Shown: positions 1 to 64,000 of the stretch, one piece after another | Position numbering within the stretch: position 1 is the stretch's first letter | Layout: each line of letters begins with the position of its first letter | Assembly (NCBI RefSeq): GCF_017357385.1 | Contig: NZ_CP071633.1 | Location: 682,001 to 746,000, forward strand | DNA: 64,000 bases | Direction of reading: 5' to 3' | Origin: Rhizobium sp. NZLR1 | GTDB taxonomy: Bacteria > Pseudomonadota > Alphaproteobacteria > Rhizobiales > Rhizobiaceae | Notes under the pieces: generated by a model | Database searches by the model: none | What the model saw: only the letters and a program-made list of their open reading frames with translations | What the model was told of the DNA's origin: nothing | Made by a program: the position numbers and the translations under genes

Positions 1-207
1 GGGTTCGACGACATTTCGCTCGCTAACCTCGTCGTGCCACGGCTGACAACCATACGCCAGCCGGCCGACACGCTGGCACGGCGCGCGGTCAGCCTTCTCC
101 TTGAGGAGCCGCCAGGCAAAGGAGACGAGATGATCGACGGATCGCTGATCGTGCGGGGTTCGAGTGGCCCGTGCGCGCAGCCCAAGGTCGCCGGGCATAA
201 AAATTGA
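1..207 (+). CDS. LacI-family transcriptional regulator, C-terminal fragment
   Basis: The window opens inside a gene. Frame 1 reads 68 codons to a TGA at 205-207 and begins GFDDISLANLVVPRLTTIRQ, the C-terminal signature of LacI/GalR ligand-binding domains (GFDD, then P-x-LTT-x-R-Q-P). The HTH and most of the sugar-binding domain lie upstream of the window. It sits 44 bases before an RbsD/FucU protein and ribokinase on the same strand, so it probably regulates that pentose or deoxysugar module, whose transporter would also lie upstream. Family is clear; the ligand is unknown. Confidence 0.85.
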   Translation, partial: GFDDISLANLVVPRLTTIRQPADTLARRAVSLLLEEPPGKGDEMIDGSLIVRGSSGPCAQPKVAGHKN

Positions 208-251
208 AGCAAGGCCGGCACTGCCGCCATTATAAGGGATGGAAAGATCGA

Positions 252-713
252 ATGCTCAAGGGAATCAGGGCCGAACTCAACGGCGATATTCTTCAAGCAC
301 TTTGCAACATGGGACACGGCGACTATCTCGTCATCTCCGACACGAACTTTCCGTCGGATTCGATCGCCCGCCAGACGCGTCTGGGTAGGCTTCTGACGAT
401 GGAAAACATTTCCGCGCCGCAGGCGATAGATGCGGTCCTCTCCGTCTTCCCGCTGGACACCCCGATTCAGCCTTCGGCGGGGCGCATGGAAGTGATCGGC
501 AAGCCTGACGAAATCCCGCCGATTCAACAGGAAGTCCAGGTCATCGTCGATCGCGCCGAAGGCAAGTCATCGCCCATGTATCCGGTCGAGCGGATGACGT
601 TCTACGACATCGCCAAAAAAGCCTATTGTGTGATCGCAACGGGAGAACTGCGATTTTATGGATGCTTCCTTCTGACCAAGGGCGTCATCCCGGCGGAGGA
701 GGCGGTCAGATGA
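252..713 (+). CDS. RbsD/FucU-family sugar mutarotase
   Basis: A 153-residue protein of the RbsD/FucU fold, which interconverts sugar anomers so that a kinase or isomerase receives the right one. The N-terminus MLKGIRAELNGDILQALCNM and the following GHGD and ISDTNFPS are the family hallmark: the His of GHGD is the catalytic position and DxNFP is conserved in FucU. The start is placed at ATG 252, after a purine-rich GGATGGAAAG; a TTG 48 bases upstream stays open but has no family homology. Its stop overlaps the ribokinase start (ATGA), so the two are translationally coupled. The sequence looks more FucU-like than RbsD-like, but the sugar cannot be decided. Confidence 0.88.
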   Translation: MLKGIRAELNGDILQALCNMGHGDYLVISDTNFPSDSIARQTRLGRLLTMENISAPQAIDAVLSVFPLDTPIQPSAGRMEVIGKPDEIPPIQQEVQVIVDRAEGKSSPMYPVERMTFYDIAKKAYCVIATGELRFYGCFLLTKGVIPAEEAVR

Positions 714-1633
714 GCGGGAAAAGCGGAATCGTCATTCTGGGTATTTTTGCCGCCGACACCGCCTATAAGGCCAAGCGCCTGCCCCATATTGCCGAGACGC
801 TGATGGGGTCGGGCTTCACGCTTGGGCCGGGAGGCAAGGGCTCCAACCAGGCAATAGCCGCGGCAAAGGCCGGCGGCACGGTAACCTTCATCTCTCGGGT
901 CGGCAACGACCCGTTCGGCGAGATGGCCCTTGCGGCCTATGCCGCGGCCGGCGTCAAAGCCAATGTGATGAAGATGGACGGCGTTTCCAGCGGTGCTGCC
1001 TTCATCTTCGTCGACGAAATGAGCGGCGACAATGCCATCATCGTCGCGCCGGGTGCTGCTGGTCTAATCGGCATAGAAGATGTCGATGCGAACCGGGCGG
1101 AGATCGAAAGCGCCGCCATTTTTATGACCCAGCTTGAACAACCGCTCGACGCGGCTGTCCATGGCCTGACGATGGCGAAAAGGGCAGGGGGCACCACGAT
1201 TTTCAATCCGGCGCCCGCCCGCACGCTACCGGACAGCATCTATGGCCTGTGCGATTTCATCGTTCCAAACGAGGTGGAGGCGGCCGAATTGGCGGGGCAT
1301 GCGATCGAAACGGATGACCAGGCACGAGCCGCGGCCCGTACCCTGCTGGATCGCGGAGCGAGAGCGGTCATCATCACCCTCGGTGCACGCGGCGCTTTCT
1401 ATCACACGGCCGGTCAGAGCGAATTTGTACCCGCCTTTTCTGCGGGCAACGTCGTCGACACTACGGGCGCTGGCGATGCCTTCCTGGGCGGCTTCGCGAC
1501 AGCGATCTCCGAAGGATATGCGCCGATCGAGGCCGTCCGCTTCGGTTGCGCGACGGCGGCAATCGCCGTGACCCGGCCAGGCACGGCCCCCGCCATGCCT
1601 TCGCGCGCCGAGATCGACGCCTTGCTGCGCTAG
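710..1633 (+). CDS. rbsK: Ribokinase-like PfkB-family sugar kinase
   Basis: A cytoplasmic PfkB carbohydrate kinase of 307 residues, the usual ribokinase length. The N-terminal PfkB signature GGKGSNQA is present, and the C-terminal signature DTTGAGDAFLGGF carries the catalytic Asp and the anion hole. Translation starts at ATG 710, overlapping the mutarotase stop. Together with the LacI regulator and the mutarotase it forms a sugar uptake and phosphorylation operon. Ribose is the default substrate for this subfamily, but a deoxy-sugar or nucleoside is possible given the FucU-like neighbour. Confidence 0.88.
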   Translation: MSGKSGIVILGIFAADTAYKAKRLPHIAETLMGSGFTLGPGGKGSNQAIAAAKAGGTVTFISRVGNDPFGEMALAAYAAAGVKANVMKMDGVSSGAAFIFVDEMSGDNAIIVAPGAAGLIGIEDVDANRAEIESAAIFMTQLEQPLDAAVHGLTMAKRAGGTTIFNPAPARTLPDSIYGLCDFIVPNEVEAAELAGHAIETDDQARAAARTLLDRGARAVIITLGARGAFYHTAGQSEFVPAFSAGNVVDTTGAGDAFLGGFATAISEGYAPIEAVRFGCATAAIAVTRPGTAPAMPSRAEIDALLR

Positions 1634-1692
1634 GAGTTCGTGCCAGGCTCGCGGGCGCATCAGCCAAAGAATGAGGCTGACAGGCCCCGGTT

Positions 1693-1734
1693 TAACGAAG
1701 CTCAAACTAGTGTTGTCGTATGACAGCTTCGTTA
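1693..1734. repeat. Perfect 10-bp inverted repeat around a possible start codon
   Basis: TAACGAAGCT at 1693-1702 is repeated inverted as AGCTTCGTTA at 1725-1734, separated by 22 bases that contain ATG 1720. It could be an operator for the cyclase gene or, in RNA, a stem holding the ATG in its loop. If translation really starts at GTG 1762 the repeat lies wholly in the leader. There is no U-tract, so it is not a typical terminator for the kinase operon. Confidence 0.5.
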
Positions 1735-3651
1735 CATAGCTTGGAAGGTGGATCCAGCGCGGTGAATGGCAATTGGACGCAATTCGGTGGCAACCTTTCA
1801 TTCGTGTGCCTGGCGATCTCGCTGTGGGCGCTTTTTTCCATCCAGTTTCAGCGCCGTGCCTTCAGGCAGGAAAAAATCGCCTTCGGAATCATAGCCGGCG
1901 GCGCCTCCATCGGATCCATATTGCTGGCCGTTGAATTCCATCCCGGCATCTATGTCGACCTGCGCTTTTCGCCACTTGTATTGGCCGGCATGTTCGGGGG
2001 GCCGATCGCGGCGGCTTTTGCCGCAGCGCTGGCGATTGCCTTTCGTTTTGCCGTCGGCGGTACGGCGATGGTCGACGGGATCATCACAATGGCCATCGCC
2101 ACCGGTATCGGTTTGGCCGGTCATGTCTGGACCCGCAAGAGATCTCCGGGACCGATGGATGTTGCGCTGCTGAGCCTGGCACTCGGCTTTGCATTGGTCC
2201 TGTCGATGGCTATGCTTCCCACCTTGGTGAATGCCCATGTGCTGGCCGGCGTCGGTTTTCCCCTGGCCGTATTGAATTGCCTGGCGACCGTTCTGGGCGG
2301 TTTCGTTCTCCTGAAGACGCAGCAATGGGAGTTGGAACGAAGCATATTGGTGACCGCATTTTCGCAGTCACCCGACTATCTCTATGTGAAGGACCGAAAC
2401 AGCCGGTTCATCACCGTCAATGAAAACATGACCCGCCTCTTCCGTTTCAGGACGACGGCGGAGATGATCGGATTGTCGGATTTCAATCTGATGTCGCGAC
2501 CACTCGCCGAGGAATTATATCATCTCGAGCAGCAGGTCATTGACACCGGGGTGCCGCTGATCGATTCCACCGAGCGTATCGAAGGCAGATTTCTGCTCGC
2601 CTCCAAGGTTCCGCTGAGGGACAAGCAGGGGCGTGTGATCGGCCTCGCAGGCGTAACGCGAGATGTTACGGAGCGCACCGCCCTGGAGCGGGAATTGCGC
2701 GAAAGCAAGAACCTGCTCTCGCATGCGATGGCCGGCATGTCCGATGGCATCGCCATGTACGACAGCAGAGGGTTTATCCTCTTTTGCAATGATCAGTATC
2801 GCAATGCGTTCCCGCTCTCCGGAGAGGCCCGCGTGGTCGGCGCCCATATCAGCGACATCCTGCGCCGCGTCGCCGAAACCGGTGAGCGGCCCGGTGTTCC
2901 GGAAGGGGATGTGGAGGAGTGGATCAAGGCTGCTACTGCTTCACTGCACAGCAACAAGGACGAAGAAGTTCAGCTTCATAACGGCGACTGGCGCAGCATC
3001 CGGACAAGGCTTGCGGAAGACGGTGCGGCAATGGCTGTGGTCTCGGACATCACGGCGACGAAGCAGGCAGAAATCGCACTCAGGCTATCGGCGGAACAGC
3101 TGAAAAATCTTGCCGAGACCGATGGGCTGACCGGCATGGTCAACCGCCGGGCCTTCGACGAAGCTTTCGCACGTGAGACGGCAGGCAGCGCCCGGAAGAA
3201 CACGCCGTTCAGCCTTCTGATGGTCGATATCGACCGGTTCAAAGCCTATAATGACACCTATGGCCACCCCGCCGGCGACCAATGCCTGCGTGTCGTCAGC
3301 ATGTGTTTGCGCCAGTCGGTCAGCCGACCGGCGGATATCGTTGCCCGCTACGGTGGAGAGGAATTCGTGGTGTTCCTCCCCGACACCAGCGCCAAAGGAG
3401 CAATGATCGTTGCCGAGCAGTTCGCTCGTCGCCTGGCCCAAGAGAGTATCGTTCATTCCGGCAGCGAATTCGGAAGGGTGACGGCCAGCATCGGCGTATC
3501 CTGCGCGACGGGAGCGGTCCTGCGGGCCAACCCGAACCGTCTCCTGACCGAGGCCGACGCCGCCCTCTACGACGCCAAAACGCAAGGCCGCAATCGCATT
3601 ATGGCCCATTCGCCCAGCGGCGAACGGCACGAGATAAAGGAAGCTGGCTAG
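1720..3651 (+). CDS. Membrane-bound diguanylate cyclase (5TM, PAS, PAS, GGDEF)
   Basis: A 643-residue inner-membrane signalling protein predicted to make cyclic di-GMP. Residues about 25-205 hold several hydrophobic helices resembling the 5TM sensor of LytS-type proteins, followed by two PAS-like regions (about 210-330 and 335-450) and a GGDEF domain (about 470-635). The active site reads RYGGEEF (GGEEF at about 545-549), a functional variant, and RPAD nine residues upstream matches the product-inhibition I-site RxxD. No EAL domain follows. The start is uncertain: ATG 1720 lies inside a perfect inverted repeat, and GTG 1762 preceded by GGAAGG is a credible alternative that keeps the whole membrane domain. 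It is monocistronic, with no clear link to neighbours. Confidence 0.88.
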   Translation: MTASLHSLEGGSSAVNGNWTQFGGNLSFVCLAISLWALFSIQFQRRAFRQEKIAFGIIAGGASIGSILLAVEFHPGIYVDLRFSPLVLAGMFGGPIAAAFAAALAIAFRFAVGGTAMVDGIITMAIATGIGLAGHVWTRKRSPGPMDVALLSLALGFALVLSMAMLPTLVNAHVLAGVGFPLAVLNCLATVLGGFVLLKTQQWELERSILVTAFSQSPDYLYVKDRNSRFITVNENMTRLFRFRTTAEMIGLSDFNLMSRPLAEELYHLEQQVIDTGVPLIDSTERIEGRFLLASKVPLRDKQGRVIGLAGVTRDVTERTALERELRESKNLLSHAMAGMSDGIAMYDSRGFILFCNDQYRNAFPLSGEARVVGAHISDILRRVAETGERPGVPEGDVEEWIKAATASLHSNKDEEVQLHNGDWRSIRTRLAEDGAAMAVVSDITATKQAEIALRLSAEQLKNLAETDGLTGMVNRRAFDEAFARETAGSARKNTPFSLLMVDIDRFKAYNDTYGHPAGDQCLRVVSMCLRQSVSRPADIVARYGGEEFVVFLPDTSAKGAMIVAEQFARRLAQESIVHSGSEFGRVTASIGVSCATGAVLRANPNRLLTEADAALYDAKTQGRNRIMAHSPSGERHEIKEAG

Positions 3652-3756
3652 GCCGCTCTATCAACGGACGCGGCCAAATCTGCTCATCCTGTTTTTTCTG
3701 TCGAACCATCGCGCCAGCGCCCCGGATGGTTTATTCACTTCGGCAATGCACGGCCA

Positions 3757-4755
3757 TTATCGCCGCATCGCGCGCTTCCTGGTGTCGGACGGATATTCCC
3801 CGTATGTCGTTTTATAAACCGCGGAAAACCGGCCGAAATGAAAGAAACCCCATTTGAGGCAGACGGCCTTCATGGTGTCCTTGCTCTCTGGATCGAGCAA
3901 ATCCTGGCGCGCTGCGCGCAGACGGAGCGTCAGCAGGTATGCTGCGGGAGAGGTATCCCTGAAGGCACGAAAACCGGTTTCCAGCGCCCGACTGGATACG
4001 CCCGCCGCTTCGGCCACCTTCGGCATGGTGATCGGCTGATCGATATTGGCGTGCATGAATTCGATCGCCTTGCGGACATGCCGGGGTGCGATCAGGGCAG
4101 GCCCGTTCTCCAGGAAATGCGACAGCCGGTGAGGCACCAGGCGTACGACCAGATCGGCCAGCGCCTGCGTCAGGTGCGCCATGGCAATCGGCGACTGCAG
4201 CAAGGGGCCATCGTCGCGCATGCCCTGGATGATCGTTTCCGTGAGGCTGCCGATCATCCGGCCGGCCGGCTTGGATAGATCGAGTTCTGGCAGCAGGTCG
4301 AGAGAGCCGCTGAAGGGCATCTCGAAGGTCTGGCCGATCGTCTGCAGGATGACGGGCCAGTTGACCAGCAGCTCGTCGATGACGTTCGCTTGCCCGTGCA
4401 TGATGACGCTGTTGGGTTCGAAATTATTGTAAAGAAGCAGTTTTCCTTGCCCGGCCTCGGCGACGCGGGGGCCATAGGTGACCCCCATACCGCCGCTGCG
4501 TGGCACAACGATCGACAGATACTCCGCCGTATCGACGGTCGGCTCGATATTGAACTGAAACTCGGCCTCATGATAACCGGTGAGCAGTACCGCATCGTCA
4601 GTCGCGGCAAAATCCAATCCCCAGTGGAACTCCTGAGCCCGGCCGACAGGCTCTGCATCGAATGCGCCAAAAGCGCCTCCGAGGGTTTCGACCATGTTGT
4701 CGAAGGACGAGCCGCGAAATCGAAATGAGAATTGCGGCGCGCTATTTTCCGACAT
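3757..4755 (-). CDS. AraC-family transcriptional regulator
   Basis: A 332-residue DNA-binding regulator. The N-terminal two thirds resemble the AraC_binding_2 cupin-like ligand domain. The C-terminal 100 residues contain the two helix-turn-helices, seen as ITMPKVAEAAGVSSRALETG for the first and the GFFHFGRFSAVYKTTYGEYP region for the second. The start is set at ATG 4755 because GGGGGC lies seven bases before it; an ATG six codons upstream lacks such a site. Neighbours are a convergent diguanylate cyclase and a long gene-poor region, so the target is not evident. Confidence 0.85.
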   Translation of the reverse strand: MSENSAPQFSFRFRGSSFDNMVETLGGAFGAFDAEPVGRAQEFHWGLDFAATDDAVLLTGYHEAEFQFNIEPTVDTAEYLSIVVPRSGGMGVTYGPRVAEAGQGKLLLYNNFEPNSVIMHGQANVIDELLVNWPVILQTIGQTFEMPFSGSLDLLPELDLSKPAGRMIGSLTETIIQGMRDDGPLLQSPIAMAHLTQALADLVVRLVPHRLSHFLENGPALIAPRHVRKAIEFMHANIDQPITMPKVAEAAGVSSRALETGFRAFRDTSPAAYLLTLRLRAARQDLLDPESKDTMKAVCLKWGFFHFGRFSAVYKTTYGEYPSDTRKRAMRR

Positions 4756-5700
4756 GCTGCCCCCATTGTTCAACGTGGCTGCGTTGACTTGTCCTTCTCA
4801 ACCGCTCGCAGATTTCGACGCGACACGCGATCCGTGTCGACGGATTGATGTGCGTACCTCTATTGGCCCCGCCGGTCGCCATCGATCGGTGTCCTCCGCT
4901 TTGTCAGCGCCTGCGGGCGGGAGTGATGGGCGATGCTTGGCTATATCTTAGCCGAACGGGGCCTGGAACGCAGCACGCCTCGGCGGAGCATGTGGATATC
5001 CGCGTGGTATCGGCAGAGAGATCAGCACCATGTGCAAGTCGACACAGGTCGAGTTCGAGCGTGGCAGGCGTCAAGGAAACCAAGCGGTTAAATGCATTTG
5101 TCGACAGATCCAATCCGGTCAGCTCTCCGCAGCCTGAAGCCAGGAACTGGCAGACCTTTGAACAATAGGCAAGCCTTCGCACCACCTGCTATAATGATAA
5201 GCCGGTGATGAAACGATTACGCAGAGGGGCAATTTTATAGGGTGTATCCGTGAGGCCACGAAAGGCACAAACGCTACGGTCTGGCCTTGATGCGCATCAT
5301 CATCTGAAGCTATGGAAAACGCCCCAATCCGGGATCTGCGCAGTCGCCTGCCGAAGGTTCTATAGTGGACCGCCTATAGCCTTCGGCAAGCAGACAGGCA
5401 TGCAGGCATACGCACGGGATGGGGTGCGTATGTATGATCCCTTCCATCCTTTTTTGGGGGTGATGGGTGGAGGGGCTTGGCTCTGGGACCGTGAACCATC
5501 ATGGTTTGGTCGAAAATCATCTTATTACTCCGTGGCGATGGAGCAATTGCCGGCGCCCGATAAAGTCGGCTAAGCGGCTTTTCGCGACGCAGTCTGGACT
5601 GGCCTTGCGCAAAATGTATACGCAAGCGCTGGCGAGAGGTTGTTCGTGCGCGGCTTGCGGACACAGGAAGAGGTCGATTAGGGCGTAGCGGGAGCGGGCG
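4756..5700. other. Gene-poor region with nothing recognised
   Basis: About 950 bases with several short open frames on both strands (for example 4904-5185 minus and 5250-5573 plus), none of which resembles a known protein or has a convincing ribosome binding site. The start of this stretch must contain the promoter of the AraC-family gene. The mixed composition suggests decayed sequence or an old insertion, but no transposase motif or terminal repeat was seen. Confidence 0.4.
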
Positions 5701-5980
5701 TCACAGCTCCAAGGCAGCTCGCCTATCCTCATAGAAGGCATAGGGCGCCTGGCGCGGGGCGGCGCAATCTCCGATCTCTATGACATCGATACTCTGCGAG
5801 CGCAATTCCTCGCCCAGCCAGTTCGCGGACGCATCGGTGGTGGCCAGCACCAGGCTGTCGCCTTCCTCGAAGAAATGCTCACTGGTGTTGTTATCGAGTA
5901 GGCTGACGCCATTCCAGCCCGCTGTCGGGCAGCCTGCACGAATCCGTCGATGATTTCCCAGATCTCGGCCTCGCTCATGG
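5701..5980 (-). pseudogene. Small hypothetical gene broken by a frameshift
   Basis: On the minus strand an ATG at 5980 starts MSEAEIWEIIDGFVQAA. About 50 bases in, the protein-like sequence jumps to the -1 frame and continues as GWNGVSLLDNNTSEHFFEEG, then a stretch with TTDASANWLGEELR, ending APYAFYEDRRAALEL and TGA at 5701-5703. The second part has clearly protein-like composition, while the continuing original frame is rich in Arg, Trp and Pro and looks spurious. The simplest reading is loss of one base near 5927-5937 in a gene of about 92 codons. The family is not recognised. A sequencing error is possible. Confidence 0.5.
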
Positions 5981-6135
5981 CATGCGAGCCGTCGCTGTCG
6001 TGATAGCTCGGCAAGCCGGACGGAGACCGATGCGAGCGGTATGAGCTATCGGAATCCCCATGCGCGCCGACATGAGCTGGCGACGTGCCTGAATCGGTGT
6101 CGCCAGCAAACGGAAAGACGGCCGCATCTGGAGCG

Positions 6136-7215
6136 TCAGAGGGCGACCGACAGGGCACTATCGCGTCGGGGGGCTATCTCCTGCGAATTCACCATCGCGC
6201 CCGCGAGCTGCCGGAAAGTGACAAGCCCCAATGTTTCCCCGGAGGGCGAAACGACCCTGGCATCGCCCTCTGGCGCCGATGCCAGCATTCGGACGGCCTC
6301 TTCGACGGTCGTGCCTGCCGCAATCGCCAGTCCAACCGGCGCCGCACCGGAGTGCAGCGGCGTCATGACGGCTTCGACATGGATGACCCGGCCTCGATTG
6401 ACCTCCTTGACGAAGTTGGCGATGTATTCGTCCGCCGGACGCAGAACGATGTCCTGGCTGGTGCCCTGCTGGATGACTTCGCCGTCGCGCAGGATGGCAA
6501 TCTGGTCGCCCAGGCGAAGTGCTTCATCGAGATCGTGGGTGATGAAGACGATAGTTTTTTTGATCTCTTTTTGAATGTTGAGAAGCACCGTCTGCATGTC
6601 CGTGCGGATCAAAGGATCGAGCGCCGAATAGGCTTCATCCATCAGAAGGACCGGCGCGTCGTTGGAAAGGGCGCGCGCCAGGCCGACGCGCTGCTGCATG
6701 CCGCCGGAAAGCTGGTTGGGATATCTTTGCTCGAAGCCCTTCAGGCCGACCCGCTCCAGCCAGCGCATGGCGATGTCGGTCGCTTTCGCGCGCTCCACGC
6801 CCTGCACTTCGAGGCCGAAGATGGTGTTGTCGAGAACATTCCGGTGCGGCAGAAGCGCGAACTTCTGAAATACCATCGCCGTCTGGTGCCGACGAAACGC
6901 CCGCAATTCGGTCTCGTTCATCTTCACGACATCGACGCCGTCGACCAGCACTTCGCCGGCGGTTGGATCGATCAGACGATTGATGTGGCGGATGAGCGTC
7001 GATTTCCCCGACCCCGAAAGGCCCATGACTACCTGGATGCGGCCGGAGGGAATCTCGACATTGATATCCCTCAGGCCCAGCACGTGACCGTGCTTTTCGT
7101 TGAGTTCGGTCTTTGACATTCCCTTCTGGACGGCATCGACATGCGCGGAGGGGTTGGGACCGAAGATCTTGTAGAGATGGCGGATCTTGATGCCGCCGAA
7201 ACGCTGATCAGCCAT
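6136..7215 (-). CDS. Quaternary-amine (betaine-type) ABC transporter ATP-binding protein
   Basis: A 359-residue ATPase of the ProV/OpuAA/ChoV group, energising uptake of glycine betaine, proline betaine or choline. Walker A GLSGSGKST is at about residues 65-73 and the signature LSGGMQQRVGLARAL is followed by LLMDEAYSALDP. A C-terminal CBS-like tail (about 270-355) fits the osmoregulatory subfamily. The start is at ATG 7215, overlapping the permease stop by eight bases; longer upstream frames lack homology. It is the last gene of a minus-strand set with permease and binding protein, next to a ProC-like gene, TetR and the divergent stcD operon, which suggests proline betaine as a substrate. Confidence 0.9.
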   Translation of the reverse strand: MADQRFGGIKIRHLYKIFGPNPSAHVDAVQKGMSKTELNEKHGHVLGLRDINVEIPSGRIQVVMGLSGSGKSTLIRHINRLIDPTAGEVLVDGVDVVKMNETELRAFRRHQTAMVFQKFALLPHRNVLDNTIFGLEVQGVERAKATDIAMRWLERVGLKGFEQRYPNQLSGGMQQRVGLARALSNDAPVLLMDEAYSALDPLIRTDMQTVLLNIQKEIKKTIVFITHDLDEALRLGDQIAILRDGEVIQQGTSQDIVLRPADEYIANFVKEVNRGRVIHVEAVMTPLHSGAAPVGLAIAAGTTVEEAVRMLASAPEGDARVVSPSGETLGLVTFRQLAGAMVNSQEIAPRRDSALSVAL

Positions 7216-8095
7216 GGACGATCTCCCGATGCTTCTGGAGCCTCTTGCCATACGCCTGGCTGACTCGGTCGAAGATGATGGCGATGCCGACGATGGCAAG
7301 GCCGTTGAAAATACCCAGGGTGAAATACTGGTTTGCAATCGCCTTCAGCACCGGCTGGCCGAGGCCCTGGACGCCGATCATCGATGCGATGACCACCATG
7401 GCCAGCGCCATCATGATCGTCTGGTTGATGCCGGCCATGATGGTGGGAAGCGCGAGCGGCAGCTGCACCTTGAACAGCTTCTGCGCGCTCGAGGTCCCGA
7501 AGGCATCGGCTGCCTCCAGCACATCCTTGTCGACCAGCCGGATGCCGAGGTCCGTTAGCCTTATCATCGGCGGAATGGCGTAGATGACGACGGCGATCAG
7601 TCCCGGCACCTTGCCGATGCCGAGCAGCATGACGACAGGGATGAGATAGACGAAACTGGGCATGGTCTGCATGACGTCGAGGATCGGATTGATCACGCGC
7701 TGCAGCCGGTCGGAACGTGCCATGAATATTCCCATCGGAATGCCGATGGCGATGGAAAGAACCGTGCAGACGAAGATCATCGAGACCGTCCGCATCGTAT
7801 CGTCCCACATGTCGAAATAGCCGATCAGCAGCAGCGTCACCAGACAGCCGAAGACGACCTTCAGGCTGCGGCTCCCAAGCCATGCGATGGCTAGGATGAT
7901 CGCGGTGATGATCGGCCACGGCGTCTGCGTCATGAACCGTTCGGCGGCGATGAGGAAATGCTGCAGCGGAATGAAGAGGGTTTCGATGCCGTCGCCGTAG
8001 GCGCGGGTAAATCCGCGAAAGCCGTCATCGATCGCCTTCTTCAAATTGCGAAGCGCGTCGTCATCCATATGTGGGAATTTATAAAACCATTCCAT
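7208..8095 (-). CDS. Quaternary-amine ABC transporter permease
   Basis: A 295-residue ProW/OpuAB-type inner-membrane permease. The hydrophilic N-terminus (MEWFYKFPHMDDDALRNLKK) is followed by several transmembrane helices. The coupling region EAADAFGTSSAQKLFKVQLP lies ahead of LALPTIMAGINQTIMMALAM, the hallmark of betaine permeases. ATG 8095 is chosen over an upstream TTG because AAGGGGAT sits six bases before it. The gene is separated from the binding-protein gene by a hairpin and overlaps the ATPase gene. Confidence 0.9.
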   Translation of the reverse strand: MEWFYKFPHMDDDALRNLKKAIDDGFRGFTRAYGDGIETLFIPLQHFLIAAERFMTQTPWPIITAIILAIAWLGSRSLKVVFGCLVTLLLIGYFDMWDDTMRTVSMIFVCTVLSIAIGIPMGIFMARSDRLQRVINPILDVMQTMPSFVYLIPVVMLLGIGKVPGLIAVVIYAIPPMIRLTDLGIRLVDKDVLEAADAFGTSSAQKLFKVQLPLALPTIMAGINQTIMMALAMVVIASMIGVQGLGQPVLKAIANQYFTLGIFNGLAIVGIAIIFDRVSQAYGKRLQKHREIVHG

Positions 8096-8157
8096 TCGGA
8101 TCCCCTTTTTCTTCAAAGAGCCGCCGCAGTCTTTTTGATTTTATCGGCTGTGAGAGG

Positions 8158-8178
8158 CGGTGCGCTTTTCGCGCACCG
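8158..8178 (-). terminator. Intercistronic hairpin after the binding-protein gene
   Basis: CGGTGCGC and GCGCACCG form a perfect 8-bp stem around a 5-base loop, starting 12 bases beyond the stop of the minus-strand binding-protein gene and before the permease gene. No long U-run follows, so it is more likely a partial terminator or an mRNA-stabilising stem that keeps the binding protein in excess over the membrane subunits. Confidence 0.6.
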
Positions 8179-8190
8179 CGATAGTCAATG

Positions 8191-9192
8191 TTAAAGCGCA
8201 GCTTCGATCTTCGTGGCCGCCTCAGGCGAGACCCACTTGGTCCAAAGGTCCTTGTTTTCCTTCAGGAAGTGCTTGGCGCCGTCTTCACCAGTTGCCTGGT
8301 TGTCGGTCATCCACGACATCAGCTTGTTGACCGTGTCATTGCTCCAGGAGCGCTTCGCCAGATAGCCCATGACCTCAGGCCCGACCTTTTCCGAAAAGGG
8401 CTTGGCAACCAGGGTGACGACATGATCGACCGGCCAGGCATTGGGCTTCGGGTCGGCGCAATCGGCGACGGTGATGCAACGCTTCCATTCGGCGGCATCC
8501 TGCGGCACCCCGGCTTCGAGCTTGACCATCTGATACTTACCGAGCAGCGCGGTCGGCGCCCAGTAGTAACCGGCCCAGCCTTCCTTGCGCTCGTAAGCCT
8601 TGGCGATTGAACCATCGAGACCGGCGGCCGAGCCGGTATCGACGAGGGTGAAGCCCGCCTTCTCGGCTTCGAAGGCCTTGTAGAGCTGCGAGGTGACGAC
8701 AGTGCCACCCCAGCCCTGCGGGCCGTTGAAGATGGCGCCCTTCTTCGCGTCTTCGGGATCGGGGAAGAGTTCCGGATGCTTCAGCACGTCGCCGATGGTC
8801 TTGATATCGGGATGAGCGTCGGCGAGATATTTAGGAATCCACCAGCCCTGCACGCCGCCATCCGGCAGTGGAGAACCGACCTGAACGATGCGGCCTTCTT
8901 CCGTGCCCTTCTTGACGACGTCGGGGAGAAGATCGATCCAGGCTTCGGGCGCGATATCCGGCTGGCCTTTTTCGGCCATGGAGGTGATCGTCGGGACGGT
9001 GTCGCCAACGGTGATGTCAGCGCTGCAGCCATAGCCTTCGTTCAGGATGAACTTGTCCAGGTTTGAGAGAACTTCGGCGCTCTGCCAGTTCATGCTGGCG
9101 ATGGTCACGCTGCCGCATTCGGCGGCGCTGGCGAAAGACGCTCCGCCAATCAGGCCGAATGTCAGACATGTCGTTGCGAGTAGTTTTTTCAT
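8191..9192 (-). CDS. Quaternary-amine ABC transporter substrate-binding protein
   Basis: A 333-residue periplasmic protein of the OpuAC/ProX family. The N-terminus MKKLLATTCLTFGLIGGASF with ASA before AECG is a Sec signal peptide, cleaved near residue 23. The mature start GSVTIASMNWQSAE is typical of betaine/choline binding proteins (the conserved Trp contributes to the aromatic cage), as is the IAPEAWIDLLP segment. The gene is first in transcription order ahead of permease and ATPase. The substrate is not provable from sequence; proline betaine is favoured by context, with choline or glycine betaine as alternatives. Confidence 0.9.
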   Translation of the reverse strand: MKKLLATTCLTFGLIGGASFASAAECGSVTIASMNWQSAEVLSNLDKFILNEGYGCSADITVGDTVPTITSMAEKGQPDIAPEAWIDLLPDVVKKGTEEGRIVQVGSPLPDGGVQGWWIPKYLADAHPDIKTIGDVLKHPELFPDPEDAKKGAIFNGPQGWGGTVVTSQLYKAFEAEKAGFTLVDTGSAAGLDGSIAKAYERKEGWAGYYWAPTALLGKYQMVKLEAGVPQDAAEWKRCITVADCADPKPNAWPVDHVVTLVAKPFSEKVGPEVMGYLAKRSWSNDTVNKLMSWMTDNQATGEDGAKHFLKENKDLWTKWVSPEAATKIEAAL

Positions 9193-9259
9193 TGTCGTTC
9201 CCTCTGTTTAGCGGCTGGTCTTGCCGAGCGGGGTGCCGCAGTGCCCGCCCCAACGGTCG

Positions 9260-10054
9260 TCAGGAAACCTTTCCCATACTCACCGATTTCTCAAATGCCG
9301 CCGACAAACCCTTGGCGATCGACGCGTCGAATCCCGCAGCGCGCATGCTTTCGATGGCCGCCGCCGTCGTACCGCGATAATCGAGAAAGGTCTGAACGAC
9401 GTCTTCGGGACTTTCGTCGCGGCGCTCCAAAAGGCGACCGGCGCCTGTCATCACCGTATTGACGGCGCGGCGCGCAATCTCCGCCGGCAGGCCGCGGGCG
9501 ACGGCGTCATCCATCATGGCAGCCGCAAGCAGCGCCGGCAACGCCGGTCCGGAGCCGGAAAGGCCGGTGAGGTAATCGATGTCGCCTTCCCTTGCGACCT
9601 CGTCCTGCGATCCGCAGGCCTCGAAAATGGCGCGGACGACGGCCCGGTCATTTTCCGTGACCTCGCTTGTGCCGATCCACGGCGTATAGGACTTAGCCAC
9701 TTCGGCAGCCGCATTCGGCAGGGCGCGGACGACACGGCCGGTCTTGTGGTGTTGCGAAAGGGCGGCGAGACCAATCCCCGCCATCACCGAAATGACGAGC
9801 TTGCCGCCGGCATCGACATCAAGGGGATGCCAGTCATCAGGACGGACTGAGAGGAAGATCACGTCCGAGCGGTCGGCCAGCGCCTGATTGTCGGCCGTCC
9901 AGAAAGAATTCAAGAAACGATCCGGCTGTTTACCGCGATAGGAGAGAGAGAGCTTTCGAGGCTCTAGCAAACCCGCGTCGAGGATCGAGGCGGCGATGGC
10001 TCCGCCAAGCCAGCCGCTGCCGCCAATAATACCGATCCTCAAGGAAACGCTCAT
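9260..10054 (-). CDS. ProC-like NAD(P)-dependent imine reductase
   Basis: A 264-residue member of the pyrroline-5-carboxylate reductase family. It has an N-terminal Rossmann motif IGIIGGSGWLGGAIA and the C-terminal dimerisation domain with LSGSGPALPALLAAAMMDDA, the ProC signature region. Canonical ProC makes proline, but this copy lies between a betaine transporter and a TetR gene, beside a proline-degrading locus. A paralogue acting on another cyclic imine, such as a hydroxy- or N-methyl-pyrroline carboxylate, is therefore possible. It is 12 bases downstream of tetR and probably co-transcribed with it. Confidence 0.82.
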   Translation of the reverse strand: MSVSLRIGIIGGSGWLGGAIAASILDAGLLEPRKLSLSYRGKQPDRFLNSFWTADNQALADRSDVIFLSVRPDDWHPLDVDAGGKLVISVMAGIGLAALSQHHKTGRVVRALPNAAAEVAKSYTPWIGTSEVTENDRAVVRAIFEACGSQDEVAREGDIDYLTGLSGSGPALPALLAAAMMDDAVARGLPAEIARRAVNTVMTGAGRLLERRDESPEDVVQTFLDYRGTTAAAIESMRAAGFDASIAKGLSAAFEKSVSMGKVS

Positions 10055-10066
10055 CTCGGCTTTCCT

Positions 10067-10696
10067 CTAATCGGGCTTGTGGCCATGCCGGGAGAAGAAG
10101 CGATCGAGCTCCCTCTGCTGCGGCACTTCGCCCGTGTAGATCGCGATATATTCGGGAATCCGTTTCATGCGGACGGCGAGTTCCTCCCTTGATTGCATGG
10201 AGATGTATCCGATCTGGACGAGGTAAGTTGTACGCGCTCTGACATCCGATGTCGTTTCTGGTAACCCGAACCGCATGAACATGCGCTTGAGCGCCTCCAG
10301 CCGAATCTGATCGGCCTTCTGGACCTCTGCGAGAAGCTCGTCGGACTGCAGCGCCCAACTGCGCACGGCAAATTCGAACTTCGCGTCGAACAGATCGTTG
10401 TCGAGCCAGCAATCGAAGACATTGAGCATCGCTTCGGCGAGCGATTCCGCATAAGCCTCAGATCGCTTGACGATGTTGCCGGTGTTTTTGTCGCGCCATA
10501 GCGCCACGAGTGCACTCAACAGCTCCTCCCGATCCTTGAAGAACCAGTAGAAGCTCGTGCGCGAGAGATTTAGCTTTTTCGCCAGCGGCAGAATTTTCAC
10601 CGAATCCACGCCGGACTCCAGCAGTGAGTGGTAAGCTGCTTCCAGCCATCCTTCCTGTGATCCGCGCCAACCGGTGTCGTTCAAAGCCTGATCCAT
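10067..10696 (-). CDS. TetR-family transcriptional regulator
   Basis: A 209-residue regulator with an N-terminal TetR helix-turn-helix: AAYHSLLESGVDSVKILPLA leads into KKLNLSRTSFYWFFKDREEL, where SFYWFFKDREELL is the recognition-helix signature. The C-terminal ligand domain is not diagnostic. It is divergent from stcD, with 146 bases between them holding a strong inverted repeat that overlaps a sigma70-like promoter for stcD. It is the obvious candidate to control both the stc operon and its own operon with the ProC-like gene and perhaps the transporter, with a betaine or N-methylproline as a plausible effector. Confidence 0.88.
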   Translation of the reverse strand: MDQALNDTGWRGSQEGWLEAAYHSLLESGVDSVKILPLAKKLNLSRTSFYWFFKDREELLSALVALWRDKNTGNIVKRSEAYAESLAEAMLNVFDCWLDNDLFDAKFEFAVRSWALQSDELLAEVQKADQIRLEALKRMFMRFGLPETTSDVRARTTYLVQIGYISMQSREELAVRMKRIPEYIAIYTGEVPQQRELDRFFSRHGHKPD

Positions 10697-10736
10697 AGGT
10701 TATCTCCTATCAAATTCCGAGGTCGCGCACAAGAAA

Positions 10737-10798
10737 AATGTACAGAAGTGTCAAAAATAACGACCATAATGTTTTCAATATTGACACATATGTACATT
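10737..10798. promoter_or_regulatory. Paired inverted operator between tetR and stcD
   Basis: AATGTACAGAAGTGTCAA at 10737-10754 is matched in inverted orientation by TTGACACATATGTACATT at 10781-10798: 15 of 18 positions agree, with differences only in the central triplet. The arms are 26 bases apart. The right arm covers the -35 hexamer of a plus-strand promoter, and the left arm contains a TTGACA on the minus strand facing tetR. This is what a repressor controlling both divergent transcripts would need. Confidence 0.7.
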
Positions 10799-10809
10799 AC
10801 GCCTAGCGT
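10781..10809 (+). promoter_or_regulatory. Probable sigma70-type promoter of the stcD operon
   Basis: TTGACA at 10781-10786 and TAGCGT at 10804-10809 are separated by 17 bases, ending 33 bases before the stcD start codon. The -35 box is perfect and the -10 box is poor, as expected for a regulated promoter. It is embedded in the proposed TetR operator. Confidence 0.5.
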
Positions 10810-10842
10810 CTCCTCTGGTATTTTTAATCGGAACCGCGGCCC

Positions 10843-12879
10843 ATGTCGAACGATCCTCTCCTTCAGCCCTATCAGCTCAAGCACTTGAAGTTGCGTAACC
10901 GTATTATCGTCACCTCCCACGAGCCGGCCTATCCCGAAGACGGTATGCCGAAGGAGAAGTATCGTGCCTACACGGTGGAGCGGGCAAAGGGCGGAGTGGC
11001 ATTGACGATGACGGCGGGCTCGGCTGCGGTGTCCAGGGATAGTCCGCCGGTTTTCAACAATCTGCTGGCTTACAAGGACGAAATCGTTCCGTGGATCAGG
11101 GAAATGACCGACGCCGTGCACGAAGAGGGGGCGGCGATCATGATCCAGCTCACCCATCTCGGCCGGCGCACACGCTGGGACAAGGGCGACTGGCTGCCGG
11201 TTGTCGCCCCATCGCATCATCGCGAGGCATCCCATCGTGCCTTTCCGAAGAAGTTGGAAGATTGGGATATCGAGCGCATCATCAAGGATTTCGCCGACGC
11301 AGCCGAACGCATGAAGGCGGGCGGTATGGACGGCGTCGAACTCGAGGCCTACGGCCACTTGATCGACCAGTTCACGTCGCCGCTCACCAACGAGCTCGAT
11401 GGTCCCTATGGCGGCTCGCTCGACAACCGGCTGCGTTTCTGTTTCGATGTGTTCAAGGCGATCCGGCAGAGGGTCGGGGACGAGTTCATCCTGGGCGTGC
11501 GCTACACGGCCGACGAATGTCTTCCGGGCGGCACCGGCAAGGCCGAAGGCATCGAAATCTCCAGGCGCCTCAGGGACAGCGGCCTTATCGACTACCTGAA
11601 CGTAATCCGCGGTCACATCGATACCGACGCTGGCCTGACCGACGTGATCCCGATCCAGGGCATGGCGAATTCGCCGCATCTCGATTTCGCCGGCGAAATC
11701 CGCGCCGCGACAGACTTCCCGACTTTCCACGCCGCGAAGATCCCTGATGTCGCCACCGCGCGCCATGCGATCGCCTCCGGCAAGGTCGATATGATCGGCA
11801 TGACCCGCGCCCACATGACCGACCCGCACATCGTCCGCAAGATCATCGAGAAGCGGGAAGAGGACATTCGTCCCTGCGTCGGCGCCAATTACTGTCTCGA
11901 CCGCATTTATCAAGGCGGGGCCGCCTACTGCATCCACAATGCCGCCACCGGCCGCGAACTGACCATGCCGCATATGGTGGCGAAGGCCGACGCCAGGAAA
12001 AAGGTCGTCATCGTCGGCGCCGGCCCGGCCGGTCTGGAAGCAGCGCGCGTTGCCGGAGAACGCGGCCACCAGGTGGTCGTTTTCGAAGCGGCGAACAATC
12101 CCGGCGGCCAGATCCGGCTCACCGCCCAGAGCGAGCGCCGAAAGGAAATGATAAGCATCATCGACTGGCGCATGAGCCAGTGCGAGAAATACGACGTCAC
12201 CTTCCATTTCAACACCTGGGCGGAAGCTCACTCGATCGAAGCCGAGAATCCCGATGTCGTCATCATCGCGACGGGCGGTTTGCCGCATACCGAGGTTCTC
12301 TCGAGCGGCAACGAGCTGGTGGTCTCGTCATGGGACATCATCTCCGGCGACGTGAAGCCTGGAACCAACGTGCTGATCTTCGACGATGCCGGCGACCATG
12401 CCGGCCTTCAGGCGGCGGAGTTTCTGGCCAAGGCCGGCGCCAAGGTCGAGATCATGACGCCGGACCGGTCCTTCGCGCCCGAAGTTATGGCCATGAACCT
12501 GGTGCCCTATATGCGCTCGCTTCAGAAGCACGACGTGACCTTCACCGTCACCTATCGCTTGGAAGCTGTCGAGAAAAGCGGCAATCAGCTCGTCGCTCAT
12601 GTCGGCAGCGATTATGGCGGGATTGCCCGGCAGCACAGCTTCGACCAGATCGTCGTCAACCATGGGACCATCCCGCTCGACGAGCTCTATTTCGAGCTGA
12701 AACCCAGCTCGAGCAATCTCGGCGAGATGTCGCACGACCAGCTTCTTTCCGGGGAACCTCAATCCGTCATTCGCAATCCCGAGGGCAAGTTCCAGCTGTT
12801 TCGGATCGGCGATGCTGTCGCTGCGCGCAACACGCATGCCGCCATCTATGACGGCCTGCGCATCGCCAAGGATATATGA
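10843..12879 (+). CDS. stcD: N-methylproline demethylase (stachydrine catabolism)
   Basis: A 678-residue enzyme of the old-yellow-enzyme/trimethylamine dehydrogenase group, very close in length and layout to S. meliloti StcD. It oxidatively removes the N-methyl group of N-methylproline, giving proline and formaldehyde. Residues 1-340 form the FMN TIM barrel, residues 345-363 hold a Cys cluster for iron-sulfur binding, and residues 385-675 form the FAD/NAD-like domain with GAGPAGLEAARVAGE at 392. The Cys cluster reads CVGANYC then C363, with Ala348 where trimethylamine dehydrogenase has its second Cys. Downstream etfBA would accept the electrons and adhC-fghA-gfa would clear the formaldehyde. 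DgcA (dimethylglycine demethylase) is the nearest alternative. Confidence 0.88.
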   Translation: MSNDPLLQPYQLKHLKLRNRIIVTSHEPAYPEDGMPKEKYRAYTVERAKGGVALTMTAGSAAVSRDSPPVFNNLLAYKDEIVPWIREMTDAVHEEGAAIMIQLTHLGRRTRWDKGDWLPVVAPSHHREASHRAFPKKLEDWDIERIIKDFADAAERMKAGGMDGVELEAYGHLIDQFTSPLTNELDGPYGGSLDNRLRFCFDVFKAIRQRVGDEFILGVRYTADECLPGGTGKAEGIEISRRLRDSGLIDYLNVIRGHIDTDAGLTDVIPIQGMANSPHLDFAGEIRAATDFPTFHAAKIPDVATARHAIASGKVDMIGMTRAHMTDPHIVRKIIEKREEDIRPCVGANYCLDRIYQGGAAYCIHNAATGRELTMPHMVAKADARKKVVIVGAGPAGLEAARVAGERGHQVVVFEAANNPGGQIRLTAQSERRKEMISIIDWRMSQCEKYDVTFHFNTWAEAHSIEAENPDVVIIATGGLPHTEVLSSGNELVVSSWDIISGDVKPGTNVLIFDDAGDHAGLQAAEFLAKAGAKVEIMTPDRSFAPEVMAMNLVPYMRSLQKHDVTFTVTYRLEAVEKSGNQLVAHVGSDYGGIARQHSFDQIVVNHGTIPLDELYFELKPSSSNLGEMSHDQLLSGEPQSVIRNPEGKFQLFRIGDAVAARNTHAAIYDGLRIAKDI

Positions 12880-12924
12880 TCGCAAGAGGGGCCGCTCGCC
12901 GGCCGCTCATTTCGGGGGGATGAC

Positions 12925-13527
12925 ATGAGTTTACGCGGAGAAAGCCTGCAGCTTTTCGTGGATGCGGCGTCTGCCGCTTTCGACCAATTCGCAAAGGCGC
13001 CGGAAGCACGCCGCTCGATCGGTCAGTTTTTTGCGGCGTTGGAACGGCGGGGAGCCGCACGTGCGGGAGAGGGAAGCCGGTTGCCGGTGTGTCATCACCT
13101 CGATCTGGCGCTCGCGATCGATACGTCCTATCCTTCGCTGACGGGATTAATCGAGGCCTTCAAAGGCATCGAGCCGATGCTTGAATGGCGTCGGCGCACC
13201 AAGTATGACCACACGGCCGACGACAATTTCGTCGATGGGCATGCCAATGCCATGATCATCGGCCCGGGAGGATTGGAGGAGCGGAACGACCTGTGGCTCG
13301 GTGTGACGTTAATGGCGCCTCAGGTGCGCTATCCGGACCATGACCATGCGCCCGAGGAAGTCTATCTGGTGCTTTCCGAGGGAGAGTTTCAGCAAGGGGA
13401 AGGGGACTGGTTTTCGCCTGGTATCGGCGGATCGTTCTACAATATCCCTGGAATCAAACATGCCATGAGGTCGGTGGGCACACCGCTCTTCGCCTTCTGG
13501 GCGCTGCTTGCCGAACGGCCGCACTGA
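12925..13527 (+). CDS. DddQ-like cupin (DMSP lyase family), active site intact
   Basis: A 200-residue single-domain cupin, the length of DddQ-type dimethylsulfoniopropionate lyases. The C-terminal cupin reads RYPDHDHAPEEVYLVLSEGE, and later GSFYNIPGIKHAMR. Y136, H139, H141, E145, Y147 and H179 match in identity and spacing the residues I recall for DddQ (Y120, H123, H125, E129, Y131, H163), which bind the metal and abstract the proton. It lies between stcD and etfB on the same strand, 45 bases after stcD, with a GGGGGGAT ribosome binding site. It may cleave DMSP or act on a related betaine of this pathway. The family is clear; the substrate is inference. Confidence 0.82.
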   Translation: MSLRGESLQLFVDAASAAFDQFAKAPEARRSIGQFFAALERRGAARAGEGSRLPVCHHLDLALAIDTSYPSLTGLIEAFKGIEPMLEWRRRTKYDHTADDNFVDGHANAMIIGPGGLEERNDLWLGVTLMAPQVRYPDHDHAPEEVYLVLSEGEFQQGEGDWFSPGIGGSFYNIPGIKHAMRSVGTPLFAFWALLAERPH

Positions 13528-13563
13528 CGGCCGGCAGTCTAGGAAATAAAAGGGGTTTTGCAA

Positions 13564-14313
13564 ATGAAGATTCTCGTACCCGTCAAACGGGTCGTCGACT
13601 ACAACGTCAAGATCCGGGTGAAGCCGGACGGCACGGGTGTCGAGCTTGCCAATGTGAAGATGTCGATGAACCCGTTCGACGAAATCTCGGTGGAAGAGGC
13701 GCTGCGGCTGAAGGAAGCCGGCAGGTGCGAGGAAGTGATCGTCGTTTCGATCGGTCCGGCCAAGGCCGAAGAGACGCTGCGGACCGCCCTTGCCATGGGC
13801 GCCGACCGGGCGATCCTGGTCGAGACCGACGATGCCGTCGAGCCGCTCGCCGTCGCCAAGATCCTCAAGGGCATCGTTGATGCCGAGCAGCCGGGTCTTG
13901 TCATCGTCGGCAAGCAGGCGATCGACGACGATTCGAACCAGACCGGCCAGATGCTGGCAGCACTGCTGGGGTCCGCCCAGGCCACCTTCGCCTCGAAGAT
14001 CGAAATCGCTGACGGCAAGGCTGAGGTCACCCGCGAAGTCGATGGCGGCCTGCAGACGATCGAGATCACGCTGCCGGCGGTCATCACCTCGGACCTCAGG
14101 CTGAACGAACCGCGTTATGCCTCGCTGCCGAACATCATGAAGGCGAAGAAGAAGCCGCTCGACAAGAAGAGCCCGGCCGATTTCGGTGTCGACACCACGC
14201 CGCGGCTGAAGGTTCTGAAGACCGAGGAACCGTCGGGCCGCAAGGCCGGGGTCAAGGTCAAGTCGGTCGCCGAACTGGTCGACAAGCTCAAAAACGAAGC
14301 CGGCGTGCTTTAA
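13564..14313 (+). CDS. etfB: Electron transfer flavoprotein subunit beta
   Basis: A 249-residue ETF beta subunit: [20 protein letters not shown] at the N-terminus and the ETF beta signature region around [20 protein letters not shown]. With EtfA it forms the soluble FAD/AMP heterodimer that takes electrons from dehydrogenases. ATG 13564 is used; a TTG two codons upstream is possible. It lies in the stcD operon, so StcD is the likely electron donor. This copy is probably dedicated to betaine demethylation rather than being the housekeeping ETF. Confidence 0.93.
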
Positions 14314-14335
14314 GCAGGAAAGAGAGAACAACATC

Positions 14336-15265
14336 ATGACCATTCTTCTTCTGGCCGACCACGACAATCAAAGCCTCTCCGACCAGACCGCCAAGGCGCT
14401 GACGGCAGCAAGCCAGATCGGCTCCGATATTCACATCCTCGTCGCCGGCAAGGCTGCCAAGGCAGCCGCCGATGCCGCGGCAAAACTCTTCGGCGTCGCC
14501 AAGGTGCTGCTGGCCGAAAGCGACGAGCTCGCCAACAATCTGGCCGAGCCGCTTTCCGACCTGATCGTTTCGCTGGCCGGTGCCTACGACACGATCATCT
14601 CGGCTGCCACCTCGACCGGCAAGAACGTGCTGCCGCGCGTCGCTGCCCTGCTCGACGTCGCCCAGGTCTCCGAAATCATCGAAGTGATCTCATCCGACAC
14701 CTTCAAGCGGCCGATCTATGCCGGCAATGCCATTCAGACGGTGCAGGCAAGTGATGCGAAGAAGGTGATCACCGTGCGCACCGCCTCCTTCGCTTCGGCA
14801 GCCGAAGGCGGTTCTGCCAGCGTCGAGGCGATCCCGGCGATCTCAGATCCGGGGCTGTCGCGTTTCGTCAAGGATGCACTGTCGGCCTCCGACCGTCCGG
14901 AGCTGACCTCGGCCAAGATCATCATCTCCGGCGGCCGGGCGCTCGGCTCGGCCGAGAAGTTCCGGGAGGTCATCCTTCCCGTTGCCGACAAGCTCGGCGC
15001 TGCCGTCGGCGCCAGCCGCGCTGCCGTCGATGCCGGTTATGCGCCGAACGACTGGCAGGTCGGCCAGACCGGCAAGGTGGTGGCGCCTGATCTTTACATT
15101 GCCGCCGGCATCTCCGGCGCCATCCAGCATCTGGCCGGCATGAAGGACAGTAAGGTCATCGTCGCCATCAACAAGGACGAGGAGGCGCCGATCTTCCAGG
15201 TTGCCGACTACGGATTGGTCGCCGATCTGTTCGAGGCCCTGCCGGAATTGGAAAAGGCGCTCTGA
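14336..15265 (+). CDS. etfA: Electron transfer flavoprotein subunit alpha
   Basis: A 309-residue ETF alpha subunit starting 22 bases after etfB behind an AGGAAAGAGAG site. The C-terminal FAD-binding half has the signature region [20 protein letters not shown] followed by [20 protein letters not shown], which is diagnostic. It carries the electron-transferring FAD. No ETF-ubiquinone oxidoreductase gene is present in the window, so electrons must pass to one encoded elsewhere. Confidence 0.93.
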
Positions 15266-15281
15266 GCGAGGGAGACCGAAC

Positions 15282-15983
15282 GTGGTGCGCGCGGTGGGAC
15301 GTCCAATCAAACGTGGGGCCGACCTTCTTCTGAACGATGAGGAAAAGCCGGCATATATACGGCTGCACGACATCGGGAGGGAAAGGCGTCCTCGGCCGCT
15401 GCAGGAATTCCTCAACGACGTCGGCGGCCTGATGTTGTCGGCGGAGGCTCCTGCCGTCGCCAGTTTCGTCGCCGGCAAGGTTCTCCAGAAGCTGCTGAAG
15501 ACCGGCAAGGTGCGCGGCCCGGAGGGCGGGCCTGCTCTACCAGGCGCGCCCGAAGGGCTTGATGACGCCATTGGCAATCTTGCTCAATCAGGACGGAAAT
15601 ACGAGGCGATCGCCGGCCAATTCAGAAGTCTTGCCGACAGCCTGCTCTGGCGCCGCGGCCGCTCCGGTCCGTTTGCAAGCCTGAATTTCGGCAACACGCA
15701 TTCTCATGCGGTGGTGATCGGCCCCGGCGGCATGGAGGAACGCGCCGATCTCAGGGTCGGCGTGATCTATATGGACCGCTATACCCGGTTTCCCGATCAT
15801 GTTCAGACGCAACCGCGCGCCTTCATCCTGCTGTCGCCTGGAGAAATCTGCCTTGGCAATTCCCAGTGGTTCTCTGGGGAGACTGGCACGGTCTTCGCGA
15901 ACGATGCAGGGCAATCGTTCGCAATCAGATGCACGGCAAGGCCGCTTCTCGCAGTCTGGTGCCAGGTTGAACGGGAGACGTGA
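15282..15983 (+). CDS. Degenerate DddQ-like cupin paralogue
   Basis: About 233 residues from GTG 15282, which follows GAGGGAGA and starts just after the etfA stop; a longer frame overlapping etfA is less likely. The C-terminal half aligns with the cupin at 12925: SHAVVIGPGGMEERADLRVG here corresponds to NAMIIGPGGLEERNDLWLG there. The active-site stretch, however, reads RFPDHVQTQPRAFILLSPGE, so Tyr, His, Glu and Tyr become Phe, Gln, Arg and Phe, and the last metal His becomes Phe. Only one His of the set survives. The N-terminal 110 residues differ from the other copy. The frame is intact over the whole length, so it may be a non-catalytic subunit or a binding protein rather than a decaying gene. 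Confidence 0.75.
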   Translation: MVRAVGRPIKRGADLLLNDEEKPAYIRLHDIGRERRPRPLQEFLNDVGGLMLSAEAPAVASFVAGKVLQKLLKTGKVRGPEGGPALPGAPEGLDDAIGNLAQSGRKYEAIAGQFRSLADSLLWRRGRSGPFASLNFGNTHSHAVVIGPGGMEERADLRVGVIYMDRYTRFPDHVQTQPRAFILLSPGEICLGNSQWFSGETGTVFANDAGQSFAIRCTARPLLAVWCQVERET

Positions 15984-16079
15984 TGGCGCTTTGGCCGCGA
16001 TCGGCGAAACAGGCCGGTGAGAAGCCAGTCTATTCAAATATATAGCAGTCAGCATTCAATTTAAGAGGAAGATATCAAG

Positions 16080-17207
16080 ATGGACGTTCGCGCCGCCGTT
16101 GCCGTTCAGGCCGGAAAACCGCTGGAAGTGATGACCGTGCAGCTGGACGGCCCGAAGGCCGGCGAAGTGCTGGTCGAGGTCAAGGCGACCGGCATCTGCC
16201 ACACCGACGATTTCACCCTGTCGGGCGCCGATCCGGAAGGCCTGTTCCCGGCCATCCTCGGCCATGAAGGTGCCGGCATCGTCGTCGACGTCGGCCCCGG
16301 CGTCACCTCGGTCAAGAAGGGCGACCACGTCATCCCGCTCTACACGCCGGAATGTCGCGAATGTTATTCCTGCCTGTCGCGCAAGACCAATCTCTGCACC
16401 GCGATCCGCTCGACCCAGGGCCAGGGCGTGATGCCGGACGGCACCTCGCGCTTTTCGATCGGCAAGGACAAGATCCATCACTATATGGGCTGCTCGACCT
16501 TCGCCAATTTCACCGTGCTGCCGGAGATCGCCCTTGCCAAGGTCAATCCCGACGCCCCCTTCGACAAGATCTGCTACATCGGCTGCGGGGTGACGACAGG
16601 CATCGGCGCGGTGATCAACACCGCCAAGGTCGAGATCGGCGCCACCGCCATCGTCTTCGGTCTCGGCGGCATCGGCCTCAACGTGCTGCAGGGCCTGCGG
16701 CTTGCCGGTGCCGACATGATCATCGGCGTCGACATCAACAGCGACCGCAAGGAATGGGGCGACAAGTTCGGCATGACGCATTTCGTCAATCCGAAAGAGG
16801 TCGGCGATGACATCGTGCCCTATCTGGTCAACCTGACCAAGCGCAATGGCGACCTGATCGGCGGCGCCGACTATACGTTCGACTGCACCGGCAACACCAA
16901 GGTGATGCGCCAGGCGCTCGAAGCCAGCCATCGCGGCTGGGGCAAGTCGATCATCATCGGCGTTGCCGGCGCCGGCCAGGAGATCTCCACCCGGCCGTTC
17001 CAGCTGGTCACCGGCCGCAACTGGATGGGCACCGCCTTCGGCGGCGCGCGTGGCCGCACCGACGTGCCGAAGATCGTCGACTGGTACATGCAGGGCAAGA
17101 TCCAGATCGACCCGATGATCACCCACACCATGCCGCTCGAAGACATCAACAAAGGCTTCGACATGATGCACAAGGGCGAAAGCATCCGCGGCGTGGTGGT
17201 CTATTAA
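16080..17207 (+). CDS. adhC: S-(hydroxymethyl)glutathione dehydrogenase (class III alcohol dehydrogenase)
   Basis: A 375-residue zinc- and NAD-dependent dehydrogenase. CHTDDFTLSG, GHEGAGIVVDVG and the structural-zinc Cys cluster CRECYSCLSRKTNLC identify it, and GLGGIGLNVLQG is the nucleotide-binding motif. Length and sequence match glutathione-dependent formaldehyde dehydrogenases. It oxidises S-hydroxymethylglutathione, formed from the formaldehyde released in N-demethylation, to S-formylglutathione, the substrate of the next gene. It is followed by fghA after three bases. Confidence 0.94.
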   Translation: MDVRAAVAVQAGKPLEVMTVQLDGPKAGEVLVEVKATGICHTDDFTLSGADPEGLFPAILGHEGAGIVVDVGPGVTSVKKGDHVIPLYTPECRECYSCLSRKTNLCTAIRSTQGQGVMPDGTSRFSIGKDKIHHYMGCSTFANFTVLPEIALAKVNPDAPFDKICYIGCGVTTGIGAVINTAKVEIGATAIVFGLGGIGLNVLQGLRLAGADMIIGVDINSDRKEWGDKFGMTHFVNPKEVGDDIVPYLVNLTKRNGDLIGGADYTFDCTGNTKVMRQALEASHRGWGKSIIIGVAGAGQEISTRPFQLVTGRNWMGTAFGGARGRTDVPKIVDWYMQGKIQIDPMITHTMPLEDINKGFDMMHKGESIRGVVVY

Positions 17208-17210
17208 GCC

Positions 17211-18047
17211 ATGAAAACCATCTCGACAGAGAAGTCACACGACGGCATCCAGGGGGGTTACGTTAATCGCTCGGAGGTCTGTGATTGCGACATGACCTTT
17301 GCTGTCTTCGTGCCGCCGCAGGCGCTCAAGGGCAACTGCCCGGTTCTATGGTACCTTTCCGGCCTGACATGCACGCATGCCAATGTCATGGACAAGGGCG
17401 AGTATCGGCGGCTTGCGGCTGAGCTCGGACTGATCGTCGTCTGCCCGGATACCAGCCCGCGCGGTGACCACGTCCCCGACGAAGCCGACAATTGGCAGTT
17501 CGGCAAGGGTGCGGGCTTTTATGTCGATTCCACCCAGCCGCCCTATTCGGCGAACTATCGGATGTACAGCTACATCGTCGACGAGTTGCCGCGGCTGCTG
17601 GCCGCGGAATTCCCGGTCGACATGGGCCGCCAGGGAATCTTCGGGCACTCGATGGGGGGGCATGGCGCGATCACCATCGCGCTCAAGAACCCGGATCGCT
17701 TCCAGAGCTGCTCGGCCTTCGCGCCGATCAGCCGTCCCTCGGTCTCCGGCTGGTCGAAACCGGCATTGCGGAAATATCTCGGGGCGGATGAAACGACCTG
17801 GCGGGCCTATGATGCCTGCTCGCTGATCGAAGACGGGTACCGGTTCCCGGAACTGTTCGTCGATCAGGGGACGGCGGATAGCTTCCTGGAGGACGGATTG
17901 CGTCCCGATGAGCTCAGGCAAGCCTGCGAAGCGGCGGGCATCGACCTGTCGCTTCGCATGCAGGAAGGCTACGGCCACTCCTACTCTTTCATTTCGACAT
18001 TCATGGAAGACCATCTGCGCTGGCATGCGCAGAGGTTGGGAAATTAG
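17211..18047 (+). CDS. fghA: S-formylglutathione hydrolase
   Basis: A 278-residue alpha/beta-hydrolase of the esterase D family. GHSMGGHGAI carries the nucleophilic Ser, and the C-terminal DQGTADSF and GYGHSYSF regions carry the Asp and His. It hydrolyses S-formylglutathione to formate and glutathione. The start lies three bases after the adhC stop, so the two act as one unit. No formate dehydrogenase is seen in the window. Confidence 0.94.
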   Translation: MKTISTEKSHDGIQGGYVNRSEVCDCDMTFAVFVPPQALKGNCPVLWYLSGLTCTHANVMDKGEYRRLAAELGLIVVCPDTSPRGDHVPDEADNWQFGKGAGFYVDSTQPPYSANYRMYSYIVDELPRLLAAEFPVDMGRQGIFGHSMGGHGAITIALKNPDRFQSCSAFAPISRPSVSGWSKPALRKYLGADETTWRAYDACSLIEDGYRFPELFVDQGTADSFLEDGLRPDELRQACEAAGIDLSLRMQEGYGHSYSFISTFMEDHLRWHAQRLGN

Positions 18048-18104
18048 TTTGGAAGGGCTCGGCCGGGCATAACGCAAACGGCCAGGGAGGGAAGGAGAAA
18101 AGCA

Positions 18105-18674
18105 ATGAGCATAGCTATTCATCCGCTAGTGGATTCAGGCTTTCAGGCGACTGACGCTGCCTTTGCAGGCGGAACGCTCGGGTGCAAGTGCACGAGCAAC
18201 CCCGTAAAGGTCAGGATCAAGGGCGATATCGCCCATAATCACGCCTGCGGCTGCACCAAGTGCTGGAAGCCAGAGGGCGCCGTCTTTTCGGTCGTGGCAG
18301 TTGCGCCGACCGACAGCGTCGAAGTGTTGGAGAACGGTGACAAACTTGCCGTCGTCGAAGCCGCGGCGCTGATCCAGCGGCATGCCTGCAAGCAATGCGG
18401 CGTGCATCTGTACGGCCCGGTCGAGCGTGAACATGCGTTCCAGGGATTGTCGTTCATCCATCCGGAGCGCTTCCAGGAAGGCGGCTGGGCAAAGCCGGGC
18501 TTTGCGGCCTTCGTGTCGTCGATCATCGAAAGCGGCTTCGATCCTGGCAAGATGGACGCCGTCAGAGCGCAGTTGAAGGCGTCGGGCCTCGAGCCGTACG
18601 ATTGCCTCAACCCCGGCTTGATGGACTATATCGCAACCTGGACCGCCAAGAAGAGCGGAGCGCTCGCCCCGTGA
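18105..18674 (+). CDS. gfa: Glutathione-dependent formaldehyde-activating enzyme
   Basis: A 189-residue zinc protein of the Gfa/CENP-V family, which speeds condensation of formaldehyde with glutathione. Cys motifs are visible as [15 protein letters not shown] and HACKQCGVH. An AGGGAGGGAAGGAG site precedes ATG 18105. With adhC and fghA it completes formaldehyde detoxification for the upstream demethylase operon. Confidence 0.92.
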
Positions 18675-18985
18675 TCTAATGGGGACGCCGACCTCGACGG
18701 CCCCAACAAAACCGCCGCCATCAGCGTGATATCCGCAGATGGCGGCGCGCCGCCGTGCCGCGGCCAGCTTTCGACGCCCGATGATTGGCGTTGACGCGCC
18801 GAAGGCGCTGATAACCCGCCACGAAGAACTCTCTCCGACGACCGACGCAGGTTTCCAGAAGGAATTGCCCGCGGTTTCGGCCAATCCGCGTATCGGGCGC
18901 AAGCCAATCCCTCACCTTGGAATTGAAACGGCGCCGAACCGGCAACGGCTCCGCGCGACTTCGCGATATTGTGTATCCTGGGAAT
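18675..18985. other. Intergenic region after gfa, nothing recognised
   Basis: About 310 bases between gfa and the GntR operator. Short frames exist on both strands but none has a ribosome binding site or recognisable homology. No clear rho-independent terminator for the stc operon was found. The right end holds TTGTGTA at 18970-18976, an extra copy of the half-site found in the adjoining palindrome, 21 bases upstream. Confidence 0.4.
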
Positions 18986-19016
18986 AATAATTGTGTACTC
19001 AAAGTACACAATTATT
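18986..19016. promoter_or_regulatory. Perfect palindromic operator upstream of gntR
   Basis: AATAATTGTGTACT at 18986-18999 and AGTACACAATTATT at 19003-19016 are exact inverted repeats around CAA. Position (63 bases before the GntR-family start codon), AT-rich symmetry and the core TTGTGTAC fit a GntR/FCD binding site. It directly precedes a TTGACT (19016-19021) that could be the -35 box. It is likely the autoregulatory operator for the gntR-dapA-aldehyde dehydrogenase operon. Confidence 0.7.
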
Positions 19017-19078
19017 TGACTCCTCATGAGTGCCGTGCCATCTTCATGACGTAGAGCAACAATGGCTGGAGATCGACG

Positions 19079-19795
19079 ATGGCGAGGACACCCAAGAGCA
19101 ATCTCTACGAAGATCTGAAACGCCGGATTCTGACGATGGAACTGGACCCGGACGCCGATCTGGACGAGGCCAGTCTGAGCGAAAAATATGGGCTCTCCCG
19201 GACGCCGGTCCGCGACATATTCCGCCGCCTTGCCGGTGAGGGCTATATCGATATCCGCGAGAACAGGGGTGCGCGGGTCATCCCGATGAACCACTCCACG
19301 CTGCGCAATTTCTTTCTTGTCGCGCCGATGATCTATGCGGCGATCGGCCGTCTCGCCGTGCAGAATTTCAAGCCCGCCCAGCTTGTCGACCTGAAGCAGA
19401 CCCAGGAGCGCTTTCGCGCCGCCAGCGAGGACGCAGACGCCCTGAGAATGGTGCTGGAGAACAACCGCTTTCACGAGATCTTCGGCGAAATGTCGGGCAA
19501 CGTCTATCTGCAGCCGAGTCTCGGCCGGCTGCTCATCGATCACGCGCGCATCGGCCACACGTTCTTCCGACCGAGGAACGAGGACATGAAGCGGCGGCTG
19601 CAGGTGGCGGTCGACCACCATGACGGCTTCATCGCCGCGCTCGGCGCTCACGACGAGAATGCCGTCGTCGATCTCGTTTTCGAACACTGGGAATTGTCCC
19701 GCGAGAACATGGAGATGTTCATCGCCCCGCAAGGCCTGAAAGCGGACGCCTTCCTCGGCGCTCCGGCCACGCAATTATTGGAGAAGTCACCGTGA
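19079..19795 (+). CDS. GntR-family (FCD subgroup) transcriptional regulator
   Basis: A 238-residue regulator. The winged helix lies at about residues 8-70: SNLYEDLKRRILTMELDPDA then LSEKYGLSRTPVRDIFRRLA, the GntR signature. An all-helical C-terminal domain with Asp/His positions (for example NNRFHEIFGEMSGN, DHHDGFIAAL) fits an FCD ligand domain. Its stop overlaps the GTG start of the dapA-like gene (GTGA), so it leads the operon it presumably controls through the palindrome at 18986-19016. Confidence 0.9.
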   Translation: MARTPKSNLYEDLKRRILTMELDPDADLDEASLSEKYGLSRTPVRDIFRRLAGEGYIDIRENRGARVIPMNHSTLRNFFLVAPMIYAAIGRLAVQNFKPAQLVDLKQTQERFRAASEDADALRMVLENNRFHEIFGEMSGNVYLQPSLGRLLIDHARIGHTFFRPRNEDMKRRLQVAVDHHDGFIAALGAHDENAVVDLVFEHWELSRENMEMFIAPQGLKADAFLGAPATQLLEKSP

Positions 19796-20703
19796 AGTTT
19801 GAGGGGATCTATACGCCGGCGGTGACGCCACTCGATCAAAATGGACAGATCGACCGGGCCGGATTTACCGCCGTGCTCGAGTCGCTGATCGAGGCGGGAG
19901 TGCACGGCATCATCGTCGGCGGTTCGACGGGCGAATACTACGCCCAGAGCAGCCAGGAGCGTTTCGAACTCGCCGCCTATGCGCGAGAAGTCATCGGCAC
20001 ACGGCTGCCGCTCATCATCGGGACCGGTGCCATACGTACCGAAGATTCGGTCGAATATGCCAAGGCGGCGAAGGAAATCGGCGCGGATGCAATCCTGGTG
20101 TCGTCACCGCCCTACGCGCTGCCGACCGAACGCGAAAACGCCGTCCATGCGCTGACGGTCGATCGCGCCGCCAACCTGCCGATCATGCTCTACAACTATC
20201 CGGCCCGCATGGGCGTGGTGATGGGCGAGGAGTATTTCTCCCGCGTCGGCAAGTCGAAGAACGTCATCGCCATCAAGGAAAGCTCCGGCGACATGGGCAA
20301 TCTTCATCGGCTCGCCCGGAAATTTCCGCATATCGCGCTGTCCTGCGGCTGGGACGATCAGGCGCTCGAATTCTTCGCATGGGGTGCGAAGAGCTGGGTC
20401 TGCGCCGGCTCAAACTTCCTGCCGCGCGAGCATGTCGCTCTCTATGAGGCCTGCGTCCTGGAAAAGAACTTCGACAAGGGCCGGGCGATCATGACGGCAA
20501 TGCTGCCGCTGATGGATTTCCTTGAATGCGGCAAGTTCGTCCAGTCGATCAAGCACGGATGCGAATTGATCGGGCTGAATGTCGGATCGGTCCGCGCGCC
20601 GCTGCGTCCGCTCAACTCCGAAGAAAAGCGAACCCTCCAGACCGTCGTCGCCACATTGAAGCGCACGGTCGCCCAGATCACATCGGGAGCAAACCATGCA
20701 TGA
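19792..20703 (+). CDS. DapA/NAL-family lyase or deaminase, possibly HypD-like
   Basis: A 303-residue TIM-barrel aldolase of the dihydrodipicolinate synthase family. GGSTGEYYAQSS is the substrate-carboxylate loop, YNYPARMGV holds the catalytic Tyr, and IAIKESSGD holds the Schiff-base Lys. The GTG start overlaps the gntR stop. In hydroxyproline pathways a family member (HypD) deaminates pyrroline-4-hydroxy-2-carboxylate. The following aldehyde dehydrogenase, FAD oxidoreductase and proline-racemase homologue fit that role, but a 2-keto-acid aldolase cannot be excluded. Confidence 0.85.
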   Translation: MKFEGIYTPAVTPLDQNGQIDRAGFTAVLESLIEAGVHGIIVGGSTGEYYAQSSQERFELAAYAREVIGTRLPLIIGTGAIRTEDSVEYAKAAKEIGADAILVSSPPYALPTERENAVHALTVDRAANLPIMLYNYPARMGVVMGEEYFSRVGKSKNVIAIKESSGDMGNLHRLARKFPHIALSCGWDDQALEFFAWGAKSWVCAGSNFLPREHVALYEACVLEKNFDKGRAIMTAMLPLMDFLECGKFVQSIKHGCELIGLNVGSVRAPLRPLNSEEKRTLQTVVATLKRTVAQITSGANHA

Positions 20704-22213
20704 ACCCTTGACCGCCGCCGAATACAAGGCGATCGCCACCGAGCTTCAGTTTCCGACGAATGCCTTCATCGATGGCGCATTCCGTCCGGCAAATTCCGGC
20801 AAGACCTTCGCCTCCACGAACCCCGCAACGGGCGAGGTCCTTGCCGAAATCGCCGCCTGCGATTCCAGCGACGTCGACTTCGCCGTTACGAAGGCGAGGG
20901 ATGCGTTCGATGATGGACGCTGGCGGCTGCGCTCGCCGGGAGCGCGCAAGGAAGTGCTTCTGAAGCTCGCCAAGCTCATGGAGCAGAACAGGCACGAGCT
21001 TGCCGTCCTGGAAAGCATCGACAGCGGCAAGCCGGTGCGGGAATGCCAGACGGTCGATATTCCTGATACCATTCATACGATCCGCTGGCATGCCGAGCTG
21101 ATCGACAAGCTTTATGACAACACCGCCCCGGTCGGAGCCAACGCGCTGACGATGATCGTGCGCGAGCCGATCGGCGTCGTCGGATGTGTGCTTCCATGGA
21201 ATTTCCCGCTGCTGATGCTGGCCTGGAAGATCGGCCCGGCGCTCGCCGCTGGCTGCTCGGTCATCGTCAAGCCGGCCCAGGAAACGACGCTGACGACGCT
21301 GCGTGTCGCCGAGCTTGCCCATGAAGCCGGCATTCCGGCTGGTGTGTTCAACGTCGTCACCGGCTCCGGCCGCGAAGTCGGCGAACCGATCGGCCTGCAC
21401 ATGGGTGTCGATATGGTCGCCTTCACCGGATCGACCCCGACCGGCCGCCGCTTTCTGCGTTATGCCGCGGATTCGAACCTCAAGAAGGTCGTACTCGAAT
21501 GCGGCGGCAAGAATCCCGCGGTCGTTCTTGACGATGCCGAAGACCTGGATCTCGTTGCCGAGCAGGTGGTCAACGGCGCCTTCTGGAACATGGGTGAGAA
21601 CTGCTCTGCCACGTCGCGTCTCATTGTTCATTCCAAGATCAAGGACGAGTTGCTGAAGCGCATCGGCGCCTATATGCGCGAATGGAAGACCGGCGATCCG
21701 CTCGATCCGGACAATCGCATCGGCGCACTGGTCAGCAAAGCGCATTTCGAGAAGGTGAAATCCTTCCTCGACGACGCCAAGACGGAGAAGCTAACGGTCG
21801 CCCACGGCGGCGAAACGCATGGCGGCATCTTCATCGAGCCGACGGTGTTCGATGGCGTAACGCCCGCCAGCCGCCTGTTCCAGGAAGAGATCTTCGGGCC
21901 GGTACTCTCGGTCACAACCTTCAATTCGCTTGCCGAAGCGATCGCCCTTGCCAACGACACCAATTACGGCCTGACGGCGTCGGTCTATACCGGCAGCCTG
22001 AGAAACGCCATCAAGCTCGCGCGCGAAATCCGCGCCGGCGTCGTCACCGTCAACTGCTTCGGTGAAGGTGATGCCACCACGCCGTTCGGCGGCTACAAGG
22101 AGTCCGGCTTCGGCGGCCGCGACAAGTCGGTCTTTGCTCACGACAATTACTGCGAACTCAAGACCATCTGGATCGACGTATCCGAGCGGTCGGTCGACGA
22201 GACCATCCGATGA
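20696..22213 (+). CDS. NAD(P)-dependent aldehyde dehydrogenase, PuuC-like
   Basis: A 505-residue class I-type aldehyde dehydrogenase. PWNFPLLMLAWKIGPALAAG, FTGSTPTGRRF, LECGGKNP (catalytic Glu) and NMGENCSATSR (catalytic Cys) are all present. Overall it resembles PuuC, gamma-glutamyl-aminobutyraldehyde dehydrogenase. The ATG lies eight bases before the dapA stop, so translation is coupled. In a hydroxyproline-type pathway the corresponding step oxidises 2-oxoglutarate semialdehyde. With the PuuB-like oxidoreductase next door, an omega-amino aldehyde is an alternative substrate. Confidence 0.9.
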   Translation: MHEPLTAAEYKAIATELQFPTNAFIDGAFRPANSGKTFASTNPATGEVLAEIAACDSSDVDFAVTKARDAFDDGRWRLRSPGARKEVLLKLAKLMEQNRHELAVLESIDSGKPVRECQTVDIPDTIHTIRWHAELIDKLYDNTAPVGANALTMIVREPIGVVGCVLPWNFPLLMLAWKIGPALAAGCSVIVKPAQETTLTTLRVAELAHEAGIPAGVFNVVTGSGREVGEPIGLHMGVDMVAFTGSTPTGRRFLRYAADSNLKKVVLECGGKNPAVVLDDAEDLDLVAEQVVNGAFWNMGENCSATSRLIVHSKIKDELLKRIGAYMREWKTGDPLDPDNRIGALVSKAHFEKVKSFLDDAKTEKLTVAHGGETHGGIFIEPTVFDGVTPASRLFQEEIFGPVLSVTTFNSLAEAIALANDTNYGLTASVYTGSLRNAIKLAREIRAGVVTVNCFGEGDATTPFGGYKESGFGGRDKSVFAHDNYCELKTIWIDVSERSVDETIR

Positions 22214-23556
22214 GCCGCCATGTGATCAAGCACCTGCCGACCGACACCGGCGTTTCGGGATGGGAGGCGACCAGCGAACGCGCCTTTCCCGTAGCGGCGC
22301 TTGAGCACGACACTATTGCGGACTGGCTGATCATCGGCGGCGGATTTGCCGGCCTCTCGGCGGCGCGCCGCCTCTCGCAATTGCGCCCCCAGGACAAGAT
22401 CGTCGTCCTGGAGGCTCGCGAGCTCGCCAAGGGTCCGGCCGGCCGGAATTCCGGTTTCATGATCGACGTGCCGCACAACCTGTCCTCGGGCGAGTATTCG
22501 GTGGCCGACGAAGAGGCGACCAAAGAGGAGATTCGGCAGAACCGCCTGGCGATTGCCTTCGCAGCCGATGTGGCGGCCGAAAACGGCCTGTCGCGGGAAA
22601 CCTTTGACCCATCGGGCAAGGTGAATGCCGCGGCCTCCGACCGGGGCATGGGTCTCAACGACAATTACAGGAAGTCGCTCGAGAAGATCGGCGAGCAGCA
22701 TCGCGTTCTCGATGCACATCAAATGCGAGAGATGACCGGTTCTCGCTATTACCATGGCGGCCTTTACACGCCGGGCGCGGTAATGATCCAGCCGGCCGAC
22801 TATATTCGTGGCCTGGCGCGCGGGCTCCATTCGAAGGTCGCCATCCACGAGCACTCGCCGGTGCTGGAGCTTTCGCGCGAAGGCAGGACCTGGAAGGCGA
22901 AGACCGGTTGCGGCTCCGTTTCGGCGCCGAAGGTCATTTTGGGCGTCAACGGCCATATTCAAAGCTTCGGCCATTTCCGCGGCCGGCTGATGCACATCTT
23001 CACCTACGCGTCGATGACATCGGCCTTTTCCCAGAACGAATTCGCAGGTGACGTCACCGGTGTGGATCGCTGGGCGCTATTGCCGGCCGACCCGATGGGC
23101 GCGACGGTGCGCAAGATCACCAAGGACGGGCTTTCGAGGATCGTCGTCAGGACGAGGTTCACCTATGACCCGAGCCTGAAAGTGTCGGAGAAGCGCGTTG
23201 CCGGTATCGCGGTCGAACAGCGCCGGTCGTTCGATGCCCGGTTCCCCGGGCTGGAAAGCCTGCCGATGGAATATAGCTGGGCGGGCGCGCTCTGCCTTAG
23301 CCGGAACCATGTGCCGGCATTCGGCGAGGTCGAGGAAGGGCTCTTTTCCGCCTGCTGCGAGAACGGTCTCGGCACGGTCAAGAGCACTTTTGCGGGCATG
23401 ATGGCGGCCGATCTGGCGGCGGGTGCCGGTAGCCTCGAACTCGACAAATACAGCAATCAGCCGGAACCGACGAGATTGCCTCCGGAGCCCATCGCGTGGC
23501 TCGGCGTCAACTCGGTCATCCGCTTTCAGGAATTGCGCGCAGGCCGCGAGGGATGA
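22210..23556 (+). CDS. FAD-dependent amine oxidoreductase (DAO/OrdL-like)
   Basis: A 448-residue D-amino-acid-oxidase-fold flavoprotein. DWLIIGGGFAGLSAARRLSQ near residue 40 is the FAD Rossmann motif, followed by VVLEARELAKGPAGRNSGFM, the typical second signature. The start overlaps the preceding stop (ATGA). It probably oxidises a secondary amine or D-imino acid supplied by the pathway; D-hydroxyproline would be the parallel substrate in known hydroxyproline clusters. The exact substrate is unproven. Confidence 0.87.
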   Translation: MSRHVIKHLPTDTGVSGWEATSERAFPVAALEHDTIADWLIIGGGFAGLSAARRLSQLRPQDKIVVLEARELAKGPAGRNSGFMIDVPHNLSSGEYSVADEEATKEEIRQNRLAIAFAADVAAENGLSRETFDPSGKVNAAASDRGMGLNDNYRKSLEKIGEQHRVLDAHQMREMTGSRYYHGGLYTPGAVMIQPADYIRGLARGLHSKVAIHEHSPVLELSREGRTWKAKTGCGSVSAPKVILGVNGHIQSFGHFRGRLMHIFTYASMTSAFSQNEFAGDVTGVDRWALLPADPMGATVRKITKDGLSRIVVRTRFTYDPSLKVSEKRVAGIAVEQRRSFDARFPGLESLPMEYSWAGALCLSRNHVPAFGEVEEGLFSACCENGLGTVKSTFAGMMAADLAAGAGSLELDKYSNQPEPTRLPPEPIAWLGVNSVIRFQELRAGREG

Positions 23557-23634
23557 TCCCTCTGCCCGCGCAATATGAAGACTGCCGCCCGCAGACTTCA
23601 ATGAGTATGGGAACGAAAACCAGGAGTAAGAACA

Positions 23635-24486
23635 ATGAAGACTTTGTGGAAGGCGCTTTGCGCCGCTGCGGTGATAGGGATCAGCATCCTTCCTGCTCGC
23701 GCGGAAGAAAAGACGATCAATCTGGGCACGATGTCATGGGAAGACCTGACGCCCATCACCGGCATTACCAAGAAGGTTCTCGAAGATGCCGGTTACACCG
23801 TCAAGGTGACCGAGTTTTCCGAATGGGGCATCGCCTATGCCGCTCTTGCCAAGGGCGATATCCAGGCTCTCACCTCGCAGACCGACTACGTCGCTCAGGA
23901 TTACTGGGACAAGAACAAGAACCGTCTCGAGAAGATTTCGCCGGTGTCGCACGGCCTCTACCAGGGCGTTGCCGTTCCGAAATATGTTCCGATCGACTCG
24001 CTCGATCAGCTCAGTGAAAATGCCGACAAATTCGGCGGCAAGATTATCGGCATCGAGCCGGGCGCCGGCCTGATGCGCGATACGGCGAATGCTGTCAAGG
24101 ATTACGGCCTCAAGCTCCAGCTCGTCGAGGGCAGCACGGCCGCGATGACGGCGGCGCTGAAATCCGCCTATGATCGCAAGGAATGGATCGCGGTCACGAT
24201 CTGGGAGCCGTCGTGGATGGTCCAGAAGTACGAGGTCAAGTATCTCAAGGACCCGAAGGGCGTATTCCCGCCGCCGCAGAGCTACTACTGGATCGGCCAT
24301 AAGGGCTTCTCAGAAGAAAACCCGCACGCCCGCGAGGTCATGGCAAGCGTCTACGTGCCAATCGCCGACATCACCACCATCAACGGTGAAGTCAATGACG
24401 GCAAGACGATGGACCAGGCCGTGCAGGATTGGATCGGCAGCCATGCCGACCTGATCAAGCGCTGGGAAAACATCAAGAAGAAGTAA
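23635..24486 (+). CDS. Betaine-type ABC transporter substrate-binding protein (second system)
   Basis: A 283-residue OpuAC-family periplasmic protein with a signal peptide MKTLWKALCAAAVIGISILP, cleaved after ARA near residue 23. MSWEDLTPITGITKKVLEDAG and a later TIWEPSWMVQKYEVKYL carry the Trp/Tyr residues expected for a cation-pi pocket. It is smaller than, and distinct from, the binding protein at 8191. It is followed by ATPase and two permeases. Context points to hydroxyproline betaine or proline betaine. Confidence 0.9.
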   Translation: MKTLWKALCAAAVIGISILPARAEEKTINLGTMSWEDLTPITGITKKVLEDAGYTVKVTEFSEWGIAYAALAKGDIQALTSQTDYVAQDYWDKNKNRLEKISPVSHGLYQGVAVPKYVPIDSLDQLSENADKFGGKIIGIEPGAGLMRDTANAVKDYGLKLQLVEGSTAAMTAALKSAYDRKEWIAVTIWEPSWMVQKYEVKYLKDPKGVFPPPQSYYWIGHKGFSEENPHAREVMASVYVPIADITTINGEVNDGKTMDQAVQDWIGSHADLIKRWENIKKK

Positions 24487-24494
24487 TCGCTTCA

Positions 24495-24520
24495 TGGCCG
24501 TCCGATCCGTCGGGCGGCCA
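24495..24520 (+). terminator. Intercistronic hairpin after the second betaine binding-protein gene
   Basis: TGGCCGTCCGA and TCGGGCGGCCA form an 11-bp stem (one G-U pair) around TCCG, eight bases after the binding-protein stop. No U-tract follows. As at 8158-8178, the position suggests partial attenuation or mRNA protection that favours the binding protein. Confidence 0.6.
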
Positions 24521-24566
24521 ACCTGAAATGAAGAAGCCAGCGCCGATTGGCTCAAAGGGGATCGCG

Positions 24567-25658
24567 ATGAAAACCGCCAATATCGATGCCGAAGATGTCC
24601 TGATCGACTGCCAATCCCTCTGGAAGGTCTTCGGAGGCAAATCCGCCGCAGCGATGAAGTCAATCAAGGAGCGCGGCCTCGGAAAGACAGACGTCTTGAA
24701 GGAATTCAATTGTGTCGTCGGCGTTTCCGATGCGAGCATCGAGGTCCGGCGGGGCGAAATCTTCTGCATCATGGGATTGTCGGGAAGCGGAAAATCGACG
24801 CTTATCCGCCTTCTCAACAAGCTGATCACGCCGAGTTCCGGCAAGGTACTCGTCAAGGGACGCGACATCGCCGCCTTGTCGCCGGTTGATCTCAGGCAGA
24901 TGCGGGCCAAGAACATCGGCATGGTGTTTCAGAGCGTCGCGCTGCTGCCGCACCGGACAGTGCTGGAAAATGCCGCCTTCGGCCTCGAGGTCCAGGGAAT
25001 TTCCAAGCCGGAGCGAAACAAGACTGCCGCGGCCGCCCTCGAGAAGGTTGGCCTCGCCGACTGGCTCAGCCGATACCCCAACGAGCTTTCCGGCGGCATG
25101 CAGCAACGCGTCGGGCTTGCTCGCGCGCTCGCCTCCGACCCCGAGATCATTCTGATGGACGAGCCGTTCAGCGCGCTCGATCCACTGATCCGCCGTCAGC
25201 TTCAGGATGAATTCCGCCAGTTGACCAAAGCCCTGGGCAAATCCGCTGTCTTCATCACCCATGATCTCGACGAGGCGATCCGCATCGGCGACCGCATCGC
25301 GATCATGAAGGATGGCGTCATCATCCAGACCGGCACGGCCGAGGAGATCATCCTCAACCCGGCCGACGCCTATGTCGCCGAATTCGTCGCGGGAATATCC
25401 CGCCTTCATCTGATCAAGGCGCATTCGGTCATGCGTAGTGTCGCCGAATTCCAGCAGAGCACGCCGAACGTCGACATCGCGTTGCTGGCACGCACGACGC
25501 CGGACGCCGATATCGACGAACTCATCTCTTTGACGATGCAGTCGGAGCGCGATGCCATCGCCGTCGTCGACAGTGACCAGGTCGTCGGCGTGGTCACGCT
25601 GCGCAGCCTGCTGATGGGCGTCAAAGGAACCTCGGCCCACAATCTCACGGCGGCGTGA
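24567..25658 (+). CDS. Betaine-type ABC transporter ATP-binding protein (second system)
   Basis: A 363-residue ProV-type ATPase. Walker A GLSGSGKST is at about residues 70-78, the signature LSGGMQQRVGLARAL is followed by ILMDEPFSALDPLIRRQLQ, and a C-terminal CBS-like tail ends the protein. ATG 24567 follows AAGGGGATCGCG and is preferred over upstream starts at 24528 and 24429, the latter inside the binding-protein gene. It energises the two permeases that follow. Confidence 0.92.
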   Translation: MKTANIDAEDVLIDCQSLWKVFGGKSAAAMKSIKERGLGKTDVLKEFNCVVGVSDASIEVRRGEIFCIMGLSGSGKSTLIRLLNKLITPSSGKVLVKGRDIAALSPVDLRQMRAKNIGMVFQSVALLPHRTVLENAAFGLEVQGISKPERNKTAAAALEKVGLADWLSRYPNELSGGMQQRVGLARALASDPEIILMDEPFSALDPLIRRQLQDEFRQLTKALGKSAVFITHDLDEAIRIGDRIAIMKDGVIIQTGTAEEIILNPADAYVAEFVAGISRLHLIKAHSVMRSVAEFQQSTPNVDIALLARTTPDADIDELISLTMQSERDAIAVVDSDQVVGVVTLRSLLMGVKGTSAHNLTAA

Positions 25659-25679
25659 CCCCAACTGGAGCTGATTGAC

Positions 25680-26528
25680 ATGGATAGTTCAGCCTTCACC
25701 GATGTTTTCGACGAATGGACGGACTCCGTGCTCGAATGGGTGAGCGACAATGGGGAGTTCCTGTTCGACTATATCAGACAGGTTCTCGAAGGGCTCTATG
25801 ACGGAATCCTCTGGCTCCTGCAACTCCCGCCGTTCTACGTGGTTGCTCTGATCGTGGCGCTTATCGGCTGGCGGCTGGTCAATATCTGGTTCGCTCTCCT
25901 CAGCTGTATCGCGCTGGCGCTTTGTTTTTCGATGGGGCTGTGGCCGCAAACGATGAGCACCCTGGCTCTGGTCTTGACCGCAACCTCAATCGCCTTGGCG
26001 ATCGGCATTCCGATCGGAATCGCCGCCGGCTTCTTCACGGCGCTGGATCGTTTCATGGAGCCCGGCCTCGATCTGATCCAGACGCTTCCGCCCTATATCT
26101 ACCTGCTGCCGGCGATCGCTCTGCTCGGCTACGGACCGGCCACAGCGCTGATCGCCACCGTGATCGTCGCCGTGCCGCCGGCCATCCGCCTGACCTCGCT
26201 TGGTATCCGCATGACGCCCAAAGAGTTCATCGAACTTGGAGAGGCGCTTGGGACCACGCCGACCAAGATGTTCTTCAAGATCCGCCTTCCCTTTGCGCTG
26301 CCGAGCATCATGGCAGGCATCAATCAAAGCCTGATGATGGCCTTTGGCATGGTCGTCATCGCCGGCATCGTTGGTTCCGGCGGGCTCGGAGAGACGATCT
26401 ACGGCGCGATCAGGACACTCGACATCGCCACCTCCATCAACGGCGCGATCGCCATCGTGGTACTGACTATGGTGCTTGACCGAATAACCCAGAGTGCCGC
26501 TCGGCTGGGCGCAGGGAGGAAGTCATGA
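25680..26528 (+). CDS. Betaine-type ABC permease, first of a pair
   Basis: A 282-residue ProW-like membrane protein. After an acidic N-terminus come about six hydrophobic segments; FIELGEALGTTPTKMFFKIR and LPFALPSIMAGINQSLMMAF form the coupling-loop signature. It starts 21 bases after the ATPase gene and overlaps the next permease by four bases (ATGA). Two different permeases indicate a heterodimeric channel, unlike the single permease of the system at 6.1-9.2 kb. Confidence 0.9.
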   Translation: MDSSAFTDVFDEWTDSVLEWVSDNGEFLFDYIRQVLEGLYDGILWLLQLPPFYVVALIVALIGWRLVNIWFALLSCIALALCFSMGLWPQTMSTLALVLTATSIALAIGIPIGIAAGFFTALDRFMEPGLDLIQTLPPYIYLLPAIALLGYGPATALIATVIVAVPPAIRLTSLGIRMTPKEFIELGEALGTTPTKMFFKIRLPFALPSIMAGINQSLMMAFGMVVIAGIVGSGGLGETIYGAIRTLDIATSINGAIAIVVLTMVLDRITQSAARLGAGRKS

Positions 26529-27376
26529 ATCCGTCAACCTTTCAGTTTTCGCCTGGCGCTTTCCTGGCTCCATCAGTCGATTGGCTCAACACCAACCTTC
26601 ACCCGCTGTTTGCTGCCATCAGTTCCGTGGTCGAAGCGGTGCTTTCTGCATTCGAGGGGGCACTCCTCTTTGTGCCGCCCTATGCGCTGATTGCGATCGT
26701 CGTCCTCCTGGCATTTTTTGCCGTCAGCCTCCGCGCCGCAATCCTGGCAGGCCTCTGTCTGGGATTCTGCCTTCTTGTCGGGCTGTGGACGGCATCGATG
26801 CAGACCCTCTCGCTGGTGACCGTCGCAGTCCTTATCTCCGTGCTCATCGCCTTCCCGCTCGGCGTCCTGTGCTCACGCTACAAGACATTGGAGGCGGTGG
26901 TGCGACCGGTTCTCGACGTCATGCAGACCGTGCCGCCATGGGTCTACCTCATCCCCGCGGTGATGATCTTCAGCCTCGGACGGGTGCCGGCAATCATCGC
27001 CACCATCGTCTATGGCATTCCGCCGATGCTCCGCCTGACGACGCTGGCCTTCAACCAGGTCCCGAAGGTATTCATCGAACTCGGCAGCGCCATCGGCGCG
27101 CCGCCGCGATCGATCCTCTGGAAGATCGAAATCCCCCTGGCCAAGCAGACGCTGCTGGTCGGGCTCAACCAATGCATTCTCCTGTCGCTGGCGATGGTCG
27201 TGCTGGCCGGCCTCGTCGGCGCAGGCGGCCTCGGCGCGGAAGTGACGCGCGGCCTGACGCGCATGGAGATGGGCCTTGGCTTGAGAGCAGGCCTGGCGAT
27301 CGTCGCGGTCGCCCTGCTACTCGACCGGGTATCCCGCGGCCTGCTCGACCGCGACAGGCTGCCGAAGGCGAGATGA
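26525..27376 (+). CDS. Betaine-type ABC permease, second of a pair
   Basis: A 283-residue ProW-like protein with a similar helix pattern and the coupling region FIELGSAIGAPPRSILWKIE followed by IPLAKQTLLVGLNQCILLSL. It is homologous to, but diverged from, the preceding permease and is translationally coupled to it. A 16-base gap separates it from the proline-racemase-superfamily gene, so transporter and catabolic enzymes share one operon. Confidence 0.9.
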   Translation: MNPSTFQFSPGAFLAPSVDWLNTNLHPLFAAISSVVEAVLSAFEGALLFVPPYALIAIVVLLAFFAVSLRAAILAGLCLGFCLLVGLWTASMQTLSLVTVAVLISVLIAFPLGVLCSRYKTLEAVVRPVLDVMQTVPPWVYLIPAVMIFSLGRVPAIIATIVYGIPPMLRLTTLAFNQVPKVFIELGSAIGAPPRSILWKIEIPLAKQTLLVGLNQCILLSLAMVVLAGLVGAGGLGAEVTRGLTRMEMGLGLRAGLAIVAVALLLDRVSRGLLDRDRLPKAR

Positions 27377-27392
27377 GCAAGGACATAACAAG

Positions 27393-28391
27393 ATGAGAAA
27401 CAGCTTCTTCTGCATCGATGCGCATACCTGCGGCAATCCCGTCCGTCTCGTCGCCGGCGGTGGTCCGCTGCTTCCGCATGTGCCCATGGGCGAGCGCCGG
27501 GAGATCTTCGTCCGCGACCACGACTGGGTGCGCAAGGCACTGATGTTCGAGCCGAGGGGGCATGACATCATGTCAGGCTCGATCATTTACCCGGCCTATC
27601 GGGAGGACTGCGATTTCGCCGTTCTTTTCATCGAGGTGAGCGGCTGCCTGCCGATGTGCGGCGCCGGCACCATCGGCACCGTGACCGCCGCGATCGAGGA
27701 AGGGTTGATCAAGCCGCGCGAAGCTGGAAGGGTCGCCATCGAAACGCCTGCCGGCAGAGTGGACGTCACTTACGAGGAGAAGGGCGGATATGTCGATTCC
27801 GTTCGCCTCCACAATGTCGCGAGCTATCTCCATGAGGCCGATGTCGAGGTCGATGTGCCAGGAATGGGCCGTCTGCGCGTCGATATTTCCTATGGCGGCA
27901 ACTATTATGCCGTCATCGAACCGCAAGAGAATTGGAGCGGGCTCGACGGCATGACGGCGTCCGATATCGTCGGCTGCAGCCAGAAGCTCAGGGCGGCACT
28001 TGCGAGTGTCTGCGATCCCGTTCATCCCGACGACGCCAGGATTTCCGGCGTGCATCACGCGATCTGGTGCGATCGCCCTGTGAACGACCACTCCGGTGGG
28101 CGCTGCGCGGTCTTCTACGGTGAGAAAGCCATCGACCGGTCACCAGGCGGCACCGGCACTTCGGCGCGCATGGCCCAACTCTATGGGAAGGGGCGGATGT
28201 CGGTCGGGTCGAGTTACCGTCATGAAAGCCTGATCGGAACCGTTTTCGAGGGCCGGGTTGAAGCCGAGGCAAGTATCGGATCTTATCGCGGTATTCTTCC
28301 GAGCATCGGCGGCTGGGCCCGCGTCATCGGGCACAACACCATTTTCGTTGACGATCGTGACCCCCTGGCGCACGGTTTTCAGATTCGATAA
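27393..28391 (+). CDS. Proline racemase/hydroxyproline epimerase superfamily enzyme with atypical active site
   Basis: A 332-residue member of the superfamily holding proline racemase, 4-hydroxyproline 2-epimerase and trans-3-hydroxyproline dehydratase. The first catalytic Cys is at MCGAGTIG (Cys89), but the usual His two residues later is Ala91. The second motif reads DRSPGGTGTSA: Asp248 is kept and Gly252 replaces the Cys of epimerases or the Thr of dehydratases. A two-base epimerase mechanism is therefore unlikely, and a one-base dehydratase or a changed chemistry is more likely. It ends the transporter operon, pointing to a hydroxylated proline or betaine as substrate. Confidence 0.85.
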   Translation: MRNSFFCIDAHTCGNPVRLVAGGGPLLPHVPMGERREIFVRDHDWVRKALMFEPRGHDIMSGSIIYPAYREDCDFAVLFIEVSGCLPMCGAGTIGTVTAAIEEGLIKPREAGRVAIETPAGRVDVTYEEKGGYVDSVRLHNVASYLHEADVEVDVPGMGRLRVDISYGGNYYAVIEPQENWSGLDGMTASDIVGCSQKLRAALASVCDPVHPDDARISGVHHAIWCDRPVNDHSGGRCAVFYGEKAIDRSPGGTGTSARMAQLYGKGRMSVGSSYRHESLIGTVFEGRVEAEASIGSYRGILPSIGGWARVIGHNTIFVDDRDPLAHGFQIR

Positions 28392-28421
28392 GCGCTGCTC
28401 AGCAGCGGCAAGGAGATGACT

Positions 28422-29432
28422 ATGCGACCGGAGCAGCATCGGCAGGCAGACGGCGCCGCGAAACCCGCCCGGCTCAAGGTTGGGTTCGTTCTGGCGCGAT
28501 CGTTCACGCTGTCGGCCTTCGCGCTCTTCATCGACACGCTGCGGCTTGCCAGCGACGAGCAGGATCGTTCCGGCAGGGTCCTTGCTGACTGGCAGGTGAT
28601 TGGCAGCACGCGGCACCTGATAAACTCGAGCTGCGGCGTCCAGGTCGCTCCGACGTCCGATTTCGTCGATCCGTCGAATTTCAATTACATTGTGGTCGTC
28701 GGCGGTCTTCTGACGGTGGAGAACCCTGTCGACCAGCAGACCATCACCTTTCTCCGGCAGGCGGATGCCAAGAAGGTGCCGTTGATCGGCGTGTGCACGG
28801 GTTCGTTCATTCTTGCGGCGGCAGGCCTGATGAAGCGGCACGAGTCCTGCGTGAGCTGGCTGCATTACAAGGAGTTTCGCGAGCGGTTTCCCGACCTCGG
28901 CGTTCGGTCCGACCGGCTCTTCAATCTCGATCGCCAGCGTGGATCCTGCGCAGGCGGCAGCAGCGCCGCCGACATGGCTGCGTTGCTGGTCAGGAAGTAT
29001 ATCAGCCGCGATGCCGAGAGAAATGCGCTTGAAGTCCTTCAGATCGAGAAGGCCCGGACGACGGCTGATATACAGCCCCGACGTCCGCTATACGACGACT
29101 ATGACGACGCCCGCGTCAAGGCGGCGATGATTACCATGGAGCAATTCGTCGACGGCAGCATATCGATCCAGAAGCTTGCCGCCATGGTCGGCCTGTCACG
29201 GCGGCAGTTGGAACGAATCTTCCTCGACAAGACGGGAATGTCTCCTGCCAAGGCCTATAATCGGGTTCGCATGGAGCGGGCAAAATCGATCCTCGTCCAA
29301 TCGAAGGCGCCGCTGATCGAGATCGCGCTTGATGTCGGCTTCGAAAACGCCTCGCAGTTCACACGAACGTTCAAGCGCACCTTCGGGCAGACCCCGTCGC
29401 AGCATCGCGCAGCGGCTTCGAGAGTGCACTGA
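28422..29432 (+). CDS. GlxA/GbdR-type AraC regulator
   Basis: A 336-residue regulator with an N-terminal DJ-1/PfpI-like domain (residues about 15-180, VCTGSFILAAAGL around the nucleophile-elbow Cys) and a C-terminal AraC HTH pair (SIQKLAAMVGLSRRQLERIF and the DVGFENASQFTRTFKRTFGQ region). ATG 28422 is used because AAGGAG lies seven bases upstream; an ATG two codons earlier is too close to it. GbdR, the glycine betaine regulator of Pseudomonas, has this architecture. It lies between the racemase-type gene and the convergent Rieske pair, so it likely senses a methylated amine. Confidence 0.88.
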   Translation: MRPEQHRQADGAAKPARLKVGFVLARSFTLSAFALFIDTLRLASDEQDRSGRVLADWQVIGSTRHLINSSCGVQVAPTSDFVDPSNFNYIVVVGGLLTVENPVDQQTITFLRQADAKKVPLIGVCTGSFILAAAGLMKRHESCVSWLHYKEFRERFPDLGVRSDRLFNLDRQRGSCAGGSSAADMAALLVRKYISRDAERNALEVLQIEKARTTADIQPRRPLYDDYDDARVKAAMITMEQFVDGSISIQKLAAMVGLSRRQLERIFLDKTGMSPAKAYNRVRMERAKSILVQSKAPLIEIALDVGFENASQFTRTFKRTFGQTPSQHRAAASRVH

Positions 29433-29553
29433 ACGCACTTCAAATATCTTCCGCGGGAAACTGTCAGCCGCTCCCTTGGCCATGATCAGAGCCTGCGTTT
29501 CCAGTTTGATGCTCTCCGATCCCTTGGCGAGTGACGTCGCCCTCGCTCAGTGT

Positions 29554-30645
29554 TCAGCGCTCGATGACGAGATCGCTGAGCGGCTTCGAGCAGCAGGGCA
29601 GGAAAAAGCCGGCGTCGATTTCCCTCTGGCGGATTCCGCCATTGTGGCTCATGTCGACCGCGCCGGAGGTCAGCTTCGACTTGCAAGTGCCGCAGACGCC
29701 ATTGGCGCAGGAGGAGGGAATCCTGACGCCCGCCTTCTTCGCGCACGAGAGCACGCTTTGGCCGCTTGTTACTTCGATGCTGCGGGCCTGCTTGGAGAAG
29801 GTGACCTGAAAGGCCTTGGCGGCAGCATCCTGAACCGCGGGGATTTCCGGTTCGTCGATGACCGCGGCGTCGAAGCTTTCCTCGAGATAGTGCGAGGCGG
29901 GGACGCCGAGCTCGGCAGAAATGCCGCGCGCTGCCGCCATGAACGGCGCGGGGCCGCAGCACATCACCGTTCGCTCGGCGATATCCGGAACCGCAAGCCT
30001 GACATAGTCTGCCGAAATGCGACCGGTAAGGCCTGGCCACGACGCCTCGCCCGCGACGGTTTCCGGGAGGAAATGGAGCCGAAGGGCTTTCAGCCTACCG
30101 GCGATGCAGGCAAGCTCGTCGCGAAAGATCAGATCCAGCGGTGTGCGCGCGGCATGCATGAAGACGACGTTGGCAGGTTCGCAGCTGTCTGCGAGTTCCC
30201 GCAGAATGGACATGACTGGGGTAATGCCCGAGCCACCTGAAAGCAGCAGAAGCTTACGTCCCGGCGCCTCGGACCGGACGAAGTTGCCAAGCGGGCCGTT
30301 CGCCTTGACTGATGCCCCGGGAACGAGGGTGTCGTGAAGCCAGTTGGAAATCTTTCCGTCCGGAACGCGCTTCACCGTAACGGAGAAGGCGTTCGTTCGA
30401 TGCGGCGAAGAGGAAATGCTGTAACACCGGCTTTCAGCATCTCCATTGTGTTCCAGGTCGAACAGAAAATACTGTCCGGCCTTGAATGCGAACCGCTTGC
30501 CCCCGCGTGATGCGAAAGTGAACGTCTTGACGTCATGGGTTTCCTGCTGGACGTCGAGGCAGACGAGCGCGTCGTCTTCCTCGGGATTCCAAACGCCGTT
30601 GAGAACGGCGTTTCCGGGCAATTCCTGCGGGTTCCTAGTATCCAT
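29554..30645 (-). CDS. Ferredoxin reductase subunit of the Rieske demethylase
   Basis: A 363-residue hybrid reductase: FAD-binding domain (RCYSISSSP near residue 73), NAD-binding domain (LLLLSGGSGITPVMSILRE near 132) and a C-terminal plant-type [2Fe-2S] ferredoxin with Cys at about 313, 318, 321 and 351 (CANGVCGTC). ATG 30645 lies inside the 3' end of the Rieske gene, an 11-base overlap; an upstream extension is spurious. It feeds electrons from NAD(P)H to the oxygenase. Equivalent proteins are GbcB and the S. meliloti Stc reductase. Confidence 0.9.
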   Translation of the reverse strand: MDTRNPQELPGNAVLNGVWNPEEDDALVCLDVQQETHDVKTFTFASRGGKRFAFKAGQYFLFDLEHNGDAESRCYSISSSPHRTNAFSVTVKRVPDGKISNWLHDTLVPGASVKANGPLGNFVRSEAPGRKLLLLSGGSGITPVMSILRELADSCEPANVVFMHAARTPLDLIFRDELACIAGRLKALRLHFLPETVAGEASWPGLTGRISADYVRLAVPDIAERTVMCCGPAPFMAAARGISAELGVPASHYLEESFDAAVIDEPEIPAVQDAAAKAFQVTFSKQARSIEVTSGQSVLSCAKKAGVRIPSSCANGVCGTCKSKLTSGAVDMSHNGGIRQREIDAGFFLPCCSKPLSDLVIER

Positions 30646-31888
30646 GGGTGCGCATCCGGTCGATGTACCAGGTGGCGAACTTGTCGAGGTTCGTCTCGGA
30701 GAAGGGGGAGTAGGGCCCTGGCTCATAAGCGGGATCGAGCGTGCCGGCGTGGGAGCGGGCGACCAGGTCCGCGTCCTGATCCGTCGTCGCTACCCAGACA
30801 TCCGCCAGCTTGTCGAGATCGTAATCGACCCCCTCGACGGCCTCCTTGTGGACCAGCCACTTGGTTCGGACAAGCGTCCTGCCTGCCGAGAGCGGGATGA
30901 CAATTGCCACGACGGCATGGTCGCCCATGAAGTGGTTCCAGCTGTTGTGCCCCCAAAGATGCATGTCCCCGAGATCCTTGCGGGTCATCTGCCCGAGAAG
31001 CTTCGAGGATGCGGCGGTGGCATCATGGGTCTGGGATTCTCCGGCGCCTGATATGATCAGCCGCTGCGTGCGGAAGTTCGTGGCGCAGTCGGCGAGCTGC
31101 TCGACGGCGGCCGAAGGGAAGCCGTCGGCCTCCCATGCCTGCGTGCGCTTCTCATAGAGCCGAAAATGCTCCGCGGCCTGTTCACGATCTTCCGGGCTCA
31201 GCGTTTCTGGATCGAAGCCGAAGTCGAGATCGACGAAGGAGACGCAGAGTTCCGGGTGGTTGGCCGAGCAATGATAGCATTCACGATTGTTCTCCATGGT
31301 CAGCTTCCAGTTGCCGTCCTCGATGACGTCGGTCTGGTGGGCGATCTTGGCGTTGCGGATATCGTAGGGCGCGAGGCGCTCGGTCATCGCCTGCTCGAGG
31401 CCGGCAATGTCCTCGGGCGGATTGTCGGACAGGCAGACGTAAATCAGCCCACCGATCGATTTGAAGGTGACCGGCTTCAGGCCGCGACAGTCCTTGTCGA
31501 AATCCTTGCCCATATGAGGGGCGTAGCTGAGCTCGCCCGTCAGCTCATAGGTCCAGGTGTGATAGGGACAGACGAGCTTCGAAACGATCGTTTTGCCCGG
31601 ATCGAGAAGGCGGGAGCCGCGATGGCGGCAGACATTGTGCAGCACGCGGATCTCGCCATCGTCGTCGCGCAGCAGGATCAGGCTCGTCTTGCCGATATCG
31701 ATTACAGTGGCGTCGCCGGCTTCGGGAACATCGCAGTCGAGACCGACGCAGATCCAGTGCTTGTGGAAGAAGACCTCGATATCAGCGTCGAACACGTCCT
31801 CTCTGACATAAAGGCCGGCCGGGAGCGAATGGCCCTCGGAGCGGGAGTCCAGCAGCGCCGAAATCGAGGATGGAAGCCTGTTTAGCAT
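30635..31888 (-). CDS. Rieske oxygenase for betaine N-demethylation (Stc2/GbcA-like)
   Basis: A 417-residue alpha subunit of a Rieske non-haem iron oxygenase. The [2Fe-2S] ligands are C87, H89, C107 and H110 (VCRHRGSRLL and CPYHTWTY), and the mononuclear iron site shows ENNRECYHCSANHPEL with H206 and H211. The start follows AAGGGG. It probably carries out the first oxidative N-demethylation of a betaine, releasing formaldehyde. Stc2 (proline betaine) is favoured over GbcA (glycine betaine) because StcD, EtfAB and PutA are nearby, but sequence alone does not settle this. Confidence 0.88.
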   Translation of the reverse strand: MLNRLPSSISALLDSRSEGHSLPAGLYVREDVFDADIEVFFHKHWICVGLDCDVPEAGDATVIDIGKTSLILLRDDDGEIRVLHNVCRHRGSRLLDPGKTIVSKLVCPYHTWTYELTGELSYAPHMGKDFDKDCRGLKPVTFKSIGGLIYVCLSDNPPEDIAGLEQAMTERLAPYDIRNAKIAHQTDVIEDGNWKLTMENNRECYHCSANHPELCVSFVDLDFGFDPETLSPEDREQAAEHFRLYEKRTQAWEADGFPSAAVEQLADCATNFRTQRLIISGAGESQTHDATAASSKLLGQMTRKDLGDMHLWGHNSWNHFMGDHAVVAIVIPLSAGRTLVRTKWLVHKEAVEGVDYDLDKLADVWVATTDQDADLVARSHAGTLDPAYEPGPYSPFSETNLDKFATWYIDRMRTHGY

Positions 31889-31963
31889 GAGAACCCCTTA
31901 TGTGATCGTTTCTGTAAATTGCTCTTGTATTGCAGGGGCTTCAACGGCATAAAAAATCACGTT

Positions 31964-31984
31964 CGCATAAGTTTTTATCATGCG
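31964..31984. promoter_or_regulatory. Candidate LysR binding site between the Rieske and lysR genes
   Basis: CGCAT and ATGCG flank 11 bases, giving a dyad containing the T-N11-A core of LysR regulators. It lies 16 bases before the lysR start and 76 bases from the Rieske start, where a divergent activator and autorepressor would bind. Confidence 0.5.
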
Positions 31985-31999
31985 AAAAGGAATTTCAGG

Positions 32000-32887
32000 A
32001 TGCAGTTTCGAAGACGGCTCCCGTCGCTGACGGCGCTGGTGACCTTGGAAGCAGTGCTGCGCAGGAAGAGCTTCACCTTGGCTGCGAGCGAACTCGGCGT
32101 CACCCAGGCAGCGGTCAGCAGGCAGATTGCGGTGCTGGAGGAGGAGTTCGGCCAGCCCTTGTTCGTGCGCAAACATCGGGCGATCGAACCGACGGCGGCA
32201 TGCGTCACCCTCGGCGCGACGCTGGCGAAGAGTTTTGCCGATATCGCCGAGAGCGTGGAAGCGATCCAGTCGCACGGCCAGGACGTCGTGACGATCGGGG
32301 CAACCGTCGCATTCTCCTCCTTCTGGCTGCTGCCGCGGCTGGCCGAGTTCCGCCGGGCGAACCCCGGCATTCTGGTGCGGGTGATATCGCAGGATAGCCC
32401 GATCGCTCTCCACGGCGGAGAGGTCGATGTGGCGATCCGATACGGCCTACCGCCCTTCAGCGATGGCACCGTCATCGCCTCGCGCGGCGACGTCATTTCC
32501 CCCGTCTGCTCCCCGGATTATCTCCGGCGTCGAGGCAATGGTCCGCTAGGCTCGGCTGACGAATTCATTGAAACGGACGTTCTCGATCGTTCCTGGTATA
32601 GCTGGGCACAATGGATTTCCCTGGCCGGCGCCAATATCGCGGTGAAGCCGTCGCTTCGGTTCAGCCACTATACCGAAACCATCGCCGCCGCCCGCGCAGG
32701 GCAGGGGATTGCGCTGGGATGGCGCATGCTGGTGGGTACTTTTCTGGAGGACGGAACCCTCGTGCAGGCCGACAGCGGCGAGCTTGCCGCCGAAGGCAGA
32801 TACAACGTCATCGTGCCCGTCAAAGCCAAACGAAGCAATGCCCGCGACCTTGCCGCCGCCTGGCTGACGGCATCATTGCACGGTTGA
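32000..32887 (+). CDS. LysR-family transcriptional regulator
   Basis: A 295-residue GcvA-like LysR protein. The HTH is in residues 5-65: LTALVTLEAVLRRKSFTLAA then SELGVTQAAVSRQIAVLEEE. The effector domain follows. ATG 32000 is chosen after AAGGAATTTCAGG; an upstream start at 31919 would extend through the operator region. Divergent from the Rieske-reductase pair, it probably activates it. Confidence 0.88.
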   Translation: MQFRRRLPSLTALVTLEAVLRRKSFTLAASELGVTQAAVSRQIAVLEEEFGQPLFVRKHRAIEPTAACVTLGATLAKSFADIAESVEAIQSHGQDVVTIGATVAFSSFWLLPRLAEFRRANPGILVRVISQDSPIALHGGEVDVAIRYGLPPFSDGTVIASRGDVISPVCSPDYLRRRGNGPLGSADEFIETDVLDRSWYSWAQWISLAGANIAVKPSLRFSHYTETIAAARAGQGIALGWRMLVGTFLEDGTLVQADSGELAAEGRYNVIVPVKAKRSNARDLAAAWLTASLHG

Positions 32888-32901
32888 TCAAAAGCCCCCA
32901 T

Positions 32902-34554
32902 TCACAAACCCAGTCCCACAGACGCCGTTCGGTGCACGCCCTTCGGGACGAAGGCGAAGCGATCGGAGAGGCTGAGGAAATCGGCCGCGAGGTGAATGAC
33001 AGAAAGCCACATTTCCGTTCCCTGCAGGCTCGGTTCACCACCGTCGGCGAATGGGAAACCTTCGCCATCCCGCCATCTATCCAGAGCCCTCGAGATGAGA
33101 TTGCGGGCAATCGCCTCCCCTTCGGCCCGTCGGTAGTCGGTCTGGCGGGCAACCAGCAGCAGAGGATGAATCGTATCGAGGAGATTGCACGCATTGTATT
33201 TCTGAGCAGCGAAGCCCTTGTGGTTACGATAGTTGAGGTGAACCGTTTCGAGCGAGGCGTACGGATGTGGAAGCGCGACGCCGAACTGGGCGTAGGTGCC
33301 GCGCGTCAGACGGTAAAAGCCGTTCACCGGTTGCAACCATCCTTCCAGCGCTGTCGGCTCGCCCCATAGGCCCGAGACGCTGTTGGCATGCCGGCTCAAC
33401 CACTCGAAGAGTTCCTGGCGTGATTGCCTGATGCCGAAATACTTTGCATTGAAGTACATCGCGGTTCCGATGGCATCGACCACGCTCCCAGCCTGCCACG
33501 CCAGGGTCGACCAGGGCAGGGCACTCAGCCATTCGTCCAACTCTTTCGCGCCGAGCTCGACCGCGTGGACAGGATTCCTTGGACTGGAGCCAAGCAGCTC
33601 AAGCGCATATCCAACCGCAAGGACGTTATAGAGCGCCTTTGGATCCTCCCTCAATGACCCGCCATGCAGTCGCGAATGCTCTTCCGGGAACAGGCCGGCC
33701 TCTCGTTCCTGGAGATTTTGGAGAAGCTGGACGGTCTCCGACTGATTGATGTCGGGCGGCAGGTGGCCGAAGCCGGCCGCGATCTCGATTGCATCGCACA
33801 GATGCCGGATCGCCGGTCTCCTGATGCCGTCCGCCTCCAGCGATTCATAGGCCTCAGGCGTTTTCCAGCGTGCAAGAATATCAGGCCATTGCTCCTGCGC
33901 TTTCTGACCGAGCCTGATCAATCGATCTTCGACGTCTGCAGTGCCGGATTTCCTGGCCGGCGCGCCTCGGCTCCGCAGCACCTTTGCCGGTACGCCGCCG
34001 GCAATCGACAGGGCGGGAATGTCTTGCGTGACCACCGCCCCAGCGGCGATCACGGCGCCATTTCCGATGCTGACGCCATCGAGAATGACAGAATTGGCAC
34101 CGATCCAGACATCGTCGCCGATCACGATGCCGAGGCTGATGACACCTTGGCGATGGATGGGTCGATCAGGATCGTCGAAGCCGTGATTGAAGCCGACAAT
34201 CGATGCATGCGAGGCAATCCGCACGCCATTGCCGCACGTCACCTTGCCGGAAACACAGGCATAGGGATTGATGGAGCAATCGTCGCCGAGGATGACATCA
34301 CCCCGAACAAGCGCGCGCCCGGCAATCCAGGACCTCTCACCCATCGCCAGGCTTTCGGTGAAGATTGCGGCATCTTCGGCGATATAGGACGTCTCGGCCA
34401 ATTCAGCAGCGCAGGCTCGCCGAAGCTCCGCCTTACGGGCGAGATGGGCGGGATGATCGAGGTCCGACGCAATGCGCTCCCAGGGAAGATATTGCAGCCG
34501 GCGCGCTTCTCTCTGCTCGTTCGCCGATGCTTGCGAATTATTGGCCTGATCCAT
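32902..34554 (-). CDS. Hexapeptide-repeat acyltransferase with long all-helical C-terminal domain
   Basis: A 550-residue protein. Residues about 60-200 form a left-handed beta-helix of hexapeptide repeats ([20 protein letters not shown] and [20 protein letters not shown]), ending [14 protein letters not shown] as in maltose/serine-type acetyltransferases. The remaining roughly 340 residues are helical, with repeated aromatic and His-rich segments ([40 protein letters not shown]) suggestive of an alpha/alpha-toroid fold; this part is not recognised. The start is at ATG 34554 after GAGGATCGAA. It is convergent with lysR and upstream of putR's end. The substrate is unknown. Confidence 0.75.
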
Positions 34555-34621
34555 TTCGATCCTCGTCTTCGTTTCCGTGGCCGAATGTTGGCTTAGCAAG
34601 AGTGTCGGCAATCGTCACTCT

Positions 34622-35116
34622 TCATGAAAGACTCGACCCGAACTTGTCCCAGCTCTCCTTGACCGTTTCCATCGCGACATTCGTCGAGGTGCTGGCAACG
34701 TGGGGCAGTGTCGAGATGCGCTCGCCGAGAACGCGGCGGTAGCGGCCGATATCGCGGGTGCGGATCTTCAGGAGATAGTCGAACCTGCCGGCGATCATAT
34801 GGCATTCTTCGACTTCCCTGATCTTCTTGATGGCTTCGTTGAAGCTTTTCAGCGCATCCTCGCGGGTATCGGAGAGTTTCACCTCGACGAAGGCGATATG
34901 GTCGAGCTGCATTTTCGACGGATTGAGGACGGCCTTGAAGCCTTCGATATATCCGTCGCTGATCAGCCTTTTGAAGCGGATCTGGCACGGCGTCTTCGAT
35001 AGCCCGACACGCGCCGCGAGATCGGTGATCGACAGCCTGCCGTCCTCGGCGAGTTCGGCGAGGATCTTCCTGTCGAACTGGTCCAATTCACTAAAGATGT
35101 CGGTATCGATAGCCAT
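34622..35116 (-). CDS. putR: Lrp/AsnC-family proline dehydrogenase regulator
   Basis: A 164-residue Lrp-type regulator. An N-terminal HTH (LDQFDRKILAELAEDGRLSI then TDLAARVGLSKTPCQIRFKR) is followed by an effector-binding domain of the AsnC fold (CHMIAGRFDYLLKIRTRDIG). ATG 35116 is preferred to a start 19 codons upstream. Divergent from putA, it matches PutR, the proline-responsive activator of putA in rhizobia and Agrobacterium. Confidence 0.88.
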   Translation of the reverse strand: MAIDTDIFSELDQFDRKILAELAEDGRLSITDLAARVGLSKTPCQIRFKRLISDGYIEGFKAVLNPSKMQLDHIAFVEVKLSDTREDALKSFNEAIKKIREVEECHMIAGRFDYLLKIRTRDIGRYRRVLGERISTLPHVASTSTNVAMETVKESWDKFGSSLS

Positions 35117-35521
35117 TTGATCTTTCTGGTGTGAGTTAATAAGTTCATACAGCCTGGAAACTGAAAAAATCAAGTGAGATCGCGATTTGCGATTGTGTTA
35201 GATTGTCGACGGGCAATGGAGGAAGGGCGAAGCCGCCTGGCAGATTGCCGGGATGGCCGTCTGCGCCGAACCCAAAATGGGGATGATACATGCACAAGGG
35301 AGAGCCGGATGACGATCAAAAGCCGGACCTGCTCGTTCATTACCGGCCGCTGGCGATAAGGGCCGTGGCGGCGGCATTCACCGTCAAGCGCGACAAGCCG
35401 GATGCGCGCCCGCTTTGCGAGACGGAATATTCCGGCCCAGTTGTCACGGATGATGCCTGGGACGATGAGCCCGGTGTTCCATTTATCCGTTAGATCAGAC
35501 ACCGATTTGATAGGGACTCCC
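35117..35521. promoter_or_regulatory. putR-putA divergent regulatory region
   Basis: About 405 bases between the two divergent start codons, unusually long for a simple promoter. Weak short frames occur (for example 35290-35493 plus, 67 codons) without convincing coding signals. Lrp-type sites are expected here but no clear dyad could be singled out by eye. The AT-rich segment next to putR (about 35117-35175) is the best place for its promoter. Confidence 0.4.
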
Positions 35522-38500
35522 ATGTTGAACGCAGCGATCGACCCCGCATCCTCCAGTAATCCCGCCAATGGCGCGCCGTTCTCCGGTTTTGCCCCGCCGA
35601 TCCGGCCGCAATCCGAGCTTCGCCAGGCGATCACGGCTGCCTATCGCCGCCCGGAAACCGAATGCCTGCCGCCGCTCGTTGCCGCCGCGCGCGTCTCCGA
35701 GGCGAAACGCTATGACATTCGCAGCACGGCCCGCACGCTGATCGAGGCTTTGCGCGCCAAACACAAGGGCACCGGCGTCGAAGGGCTGGTGCAGGAATAT
35801 TCGCTTTCCAGCCAGGAAGGCGTGGCGCTCATGTGCCTTGCCGAAGCGCTGCTGCGCATTCCCGATACGGACACACGCGATGCGCTGATCCGCGACAAGA
35901 TCGCCGAGGGCAACTGGGCCTCGCATATCGGCGGCGGCAAATCCATGTTCGTCAACGCCGCCACCTGGGGCCTCGTCGTCACCGGCAAGCTGACCTCGAC
36001 GGTCAACGACCGCAGCCTGTCGGCAGCGCTGACGCGGCTGATCGCGCGCGCCGGCGAGCCGGTCATCCGTCGCGGCGTCGATATGGCGATGCGCATGATG
36101 GGCGAGCAGTTCGTCACCGGCGAAACGATCGAGGAAGCGCTGAAGCGTGCCCGGCCGCTGGAAGCGCGCGGCTTCCGTTATTCCTACGACATGCTGGGCG
36201 AGGCCGCGACGACGGCCGCCGACGCCGAACGTTATTTCAAGGATTACGAAAAGGCGATCCACGCCATTGGCAAGGCCTCGGACGGGCGCGGCATCTATGA
36301 TGGCCCTGGTATTTCGATCAAGCTTTCGGCCCTGCATCCCCGCTACGTGCGGGCGCAGGCCGGCCGGGTGATGAGCGAGCTGCTGCCGAAGGTCAGGGCG
36401 CTGGCCGTTCTCGCCAAGACCTATGATATCGGCCTCAACATCGATGCCGAGGAGGCCGACCGGCTGGAGCTTTCGCTCGATCTGCTCGAGGAGCTCTGCT
36501 TCGCCCCTGATCTCACCGGCTGGAACGGGCTGGGCTTTGTCGTCCAGGCCTACGGCAAGCGCTGCCCCTTTGTGCTCGATTACGTCATCGATCTCGCCCG
36601 TCGTTCCGGGCGCCGGGTCATGGTGCGTCTGGTCAAGGGCGCTTATTGGGATGCGGAGATCAAACGCGCCCAGCTGGACGGTCTCGACGACTATCCGGTC
36701 TATACCCGCAAGATCTACACCGACGTCGCCTATATCGCCTGCGCCCGCAAGCTGCTGAACGCACCGGATGCCGTCTTCCCGCAATTCGCCAGCCACAATG
36801 CGCAGACGCTCGCCACCATCTATCATCTTGCCGGTCCGGATTTCGCTGTCGGCAAATACGAGTTCCAGTGCCTGCACGGCATGGGCGAACCTCTCTACGA
36901 TGAAGTCGTCGGCAAGGAAAAACTCGACCGGCCCTGCCGTATCTATGCGCCGGTGGGTACGCATGAGACGCTGCTTGCCTATCTGGTGCGGCGCCTTCTG
37001 GAAAACGGCGCCAATTCCTCTTTCGTGCATCGCATCTCCGATCCGCACGTCTCCGTCGAGGCGCTGATTGCCGATCCCGCCGAGACCGTTGCCGCCATGC
37101 CGGTCGTCGGCGCCCCGCACGCGCAGATCGCCTCGCCGAAGGCGCTTTACGGCAGTGCCCGCGCCAATTCCGACGGCCTCGATCTCTCGAACGAGGCGAC
37201 CCTTTCCGATCTGGCGCAGACGCTTGTTTCTTCGGCAGCGAGCCCATGGCATGCGGGTCCGATCCTTGCCGATGGCTCCACCGACGGGGTGACGCGTAAC
37301 GTCCTTAATCCTGCCGATCACCGCGACGTCGTCGGCACGGTCACCGAATTGAAGGTCGAGGAAGCAGCCCGGATCGTTGCCATGGCGGCCGAGCATGCGC
37401 CGCAATGGGCCGCCGTATCGCCCGCGGAGCGTGCCGCCTGCCTGGAGCGGGCGGCCGACATCATGCAAGCCCGCATCAAGACGCTGATGGGCATTATCAT
37501 GCGCGAGGCCGGCAAATCGGCCGCCAATGCCGTCGGCGAGGTGCGTGAGGCTATCGACTTCCTGCGTTATTACGCCGAGCAGGCGCGCAAGACCCTCGGG
37601 CCGTCGCATGCGCCTCTCGGCCCGATCGTCTGCATCAGCCCGTGGAATTTTCCGCTGGCGATTTTCACCGGGCAGGTTGCCGCAGCCCTGGTGGCCGGCA
37701 ATCCCGTGCTTGCCAAACCCGCCGGCGTCACGCCGATCATCGCTTCGGAAAGCGTGAAAATCCTCCATGAGGCGGGCGTGCCTGTCGGCGCCTTGCAGTT
37801 CGTGCCCGGCAGCGGCCGCCTCGGCGCCGGCATGGTGGGTGCCCCGGAAACAGCGGGTGTCATGTTTACCGGCTCGACCGAAGTCGCCCGGATGATCCAG
37901 GCGCAGCTGGCTGAACGGCTGTCTTCGACCGGCAAGCCGATCCCGCTGATTGCCGAAACCGGCGGCCAGAACGGCATGATCGTCGATTCCTCGGCGCTCG
38001 CCGAGCAGGTGGTGGCCGACGTCATCGCCTCGGCTTTTGACAGCGCCGGCCAGCGGTGCTCGGCGCTCCGCGTCCTCTGCCTGCAGGATGATGTCGCCGA
38101 CCGGACCCTCGCCATGCTGAAGGGCGCCTTCCGAGAGTTGACGATCGGCCGCACCGATCGGCTGAGCATCGATGTCGGACCCGTCATCAACGATGGCGCA
38201 AAGGCGGAGATCGACCAGCATATCGAGCAGATGCGTGGCATGGGTCGCAAGGTGGATCAACTGCCGCTGCCCGAAAGTGCGGCGGCCGGCACCTTCGTTC
38301 CGCCGACGATCATCGAGATCAAGTCCCTGTCGGACCTGACGAGGGAGATCTTCGGGCCGGTCCTGCATGTCGTCCGCTTCAAGCGAAACGGGCTCGACCG
38401 CCTGATCGACGACATCAACGCATCGGGTTACGGCCTCACCTTCGGGCTTCACACCCGGCTTGACGAAACGATCGCGCATGTGACCAGCCGCATCAAGGCC

Positions 38501-39229
38501 GGCAACCTCTACGTCAACCGCAACATCATCGGCGCTGTCGTCGGCGTGCAGCCTTTCGGCGGCCGCGGCCTGTCGGGCACCGGTCCGAAGGCCGGCGGTC
38601 CGCTCTATATCGGCCGGCTGGTGCAGCGTGCTCCGGTGCCGCCGCAGCAGGATTCCGTTCATACGGACCTCGCCCTTCGCGACTATATCGTCTGGCTCGA
38701 CAAGAAGGGCTTGCCGGGCGAGGGAGAGGCAGCGCGTGGCTATGCGAGCCGTTCAGCGCTCGGACTTGAGCGTGAACTCACCGGCCCCGTCGGCGAGCTC
38801 AATCTCTATGCGCTCCATCCCCGCGGCCGCATTCTTGCCGTGCCGCAGACCGAAAGCGGGCTGCATCGCCAGATCGCCGCAGCCCTGTCGACCGGCAACC
38901 ACATCGTCGTGGATGCGGGCTCCCTATCGAAATCGGTCCTGGCGGATCTCCCGGCGGCTGTCGCCGGCCGGGTTTCCTGGACGTCGGATTGGGAAAAGGA
39001 GGGGCCGTTCTCGGGCGCGCTCGTCGAAGGGGATCACGACAGTGTTCTGGTCGTCAATCGGAAGATCGCTGCTCTGCCCGGCCCGCTTCTGTTGGTCCAG
39101 GCCGCGACGATCGAGGAATTGGCGAGCGATCCCGAGGCCTATTGCTTGAACTGGCTGCTGGAAGAGGTGTCGACCTCGATCAACACCGCCGCTGCCGGCG
39201 GCAATGCCAGCCTGATGGCCATTGGCTGA
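35522..39229 (+). CDS. putA: Bifunctional proline dehydrogenase / L-glutamate gamma-semialdehyde dehydrogenase
   Basis: A 1235-residue enzyme oxidising proline to glutamate. Residues about 90-480 form the FAD-linked proline dehydrogenase barrel (FRYSYDMLGEAATTAADAER, RLVKGAYWDAEIKRAQ, YAPVGTHETLLAYLVRRLLE). Residues about 570-1030 form the aldehyde dehydrogenase (SPWNFPLAIFTGQVAAALVA, FDSAGQRCSALRVL with the catalytic Cys). A C-terminal extension resembling an aldehyde-dehydrogenase-fold domain follows. There is no N-terminal ribbon-helix-helix, so it is not autoregulating, which fits control by PutR. The start is ATG 35522 after AGGGACT. It consumes the proline released by StcD. Confidence 0.95.
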   Translation: MLNAAIDPASSSNPANGAPFSGFAPPIRPQSELRQAITAAYRRPETECLPPLVAAARVSEAKRYDIRSTARTLIEALRAKHKGTGVEGLVQEYSLSSQEGVALMCLAEALLRIPDTDTRDALIRDKIAEGNWASHIGGGKSMFVNAATWGLVVTGKLTSTVNDRSLSAALTRLIARAGEPVIRRGVDMAMRMMGEQFVTGETIEEALKRARPLEARGFRYSYDMLGEAATTAADAERYFKDYEKAIHAIGKASDGRGIYDGPGISIKLSALHPRYVRAQAGRVMSELLPKVRALAVLAKTYDIGLNIDAEEADRLELSLDLLEELCFAPDLTGWNGLGFVVQAYGKRCPFVLDYVIDLARRSGRRVMVRLVKGAYWDAEIKRAQLDGLDDYPVYTRKIYTDVAYIACARKLLNAPDAVFPQFASHNAQTLATIYHLAGPDFAVGKYEFQCLHGMGEPLYDEVVGKEKLDRPCRIYAPVGTHETLLAYLVRRLLENGANSSFVHRISDPHVSVEALIADPAETVAAMPVVGAPHAQIASPKALYGSARANSDGLDLSNEATLSDLAQTLVSSAASPWHAGPILADGSTDGVTRNVLNPADHRDVVGTVTELKVEEAARIVAMAAEHAPQWAAVSPAERAACLERAADIMQARIKTLMGIIMREAGKSAANAVGEVREAIDFLRYYAEQARKTLGPSHAPLGPIVCISPWNFPLAIFTGQVAAALVAGNPVLAKPAGVTPIIASESVKILHEAGVPVGALQFVPGSGRLGAGMVGAPETAGVMFTGSTEVARMIQAQLAERLSSTGKPIPLIAETGGQNGMIVDSSALAEQVVADVIASAFDSAGQRCSALRVLCLQDDVADRTLAMLKGAFRELTIGRTDRLSIDVGPVINDGAKAEIDQHIEQMRGMGRKVDQLPLPESAAAGTFVPPTIIEIKSLSDLTREIFGPVLHVVRFKRNGLDRLIDDINASGYGLTFGLHTRLDETIAHVTSRIKAGNLYVNRNIIGAVVGVQPFGGRGLSGTGPKAGGPLYIGRLVQRAPVPPQQDSVHTDLALRDYIVWLDKKGLPGEGEAARGYASRSALGLERELTGPVGELNLYALHPRGRILAVPQTESGLHRQIAAALSTGNHIVVDAGSLSKSVLADLPAAVAGRVSWTSDWEKEGPFSGALVEGDHDSVLVVNRKIAALPGPLLLVQAATIEELASDPEAYCLNWLLEEVSTSINTAAAGGNASLMAIG

Positions 39230-39398
39230 GGAAACCGGATGGGGGCGTAGACAATGCGCCCTCTCCGCATGTTCCGCCAAAACTCGACACCATTGACCAT
39301 TGTTTTAACAGTCGTGACTATTGTGGTGCGCTGAGGCGCGGCAACCCAACAGAGGGCTGCCGGTAAAAGTGCCTATTTTCCTGGGGCGGGGCTTCCTT

Positions 39399-41939
39399 AT
39401 GGCGTTGATTGATCGACTGTTGCAGCGTATGCGGATCGTGACGAAGGTCCTCTTCTTCGTGGTGCCGCTGATCGTCCTCATCGCCGGCATCGGGCTTTTC
39501 GGCTATTTCACCGCCGGTACGCTGAACGGGCAGATGACCCTGACCCGGCAGACGATCGAAGCTCTTTCTAGCTTTCAGCAACTGCGATCGGCTCTGACCG
39601 CCTTTACCGATCTTCCCACTGCCGCCACCCGCGATCGTCTGATCGCCAGCATTTCCGATCAGAATAAGGGCGCTGCGACGCTCGATGCGATGCTCTCCGA
39701 TCCCGCGCAGAAACAGCAGATATCCATGGTGCGTGAACTAGGGGGCAAGATGCAGGGCGGCGCCGACGCGCTCTGGGCGGTGGCGCAGGAGCGCGCCAGT
39801 AACGAACAGGCGATCGACGACGCGGTCGCCCAACTGTTCAAGGAAAGCCAGACCGCCCGCAAACAGCTCGACGTTCTCCAGGATCAGGCGAATGGCAAGG
39901 AGGCCTTTGTCCGGGCGCTTCTTCTCGACGCCTCGGCCTATAAGAATCTGGCTGGACGCATTACAAAACTGCGCAAGGCGACCGGAGGGGCGACCGATCC
40001 CCAGAAGCTTGCCCAGGCGATCGCCAGCCTCCTGCCGCCGCTTGTCAAGGAGACGGGCGAAAGCGAGGCGCTTGCCTCCGAGAAAGCTCAAAGCCAGATT
40101 GCAGCGCTGAAGCCGATGCTGGACAAGCTCGCGGTCATGGCCAAGGACAGCAGCTTGTCGCTCGAGAGTTACGCTCCCGTCGACCAGGACCTGCAGGGCT
40201 TTCAGGAGCAGTTTGCAAAACTCGCCTCCGGCAATGCGGACACCGCGATCGAGCGCTTTGCCGGCATGGATGCGAGCATATCAACGCTTCGCTCGATGGT
40301 GATGATCGTCAACGCCGCTTTCAAATCGATCGACGATCTGCGCCTGCACCTGAGCGAACTGAACAGACGCGTCGACGCCGAGGCGCGGGATGCGGCTCTC
40401 GCCGATCTCAAGGCGCTGCGCGAAAGCGCCGCGACGCTTGCGCCTTTGAGCGGGCGAAATGCCGCGCTGCAGGATCTCGCGAAAGAGATCGAGCCTTCGC
40501 TTGCGGCGATCGAAAAGGATACGTCGCTTCTGATTTCGATTGCGGATCGGTGGCGGGCAGAGAAGGGGGCGGCCACCGAGCTCGTGGCCTCGGCAAGCCA
40601 CACGCTCGAGCAGTTCGTCAGCACGGCGCAGGAGAGCGGCAAGGAAATCAGCCAGCGCTCGGCGACGATGTCGCTCGCGGCGATGATTGCGGGCACTGTG
40701 CTTGCGATCATCGGCGGCCTCATGCTGATCGAAACCCTGCGCGGGCCGCTGAAGCGGATTACCCAGACGATGATGCGGCTTGCCGACGGCGATCTGAACG
40801 TGCCGATCGGTGACGGCAAGCGCGGCGACGAGATCGGCGACATGATCCGATCGGTCACCGTCTTCCGCGATCAGGCGCTTGAGAAGACCAGGCTGGAAGA
40901 GGTGGCCGAAGCAAACAGGGCGCGGGACGAACGGGAGCAGGCCCGCCGCGCCGCCGAACAGGCGCGTGTCGAGGCTGAACAGAGCGAGGCTCTCAATGCT
41001 CTGTCGGACATGCTCGGCAAACTTGCCAATGGCAACCTTGCCGCCGAAATGAGCGAGGATCTGGCCGCAGATTATGTCGCCATGGCGAAAACCTACAATC
41101 ACGCCATCGATGCGCTGCGCCTGACGCTCGCCGAGGTCCGCAACACGACCTACGAGATCGCCGAGGGCAGCACCAACCTTTCGGGAGCCGCCGACGATCT
41201 GGCGCGGCGCACGGAACAGCAGGCCGCGTCCCTCGAGGAAAGTTCGCGGGTACTGGGCGAATTGACCGTCAGCGTGCGGACGACAGCCGAAAACGCCCGT
41301 CAGACCTCGCTTTCGGTTGGCGAAGCCCACCGTCAGGCGGAGCATTCCGCGGCCGTCGTCGCCAAGGCCGTCGACGCCATGGGCGCCATCAATCGCTCAT
41401 CCGAAAAAGTCAGCAGCATCATCGGCGTGATCGACGAGATCGCCTTCCAGACTAATCTCCTCGCCCTCAATGCCGGCGTGGAAGCGGCGCGCGCAGGAGA
41501 GGCCGGCAGAGGTTTTGCCGTCGTCGCCCAGGAGGTGCGCGAGCTTGCGCAGCGCTGCGCAAAGGCTGCCCGCGAGATCAAGGATCTCATCTCCACCAGC
41601 GCATCGCAGGTCGGCGCGGGCGTCAGGCTCGTCGAGGAGACCGGCGAGGCGCTTTCCTCGATCATGGAGCACTTCACCGCGATCAACGGGCTGGTGCAGG
41701 TCATCTCGACTGCGACGACCACGCAATATAAGGGGATCGATGAGGTGAACAACGCCGTTCGAGACGTCGAGCACATCACCCAGCACAACGCCGCCATGGT
41801 CGAGGAAAATACGGCGGAAATTCATCGGCTTCGGCAGCAGGTGGAAGTATTGAACGAAAGAATCTCTCACTTTCAGACGGCCGACGGTCGCAAGGCCGCC
41901 TCGCCTGCCAACAGTCCGCGGATGTCCGTGGTCTCCTGA
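39399..41939 (+). CDS. Methyl-accepting chemotaxis protein
   Basis: An 846-residue chemoreceptor. A first transmembrane helix near residues 15-40 is followed by a long helical periplasmic domain (about 40-420) and a second helix near 424-446. HAMP segments follow, then the signalling domain with the hairpin tip [20 protein letters not shown] and [20 protein letters not shown]. The large helical sensor resembles helical bimodular receptors. ATG 39399 is chosen; an in-frame ATG 26 codons upstream is less likely. Its position after putA suggests, without proof, taxis toward proline or a related compound. Confidence 0.9.
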
Positions 41940-42053
41940 ACACTTGCTGTCCCCGGTCTTTTTGAGGCGACAGATGAGTCTCCTGTCGGGATCGACCCAT
42001 TCACCACCGAATTTGTGGGCGTTTCATGAAGCTCTCTTTCGGCCGAGCCGCAT

Positions 42054-43379
42054 TCAAAAATCGGCCACTTTGCCCCAGGCGGACGTTCCGAATCGGTCGG
42101 GATTGTACGGCCGGGGATCGACGATCGGCTCGTCGCCTGTGACGATATCGGCAATCAGATGACCGGCGCCTGGCCCGATGCCGAAGCCATGGCCGCTGAA
42201 TCCCGCAGCGAGGATGAAACCCGGAAGCGTGGCGATCTCGCCGATCCCCGGCACGCCGTCCGGCGTGCTGTCGATATAGCCCGCCCAGGCCGCGCTGATG
42301 CTCGTTTTTTTCAAGGCGGGCAGAAGCTCGAGTGCCCGTGAATGCGTGAGGGCAATGGTGGCCTGGTTGACCGCCGGGTCGAGGATGCGCATGCGCTCCA
42401 TCGGCGTCGGCCTGTCGAGCCGCCAGCGTGCCAGAGACTCGTGACCGGAGCGAAACCCCTCCAACCCACCGGGTGCGAGACTGCGCCAGCGCCGGGCGAA
42501 CATCGGCAAGAACTGCGACGCGAAGCGGAGCTGCTGCGCCGTGGGATCGACGCGGCCGCGGCCGCTGATCGCCAGCGTGTAGCCGCCATCGCTGCGGCGC
42601 GTGACGGAGACCGCAGATGTGTGCAGTGCATCCGGCAGGCCGCTGGCGCCCGGTGAAACGGAAAGGATCGACGAACGGATCGATGCCTGCGGAAATCGAA
42701 TGCCCAGCTGGCGGCAGAAGGAGGAGGCCCAGGCGCCGCCGGCGAGGATCGCGATTTTTGTCCGGATCGTGCCATGCTCCGTGACGACGCCCGAGAGCCT
42801 GCCGCCTTCGACGGCGATGCCGCGGGCCGCACAGGACTGATGCACCGTGCCGCCGAGCTTCAGGATCGCGCGCGCGACGGCCGGCGCGGCACGTGCCGGA
42901 TCGGCAGTGCCGTCGGTCGGCGAAAATACCCCGCCTTTCCACGCGGTGCCGGTGGCGCGCCCGCGTTCGGTCGCTTCTACGCCGCTCAGCATATGCGTCG
43001 TGACGCCGACCGAGCGCGCGAAATCCCGCCAGCGTGCCCAGCCGGCCAGTTCCTCGTCGCTATTGCTGAGATAGAAGAGGCCGCAGCGGCGAAAACCCGT
43101 GTCCTCCCCGGTCTCGGTGGCGAAGCGCTCCCAGAGATCGAGGCTCTTCGTCGACATCGGCAGTTCACGGGCGTCGCGGTTCTGCTGCCGGCACCAGCCC
43201 CAGTTGCGGCTTGATTGCTCCGCACCGATGAGGCCCTTCTCGACGAGGGCGACTTTCAATCCGCGCCGGGCCAGATAATAGGCCGCGAAAACACCGACGA
43301 TGCCGGCGCCGATCACCACCGTATCGGCGGCGGTGGGCAGCTCCGGCGTGGTGTCGATGCGATCGAGTGTTGCGGGCAT
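42054..43379 (-). CDS. FAD-dependent D-amino-acid-dehydrogenase-like oxidoreductase
   Basis: A 441-residue DAO-family flavoprotein with TVVIGAGIVGVFAAYYLARR near residue 20 and EKGLIGAEQSSRNWGWCRQQ as second FAD segment; the C-terminal GFSGHGFGIGPGAGHLIADI is also typical. It oxidises an amino acid, imino acid or opine-like amine. On the same strand, downstream of the peptide-type ABC transporter, it may act on the imported compound, though about 450 bases of repeat-bearing sequence separate them. It is a distant paralogue of the gene at 22210. Confidence 0.85.
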   Translation of the reverse strand: MPATLDRIDTTPELPTAADTVVIGAGIVGVFAAYYLARRGLKVALVEKGLIGAEQSSRNWGWCRQQNRDARELPMSTKSLDLWERFATETGEDTGFRRCGLFYLSNSDEELAGWARWRDFARSVGVTTHMLSGVEATERGRATGTAWKGGVFSPTDGTADPARAAPAVARAILKLGGTVHQSCAARGIAVEGGRLSGVVTEHGTIRTKIAILAGGAWASSFCRQLGIRFPQASIRSSILSVSPGASGLPDALHTSAVSVTRRSDGGYTLAISGRGRVDPTAQQLRFASQFLPMFARRWRSLAPGGLEGFRSGHESLARWRLDRPTPMERMRILDPAVNQATIALTHSRALELLPALKKTSISAAWAGYIDSTPDGVPGIGEIATLPGFILAAGFSGHGFGIGPGAGHLIADIVTGDEPIVDPRPYNPDRFGTSAWGKVADF

Positions 43380-43679
43380 GGCAGGGTCTCCGTTTCAGCC
43401 TGTAGTCTAGCGGATCTGGCGCCACGCCTTTGCCGCAGTTGAGATGGCGGCAGCAGAAGATTCCGTCTTGCGGGGAGCCCGGCAGCCATTCGTGCTTCCG
43501 CCTATGTCGGAACGTGGTCAACGTCGCCTCATCGGTTGAGTAGTCGATGTCGGAGAAGCCGCATCGCTATCTTCCGCGTCCTTAGCGATCTCAAACGGAG
43601 AAGGTGTAGGATCAGACTCGATCGGAACGAGGTAAGATCCTTTGCGGATTGCAGAAGAATGGCCGGTTCACGAATGCCA

Positions 43680-43793
43680 GAACAGGATGATTTTAGGCCG
43701 AGTCGGCCTAAAATCTGAATCCTGTTCTACATTATAGAGTTAGAGCATGATGTCGTCCGAAAACCGCTCACACTTTTCGGCATCATGCTCTAA
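43680..43793. repeat. RIME-like composite palindromic repeat
   Basis: Two adjacent nested palindromes. The first (43680-43727) has outer arms GAACAGGAT/ATCCTGTTC and inner arms TTTTAGGCCG/CGGCCTAAAA. The second (43740-43793) has outer arms TTAGAGCATGATG/CATCATGCTCTAA and inner arms CCGAAAA/TTTTCGG. This matches the rhizobial intergenic mosaic elements described as RIME. It lies in the gap between the dual ATPase gene and the amine oxidoreductase gene; 43394-43679 holds nothing recognisable. Confidence 0.75.
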
Positions 43794-43827
43794 ACGTTGC
43801 CGGACAAAACGATCAGCACGCCGACCC

Positions 43828-45483
43828 TTATTGCCGACAATAGGCCCGCACCAATTCCGGATCCTGCTGGAGCCCATCAAGCCAGGCCGGATCAAGCGTC
43901 GGCACTGATGAGAAGAGCAGTTGCGAATAGGGGTGCGTCGGCGCCTTCACCGTCGAGTGGGTGATTTCCTCAACCTTCCGGCCCCCATACATCACCACGA
44001 TCTCGTCGCAGATCGCCTCCACGACCGAGAGATCATGGCTGATGAAGATGTAGGAGAGGCCGAGTTCGCGCTGCAATTCCTTGAGCAGGTCGATGACCGC
44101 GGCGGCAACCACGGTGTCGAGCGCCGAGGTAATCTCGTCGCAGAGGATCAGCTTTGGATCGGCGGCGAGCGCCCGGGCGAAGTTGACGCGCTGCTTCTGC
44201 CCGCCCGAAAGTTCTCCCGGCCGGCGATGGCGGAGGTTGCGGGGCAGGCGAACCATGTCGAGCAGTTGATCGATCCGGGCGTTTCGCGCCTGCCGATCCA
44301 TGCGGTGGTAAAAAACCAGCGGCCTCGCGAGGATGTCCTCAACCGATTTTGCCGGGTTGAGAGCGGTATCGGCATATTGGAAGACGATCTGCATCTCGCG
44401 CAGCTGGTCGCGCGAGCGCTCGCGAGCGCTGCGGCGCAATTCCGTTCCGTCGAAGACGATCTTGCCGACTGCGGCCGGCAGGATGCCGGCGATGGTGCGG
44501 GCGAGCGTTGATTTGCCGCAACCGGATTCTCCGATGATGCCGAGATTGCGCCCTTTTTCCACCTTCAGGCTCACGTGCTCGACCGCGCGAACGAGGGGCA
44601 GGCCGTCGGCCTGGCGTTGTCCATAACCCGCAACGAGATCGTCGATCTTCAGAAGCGGCTCCGTCGCGCTTCCTATAGCGCCTGCTACGCCACGCGATTT
44701 CGGCTCAAAGGCTGCGAGCAGCTCTCTGGTATAGGGGTGCTTCGCGTTATTGAGGATTTCCTTGGTCGTGCCGGTTTCCTGGGTCTCCCCGCCTTTCAAC
44801 ACGACGATGCGATCTGCGATCTGCGCGACGACGGCAAGGTCGTGCGAGACATAGACACCGGCTATGCCGCCCTTCTTCATGACCGACTTGAAAGCGCGCA
44901 GCACTTCGATCTGGGTGGTCACGTCGAGTGCCGTCGTCGGCTCGTCGAAGATGACTAGGCTCGGGTCGCCGATCAGCGCCATGGCCGCCGCCAGACGCTG
45001 CAGCTGGCCGCCGGAAACCTGGTGGGGATAACGGCTGCCGATCGTCTCGGGTTCGGGCAGCGACAGCGCCCGAAAGAGCTCGACTGCCCGGGCGCGCGCA
45101 TCGTCCGGCGACATCAACTGATGAATACGCGTGACTTCAATCACCTGGTCCATGATCGATATGGCCGGGTTGAAGGCGGCGGCGGCTGATTGCGGGACAT
45201 AGGCGACTTCGGTGCCGCGCACCTTGGCGCGCTGCTTCTCGCTAAGCGTGACCATGTCCTTGCCGCCAACCGAAACACTGCCGCCGCTGATGCGACAGCC
45301 CGTACGGGTATGGCCCATCAGGGTCAGGGCGATGGTTGTTTTGCCCGAGCCGCTCTCGCCGATCAGCGCGACGATCTCGCCCTTAGCAACGTCGAGGCTG
45401 ACACCCTTGATGATCTCGACGCGTCGGCCGGAATCGGTGGTGGCCTCGACCTTCAGGTTACGGATTTCAATGAAATTGCTCAT
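43828..45483 (-). CDS. Peptide/opine-type ABC transporter, fused double ATPase
   Basis: A 551-residue protein with two complete ABC modules of the Opp/Dpp type. The first has GESGSGKTTIAL and VSGGQLQRLAAAMAL, the second GESGCGKSTLAR and LSGGQKQRVNFARAL. Each is followed by a short C-terminal extension typical of oligopeptide ATPases. The start overlaps the stop of the permease gene (ATGA). It energises the two permeases and the binding protein encoded upstream. Confidence 0.93.
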   Translation of the reverse strand: MSNFIEIRNLKVEATTDSGRRVEIIKGVSLDVAKGEIVALIGESGSGKTTIALTLMGHTRTGCRISGGSVSVGGKDMVTLSEKQRAKVRGTEVAYVPQSAAAAFNPAISIMDQVIEVTRIHQLMSPDDARARAVELFRALSLPEPETIGSRYPHQVSGGQLQRLAAAMALIGDPSLVIFDEPTTALDVTTQIEVLRAFKSVMKKGGIAGVYVSHDLAVVAQIADRIVVLKGGETQETGTTKEILNNAKHPYTRELLAAFEPKSRGVAGAIGSATEPLLKIDDLVAGYGQRQADGLPLVRAVEHVSLKVEKGRNLGIIGESGCGKSTLARTIAGILPAAVGKIVFDGTELRRSARERSRDQLREMQIVFQYADTALNPAKSVEDILARPLVFYHRMDRQARNARIDQLLDMVRLPRNLRHRRPGELSGGQKQRVNFARALAADPKLILCDEITSALDTVVAAAVIDLLKELQRELGLSYIFISHDLSVVEAICDEIVVMYGGRKVEEITHSTVKAPTHPYSQLLFSSVPTLDPAWLDGLQQDPELVRAYCRQ

Positions 45484-46346
45484 GACACGCTCCGGTCGCG
45501 AATTTTATGCGGCAGGTTGTCAATCAGCAGGTTGACGCTGATCGTCAGGCTGGCGATGGCAAGTGAAGGAAACATCACCGCCGGCGCACCGAACGGCAGC
45601 CCGCCGATGTTCTCGCGCACGAGCGCGCCCCAATCAGCATAGGGCGGCTGGACGCCAAGGCCCAGGAAGGAAAGCCCGGAAAGCAGCAGAACGATGAACA
45701 CAAAACGGATCCCGAGGTCGGCAAGCACCGGTCCGACGATGTTAGGCAGGATTTCCGAGCGAATGAGATAGAGGGTGCTTTCTCCACGGATGCGCGCAAC
45801 CGTGATAAAATCCATCGCATTGATGTTCACGGCAAGCGCCCGCGCGAAGCGGTAGGCGCCGGGGATGTAGATCACCGATAGCGTTATGACCAGAACCGGG
45901 ACTGAGGAACCGACGGCCGCGACGACCACCAGGCCGAACAGCTTGCTCGGGATGGAATTGAGGGCGTCGAGGAGGCGGCTGAGGATCGTGTCCAGCCAGC
46001 CGCCGGCCACCGCCGCGATCATGCCGAGCACGACGCCGCAGAAGCAGGCGATCGTTACCGCGACCAGCGAGATGCCGACCGTGTAGCGGGCGCCCATCAG
46101 AATTCGCGAGAGCATGTCGCGGCCGAGATAGTCGGAGCCGAGCCAGAGTTCCCGGCTCATTGGGCCGAAATAGTCGAGATCGACAATCTCGCCGACGGGG
46201 TGGGGGATGACCAAGGGCGCGAAGATCGCGACGAGCGCCCAGGAGAGGATGACGGCAAGGCCGATGGCTCCGACGATATTGAAGCGATAGCCAAGCCGGG
46301 TTCCGGACAGCCGGCCGGACGTGGTTTCGGAACTGGTCATGGTCAT
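45480..46346 (-). CDS. Peptide-type ABC transporter permease (DppC-like)
   Basis: A 288-residue membrane protein with the OppC N-terminal domain and a binding-protein-dependent transport domain: GSDYLGRDMLSRILMGARYT, and the coupling region ARIRGESTLYLIRSEILPNI. It is coupled by four-base overlaps to both neighbours. Confidence 0.92.
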   Translation of the reverse strand: MTMTSSETTSGRLSGTRLGYRFNIVGAIGLAVILSWALVAIFAPLVIPHPVGEIVDLDYFGPMSRELWLGSDYLGRDMLSRILMGARYTVGISLVAVTIACFCGVVLGMIAAVAGGWLDTILSRLLDALNSIPSKLFGLVVVAAVGSSVPVLVITLSVIYIPGAYRFARALAVNINAMDFITVARIRGESTLYLIRSEILPNIVGPVLADLGIRFVFIVLLLSGLSFLGLGVQPPYADWGALVRENIGGLPFGAPAVMFPSLAIASLTISVNLLIDNLPHKIRDRSVS

Positions 46347-47293
46347 CGGAGCCTCGGATTTGAAAGGATGGCGATGATGTCGGCGATGGTGATCAGCAGC
46401 AGATAGCCCAGGCAGAAGATCATCGCGCAGCTCTGGATCAACGGCAGGTCGCGGGTGGCTACCGCATCCAGCATCAGCTTGGCGATACCGGGATAATTGA
46501 AAATGGTCTCGACGATGATGACGCCTCCGAGCAGATAGGACAGTGAAAGCGCAACGGCATTGACGATCGGACCCAGCGCATTGGGAAGTGCGTGGCGAAA
46601 GACGATGCGTGGCCGCGAGGCCCCCTTGAGTAGCGCCATCTCGACATAGGGTGTGTTGAGCGTCTCGATGACAGCCGCGCGCGTCATGCGGATCATCTGA
46701 GCCGAGACGACGAAGGTCAGGGTGATCACCGGCATGGCATAGACGCGCAACATGTCGGCCAGGCTGTGAATTTCATTGGCGAAAGATAGCGCCGGCAGCC
46801 ATTTCAGATAGACGGCGAAGATCAGCGCGGCGGAGGTCGCGACCATGAACTCCGGTACGGAGATCACGCCGATGGTGATCACGGTAACGATCCGGTCGTA
46901 AACAGTGCCACGCAGCATCGCCGCGGTGATCCCGAGCGCCAGAGCAATCGGCACGGAGAAGAGCGCGGTGACGCCGGCGAGTTTCAACGTGTTGACGAAG
47001 CGGCCGGCAATGAGGTCGGCGATCGGCATTTGGTTGGCATAGGACGTGCCAAGGTCGCCCTGCAGCAGTCCGACGGACCAGCGCAGGAAACGAAAGAGCG
47101 CCGGCTCGTCGAGATGCATGGCCGTGCGAAGACCTTTGATGGCTTCAGGTGTGGCCGCCTGGCCAAGCAGGATCGTCGCCGTGTCTCCCGGCAAGAGCGT
47201 TGTTGCGAAGAACACGGCGAATGAGACGATCACCAGGGTGATCAGGGCGATGAGCAATCTGCTCAGCACAAGGGATAAGACCTGGTTGTTCAC
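46343..47293 (-). CDS. Peptide-type ABC transporter permease (DppB-like)
   Basis: A 316-residue DppB-type permease: an N-terminal hydrophobic anchor, FFATTLLPGDTATILLGQAA, and the coupling stretch LLKGASRPRIVFRHALPNAL. GTG 47293 is preferred because GGGAG lies six bases upstream; a TTG 13 codons earlier has none. It overlaps the next permease by four bases. Confidence 0.92.
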   Translation of the reverse strand: MNNQVLSLVLSRLLIALITLVIVSFAVFFATTLLPGDTATILLGQAATPEAIKGLRTAMHLDEPALFRFLRWSVGLLQGDLGTSYANQMPIADLIAGRFVNTLKLAGVTALFSVPIALALGITAAMLRGTVYDRIVTVITIGVISVPEFMVATSAALIFAVYLKWLPALSFANEIHSLADMLRVYAMPVITLTFVVSAQMIRMTRAAVIETLNTPYVEMALLKGASRPRIVFRHALPNALGPIVNAVALSLSYLLGGVIIVETIFNYPGIAKLMLDAVATRDLPLIQSCAMIFCLGYLLLITIADIIAILSNPRLR

Positions 47294-47344
47294 GCGCGGC
47301 TCCCTTTTGGCGTTCGAATTGAGCTTAATCAACGAAAATGGAAG

Positions 47345-47375
47345 CCGGGGGCGCGATTGCAGCCCCGGCCCCCGG
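47345..47375 (-). terminator. Hairpin after the peptide-type binding-protein gene
   Basis: CCGGGGGC and GCCCCCGG form an 8-bp G+C stem just past the stop of the minus-strand binding-protein gene, before the permease genes. An alternative inner stem (GGGGC/GCCCC) is also possible. It likely limits read-through or protects the upstream message. Confidence 0.55.
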
Positions 47376-47382
47376 TGCTTTA

Positions 47383-48993
47383 TCAGGCTTCGAGCCAGAC
47401 ATATTCGGCAAATGCGTATCCCATCTGGCCGCCGAACGGGCTGGGTTCCAAACCCTTGAGCTTGGCTGTGGTGGCGTCGACATTCGATATATAGGCTGGA
47501 ATGATGGTGCCGGCTTCCTGGGCGACCATGACCTGCATCTCATTGTAGATCGCCTTGCGCTTCTCCTGGTCGAGCGTACCGCGAGCCTCGATCAGCATCT
47601 TGTCGAACTTCTCCGACTTGTATTGGCTTTCATTCCACGGAGCGTCCGAGGTGTAGAGCAGGGAGAAGAGGATGTCAGGGGTCGGCCGTGGGTTGATATT
47701 GCCGAAGTGGATCGGCGCCTTGAGCCAGTAGTTGTCCCAGTAGCCGTCGGATGGCACGCGCTGGACATCGAGCTTCATGCCGATTTCAGCACCGGCGGCC
47801 TGGATGATCATCGCCATGTCGATCGACGAGCTCGCCGCGTCGGAAGCGATGATCGGAATGGATTGGCCGAGGACGCCTGCTTTTTCGAAGTGGAACTTCG
47901 CCTTCTCGGGATCGAAGTCCCGGGCTTTCAGGTCCGCATTATGATAGAAGTTTGCTGGTGAAACGGGTTGGTCGTTGCCAACCTCGCCGAGACCGCGCAA
48001 CGCCGATTTGACGATCTGTTCGCGGTTGACGAGAGACTTCATGCCTTCGATGAAGTCCCGCTTGTTACCGGGCTCCATATCCAGCCGCATATTGAGGTTG
48101 GTATAGTTGCCGGAGGTCGTCTTCGACAATGTGAACCCGTCGCCCTGAGCCTCGATGAGGCGCATGGAGCGCGGATTGATCGTGGCTGCGAGGTGGATAT
48201 CGCCTGCAAGCAGGGCGTTGACGCGGGCGTTGTCGTCGCTGATTGCGAAATATTCGAAGGAATCGACGTTCGGGCCCGATTTCCAGTAGTTCTTGTTCTT
48301 GATCCCGACCGAGCGCACGCCGGGTTCGAAGACCTCCTTGACGAAAGCGCCAGTGCCATTCGCCTTCGAAAAGTCGGTCGTCCCATCGGCAACGATCATG
48401 AAGTGATGGATCGACAGGATGGTCGGCAAGTCGGCATTTGCGCTGGCGAGCATGATCTCGACGGTCTGTTTGTCGACCGCCTTGAAGCCCGTCATTTGGG
48501 CGGCGATCTTGGCGACCTTCGAACCGACGGAGGGGTCGAGATGGCGCTTCAGAGAGAATACCACGTCGTCGGCGGTCAGCGGCTTGCCATCATGAAATGT
48601 GACGCCGCTCCTCAGTTTCACCGTCCAGATCTTCGCATCTTTGGATTCAATCGCCTCGGCAAGCTCCATCTGCGGCTTGCCGCTTTTGTCGAGGATGGTA
48701 AGGCGGTTGTAGAAGGAGCAGCACCGGACATAGTCGGTGGAGAGTGACGCCTTGGCGGGGTCGAGCGTATCGGCTGTGGAGGACGACCAGCCGGCCGCCT
48801 TGAGGGCGCCGCCGGAAACGGGCGTCGCCGCAAGCGCCTTGCCGGCGCGGCCAAGCACCAGCCCGCCTGCGGACATGGCCACGCCGCCGGCGAGCATCAT
48901 GTGCAGCAGCTCGCGACGGGTCGCGCCTTGACGGATGGCGGTTTCGATCATGGCGTCGTCGGAGCTGGTCCAATTGGTGATCTTGTTGTTCAT
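47383..48993 (-). CDS. Peptide/opine-type ABC transporter substrate-binding protein (Tat signal)
   Basis: A 536-residue SBP_bac_5 family protein. The long N-terminus has a twin-arginine motif TRRELLHMMLAGG followed by a hydrophobic stretch ending GKALA, so export by the Tat system is predicted. DPAKASLSTDYVRCCSFYNR and SGVTFHDGKPLTADDVVFSL are diagnostic of the family. ATG 48993 follows GGGGAATGAG; longer versions are spurious. Substrates of this family include peptides, opines and, for S. meliloti Prb, proline betaine; the four-gene layout with a fused ATPase would fit Prb, but this is conjecture. Confidence 0.9.
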   Translation of the reverse strand: MNNKITNWTSSDDAMIETAIRQGATRRELLHMMLAGGVAMSAGGLVLGRAGKALAATPVSGGALKAAGWSSSTADTLDPAKASLSTDYVRCCSFYNRLTILDKSGKPQMELAEAIESKDAKIWTVKLRSGVTFHDGKPLTADDVVFSLKRHLDPSVGSKVAKIAAQMTGFKAVDKQTVEIMLASANADLPTILSIHHFMIVADGTTDFSKANGTGAFVKEVFEPGVRSVGIKNKNYWKSGPNVDSFEYFAISDDNARVNALLAGDIHLAATINPRSMRLIEAQGDGFTLSKTTSGNYTNLNMRLDMEPGNKRDFIEGMKSLVNREQIVKSALRGLGEVGNDQPVSPANFYHNADLKARDFDPEKAKFHFEKAGVLGQSIPIIASDAASSSIDMAMIIQAAGAEIGMKLDVQRVPSDGYWDNYWLKAPIHFGNINPRPTPDILFSLLYTSDAPWNESQYKSEKFDKMLIEARGTLDQEKRKAIYNEMQVMVAQEAGTIIPAYISNVDATTAKLKGLEPSPFGGQMGYAFAEYVWLEA

Positions 48994-49019
48994 CTCATTC
49001 CCCTTTTTTCTATGGCGGG

Positions 49020-49036
49020 CTGCCCGTTTCGGGCAG
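49020..49036 (-). terminator. Hairpin between the HAD and binding-protein genes
   Basis: CTGCCCG and CGGGCAG form a perfect 7-bp stem around TTT, about 20 bases past the stop of the HAD gene on the minus strand. An A-rich run lies further on rather than a U-run, so termination strength is uncertain. Confidence 0.45.
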
Positions 49037-49055
49037 GCCCGATCCGGTTTTAAAG

Positions 49056-49769
49056 TCAGGCGCGTGCAGCAGCCACGGCATCTGTTAGGCCTGCCATGGA
49101 CGTGAAATGGAAATCGGGTTTGGTGAACTCGACCGGCTCGATCGTTCCGCCGTAACCCTTTTGGGCGTGTCGCCGCTCGATCCAGCAATTGGCCAGCCCG
49201 AGTTCCCTGGAAATCCCGATATCGTGGTACTGGCTCTGGGCGACATGCAGGATGTCGTCCTTCGAATGGCCTTCCGAGGCAACGTAGGCGAAGACCGTCG
49301 CGAAGAACGCGGGATCGGGTTTTTCGGTGCCCGTATCGTCGGCCGTGAAGGCAGCATAAAACGGATTGCCGAGTTCCTTCTCGAACAAATTAAATGCCCA
49401 GCGGCGGGCATTGGTCATCGCAACGAGGCGGTAATCCTTCCCGAGTTTGGCCAGCGCTGCGGCGCTGTCAGCGAAACCCTTCCAGCTCTTCACAGAGTCC
49501 CGTAGTCGTTCGCCATATTTTCGATCAGCAGGCAGACCGAGCTTCGGTGCGATCGCGAGGTAAACGCGCACGAGGTCGTCGGGAAATAGGCCGGCATCCT
49601 CGGAGTAGCGGGCTGCGCGATAGAGGCTAAGCGCCTGCTCGCCATCCACTGTGCTTCCCACCTCGGCCGCGATCTCGGCGAAACAGGCCTTGATGCCGCC
49701 CTCGAAGTCGATGAGCGTACCGACGACGTCGAATGTCATGTATCTGAATTCCGGAAGGCTCTTGCTCAC
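49056..49769 (-). CDS. Type II haloacid-dehalogenase-like hydrolase
   Basis: A 237-residue HAD-superfamily protein. Motif I reads FDVVGTLIDFEG, motif II AMTNARRW, and a C-terminal DILHVAQSQYHDIGISRELG matches type II 2-haloacid dehalogenases. Motif I has FDVVGT where many HAD proteins have D-x-D, which is normal for the dehalogenase group. The start is put at GTG 49769 after GGGGAATT; a longer version to 49877 is unlikely. It is upstream of the peptide-type transporter operon and may be co-transcribed. Confidence 0.82.
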   Translation of the reverse strand: MSKSLPEFRYMTFDVVGTLIDFEGGIKACFAEIAAEVGSTVDGEQALSLYRAARYSEDAGLFPDDLVRVYLAIAPKLGLPADRKYGERLRDSVKSWKGFADSAAALAKLGKDYRLVAMTNARRWAFNLFEKELGNPFYAAFTADDTGTEKPDPAFFATVFAYVASEGHSKDDILHVAQSQYHDIGISRELGLANCWIERRHAQKGYGGTIEPVEFTKPDFHFTSMAGLTDAVAAARA

Positions 49770-50496
49770 GTGAATTCCCCAGTGTTCGGCTCCAGCGGGA
49801 GCGCGGTTTCTCGAAGAAGAATATTCTGTTCCCGCAGGCAGGATCATTGTCCCGCTCTTATGTGGAAGGCCCCGCATTTGCCGGGATCCGAGCCCTTCAC
49901 CGATATTAGTTTGTCACCTGCACTGCGCCGGAATCTCCTGAAAGGCGCTATATGGCGGCACAAAATACCGAATCTGCCCCTTTCGCGATATTCTCGCGCT
50001 TGCATCGCCGGTGCACATCCGATCGGTCACAGTCTCGTCCAGCGTGAAGCGTGTGCGCCGGACGGAGCTTAGCGTTCCGGTGCAGCCGGTGGCAGTCTAT
50101 CGATGAACGCCGTCACGCCCGCTGAGAAAAGGAGGGTGCTTTCAGCCCAATCGAAGATGCCGCGACTGCCGATGTTCGCTGAGCGGCGCCAGCCCCGCAT
50201 CAGTCGCGCATCGCTCTGATGCGGACTCAAGCCTGCGCCAACCCAGGATGAGCCGCAATATCGATCGAGATGAACTGATTGCGCTCAGGCTATCCTTGGG
50301 TATGCAGAAGTAGCGTGTGAAGCGGGTCGCAAACGATCGGTCGAGTCGCGTCTCGACCCGACGCCTAAGATGGCACCTGGAGGGTGATGTGCCATAGCCG
50401 ATTTCAAAGCCGCGCTGGCTAAGCGTAGAATTCGCGACAAGTCCAAGAATTTCTGCAAGCCCCGGCTTGGGGTATCCTGCATGCGAGGGACACACC
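49770..50496. other. Intergenic region, nothing firmly recognised
   Basis: About 730 bases upstream of the HAD gene. A 117-codon minus-strand frame (50142-50495) has no clear ribosome binding site and no recognisable family. The promoter of the HAD-transporter operon should lie at the left end. The remainder may be decayed sequence. Confidence 0.4.
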
Positions 50497-51777
50497 TCAG
50501 TGCATCATCGCCAGCGCTGCCGCAAAGAAATCTTCGCCTCCGAAATTTCCCGACTTCAAAGCCAGAAGCATGTCGCCCTGGGTATTGCCGACCGTGCGCA
50601 GCACCGGCACGCCGGGCGCAATCTCCGGCCCGATCAGAAATGCCGGAATGGCGAGCCTGTCGACGGCTGCCCCCGAGGTTTCGCCGCCTGCGACCACGAG
50701 CCGCCGCACGCCTCTTGCCACCAGCTCGGCGGCGATGATCGATGTGGCGGTCTCGATCGCGTGGCCGGAGGCCTCTCGTCCATAAAGTGATTGCAGCCGA
50801 GACACGGTTTCGGGTGCGGCGCTCGCGGCGACCACGACGGGGCCGGCGGCGATGCGGTCTCCCGCCCAGGAAATCGCCGCGGCGATCTCATCCGGGCCGG
50901 CAAGCAGCCGCTCCGGGTCGAGCCGCAGGACGGGCATCGACCGTTCGGCGACGTCGAGCTGGCGCAGCGTTGCCTTGGAACAACTGCCGGCAACGATCGC
51001 TGAAAACCCGCCAACGGGGCGAATGGCATCCGCCGGCGCTGCACCGCCGGACGATATCCGACCGGAGCGGACGAGCGCGCGGGCAAGGCCGAGACCGAGG
51101 CCGGACGCACCGGTGGACACCGGCGTTTCGAGTGCGATCTCGCCGAGCGTTTCGAGATCCCGCTCGAAAATTGCATCGGCGATGGCGGCGGTGACGCCTG
51201 CATTGCGCAGGGCGTCGAGCCTCGCCTTGATGGCGCCGCGTCCGGCCGCAATGGCTGCCAGATCGATCAGCCCGACAGCGCCACGCGATTGTCGGGTGAG
51301 GACCCGCACGAGATTGGCATCGTGCATCGGATTGAGGGGATGGTCTTTGAGCGGACTTTCGTTCAAGGGCTGGCCGCCGACGAAGAGATGGCCAAGATAG
51401 ACGGTGCGTCCCGTTTCCGGGAAAGCTGGTGTAACCAGCACGACGCCGCCGCCGGCCGCATCGTTCAACGCCTCTGTGACCGGACCGATATTGCCGGCAT
51501 CGGTGGAATCGAAGGTCGAGCAGATCTTGTAAAGCACGTGACCCGCGCCGCGCCGGCGCAGCCATCGCTCGGCGCTGGTCGCGGCCGTCACGGCGTCCGA
51601 GGCCGGGACCGAGCGGATCTTCAGGGAAACGACGACGGCGTCGACATCCGGCAGCATGAGCGACGGATCGGGAATGCCGACCGTCTGTACCGTGCGCAGA
51701 CCGTTCTTCGTCAGCGTGTTGGCGAGGTCGGAGGCGCCCGTATAGTCGTCAGCGATTGATCCGAGCAAAATAGCCAT
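50497..51777 (-). CDS. otnK: 3-oxo-tetronate kinase (four-carbon acid sugar kinase)
   Basis: A 426-residue DUF1537-type kinase. IADDYTGASDLANTLTKNGL at the N-terminus is the substrate-binding signature, and VAGGETSGAAVDRL near the C-terminus is the nucleotide site. It phosphorylates 3-oxo-tetronate (2-keto-tetronate derived from L-threonate). It is followed upstream in the transcript by otnI and ltnD, the standard gene set. Confidence 0.92.
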   Translation of the reverse strand: MAILLGSIADDYTGASDLANTLTKNGLRTVQTVGIPDPSLMLPDVDAVVVSLKIRSVPASDAVTAATSAERWLRRRGAGHVLYKICSTFDSTDAGNIGPVTEALNDAAGGGVVLVTPAFPETGRTVYLGHLFVGGQPLNESPLKDHPLNPMHDANLVRVLTRQSRGAVGLIDLAAIAAGRGAIKARLDALRNAGVTAAIADAIFERDLETLGEIALETPVSTGASGLGLGLARALVRSGRISSGGAAPADAIRPVGGFSAIVAGSCSKATLRQLDVAERSMPVLRLDPERLLAGPDEIAAAISWAGDRIAAGPVVVAASAAPETVSRLQSLYGREASGHAIETATSIIAAELVARGVRRLVVAGGETSGAAVDRLAIPAFLIGPEIAPGVPVLRTVGNTQGDMLLALKSGNFGGEDFFAAALAMMH

Positions 51778-51780
51778 CGT

Positions 51781-52557
51781 CTAGCTCCGTGCAAAAGGTC
51801 TGAACCAGCCGAGGCCTTCCAGGGTGTGGCCGCGCGGGACGTATTCGCAGCCGATGAAACCGTCGTAACCCAGGCGGTCGATTTCGCTGAACAGATAGGG
51901 ATAGTTCAGTTCCTCCCCTTCCGGCTCGTTGCGGGACGGCACGCTGGCAATCTGGATATGGCCGGTGATCGGCAGCAGGCGTCGCAACGCCATCGTGACG
52001 TCGCCGTGGATGATTTGACGATGATAGATGTCGAACTGGAGTTTCAGGTTCGGCAGACCGCATTCGGCAATCAGGCTTTCCGCCGCGCCGAAGTCGCTGA
52101 GGAAATATCCCGGCATGTTTCGCCGGTTGATCGGCTCGAGCAGGAGATCGATGCCTCTTTCCGCGAGCCGTCCGGCAGCGTAGGTGACGGAGCGCCGGTA
52201 AGAGGAGGAGGCGTCTTGGCCACCAGGGTCGGCGATGCCTGCCATCAGGTGCAGCCGCTTGACGCCGGTCGCCGCCGCATAGTCCAATGCCCGCTCGACA
52301 TCCGCCTTCAGCGCATCGAACCGTCCGGGAAGAGCCGCGATGCCGCGCTCGCCTGCTGCCCAGTCGCCCGGCGGCAGGTTGAACAATGCCTGCTGCAGAT
52401 TGTTGCGGGCAAGCCGTTCGGCGATTGCGTCCGGCGCCGCGTCGTAAGGAAAGAGATATTCGACGGCGGAAAAACCGGCATCGGCTGCGGCGTCGAAGCG
52501 ATCGAGGAATGCCCATTCGTTGAACATCATCGTCAGGTTGGCGGCGAAAACCGGCAT
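51781..52557 (-). CDS. otnI: 2-oxo-tetronate isomerase
   Basis: A 258-residue xylose-isomerase-like TIM barrel of the hydroxypyruvate isomerase family. AANLTMMFNEWAFLDRFDAA at the N-terminus, LLEPINRRNMPGYFLSDF around the metal-ligand Glu, and GCEYVPRGHTLEGLGWFRPF at the C-terminus are typical. Three bases separate it from otnK. Genuine hydroxypyruvate isomerase is the alternative, but context decides for OtnI. Confidence 0.9.
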   Translation of the reverse strand: MPVFAANLTMMFNEWAFLDRFDAAADAGFSAVEYLFPYDAAPDAIAERLARNNLQQALFNLPPGDWAAGERGIAALPGRFDALKADVERALDYAAATGVKRLHLMAGIADPGGQDASSSYRRSVTYAAGRLAERGIDLLLEPINRRNMPGYFLSDFGAAESLIAECGLPNLKLQFDIYHRQIIHGDVTMALRRLLPITGHIQIASVPSRNEPEGEELNYPYLFSEIDRLGYDGFIGCEYVPRGHTLEGLGWFRPFARS

Positions 52558-52571
52558 GATTGGCGTTCCTT

Positions 52572-53516
52572 TTACAGGCTGTGCGGGTCTTTGGTGGAAC
52601 CGGGCAATTCGGCGCCGGAAAGCTTAGCGTAGAGCCGCGCCAGCGAGGAATCGTCATCACGGCCCATGCCGGCGCCGGCGGCGGCCAGGTACATTTGCAG
52701 CGCTGCTGCCGCGAGTGGCACCGGATAACGCTCGGAGCGGGCCATGTCTTGGACGATACCAAGATCCTTGACGAAAATCTCGATGCTGCTGAGCGGCGTA
52801 TAGTCTCCGGCCAGTACATGCGGCACGCGGTTTTCGAACATCCACGAATTGCCGGCGGAGGCCGTGATCACCTCGTAGACCTTATCGAGGTCGAGGCCCT
52901 GCTTGGCAGCAAACGTTATCGCTTCACAGGCGGCTGCGATGTGCACCCCGGCGAGAAGCTGGTTGATCATCTTGAAGGCCGCGCCCGCTCCGGCCGCATC
53001 GCCGAGTTCGTAGACCTTGCCGGCCATGGCGTCGAGACCCGGACGGGCGGTGTCGAAGGCCTGTCTGGAGCCCGACGCCATGATCGTCAGCTCGCCAAGC
53101 GCCGCCTTGGCCGCGCCGCCCGAAATCGGCGCGTCGAGATAGTGCAGGCCGAGAGCCTCGACCCGTTGTGCCAGATCGCGTGCGACCGCAGGATCCATGG
53201 TTGCCGACGAGATGAAAACGGCCCCGGGCTTCATCATCCTCGCGACGCCTTCAGGGCCGAACAACACGGCCTCGGTCTGCGCGCCGTTGACGACCACGGA
53301 GACGACGATGTTGGCGCCCTTCGCCGCGCCGGCTAGGGTCGTCGCGCCACGTCCGCCATCGGCGATGAAGCGGTCCACTGCCGCTTGCGTGATGTCATAT
53401 CCAACGACATCGAGCCCCGCGCGCTTCATCGACCGGGCCATTCCGAGCCCCATGGAACCAAGGCCGATGACGGCCGCGACGACGGCAGGCCCCGAGTTTT
53501 CAGCAAATGGCGACAT
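52572..53516 (-). CDS. ltnD: L-threonate dehydrogenase
   Basis: A 314-residue beta-hydroxyacid dehydrogenase. GLGSMGLGMARSMKRAG is the NAD-binding motif, DAPISGGAAKAALGELTIMA the substrate loop and GAGAAFKMINQLLAG the catalytic Lys region. It oxidises L-threonate to 2-oxo-tetronate, the substrate for OtnI. First gene of the minus-strand operon, it faces the LacI-family gene across three matching operators. Confidence 0.9.
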   Translation of the reverse strand: MSPFAENSGPAVVAAVIGLGSMGLGMARSMKRAGLDVVGYDITQAAVDRFIADGGRGATTLAGAAKGANIVVSVVVNGAQTEAVLFGPEGVARMMKPGAVFISSATMDPAVARDLAQRVEALGLHYLDAPISGGAAKAALGELTIMASGSRQAFDTARPGLDAMAGKVYELGDAAGAGAAFKMINQLLAGVHIAAACEAITFAAKQGLDLDKVYEVITASAGNSWMFENRVPHVLAGDYTPLSSIEIFVKDLGIVQDMARSERYPVPLAAAALQMYLAAAGAGMGRDDDSSLARLYAKLSGAELPGSTKDPHSL

Positions 53517-53555
53517 CAGGAAGTTCTCCAGTCCTGTGAGAAAGTCTGTGCCCCG

Positions 53556-53624
53556 CCGGGTGCAATCCCGGAGAGGCTTTAAAGCGCCGTGCGTCTGTAA
53601 GACGCGCTAAGGACGCAGAGCCAT
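53556..53624 (-). promoter_or_regulatory. ltnD leader with minimal ORF and hairpins
   Basis: On the minus strand GGAGGAGAAAATC precedes ATG at 53624, giving a five-codon frame MALRP ending in TAG. Downstream are the hairpin GCGTCT-GTA-AGACGC (53591-53605), which resembles a common rhizobial palindromic repeat, and CCGGG/CCCGG (53556-53571). The combination could be a leader peptide with structured RNA or a repeat that happens to carry a ribosome binding site. Confidence 0.4.
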
Positions 53625-53689
53625 GATTTTCTCCTCCGATTGTTGCCGCGGTCTCCTGTCGGTCCTCCCGCAGCACGCCAAGCCATTTG

Positions 53690-53703
53690 TGGCAGCGCTG
53701 CCA
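53690..53703. promoter_or_regulatory. LacI-type operator 1
   Basis: TGGCAGCGCTGCCA, a perfect 14-bp palindrome with the CG centre typical of LacI-family operators. It is the first of three between ltnD and the LacI-family gene. Confidence 0.75.
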
Positions 53704-53719
53704 TTTGCATTAGTCTATT

Positions 53720-53735
53720 TTGGCAGCGCTGCCAA
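53720..53735. promoter_or_regulatory. LacI-type operator 2
   Basis: TTGGCAGCGCTGCCAA, a perfect 16-bp palindrome centred 31 bases from operator 1, close to three helical turns. Confidence 0.78.
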
Positions 53736-53742
53736 CACCAAA

Positions 53743-53758
53743 TTGGTAGCGCTGCCAA
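53743..53758. promoter_or_regulatory. LacI-type operator 3
   Basis: TTGGTAGCGCTGCCAA, one mismatch from perfect symmetry, centred 23 bases from operator 2. The three sites could allow cooperative repression of both divergent transcripts. Confidence 0.75.
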
Positions 53759-53860
53759 AAAAACCTTGCTTCTTGGCAGGGGCAGTGAAAAATGGTGACA
53801 GCGCGGTGGTTGCCGGCCGACATCTAGCAGCCATCCCAAAAGCGTGAGTTCAGACATACC

Positions 53861-54859
53861 ATGGAATTCAAACAGCAGGTGGCGGTAACGCTTGCCGAAG
53901 TCGCGGAAGCGGCCGGTGTTGGCGAGAGTACGGTGTCGCGTGTGCTGCGCAATCACGGCTCGTTTTCCGGCAAGACGCGGGAGCGGGTGATGGCCGCTGT
54001 CGAACGGTTGGGCTATGTGCCGAACCGGATCGCCGGGACGCTGGCCTCCACCGGTTCGCGTCTCGTTGCCTTCGTCATTCCCTCGCTGTCCAACATCGTC
54101 TTCCCCGATGTGCTGCGCGGCGCCAGCGCCGTCCTGGAGGAAAACCGTTATCAGGCGGTGTTCTCCGTCACCGACTATGATCCGGGCAAGGAGGAAGCGC
54201 TCGTCGCCGCGATGTTGGCCTGGCGGCCGGCGGCGGTCATGCTGGCCGGATACGAGCATACCGACGGGACAGTGAAGATGCTGCGCGCCAGCGGGTGCCG
54301 GGTCGTGGAACTGCTCGATCTGGACGGAGATGCGCTCGATATCGCTGTCGGTTTCTCGAACCGCGCGGCCGGGCGGGGGAGCGCTGCCTTCCTGCTTAAG
54401 CGGGGCTATCGCCGGATCGGCTATGTCGGTCACGACCTCAATCGTGATACCCGCGCCGGCAAGCGGTTTTCAAGCTTTTGCGAAACGCTCGAGGCCTCTG
54501 GCGCGCCCCTCGTCGCGCGCGAAATTCTCGCCGGCGCTTCGTCTGTGGAAAACGGCAGACTGGGGTTGGAGCGGCTGCTTGGTCGGACGACCGATCTCGA
54601 TGCGGTTTATTTCTCCAACGACGATATGGCGCTGGGCGGCTATTTTCACTGTCTGGCTGAGGGGATCGCTATCCCCTCGAAGCTCGCCATTTTCGGCTAT
54701 AACGGCCTCGATATCGGCCGGGCGATACCGCAGCCCTTATCGACCATCCGAACACCGCGCGTGGCGACGGGAGAGATAGCCGCACAACTGGTCGTCGCCA
54801 ACGCGCCGTCCCAGGCCGTCGATCTCGGTTTTGAACTGATCGAAGGCGCAACCGCGTAA
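53861..54859 (+). CDS. LacI-family repressor of the threonate pathway
   Basis: A 332-residue repressor. VTLAEVAEAAGVGESTVSRV is the HTH, followed by the hinge and a periplasmic-binding-like ligand domain ending with FGYNGLDIGRAIPQPLSTIR. Its composition resembles GntR-type (gluconate) LacI members. It is divergent from ltnD, with three palindromic operators between, and only 15 bases from otnC, so it probably represses both arms in the absence of threonate or a derivative. Confidence 0.9.
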   Translation: MEFKQQVAVTLAEVAEAAGVGESTVSRVLRNHGSFSGKTRERVMAAVERLGYVPNRIAGTLASTGSRLVAFVIPSLSNIVFPDVLRGASAVLEENRYQAVFSVTDYDPGKEEALVAAMLAWRPAAVMLAGYEHTDGTVKMLRASGCRVVELLDLDGDALDIAVGFSNRAAGRGSAAFLLKRGYRRIGYVGHDLNRDTRAGKRFSSFCETLEASGAPLVAREILAGASSVENGRLGLERLLGRTTDLDAVYFSNDDMALGGYFHCLAEGIAIPSKLAIFGYNGLDIGRAIPQPLSTIRTPRVATGEIAAQLVVANAPSQAVDLGFELIEGATA

Positions 54860-54874
54860 TATGGAGGAAGTGTC

Positions 54875-55543
54875 ATGTCCGACGCGCGCCAGCGTGAAGA
54901 AATTTGCCGATACGGCCGCTCGCTGTTCGAGCGCGGGCTGACGCCCGGTTCGTCGGGCAACATATCGTTGCGGCTCGATGACGGTGGCTGGCTGGTCACG
55001 CCGACCAACGCCTCGCTCGGTTTTCTCGATCCGGCACGGATCTCCAGGCTCGACGCCGAAGGCCGGCTCTTGTCCGGCGACAAGCCGACCAAGGAAATTC
55101 CGCTGCACACTGCTCTCTACGATACACGCGGCAGCGCCCGCGCCATCGTCCATCTTCACTCCACCCACGCGGTGGCGCTGACCATGCTGCCGGAGATCGA
55201 TCCGCGCGCCGCCCTGCCGCCGATGACGCCATATTATCTCATGCGCGCCGGTGAAACCGCTCTGGTGCCGTATTACCGTCCCGGCGATCCAGCGGTGGCC
55301 GACGCCATCCGCGGACTGGCGGGCAAGTATTCGTCGGTGCTTCTGGCCAACCACGGACCTGTCGTTGCCGGTGACAGTCTGGAGGCGGCGGTCTTTGCGA
55401 CCGAGGAACTGGAGGAAACGGCGAAGCTCTATCTGCTGTTGCGCAATCTCAATCCCCGTTACCTCAGCCCCGGGCAGGTGACCGATTTGGTCGACACGTT
55501 TGGCCTCGACCTTCCTTCGCATCACGATCACGACGACCATTGA
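54875..55543 (+). CDS. otnC: 3-oxo-tetronate 4-phosphate decarboxylase (class II aldolase family)
   Basis: A 222-residue class II aldolase/adducin-like enzyme. GLTPGSSGNISLRL is the phosphate loop, VHLHSTHAVALT the metal-binding His pair, and a third His lies at LLANHGPVVAGD. It decarboxylates 3-oxo-tetronate 4-phosphate to dihydroxyacetone phosphate, finishing the L-threonate route. GGAGGAAGTGTC precedes the ATG. The C-terminus ends in an unusual His/Asp run, HHDHDDH. Confidence 0.9.
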   Translation: MSDARQREEICRYGRSLFERGLTPGSSGNISLRLDDGGWLVTPTNASLGFLDPARISRLDAEGRLLSGDKPTKEIPLHTALYDTRGSARAIVHLHSTHAVALTMLPEIDPRAALPPMTPYYLMRAGETALVPYYRPGDPAVADAIRGLAGKYSSVLLANHGPVVAGDSLEAAVFATEELEETAKLYLLLRNLNPRYLSPGQVTDLVDTFGLDLPSHHDHDDH

Positions 55544-55552
55544 ACGGCTAGA

Positions 55553-55610
55553 ACAAGATTCTGAGTTTAGGGCGCGAAAACCGCTCACCCTTGTCGGTAC
55601 TCTGCTCTAA
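55553..55610. repeat. Diverged RIME-like repeat copy
   Basis: The segment GCGAAAACCGCTCACCCTTG and the following GTCGG and CTGCTCTAA align with the second palindrome of the 43740-43793 element (CCGAAAACCGCTCACACTTT and later CATGCTCTAA). The left arm is degraded. It lies between the convergent otnC and tartrate dehydrogenase genes. Confidence 0.5.
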
Positions 55611-56650
55611 TCGAGCGCAGACAGCACCGATGCCGTGATCGCGTCCGTCTTGTCCTTGCCGGGAATTGCGCCGATGCCGCGTGCCGTCGTCGCCTCGATT
55701 GCGGCCATTACCTCTCCGGCAGCAGCCGTTTCTCCCAGATGCTCCAGCATCATTGCGCCCGACCAGATGGCGGCAATCGGATTGGCGTTGCCGAGATGGG
55801 CGATATCCGGCGCCGAGCCGTGCACCGGTTCGAACATCGACGGCGCCGAGCGATCGGGATTGATGTTGGCGGAGGCCGCGAAGCCGAGCCCGCCCTGGAT
55901 GGCGGCGCCAAGGTCGGTCAGGATATCGCCGAACAAGTTGGACGCGACGACCACATCGAGGCTTTCCGGCGCCATGACCATGCGGGCGGCCATGGCGTCG
56001 ATATGGTAGCTGGTCACCTCGACATCGGGATATTCAGCGGAAAGCCTGTGGGTGATCTCGTCCCAGAAAACCATCGAATATTTCTGCGCGTTGGACTTTG
56101 TCACCGAGGCAAGCTTGCCGCGGCGCGCACGGGCTTGTTCGAAACCGAACCTCAGGATGCGCTCGACCCCTTTGCGGGTGAAGATCGAGGTCTCCACTGC
56201 CACCTCGCTGTCGGTCCCCTGATGAACACGGCCACCGGCGCCGGAATATTCGCCTTCGGTATTTTCGCGAATGCAGAGGATGTCGAAGTTCTCCGACCGC
56301 AACGGTCCCTGCACACCCGGCAGCAGCCGGTGTGGGCGGATATTGGCATATTGCACGAAAGCCTTGCGGATCGGCAGCAGAAGCCCATGCAATGAAACGG
56401 AATCCGGCACTTTGCGAGGCCATCCGACCGCCCCGAGCAGGATGGCATCGAAGGATCTCAGCGTTTCGATGCCATTGCCGGGCATCATGCTGCCGTTCGC
56501 CAGATAGTAGTCGCAGGACCAGGGATAGCTGGTTGCATCAAGAGAAAATCCGTTCGATTGAGCTGCCTTTTCGAGTACGGCCCAGGTTGCTTCCGTCACG
56601 TCGTGGCCAATGCCATCTCCGGGCAGAAGGGCGATCTTGTAGGTCTTCAT
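55607..56650 (-). CDS. Tartrate/D-malate dehydrogenase-like decarboxylating enzyme
   Basis: A 347-residue member of the isocitrate/isopropylmalate dehydrogenase family. LLPGDGIGHDVTEA opens the protein, ENTEGEYSGAGGR and NLFGDILTDLGAAIQGGLGF hold active-site residues, and FEPVHGSAPDIA is the cofactor loop. NIRPHRLLPGVQGPLRSENF fits tartrate dehydrogenase/D-malate dehydrogenase (TtuC/DmlA) rather than LeuB. It is convergent with otnC; a role in four-carbon hydroxy-acid use with the threonate genes is plausible. Confidence 0.88.
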   Translation of the reverse strand: MKTYKIALLPGDGIGHDVTEATWAVLEKAAQSNGFSLDATSYPWSCDYYLANGSMMPGNGIETLRSFDAILLGAVGWPRKVPDSVSLHGLLLPIRKAFVQYANIRPHRLLPGVQGPLRSENFDILCIRENTEGEYSGAGGRVHQGTDSEVAVETSIFTRKGVERILRFGFEQARARRGKLASVTKSNAQKYSMVFWDEITHRLSAEYPDVEVTSYHIDAMAARMVMAPESLDVVVASNLFGDILTDLGAAIQGGLGFAASANINPDRSAPSMFEPVHGSAPDIAHLGNANPIAAIWSGAMMLEHLGETAAAGEVMAAIEATTARGIGAIPGKDKTDAITASVLSALD

Positions 56651-56784
56651 CGCAGGTCCTCATAGGCTGATGAGCACACGCTTGCTCTTGCTGTTGGCGA
56701 ACTGGGCTTCGCGGCCGGGACCTTGCCGATCCCAGACGGCGTATTGCGGTCGCTCGGCAATGACTTTAGAGGGAGGCTCAGGCT

Positions 56785-56920
56785 TTATTTGCCGAAAGTG
56801 ACCGAGATTTGGTCGATTGTTGTGTTTGCGCCGGCCTCGCCAGTGAATTGTATCGAGCGGCCTGTTCCGGTCCGGGCGGAAAAGTTTCCGAGCGCACGAT
56901 ACCGCCAATAAGGCTGCAGT
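56785..56920 (-). pseudogene. Possible C-terminal remnant of a lost secreted protein
   Basis: A minus-strand frame ends with GRSIQFTGEAGANTTIDQIS and VTFGK, which reads like the last strand pair of a carbohydrate-binding or DUF642-like domain (GEAGANTTIDQISVTFG). Upstream the frame loses protein character. It is probably a gene remnant; the rest of 56651-56942 shows nothing. Confidence 0.3.
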
Positions 56921-56942
56921 GTCCCCGTTGAGGCCGGGCGGC

Positions 56943-57254
56943 TCAGATAATCGAACGCAGCCCGAGATAGGTCGCCAAACTGACGGCGGAGAGGGCAATC
57001 GTCAGCTTGGGCCTTGCATCGTCGAACATGGCCGCCAATAAAAGGCCGAGCATCACGATGACAAATTTTGCCCAAAGATCCTGATCGGAGACAGTGAAAG
57101 CGATTGTCGCCAGAAAGACGGCACTTGCGACGATTGTCACAGGGGCAGCTTTCTCGGCGAGATCGCCGCCTGGGAAATATGGTAGAAGGAAACGCCGCAT
57201 GCTCAAGCCTGAAGCGACGCTCAAAAGAAGACAGGTCAAGACAAGGTGCAACAT
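56943..57254 (-). CDS. Small hypothetical membrane protein
   Basis: A 103-residue protein with three or four hydrophobic helices (MLHLVLTCLLLSVASGLSM, VTIVASAVFLATIAFTV, FVIVMLGLLLAAMF, LTIALSAVSLATYLGL). No family is recognised and no strong ribosome binding site precedes the ATG. Regular hydrophobic spacing favours a real gene. Confidence 0.5.
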   Translation of the reverse strand: MLHLVLTCLLLSVASGLSMRRFLLPYFPGGDLAEKAAPVTIVASAVFLATIAFTVSDQDLWAKFVIVMLGLLLAAMFDDARPKLTIALSAVSLATYLGLRSII

Positions 57255-57589
57255 GGGGTCGTCGCCGATCGATCTGCAGATGGACTTGCAGATGCAAGCG
57301 CCATGCCAGCCGCAATCGCCGTACGGCAGGGCAGTGCCGCTGCTTAATGGCTATTTCCGCGGCGTAGCGATCCTTTTTTCGGCATTCGCCTGCTTGGTCG
57401 GTTCGCGGATGGCGTGACATTCAGTGGCGATCGCGTTGGGGATTGGAGCGTGGACGATGAGCCCTCAAAACAGGCCATCCGGATTTCCGGCTCGCTTTTT
57501 CGTCCGATGCCGAAACCGGCTTGAGCTGGGACAATGATTTTTATATAGAGAATTATCCTTCTCCTTAATTCTGGAACAGAGATCTTTCA

Positions 57590-58495
57590 TTGGACCTTTC
57601 CTCGATCGAGATATTCCTCGCCGTTGCCGGCGACCGCAGCGTTACCAAGGCTGCCAAGGCCGTCGGCCGGGTGCCATCGAATGTGACGACGCGCATCCGG
57701 CAATTGGAGGACGACCTCGGCGTTTCCCTGTTCAGCCGAGACGGCAAGAAGATGACGTTGACGCGGGAAGGCGAGACGTTTCTTGCCTATGCCAACCGGC
57801 TGATGGCGCTGGCACTCGAAGCGCGCCAGGCCGTTCGGCCTCTTGCCCCATCGGGGATATTGCGGGTCGGCACGATGGAGAGCACGGCGGCAAGCAGGCT
57901 GCCGGCGGCGCTGAGGCAGTTCAACCGGATGTGGCCTGATGTGTCGCTTCATCTGACGATGGGGGCGTCCCGCGATCTCGCCCGCGCCGTTGTGGCCGAT
58001 GTGCTGGACTGCGCGCTGATTGCCCGCCCGCCCAAGATAATGCGCGGGGAAGACGTGGGTTTCGAGGCTGAACTCAAGGCGCTGGAGATGGAGCCGGTCT
58101 TTGTCGAAGATCTGTTGATCGTGCTGCCGTCCGGGCATCCCGCGGTCAAATCCGCTGCCGACCTGCGCGTCGGGTCGATTGCCGCTTTGGAGCCTGGCTG
58201 CACCTATCGCAGGATAGCCGAAAACTGGGCGCGCAAATCGAGCGCCCTGCCGACGAGCGAACTAGGCTCCTACCACGCGATCTTGGCGAGTGTGGCGACC
58301 GGGAATACGGCGGGTGTGATGCCGAGATCCGTTCTCGACCTCATGCACTGGCCGACGTCTGTTCAGACCCACCAGCTGGGGCTAGTCGAAACGCTGCTCG
58401 TCTACCGCAAGAATGATCGGCCGAGTGCGTTCAATGCATTCTATGAAGTCCTCAACGCGACAAAAGGCAGAGATATCAGGCTGGCAGCACACTAG
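57590..58495 (+). CDS. LysR-family transcriptional regulator
   Basis: A 301-residue LysR protein read from a TTG start. The HTH is MDLSSIEIFLAVAGDRSVTK then AAKAVGRVPSNVTTRIRQLE, followed by a two-lobed effector domain. A purine stretch GGAACAGAGA lies upstream. Neighbours are a divergent small membrane protein and a downstream HPP-CBS gene; the target is unknown. Confidence 0.88.
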   Translation: MDLSSIEIFLAVAGDRSVTKAAKAVGRVPSNVTTRIRQLEDDLGVSLFSRDGKKMTLTREGETFLAYANRLMALALEARQAVRPLAPSGILRVGTMESTAASRLPAALRQFNRMWPDVSLHLTMGASRDLARAVVADVLDCALIARPPKIMRGEDVGFEAELKALEMEPVFVEDLLIVLPSGHPAVKSAADLRVGSIAALEPGCTYRRIAENWARKSSALPTSELGSYHAILASVATGNTAGVMPRSVLDLMHWPTSVQTHQLGLVETLLVYRKNDRPSAFNAFYEVLNATKGRDIRLAAH

Positions 58496-58564
58496 CCCGC
58501 CCGCCCCTCTTCTTCTTCTTCTCTCAGTCCGCCAGATAATCCTCGCTTGAAAATTGGTGTTGTC

Positions 58565-59752
58565 ATGCCGTATCCCGTTTCCCCGAAGGTGGGATTAAGC
58601 CGCCTCCGTCGCTTCCGGTTGTTTTCACCAATTCTGGCCGGCGCGACCTTACGAGAGCGTTTGATTGCATGTGTCGGCGCTTTGCTGGCCATTGGTTTTA
58701 CCGGCGTCATCAGCGGTTATCTGTTCGGGCAGGGGCCGCATCTTCCCTTGATCGTCGCGCCGATGGGGGCGTCCGCGGTGCTGCTTTTCGCGGTGCCTGC
58801 AAGCCCGCTTGCGCAGCCTTGGTCGATCATCGGCGGCAATACGATTTCCGCCCTCATGGGAATCATTGCCGCCTACTTCATTCACGATCCGATCATCGCG
58901 ACCGGTGTCGGCGTTTCGCTTGCCATCGGCGCGATGTCCTTTACGCGCTGCCTTCATCCGCCTGGCGGAGCGGCGGCGCTGACCGCGGTGCTCGGCGGTC
59001 CTGTCGTTGCCGGCTGGGGTTTCCTCTTTCCCTTCGTGCCCGTCGCTTTGAACTCCTGCATTCTCGTCGGCCTCGGCCTGCTGTTCCACAAGCTTTCCAA
59101 GCGGAATTATCCGCACGTCGTTCCGAAGCCGGCGGAGAACACCCATCAGACGATCGATCTGCCATCGGCCGTGCGGGTGGGTTTTCGTGAGGAGGATGTC
59201 GATGCCGCCCTCGAAGCGCTCGACGAAACCTTCGATGTCGATCGGGCGGACCTCGGCCGGCTGCTGCAACAGGTCGAGCTGCAGGCAGCCATCCGCTCCA
59301 ACGACAAGATCAGTTGCGCGGATATCATGTCGCGTGACGTAATCGCTATTGGCGAAGCTGCAGAACCGGTTGCCGCGCGGCATCTTCTCTTGAAGCACAA
59401 TATTCGTACCCTGCCGGTGAAAGATCCAGAGGGTCGCCTCATCGGCACCGTCGGCTTGCGGGAATTATCCGAAGGTACGGAGACCATCGCGCGCGCGATC
59501 TCGAGGCCGGCGGTAGCGAGACCTTCGGATGCCGCTTTGTCGCTATTGCCCGTTCTGAGCGACGGCCGTACGCATGCCGTCATCATTGTCGATGACGATT
59601 ACCGCATCCTTGGCCTGATATCGCAGACGGATCTCTTAAGCGCAGTGGCGCGGCTGCTACCGAAGGACAGCGCCCCGATCCCGGCCGTGGCCTGGGTGGC
59701 GGCGCAAACCGGCTGCCATCGGGCAGCACAGTTGGAGGATAGCCGGTGCTGA
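58565..59752 (+). CDS. HPP-family membrane protein with CBS domain pair
   Basis: A 395-residue protein. The N-terminal 170 residues have four hydrophobic helices and the HPP signature CLHPPGGAAAL; the C-terminal region (about 255-375) carries two CBS motifs (CADIMSRDVIAIGEAAEPVA and HAVIIVDDDYRILGLISQTD). HPP proteins are linked to nitrite or anion transport, and CBS pairs bind adenosyl ligands. ATG 58565 is chosen; a TTG six codons upstream is possible. Its end overlaps the next gene. Confidence 0.85.
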   Translation: MPYPVSPKVGLSRLRRFRLFSPILAGATLRERLIACVGALLAIGFTGVISGYLFGQGPHLPLIVAPMGASAVLLFAVPASPLAQPWSIIGGNTISALMGIIAAYFIHDPIIATGVGVSLAIGAMSFTRCLHPPGGAAALTAVLGGPVVAGWGFLFPFVPVALNSCILVGLGLLFHKLSKRNYPHVVPKPAENTHQTIDLPSAVRVGFREEDVDAALEALDETFDVDRADLGRLLQQVELQAAIRSNDKISCADIMSRDVIAIGEAAEPVAARHLLLKHNIRTLPVKDPEGRLIGTVGLRELSEGTETIARAISRPAVARPSDAALSLLPVLSDGRTHAVIIVDDDYRILGLISQTDLLSAVARLLPKDSAPIPAVAWVAAQTGCHRAAQLEDSRC

Positions 59753-60024
59753 TCGAGCGCGATCCGAATGGGAATTTCATTTTGGAATCAACAGAACTGG
59801 CGGAACGGTTCGGGCTGTCGCTGGCCGACCTGCGCCGTCACATGCGGCATGGCTCCGTTGTCAGCACCGTGGAAATCGGCACCGCTGAACATGAGGGCAC
59901 CAGGCGGGTATCGGTTCGGCTCGGCAACAGGCTTTGGCGAGCCGTTCTGAATGATGAAAATGAAGTGCAGCAGGAGCAAATGACCGTTCTTCGGGGAAAA
60001 CCCTCTGGACGGCACCCGCGCTGA
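59746..60024 (+). CDS. DUF6522-like small protein
   Basis: A 92-residue protein starting at GTG 59746 inside the end of the HPP gene. LAERFGLSLADLRRHMRHGS and VSVRLGNRLWRAVLNDE match a rhizobial small-protein family I recall as DUF6522. The helix-turn-helix-like N-terminus may bind DNA or RNA, but no function is known. Confidence 0.7.
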   Translation: MLIERDPNGNFILESTELAERFGLSLADLRRHMRHGSVVSTVEIGTAEHEGTRRVSVRLGNRLWRAVLNDENEVQQEQMTVLRGKPSGRHPR

Positions 60025-60361
60025 CACCGGTATGCATCGTGCGTGACGCGTAGATGTCGGACCGCGTCACGTATCCGACCTGTTTCACCGCGTTCGCCTG
60101 TCGTAACAGTCATGCACGCCTTCAGGGAACCGATCATCGACTCCGGCGTTCGAAATAAAGACGATAGTTGAGTTGCCCCCGGCCCAGGCGAATGGTGCCG
60201 TGTTGAAAGGCGAGTTCAAGCTGCGCTCAGGCTCGAATCCACATTTCAGCGCTATTAGCTCCCGGTGATCGAGGCTCGATGAGCTCGGTTACTGACCCAT
60301 GTCTTTTGGCCGATGTCTTTTGGCCGATGTCTTTTTGACACACGTTTTTGGAGTGAGTGAT
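60025..60361. other. Intergenic region with a 14-bp tandem repeat
   Basis: About 340 bases without a credible gene. Its right end (60298-60338) holds ATGTCTTTTGGCCG twice in tandem plus a third truncated copy. The repeats stop some 23 bases before the next start codon, so they lie in its promoter or leader. Confidence 0.55.
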
Positions 60362-60652
60362 ATGGAAGAGAAGACCAACATAATCAAAGACCTCAGCATT
60401 GAGGAACGCGAGGAAATCTTCGTCGATATCGCTCGTACGCTGGAAGACACGGCACGTGAGGCCCTTGTCGAGGGCGATGCGCAGTTTGCAGAACTTTCCA
60501 TCAACATGGCGGAAGCGATCCGGGTCAACGCCGATGAACTGGCCCGTGACGATCCCGAGAATGCCGAGCGCGTGCTGCTCCAGGCCACGGCGATGATCTC
60601 GCAGTTCGAGGCTGTGCATCCCTATCGGATGGTGAGCATGGCCGTTCATTGA
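60362..60652 (+). CDS. Small acidic hypothetical protein
   Basis: A 96-residue, strongly acidic, helical protein (DLSIEEREEIFVDIARTLED, then REALVEGDAQFAELSINMAE). ATG 60362 follows GGAGTGAGTGAT. No family is recognised. Three tandem 14-base repeats lie just upstream. Confidence 0.68.
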   Translation: MEEKTNIIKDLSIEEREEIFVDIARTLEDTAREALVEGDAQFAELSINMAEAIRVNADELARDDPENAERVLLQATAMISQFEAVHPYRMVSMAVH

Positions 60653-60782
60653 TGGCCGGATTACCAGCCGTGTGCTCCTGCTCGATCCTCCGCTCAAATC
60701 ATTGCCAATAGGCGGGAACTCTCGCTACCCGCGAGGGTTATCGGATTGCAACATCCTTTGAATGAATGGGAGGACAAGTGGT

Positions 60783-61136
60783 ATGGTATCCAGATCCGCA
60801 GTGCCGCCGGAAAGCGGCACTGACGACGCGCGCTCCGCCGATACGCAGCAGGCCGCGAACGATCGTCGCAGGACATTGGAGAGTGCCCGCAGCAATATAA
60901 GCGCGGTGATAGACGAAGACAGCGACACCGAAACCCCAAGCCTGAAGCTTGCGAAGAAATATCTCAGCCTTGGCGGTCGCCGCCGGTCAAAAATTGACGA
61001 CAACATCACCGATGTCCGCCAGTGGGATGAGGATCCGCCGGAGGCTGAGCGTTTCTGGAAGGAAAGGGTGGAGACCCTTTCAAAGGATGAGCGCAAACAG
61101 GTAGAGGATTTTCTTCCTACCATAAACACGCCCTAA
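60783..61136 (+). CDS. Hypothetical protein, charged
   Basis: A 117-residue soluble protein with a disordered, Ser/Arg/Asp-rich N-terminus and a more conserved-looking C-terminus (DVRQWDEDPPEAERFWKERV). GGGAGGACAAG precedes ATG 60783, which is preferred to the ATG seven codons upstream. Function unknown. Confidence 0.65.
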   Translation: MVSRSAVPPESGTDDARSADTQQAANDRRRTLESARSNISAVIDEDSDTETPSLKLAKKYLSLGGRRRSKIDDNITDVRQWDEDPPEAERFWKERVETLSKDERKQVEDFLPTINTP

Positions 61137-61191
61137 GCGGCAGTCCGGCCGTATATTCGAACGGCTCACTCGAATGCGCTCGGAGGAAGTC

Positions 61192-61518
61192 ATGGCTACA
61201 GACAAGCACGAGCAGATACGTCGCCGCGCCTACGAAATCTGGGAGGCCGAGGGCCGGCCGGATGGCGCGGACCAGCGCCATTGGCTGCAAGCCTGCGATG
61301 AACTGGCCGGCGAGGATGAGCACGAGACACTGCAAGACCTGCTCGATGAAGACGACAGGGATGATGCGGCGCTGCTTCAAGGCGCCGGTGAGAGCGGCGA
61401 TCTCGATCGGCAACCACCTAAGCCCGGCCGGGCCGCCGAGACTACCATGCCTGATATCGAGATGACGACAGGCGAAAAGCCGTCTCAGCGGAAGATCAGG
61501 AAGGCCGAAGGGCCGTAA
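61192..61518 (+). CDS. DUF2934 domain protein
   Basis: A 108-residue protein whose N-terminus IRRRAYEIWEAEGRPDGADQ then RHWLQAC is the DUF2934 signature. The remainder is acidic and probably disordered. GGAGGAAGTC precedes ATG 61192. These proteins are common near stress genes in rhizobia, with no known activity. It is followed five bases later by the HD-domain gene. Confidence 0.8.
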   Translation: MATDKHEQIRRRAYEIWEAEGRPDGADQRHWLQACDELAGEDEHETLQDLLDEDDRDDAALLQGAGESGDLDRQPPKPGRAAETTMPDIEMTTGEKPSQRKIRKAEGP

Positions 61519-61522
61519 TTCC

Positions 61523-61939
61523 ATGCAGCATCTCGACCACGCCATCCAAATCGCTCTCGAGGCGCATGAAGGGCAGGCTGATAAGACCGACCGGCCGTTC
61601 TTCGAGCACTGCCAGCGGGTAGCGCTTCTGGTTTCCGGCGACGAGACGCGAACGGTCGCCTACCTTCACGACGTCGTCGAGAAGGGAAGTGGGTGGACGC
61701 TCGACAGGCTGAGGGAGGAAGGCTTTCCGCCGGGGATTATCTCCGCGGTGGATGCTTTGACGCGGCGGACGGACGAGCCGGATGACGACTTCGTCAGACG
61801 TGCGGCATCAAACCCGCTGGCCCTGCCGGTCAAACAGGCCGACCTCGAAGACAATCTCAGTCAAGCCGAACAGGCCGGCAAGAACGCGGAAAAATACCAG
61901 CGCGGCCTGGATCTCTTGCGCGAGCTGAAGAGCAGGTAA
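61523..61939 (+). CDS. Small HD-domain (SpoT-like) hydrolase
   Basis: A 138-residue single HD domain resembling the hydrolase half of RelA/SpoT. The metal-binding residues are visible as HCQRVALL, YLHDVVEKG and VKQADLEDNL. It may hydrolyse (p)ppGpp like MESH1-type small hydrolases, or another nucleotide. It follows the DUF2934 gene closely. Confidence 0.78.
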   Translation: MQHLDHAIQIALEAHEGQADKTDRPFFEHCQRVALLVSGDETRTVAYLHDVVEKGSGWTLDRLREEGFPPGIISAVDALTRRTDEPDDDFVRRAASNPLALPVKQADLEDNLSQAEQAGKNAEKYQRGLDLLRELKSR

Positions 61940-62079
61940 TAAATTCGCCCGGTTCGCTGGCAATTGCCACCCAGCTCGGCAATCGGCGGTAGCGAATGAT
62001 CGCTCACGTCAGCCATGCGACAGAACGGGCCCGCGGCTTGTGTCCGCGAGTGCCAACGTCCCGAAGTCTTCAATCCATT

Positions 62080-62349
62080 TCACGTTTTGTTGGTAAACCA
62101 CACCGTCGGGGCGCCGAGCACGCCTCCCGTGCGCATCGCCGTTTTCAGCTCGTCAAGCTTGCTGAATGCCTGAGCCGCTTCCAGCGTGGCAAACTCGTGG
62201 GTGACGGTAATATCGTTCGGATTGTCGATCGCGCGATAAACGGCTTGCGCCATCACCCCGTTGGCCTTCTGCACCGGAGAAAACCCATCATATATCTTGC
62301 GCCAGGCGGCGTAGTCGGAGACCTCGTGCCGCACGAATAATGTCGTCAT
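62080..62349 (-). CDS. Small ABM-like (dimeric alpha-beta barrel) protein
   Basis: An 89-residue protein, MTTLFVRHEVSDYAAWRKIY, with the pattern of antibiotic-biosynthesis-monooxygenase/EthD-like ferredoxin-fold dimers. GGGAGGATGAT precedes the ATG. It is downstream of a related-size gene on the same strand. The function is unknown. Confidence 0.65.
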   Translation of the reverse strand: MTTLFVRHEVSDYAAWRKIYDGFSPVQKANGVMAQAVYRAIDNPNDITVTHEFATLEAAQAFSKLDELKTAMRTGGVLGAPTVWFTNKT

Positions 62350-62394
62350 ATCATCCTCCCGCGTTGAATTTTTCAGGTTTGGTCGGGACGCGTG

Positions 62395-62658
62395 TTATGA
62401 TTGAACGAGGAGCACCAGACTCTCGGGCAAGACGCCGTCATGCGCCATCGCGTCGGCAGCTGCCTTGGTCTGCATGAAGGCCATCAACTTTTCCATATCG
62501 GCGACGTCCATGACCAGGCCGACGCGGTTAGACGTTTGGGGGTCTATAAACGTGCGAATGTTCGTGACGCCGATCGGTTCGAATACCTGTTTACGCATAG
62601 GTGAAGCGAGCCAGTGTTTTGTGTCTTTTACATTGTGATAGGCCATTATTGTAGGCAT
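62395..62658 (-). CDS. Small hypothetical protein, ferredoxin-like fold
   Basis: An 87-residue protein starting MPTIMAYHNVKDTKHWLASP, with RVGLVMDVADMEKLMAFMQT later, again suggesting an alpha-beta barrel dimer. GAGGAGAAGG precedes ATG 62658. With the gene at 62080 it forms a two-gene unit separated by 45 bases. Confidence 0.68.
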   Translation of the reverse strand: MPTIMAYHNVKDTKHWLASPMRKQVFEPIGVTNIRTFIDPQTSNRVGLVMDVADMEKLMAFMQTKAAADAMAHDGVLPESLVLLVQS

Positions 62659-62910
62659 TGCCTTCTCCTCTGGCATTGGAAAATGAAAGCCGAGTACATC
62701 ACTACGCTTTACTGAGTTTCATTTCAACAATATTGCGTTGAATGGCCGTTTACGATCGCTGCATCAAAAATATAAATATAATTATCCGGAGTAATCCGAA
62801 TATACTATGGTCGGCAGCGGGTTTGACTGTTGCGTTAGTTTTCCGAGAATGGCTTGTGGTAGTTCCGGGGTCCGCGACCGCAGCCACGCGTGAGATGGCT
62901 GAGGTTCAGA

Positions 62911-63420
62911 ATGATCGAACGCGAACCATTTAATCTCAAAGCCTATGTGCAAGGCATCGGAACAAGGCCATGCTTTATCTGCGGCTTGGTCGAGGATGAC
63001 CCGGCCTTCTTTCATCATCGCGTTTATGACGACGACGAGACCATCATTTTCCTGAGCAAATATCCCACTCTGCCCGGCTATTGCCTTGTCTGTCCGAAGG
63101 AGCACCGTGAGGATCTGGCGCGAGACATATCGGCAGACGAATATCTGCGACTACAGGAGAAGGTTCACATTTTGTCGCGTGCCCTCAAAAGGGTGTTCGA
63201 TGCCGAGCGAATTTATGTGCTTTCGCTCGGCAGTCAGCAAGCCAATAGCCATTTACATTTTCACGTCGTTCCCTTGCCTTCGGGCGTCCCGCTTGAGGAG
63301 CAGCAATACCACGCGTTGATGGCCGAACACGGCGTTCTGCAGATACCCGATGATCAAATGGCGGAACTGGCGCAGCGGATCGCTGAAGCGTACTATTCCG
63401 AGCGGACTAATCACAGTTAG
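62911..63420 (+). CDS. HIT-family hydrolase/transferase
   Basis: A 169-residue histidine-triad protein. The triad HLHFHVVPLP is near the C-terminus and a CFIC zinc-like Cys pair is near residue 21. HIT proteins hydrolyse nucleotide phosphoramidates or dinucleoside polyphosphates. ATG 62911 follows GAGG; an ATG seven codons upstream is possible. Confidence 0.85.
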   Translation: MIEREPFNLKAYVQGIGTRPCFICGLVEDDPAFFHHRVYDDDETIIFLSKYPTLPGYCLVCPKEHREDLARDISADEYLRLQEKVHILSRALKRVFDAERIYVLSLGSQQANSHLHFHVVPLPSGVPLEEQQYHALMAEHGVLQIPDDQMAELAQRIAEAYYSERTNHS

Positions 63421-63586
63421 CCTTACGACGCTCGAGTGGTCCAAGGATGGTGATGCCTTCGCTATGTGCGGCGTCCGCCATCTTTCGGTCGGCCGTCGCC
63501 AGAGGCAGGCCCTGTGTTTTCCCCAGGGCGACGTAACTCGCGTCATATCCCGTCAGCCCGTAGTGGCTCGCCGGCGGGATTTGCAG
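63407..63586 (-). pseudogene. PIN-domain (VapC-like) C-terminal remnant
   Basis: About 59 codons on the minus strand read SHYGLTGYDASYVALGKTQG then LPLATADRKMADAAHSEGIT, the C-terminal half of a PIN ribonuclease toxin (conserved Asp in GYDASYVAL and ATADRKM). The N-terminal half with the first catalytic Asp is missing. A stop codon precedes it in the same frame, so no start is available. It overlaps the end of the HIT gene by 14 bases. Confidence 0.6.
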
Positions 63587-64000
63587 CTACATCCACAGAG
63601 CAAAGGCCGGCACACGCACGCCTTTCTCACGGAAGCACCGCTCCAGCTCGTCAAGATCCGGACCAGCCGGCGGATTGCCCAGCGCCTTTGTCCAGTTTTC
63701 GCGGCTCGGCAAAGCCATTGCCGCGGTTGCCAGCAAGGTGGTTCCCGGACTGATTTCGTCGCGTAGCTGCGGCAGCAGGGTCTTGGCGTGGATGAGGTTG
63801 GTATTCGGGATCGGGCTCATCGCATGGCCGGCCCTCGGATCGGGCGATAGATCCACGATGGCGCTGACGTCCGTCTGGCCGTACCAGATAGCCCGGCCTT
63901 TCGCCTGTTCGGATCGGTCGGCATTGAAATCCGCGCGTTCGATCGCAAAGCCGCCCTCGATGGTGCTCAGTGCCCGCGGCGTGGCGATGCGGTGAATGCG
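63587..64000 (-). CDS. Partial gene, C-terminal 137 residues, family uncertain
   Basis: A minus-strand frame open from the window edge to TAG at 63587-63589. It reads RIATPRALSTIEGGFAIERA, then AIWYGQTDVSAIVDLSPDPR and SPIPNTNLIHAKTLLPQLRD, and ends VPAFALWM. PNTNLIHAKTLLPQL resembles what I recall of the DUF2264 C-terminus, but this is not firm. The beginning lies beyond the window. Confidence 0.55.
   Translation of the reverse strand, partial: RIHRIATPRALSTIEGGFAIERADFNADRSEQAKGRAIWYGQTDVSAIVDLSPDPRAGHAMSPIPNTNLIHAKTLLPQLRDEISPGTTLLATAAMALPSRENWTKALGNPPAGPDLDELERCFREKGVRVPAFALWM

Follow-up and report, generated by a model that had tools for sequence, protein, structure and literature searches.

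A DddQ-fold cupin and a metal-less paralogue in a betaine catabolic operon of Rhizobium sp. NZLR1

Gene content of the betaine operon

The stretch of DNA analysed (hereafter the window) comprises 64,000 nucleotides of Rhizobium sp. NZLR1 (contig NZ_CP071633.1, positions 682,001 to 746,000, forward strand). It contains the following genes, whose roles in the breakdown of stachydrine and hydroxyproline betaine are presumed here, in part from general knowledge of these pathways:

6136..9192, minus strand: betaine-type ABC transporter (OpuAC binding protein, permease and ATPase)
9260..10054, minus strand: P5CR-like reductase (ProC model, 168 bits against a cut-off of 197), a frequent companion of CupA
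10067..10696, minus strand: TetR-family regulator, divergent from stcD
10843..12879, plus strand: stcD/hpbA-type N-methylproline demethylase (Oxidored_FMN and Pyr_redox_2)
12925..13527, plus strand: CupA, a PF16867 cupin of 200 amino acids with Y136, H139, H141, E145, Y147 and H179 intact and the DddQ fold
13564..14313, plus strand: etfB (PF01012)
14336..15265, plus strand: etfA (PF01012 and PF00766)
15282..15983, plus strand: CupB, a second PF16867 cupin, of 233 amino acids, with a GTG start predicted from relatives
16080..17207, plus strand: frmA, S-(hydroxymethyl)glutathione dehydrogenase (TIGR02818, 584 bits, cut-off 544)
17211..18047, plus strand: fghA, S-formylglutathione hydrolase (TIGR02821, 432 bits, cut-off 282)
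18105..18674, plus strand: gfa, S-(hydroxymethyl)glutathione synthase (TIGR02820, 304 bits, cut-off 235)
19079..23556, plus strand: hydroxyproline module of a regulator, a DHDPS-family protein, an aldehyde dehydrogenase and a DAO-family oxidase (regulator and aldehyde dehydrogenase named by eye)
27393..28391, plus strand: proline racemase family (PF05544), presumably of the hydroxyproline epimerase type
29554..31888, minus strand: Rieske oxygenase and its reductase, the oxygenase presumably a betaine demethylase of the Stc2 type

The open reading frame of CupA is intact and lies between stcD and etfB, as the first-pass annotation had it, 45 bp after the former and 36 bp before the latter; that reading of the operon recognised CupA and overlooked CupB, which matches PF16867 with 80.2 bits (E 1.9e-22, cut-off 27) and belongs to the same operon. 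The StcD of the window is 73% identical to the product of a Paracoccus gene annotated as hpbA, N-methyl-L-proline N-demethylase. With this demethylase, the ETF, the betaine transporter and the formaldehyde genes, the locus has the make-up of an stc/hpb betaine catabolic operon, and it shares with the operons of S. meliloti (stcD) and Paracoccus (hpbA, in the order hpbA-cupin-etfB-etfA) the pairing of the demethylase gene with a cupin gene. To our knowledge no cupin is part of the stc/hpb betaine demethylation pathway, and no paper on cupins in stachydrine operons, or on a link of the CupA branch with them, was among the matches listed.

The P5CR-like protein is possibly a reductase of the betaine pathway rather than a proline biosynthetic enzyme. 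Among NCBIfam models, EtfB and EtfA score best with subunits of the acryloyl-CoA reductase ETF (121 of 475 and 143 of 600 bits, far below cut-off), and the TetR regulator reaches 15 of the 247 bits of the AcuR model; these matches look like ordinary homology.

Active site and phylogenetic position of CupA

The match of CupA to PF16867 (DMSP_lyase) has 189.9 bits and an E value of 3.4e-56 against a cut-off of 27 bits, so that membership in this family is not due to chance. Searched with phmmer against PDB sequences, CupA matches 5cu1 (1.3e-6), 4la2 DddQ (6.1e-6) and 4b29 (9.6e-4). In the alignment to 4la2 its residues Y136, H139, H141, E145, Y147 and H179 fall on chain positions 120, 123, 125, 129, 131 and 163, which are the residues given as essential in DddQ in an excerpt of PMC4437653. 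The identity and spacing of the six residues given for DddQ in the first-pass annotation are thus confirmed, none being displaced, and CupA has a DddQ-like fold with a complete metal and tyrosine site. The pattern Y..H.H...E.Y plus histidine of PF16867 is complete in CupA, and the strict form of motif 1 is retained in 118 of the 120 homologues listed. No DNA-binding domain was found in CupA by a Pfam scan. NCBIfam names no family for CupA or CupB, nor does any NCBIfam family exceed its cut-off with the DddQ chain segments, so this resource is unable to separate the two sides. Database records annotate CupA as a dimethylsulfoniopropionate (DMSP) lyase, and some as a transcriptional regulator. 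On the PF16867 model itself, CupA scores 190 bits and the DddQ chain segments (123-140 residues) just 59-72, so that the name DMSP_lyase rests on lower-scoring members of the family.

The specificity of the active site was examined in an alignment of 166 PF16867 rows (148 from loci, 15 proteins and 3 PDB segments), among them some copies of the same gene and re-fetched copies of the genes of the window. All six residues are present in 140 of these rows, and they are complete in 48 of the 51 rows outside the CupA-locus, CupB and DddQ sets, which come from very different gene contexts. The six residues therefore mark the catalytic family and not DddQ, and taken alone were rejected as a DddQ signature; of the DddQ-type active site proposed earlier, the register stands and the DddQ specificity falls. 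The conserved residues outside the six are not those of DddQ: positions 106, 108, 118, 120, 122, 138, 192 and 194 read H, N, E, R, D, D, W and L in 81 CupA rows and mostly Y, Y, F, S, Q, W, V and W in 10 DddQ rows, and the positions of CupA R135, W162 and R182 are variable in the DddQ rows.

Nor does CupA group with DddQ in a quick IQ-TREE phylogeny of 61 of the 166 rows, picked by hand and containing no sequences of DddL, DddW, DddK, DddY or DddU. Eight DddQ rows lie on one side of a branch with a support of 97, and CupA, CupB and seven other rows form a group (99) without DddQ, the SH-aLRT support of the CupA group itself being modest (80-85). Constraining CupA and DddQ together was rejected (p-AU 0.0199; 0.0203 when three nested rows were assigned to CupA, and 0.0207 with CupB also added), in tests where the constrained grouping was chosen after an initial FastTree and the constrained trees also split DddQ from three rows joining it at 98. 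Three PF16867 proteins from genomes of the window's order (L125, L131 and L145) join the DddQ branch (98) and appear to be better DMSP lyase candidates than CupA.

CupA thus differs from DddQ (Ruegeria lacuscaerulensis 4la2, R. pomeroyi 5cu1 and Roseovarius nubinhibens 4b29; 19-26% identity) in its separate branch, its conserved set outside the six residues and its betaine-operon context, and from DddK and DddY in length and domain make-up; among PDB sequences, phmmer gave no match of CupA to DddK and one to DddY at only E 0.56. The title of Lei et al. 2018 reportedly describes the cupin family as comprising genuine DMSP lyases alongside enzymes whose function is unknown. It is to the PF16867 lyase-like cupins of unknown function that CupA belongs by its 189.9 bits, its own branch being tied to stcD and hydroxyproline operons.

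Genomic context of CupA and CupB

A genome scan matched 143 stretches, of which 123 encode relatives, and the best 80 of these 123 were analysed. StcD is encoded immediately upstream of CupA in 70 of the best 80 loci (42 of 52 when the 28 loci of close Rhizobium relatives, L004-L031, are left aside), a P5CR match of at least 60 bits is found in the flank of 70, and in 44 the next gene downstream encodes EtfB; CupB occurs in 11 of the 80, or in 11 of the 47 with at least 2.6 kb downstream. The downstream counts are lower bounds, since many contigs end shortly past the cupin. Three of the 80 (L055, L060 and L065) have neither StcD nor P5CR, Rieske or DapA/ALDH in the flank. In S. meliloti pSymB, the annotation of which is incomplete, stcD and cupA are followed by usg and groES.

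A second type of context was found in L044, L050, L073, L077, L083, L223 and L226, where StcD is not adjacent and CupA lies among hydroxyproline genes. A Rieske-type match lies just 3' of CupA in L073 and L083; neither StcD nor Rieske was found in the flanks of L044, L050 and L077, or near CupA in L223 and L226 with rough gene calls. P5CR is immediately upstream of CupA in L214 and L215, which represent one genus and have P5CR-CupA without the hydroxyproline module, and likewise in L212, which is identical with locus L223. The gene calls for L118, L122, L124, L130, L177, L178, L214, L215, L223 and L226 were rough, being based on third-position GC, with neighbours identified by visual inspection or BLAST against the window, and such calls concealed one ETF pair that was seen on re-examination. 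The alphaproteobacterial hydroxyproline-CupA operon of L077 is found in a record titled Mycobacterium sp. KBS0706, an organism name that is probably wrong.

StcD with at least 66% identity was found in 17 of 249 genomes of the order, with a PF16867 gene directly behind it in 6 and absent behind it in 11 (counts joined by eye). The latter 11 loci (L088-L098) gave no P5CR match at a limit of 70 bits; the gene contexts suggest that CupA and the P5CR-like gene go together, a linkage confounded by kinship. Rhizobium gallicum (L222) has stcD, etfB, etfA, CupB and frmA in order, CupA being absent from the 12.7 kb fetched, so that this operon naturally lacks CupA in a member of the same genus. CupA is accessory and dispensable, given the 11 StcD genes without an adjacent PF16867 gene and the R. 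gallicum operon without CupA.

A CupA profile (E <=1e-25) matched in 13 of 385 genomes of the class and in 9 of 398 genomes of the phylum; both counts include the genome of the window. Of 16 such regions, three (L174, L186 and L189) contain StcD, and in the other 13, with relatives of 34-54% identity, no StcD, ETF or P5CR match was found nearby. More distant relatives (L118, L122, L124 and L130) lie near Rieske or flavin oxidase matches. One genome (L123) has two distinct PF16867 genes in tandem, at 4919 and 5416, and in L177 and L178 CupA relatives (44-45%) lie near genes that resemble, by eye, a dimethylarginine hydrolase-type gene, a polyamine-type ABC transporter and formate-THF ligase.

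The six active-site positions of CupB are occupied by F, H, Q, R, F and F, so that only H139 is retained, and its N-terminal extension carries a DLL motif. CupB is under purifying selection (dN/dS); it thus combines a kept fold, lost catalytic residues and maintained selection, the properties of a pseudoenzyme. Such a conserved metal-less protein should be incapable of CupA-type chemistry, and the probable function of CupB lies in binding or regulation, beside ETF in some operons. CupB follows etfA in the window and in Sinorhizobium BG8 (L220), and CupB-type genes with ETF occur also in R. etli Mim1 (L085) and elsewhere in the genome of the window (L106). ETF is found within about 1.5 kb in only 4 of 13 CupB-type loci (L191, L193, L194, which is the window, and L204), which weakens the idea that CupB is always linked to ETF. 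An obligate pairing of CupA and CupB was rejected, as S. meliloti pSymB has CupA without adjoining CupB or ETF, and CupA is missing beside the CupB of R. gallicum over the 12.7 kb fetched. L106 (C6; cupin at 7943-8638, minus strand) is a third PF16867 gene of this genome, of CupB type and without metal ligands, adjoining a second EtfB/EtfA pair that is 91% and 85% identical to that of the window.

Possible roles of CupA in betaine catabolism

With about even confidence, CupA is interpreted as a lyase-like cupin with the DddQ fold and a metal-dependent activity, working in (hydroxy)proline-betaine catabolism rather than as a dedicated DMSP lyase. The alternative to DMSP cleavage suggested earlier, in which the enzyme acts on some other betaine or onium compound of the pathway, is the best fit to the context. 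As predicted substrates, the operons best suit a betaine of proline or hydroxyproline, the corresponding N-methyl form, or a molecule yielding a product that P5CR can reduce.

In DddK (PMC10686828), the substrate is bound through its carboxylate to a metal coordinated by His56, His58, Glu62 and His96, with its onium group held by aromatic residues, and Tyr64 abstracts the alpha proton. By analogy with DddK and DddQ, a divalent metal on H139, H141, E145 and H179 of CupA would bind the carboxylate of a betaine or N-methyl imino acid, and Y147 (by motif the equivalent of Tyr64, with Y136 nearby in the motif) would remove the alpha proton, the likeliest first step since the residue set is the same as in DddK. 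The resulting carbanion would lose a beta group or be reprotonated on the other face, and reduction of an unsaturated ring product may be the task of the frequent P5CR-like neighbour. Proline betaine has its nitrogen alpha, not beta, to the carboxylate, and therefore the elimination known for DMSP is not directly transferable; epimerase, dehydratase and carbinolamine lyase activities are candidates.

Another idea is that CupA handles the shared by-product of demethylation, for instance by splitting N-hydroxymethyl (carbinolamine) adducts into formaldehyde and amine, or binds formaldehyde adducts. It would account for the position of CupA behind the demethylase in most of the best 80 of 123 loci and for the Rieske-type or flavin oxidase matches near L073, L083, L118, L122, L124 and L130, and the dispensability of CupA suits a reaction that also runs unaided; however, L044, L050, L077, L223 and L226 show neither StcD nor Rieske nearby and 11 of 17 StcD genes do without CupA, and we regard it as improbable. 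Similarly doubtful is a CupA that mainly binds metabolites or regulates, as CupB may do, without a catalytic role in the pathway: some records name it a transcriptional regulator and CupB is an example of a family member that has persisted after losing the metal site, but the near-invariant motif 1 and the lack of a DNA-binding domain in the Pfam scan argue otherwise.

That CupA is a true lyase of DMSP or DMSOP, yielding acrylate and placed in this operon because the betaine transporter also imports DMSP, is considered unlikely. The fold, the six residues, the database name and the sub-cut-off matches of the ETF and TetR proteins to acryloyl-CoA reductase and AcuR models are in its favour, as are excerpts reporting that all DMSP lyases tested in one study also cleave DMSOP (PMC10686828) and that a functional acuI is present elsewhere in R. 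leguminosarum 3841 (PMC3338564). Against it stand the position of CupA outside the DddQ branch and its H106, E118, R120, D122 and L194 where DddQ has mostly Y, F, S, Q and W. Moreover, of 22 matches in the window's genome to TIGR02823 (YhdH family), which we take to be the AcuI model, none is over cut-off. R. johnstonii 3841 (L007), from which R. leguminosarum J391 presumably derives, carries a CupA orthologue (88% identity) in the same operon. J391 was used as a library host, and Rhizobium is stated to be unable to catabolize DMSOP, in the excerpted text of PMC10686828. Indirectly, this literature speaks against CupA as a DMSP lyase; it is not decisive, because the excerpts of PMC10686828 and PMC3338564 carry no statement that the betaine operon was induced. 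Cleavage of DMSP by a plant-associated bacterium, as first proposed for CupA, is therefore unsupported, given its branch, its differing fixed positions and the lack of an over-cut-off YhdH/AcuI match, and on present evidence the DMSP-lyase reading is a label inherited from the family name. A co-opted side branch in which CupA is a lyase for another beta-onium or beta-amino acid such as beta-alanine betaine would suit a catalytic set compatible with beta-elimination and the amine chemistry accepted by DddK (in an excerpt of PMC12582016, where the enzyme also forms C-N bonds with amines), but is likewise improbable, the context being proline and hydroxyproline betaine in two operon types and no propionate or acrylate gene being recognised among the 20 window proteins scanned, with AcuI as the only targeted search.

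The preferred role in (hydroxy)proline-betaine catabolism can be extended, speculatively and with low confidence: CupA and the P5CR-like reductase would form an unrecognised branch of the pathway, by elimination or epimerisation on a cyclic ammonium betaine or imino acid, and CupB, with its conserved DLL motif of a docking type, would be a pseudoenzyme that controls or tethers the machinery of ETF-linked demethylation in some rhizobia.

The betaine pathway matters for symbiosis, since Medicago seeds exude stachydrine, an activator of NodD2, according to an excerpt of PMC12239276. The points of interest here are a DddQ-fold branch tied to cyclic betaine catabolism and a metal-less paralogue maintained by selection. 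Many rhizobial genes are labelled dimethylsulfoniopropionate lyase owing to PF16867; if this label is wrong for the CupA branch, surveys that gauge terrestrial DMS production from gene names would give inflated figures, and the operon would offer a way to test what a branch of the lyase-like cupins naturally acts on. CupB would be a clear bacterial example of a metabolic pseudoenzyme kept by selection beside an active relative.
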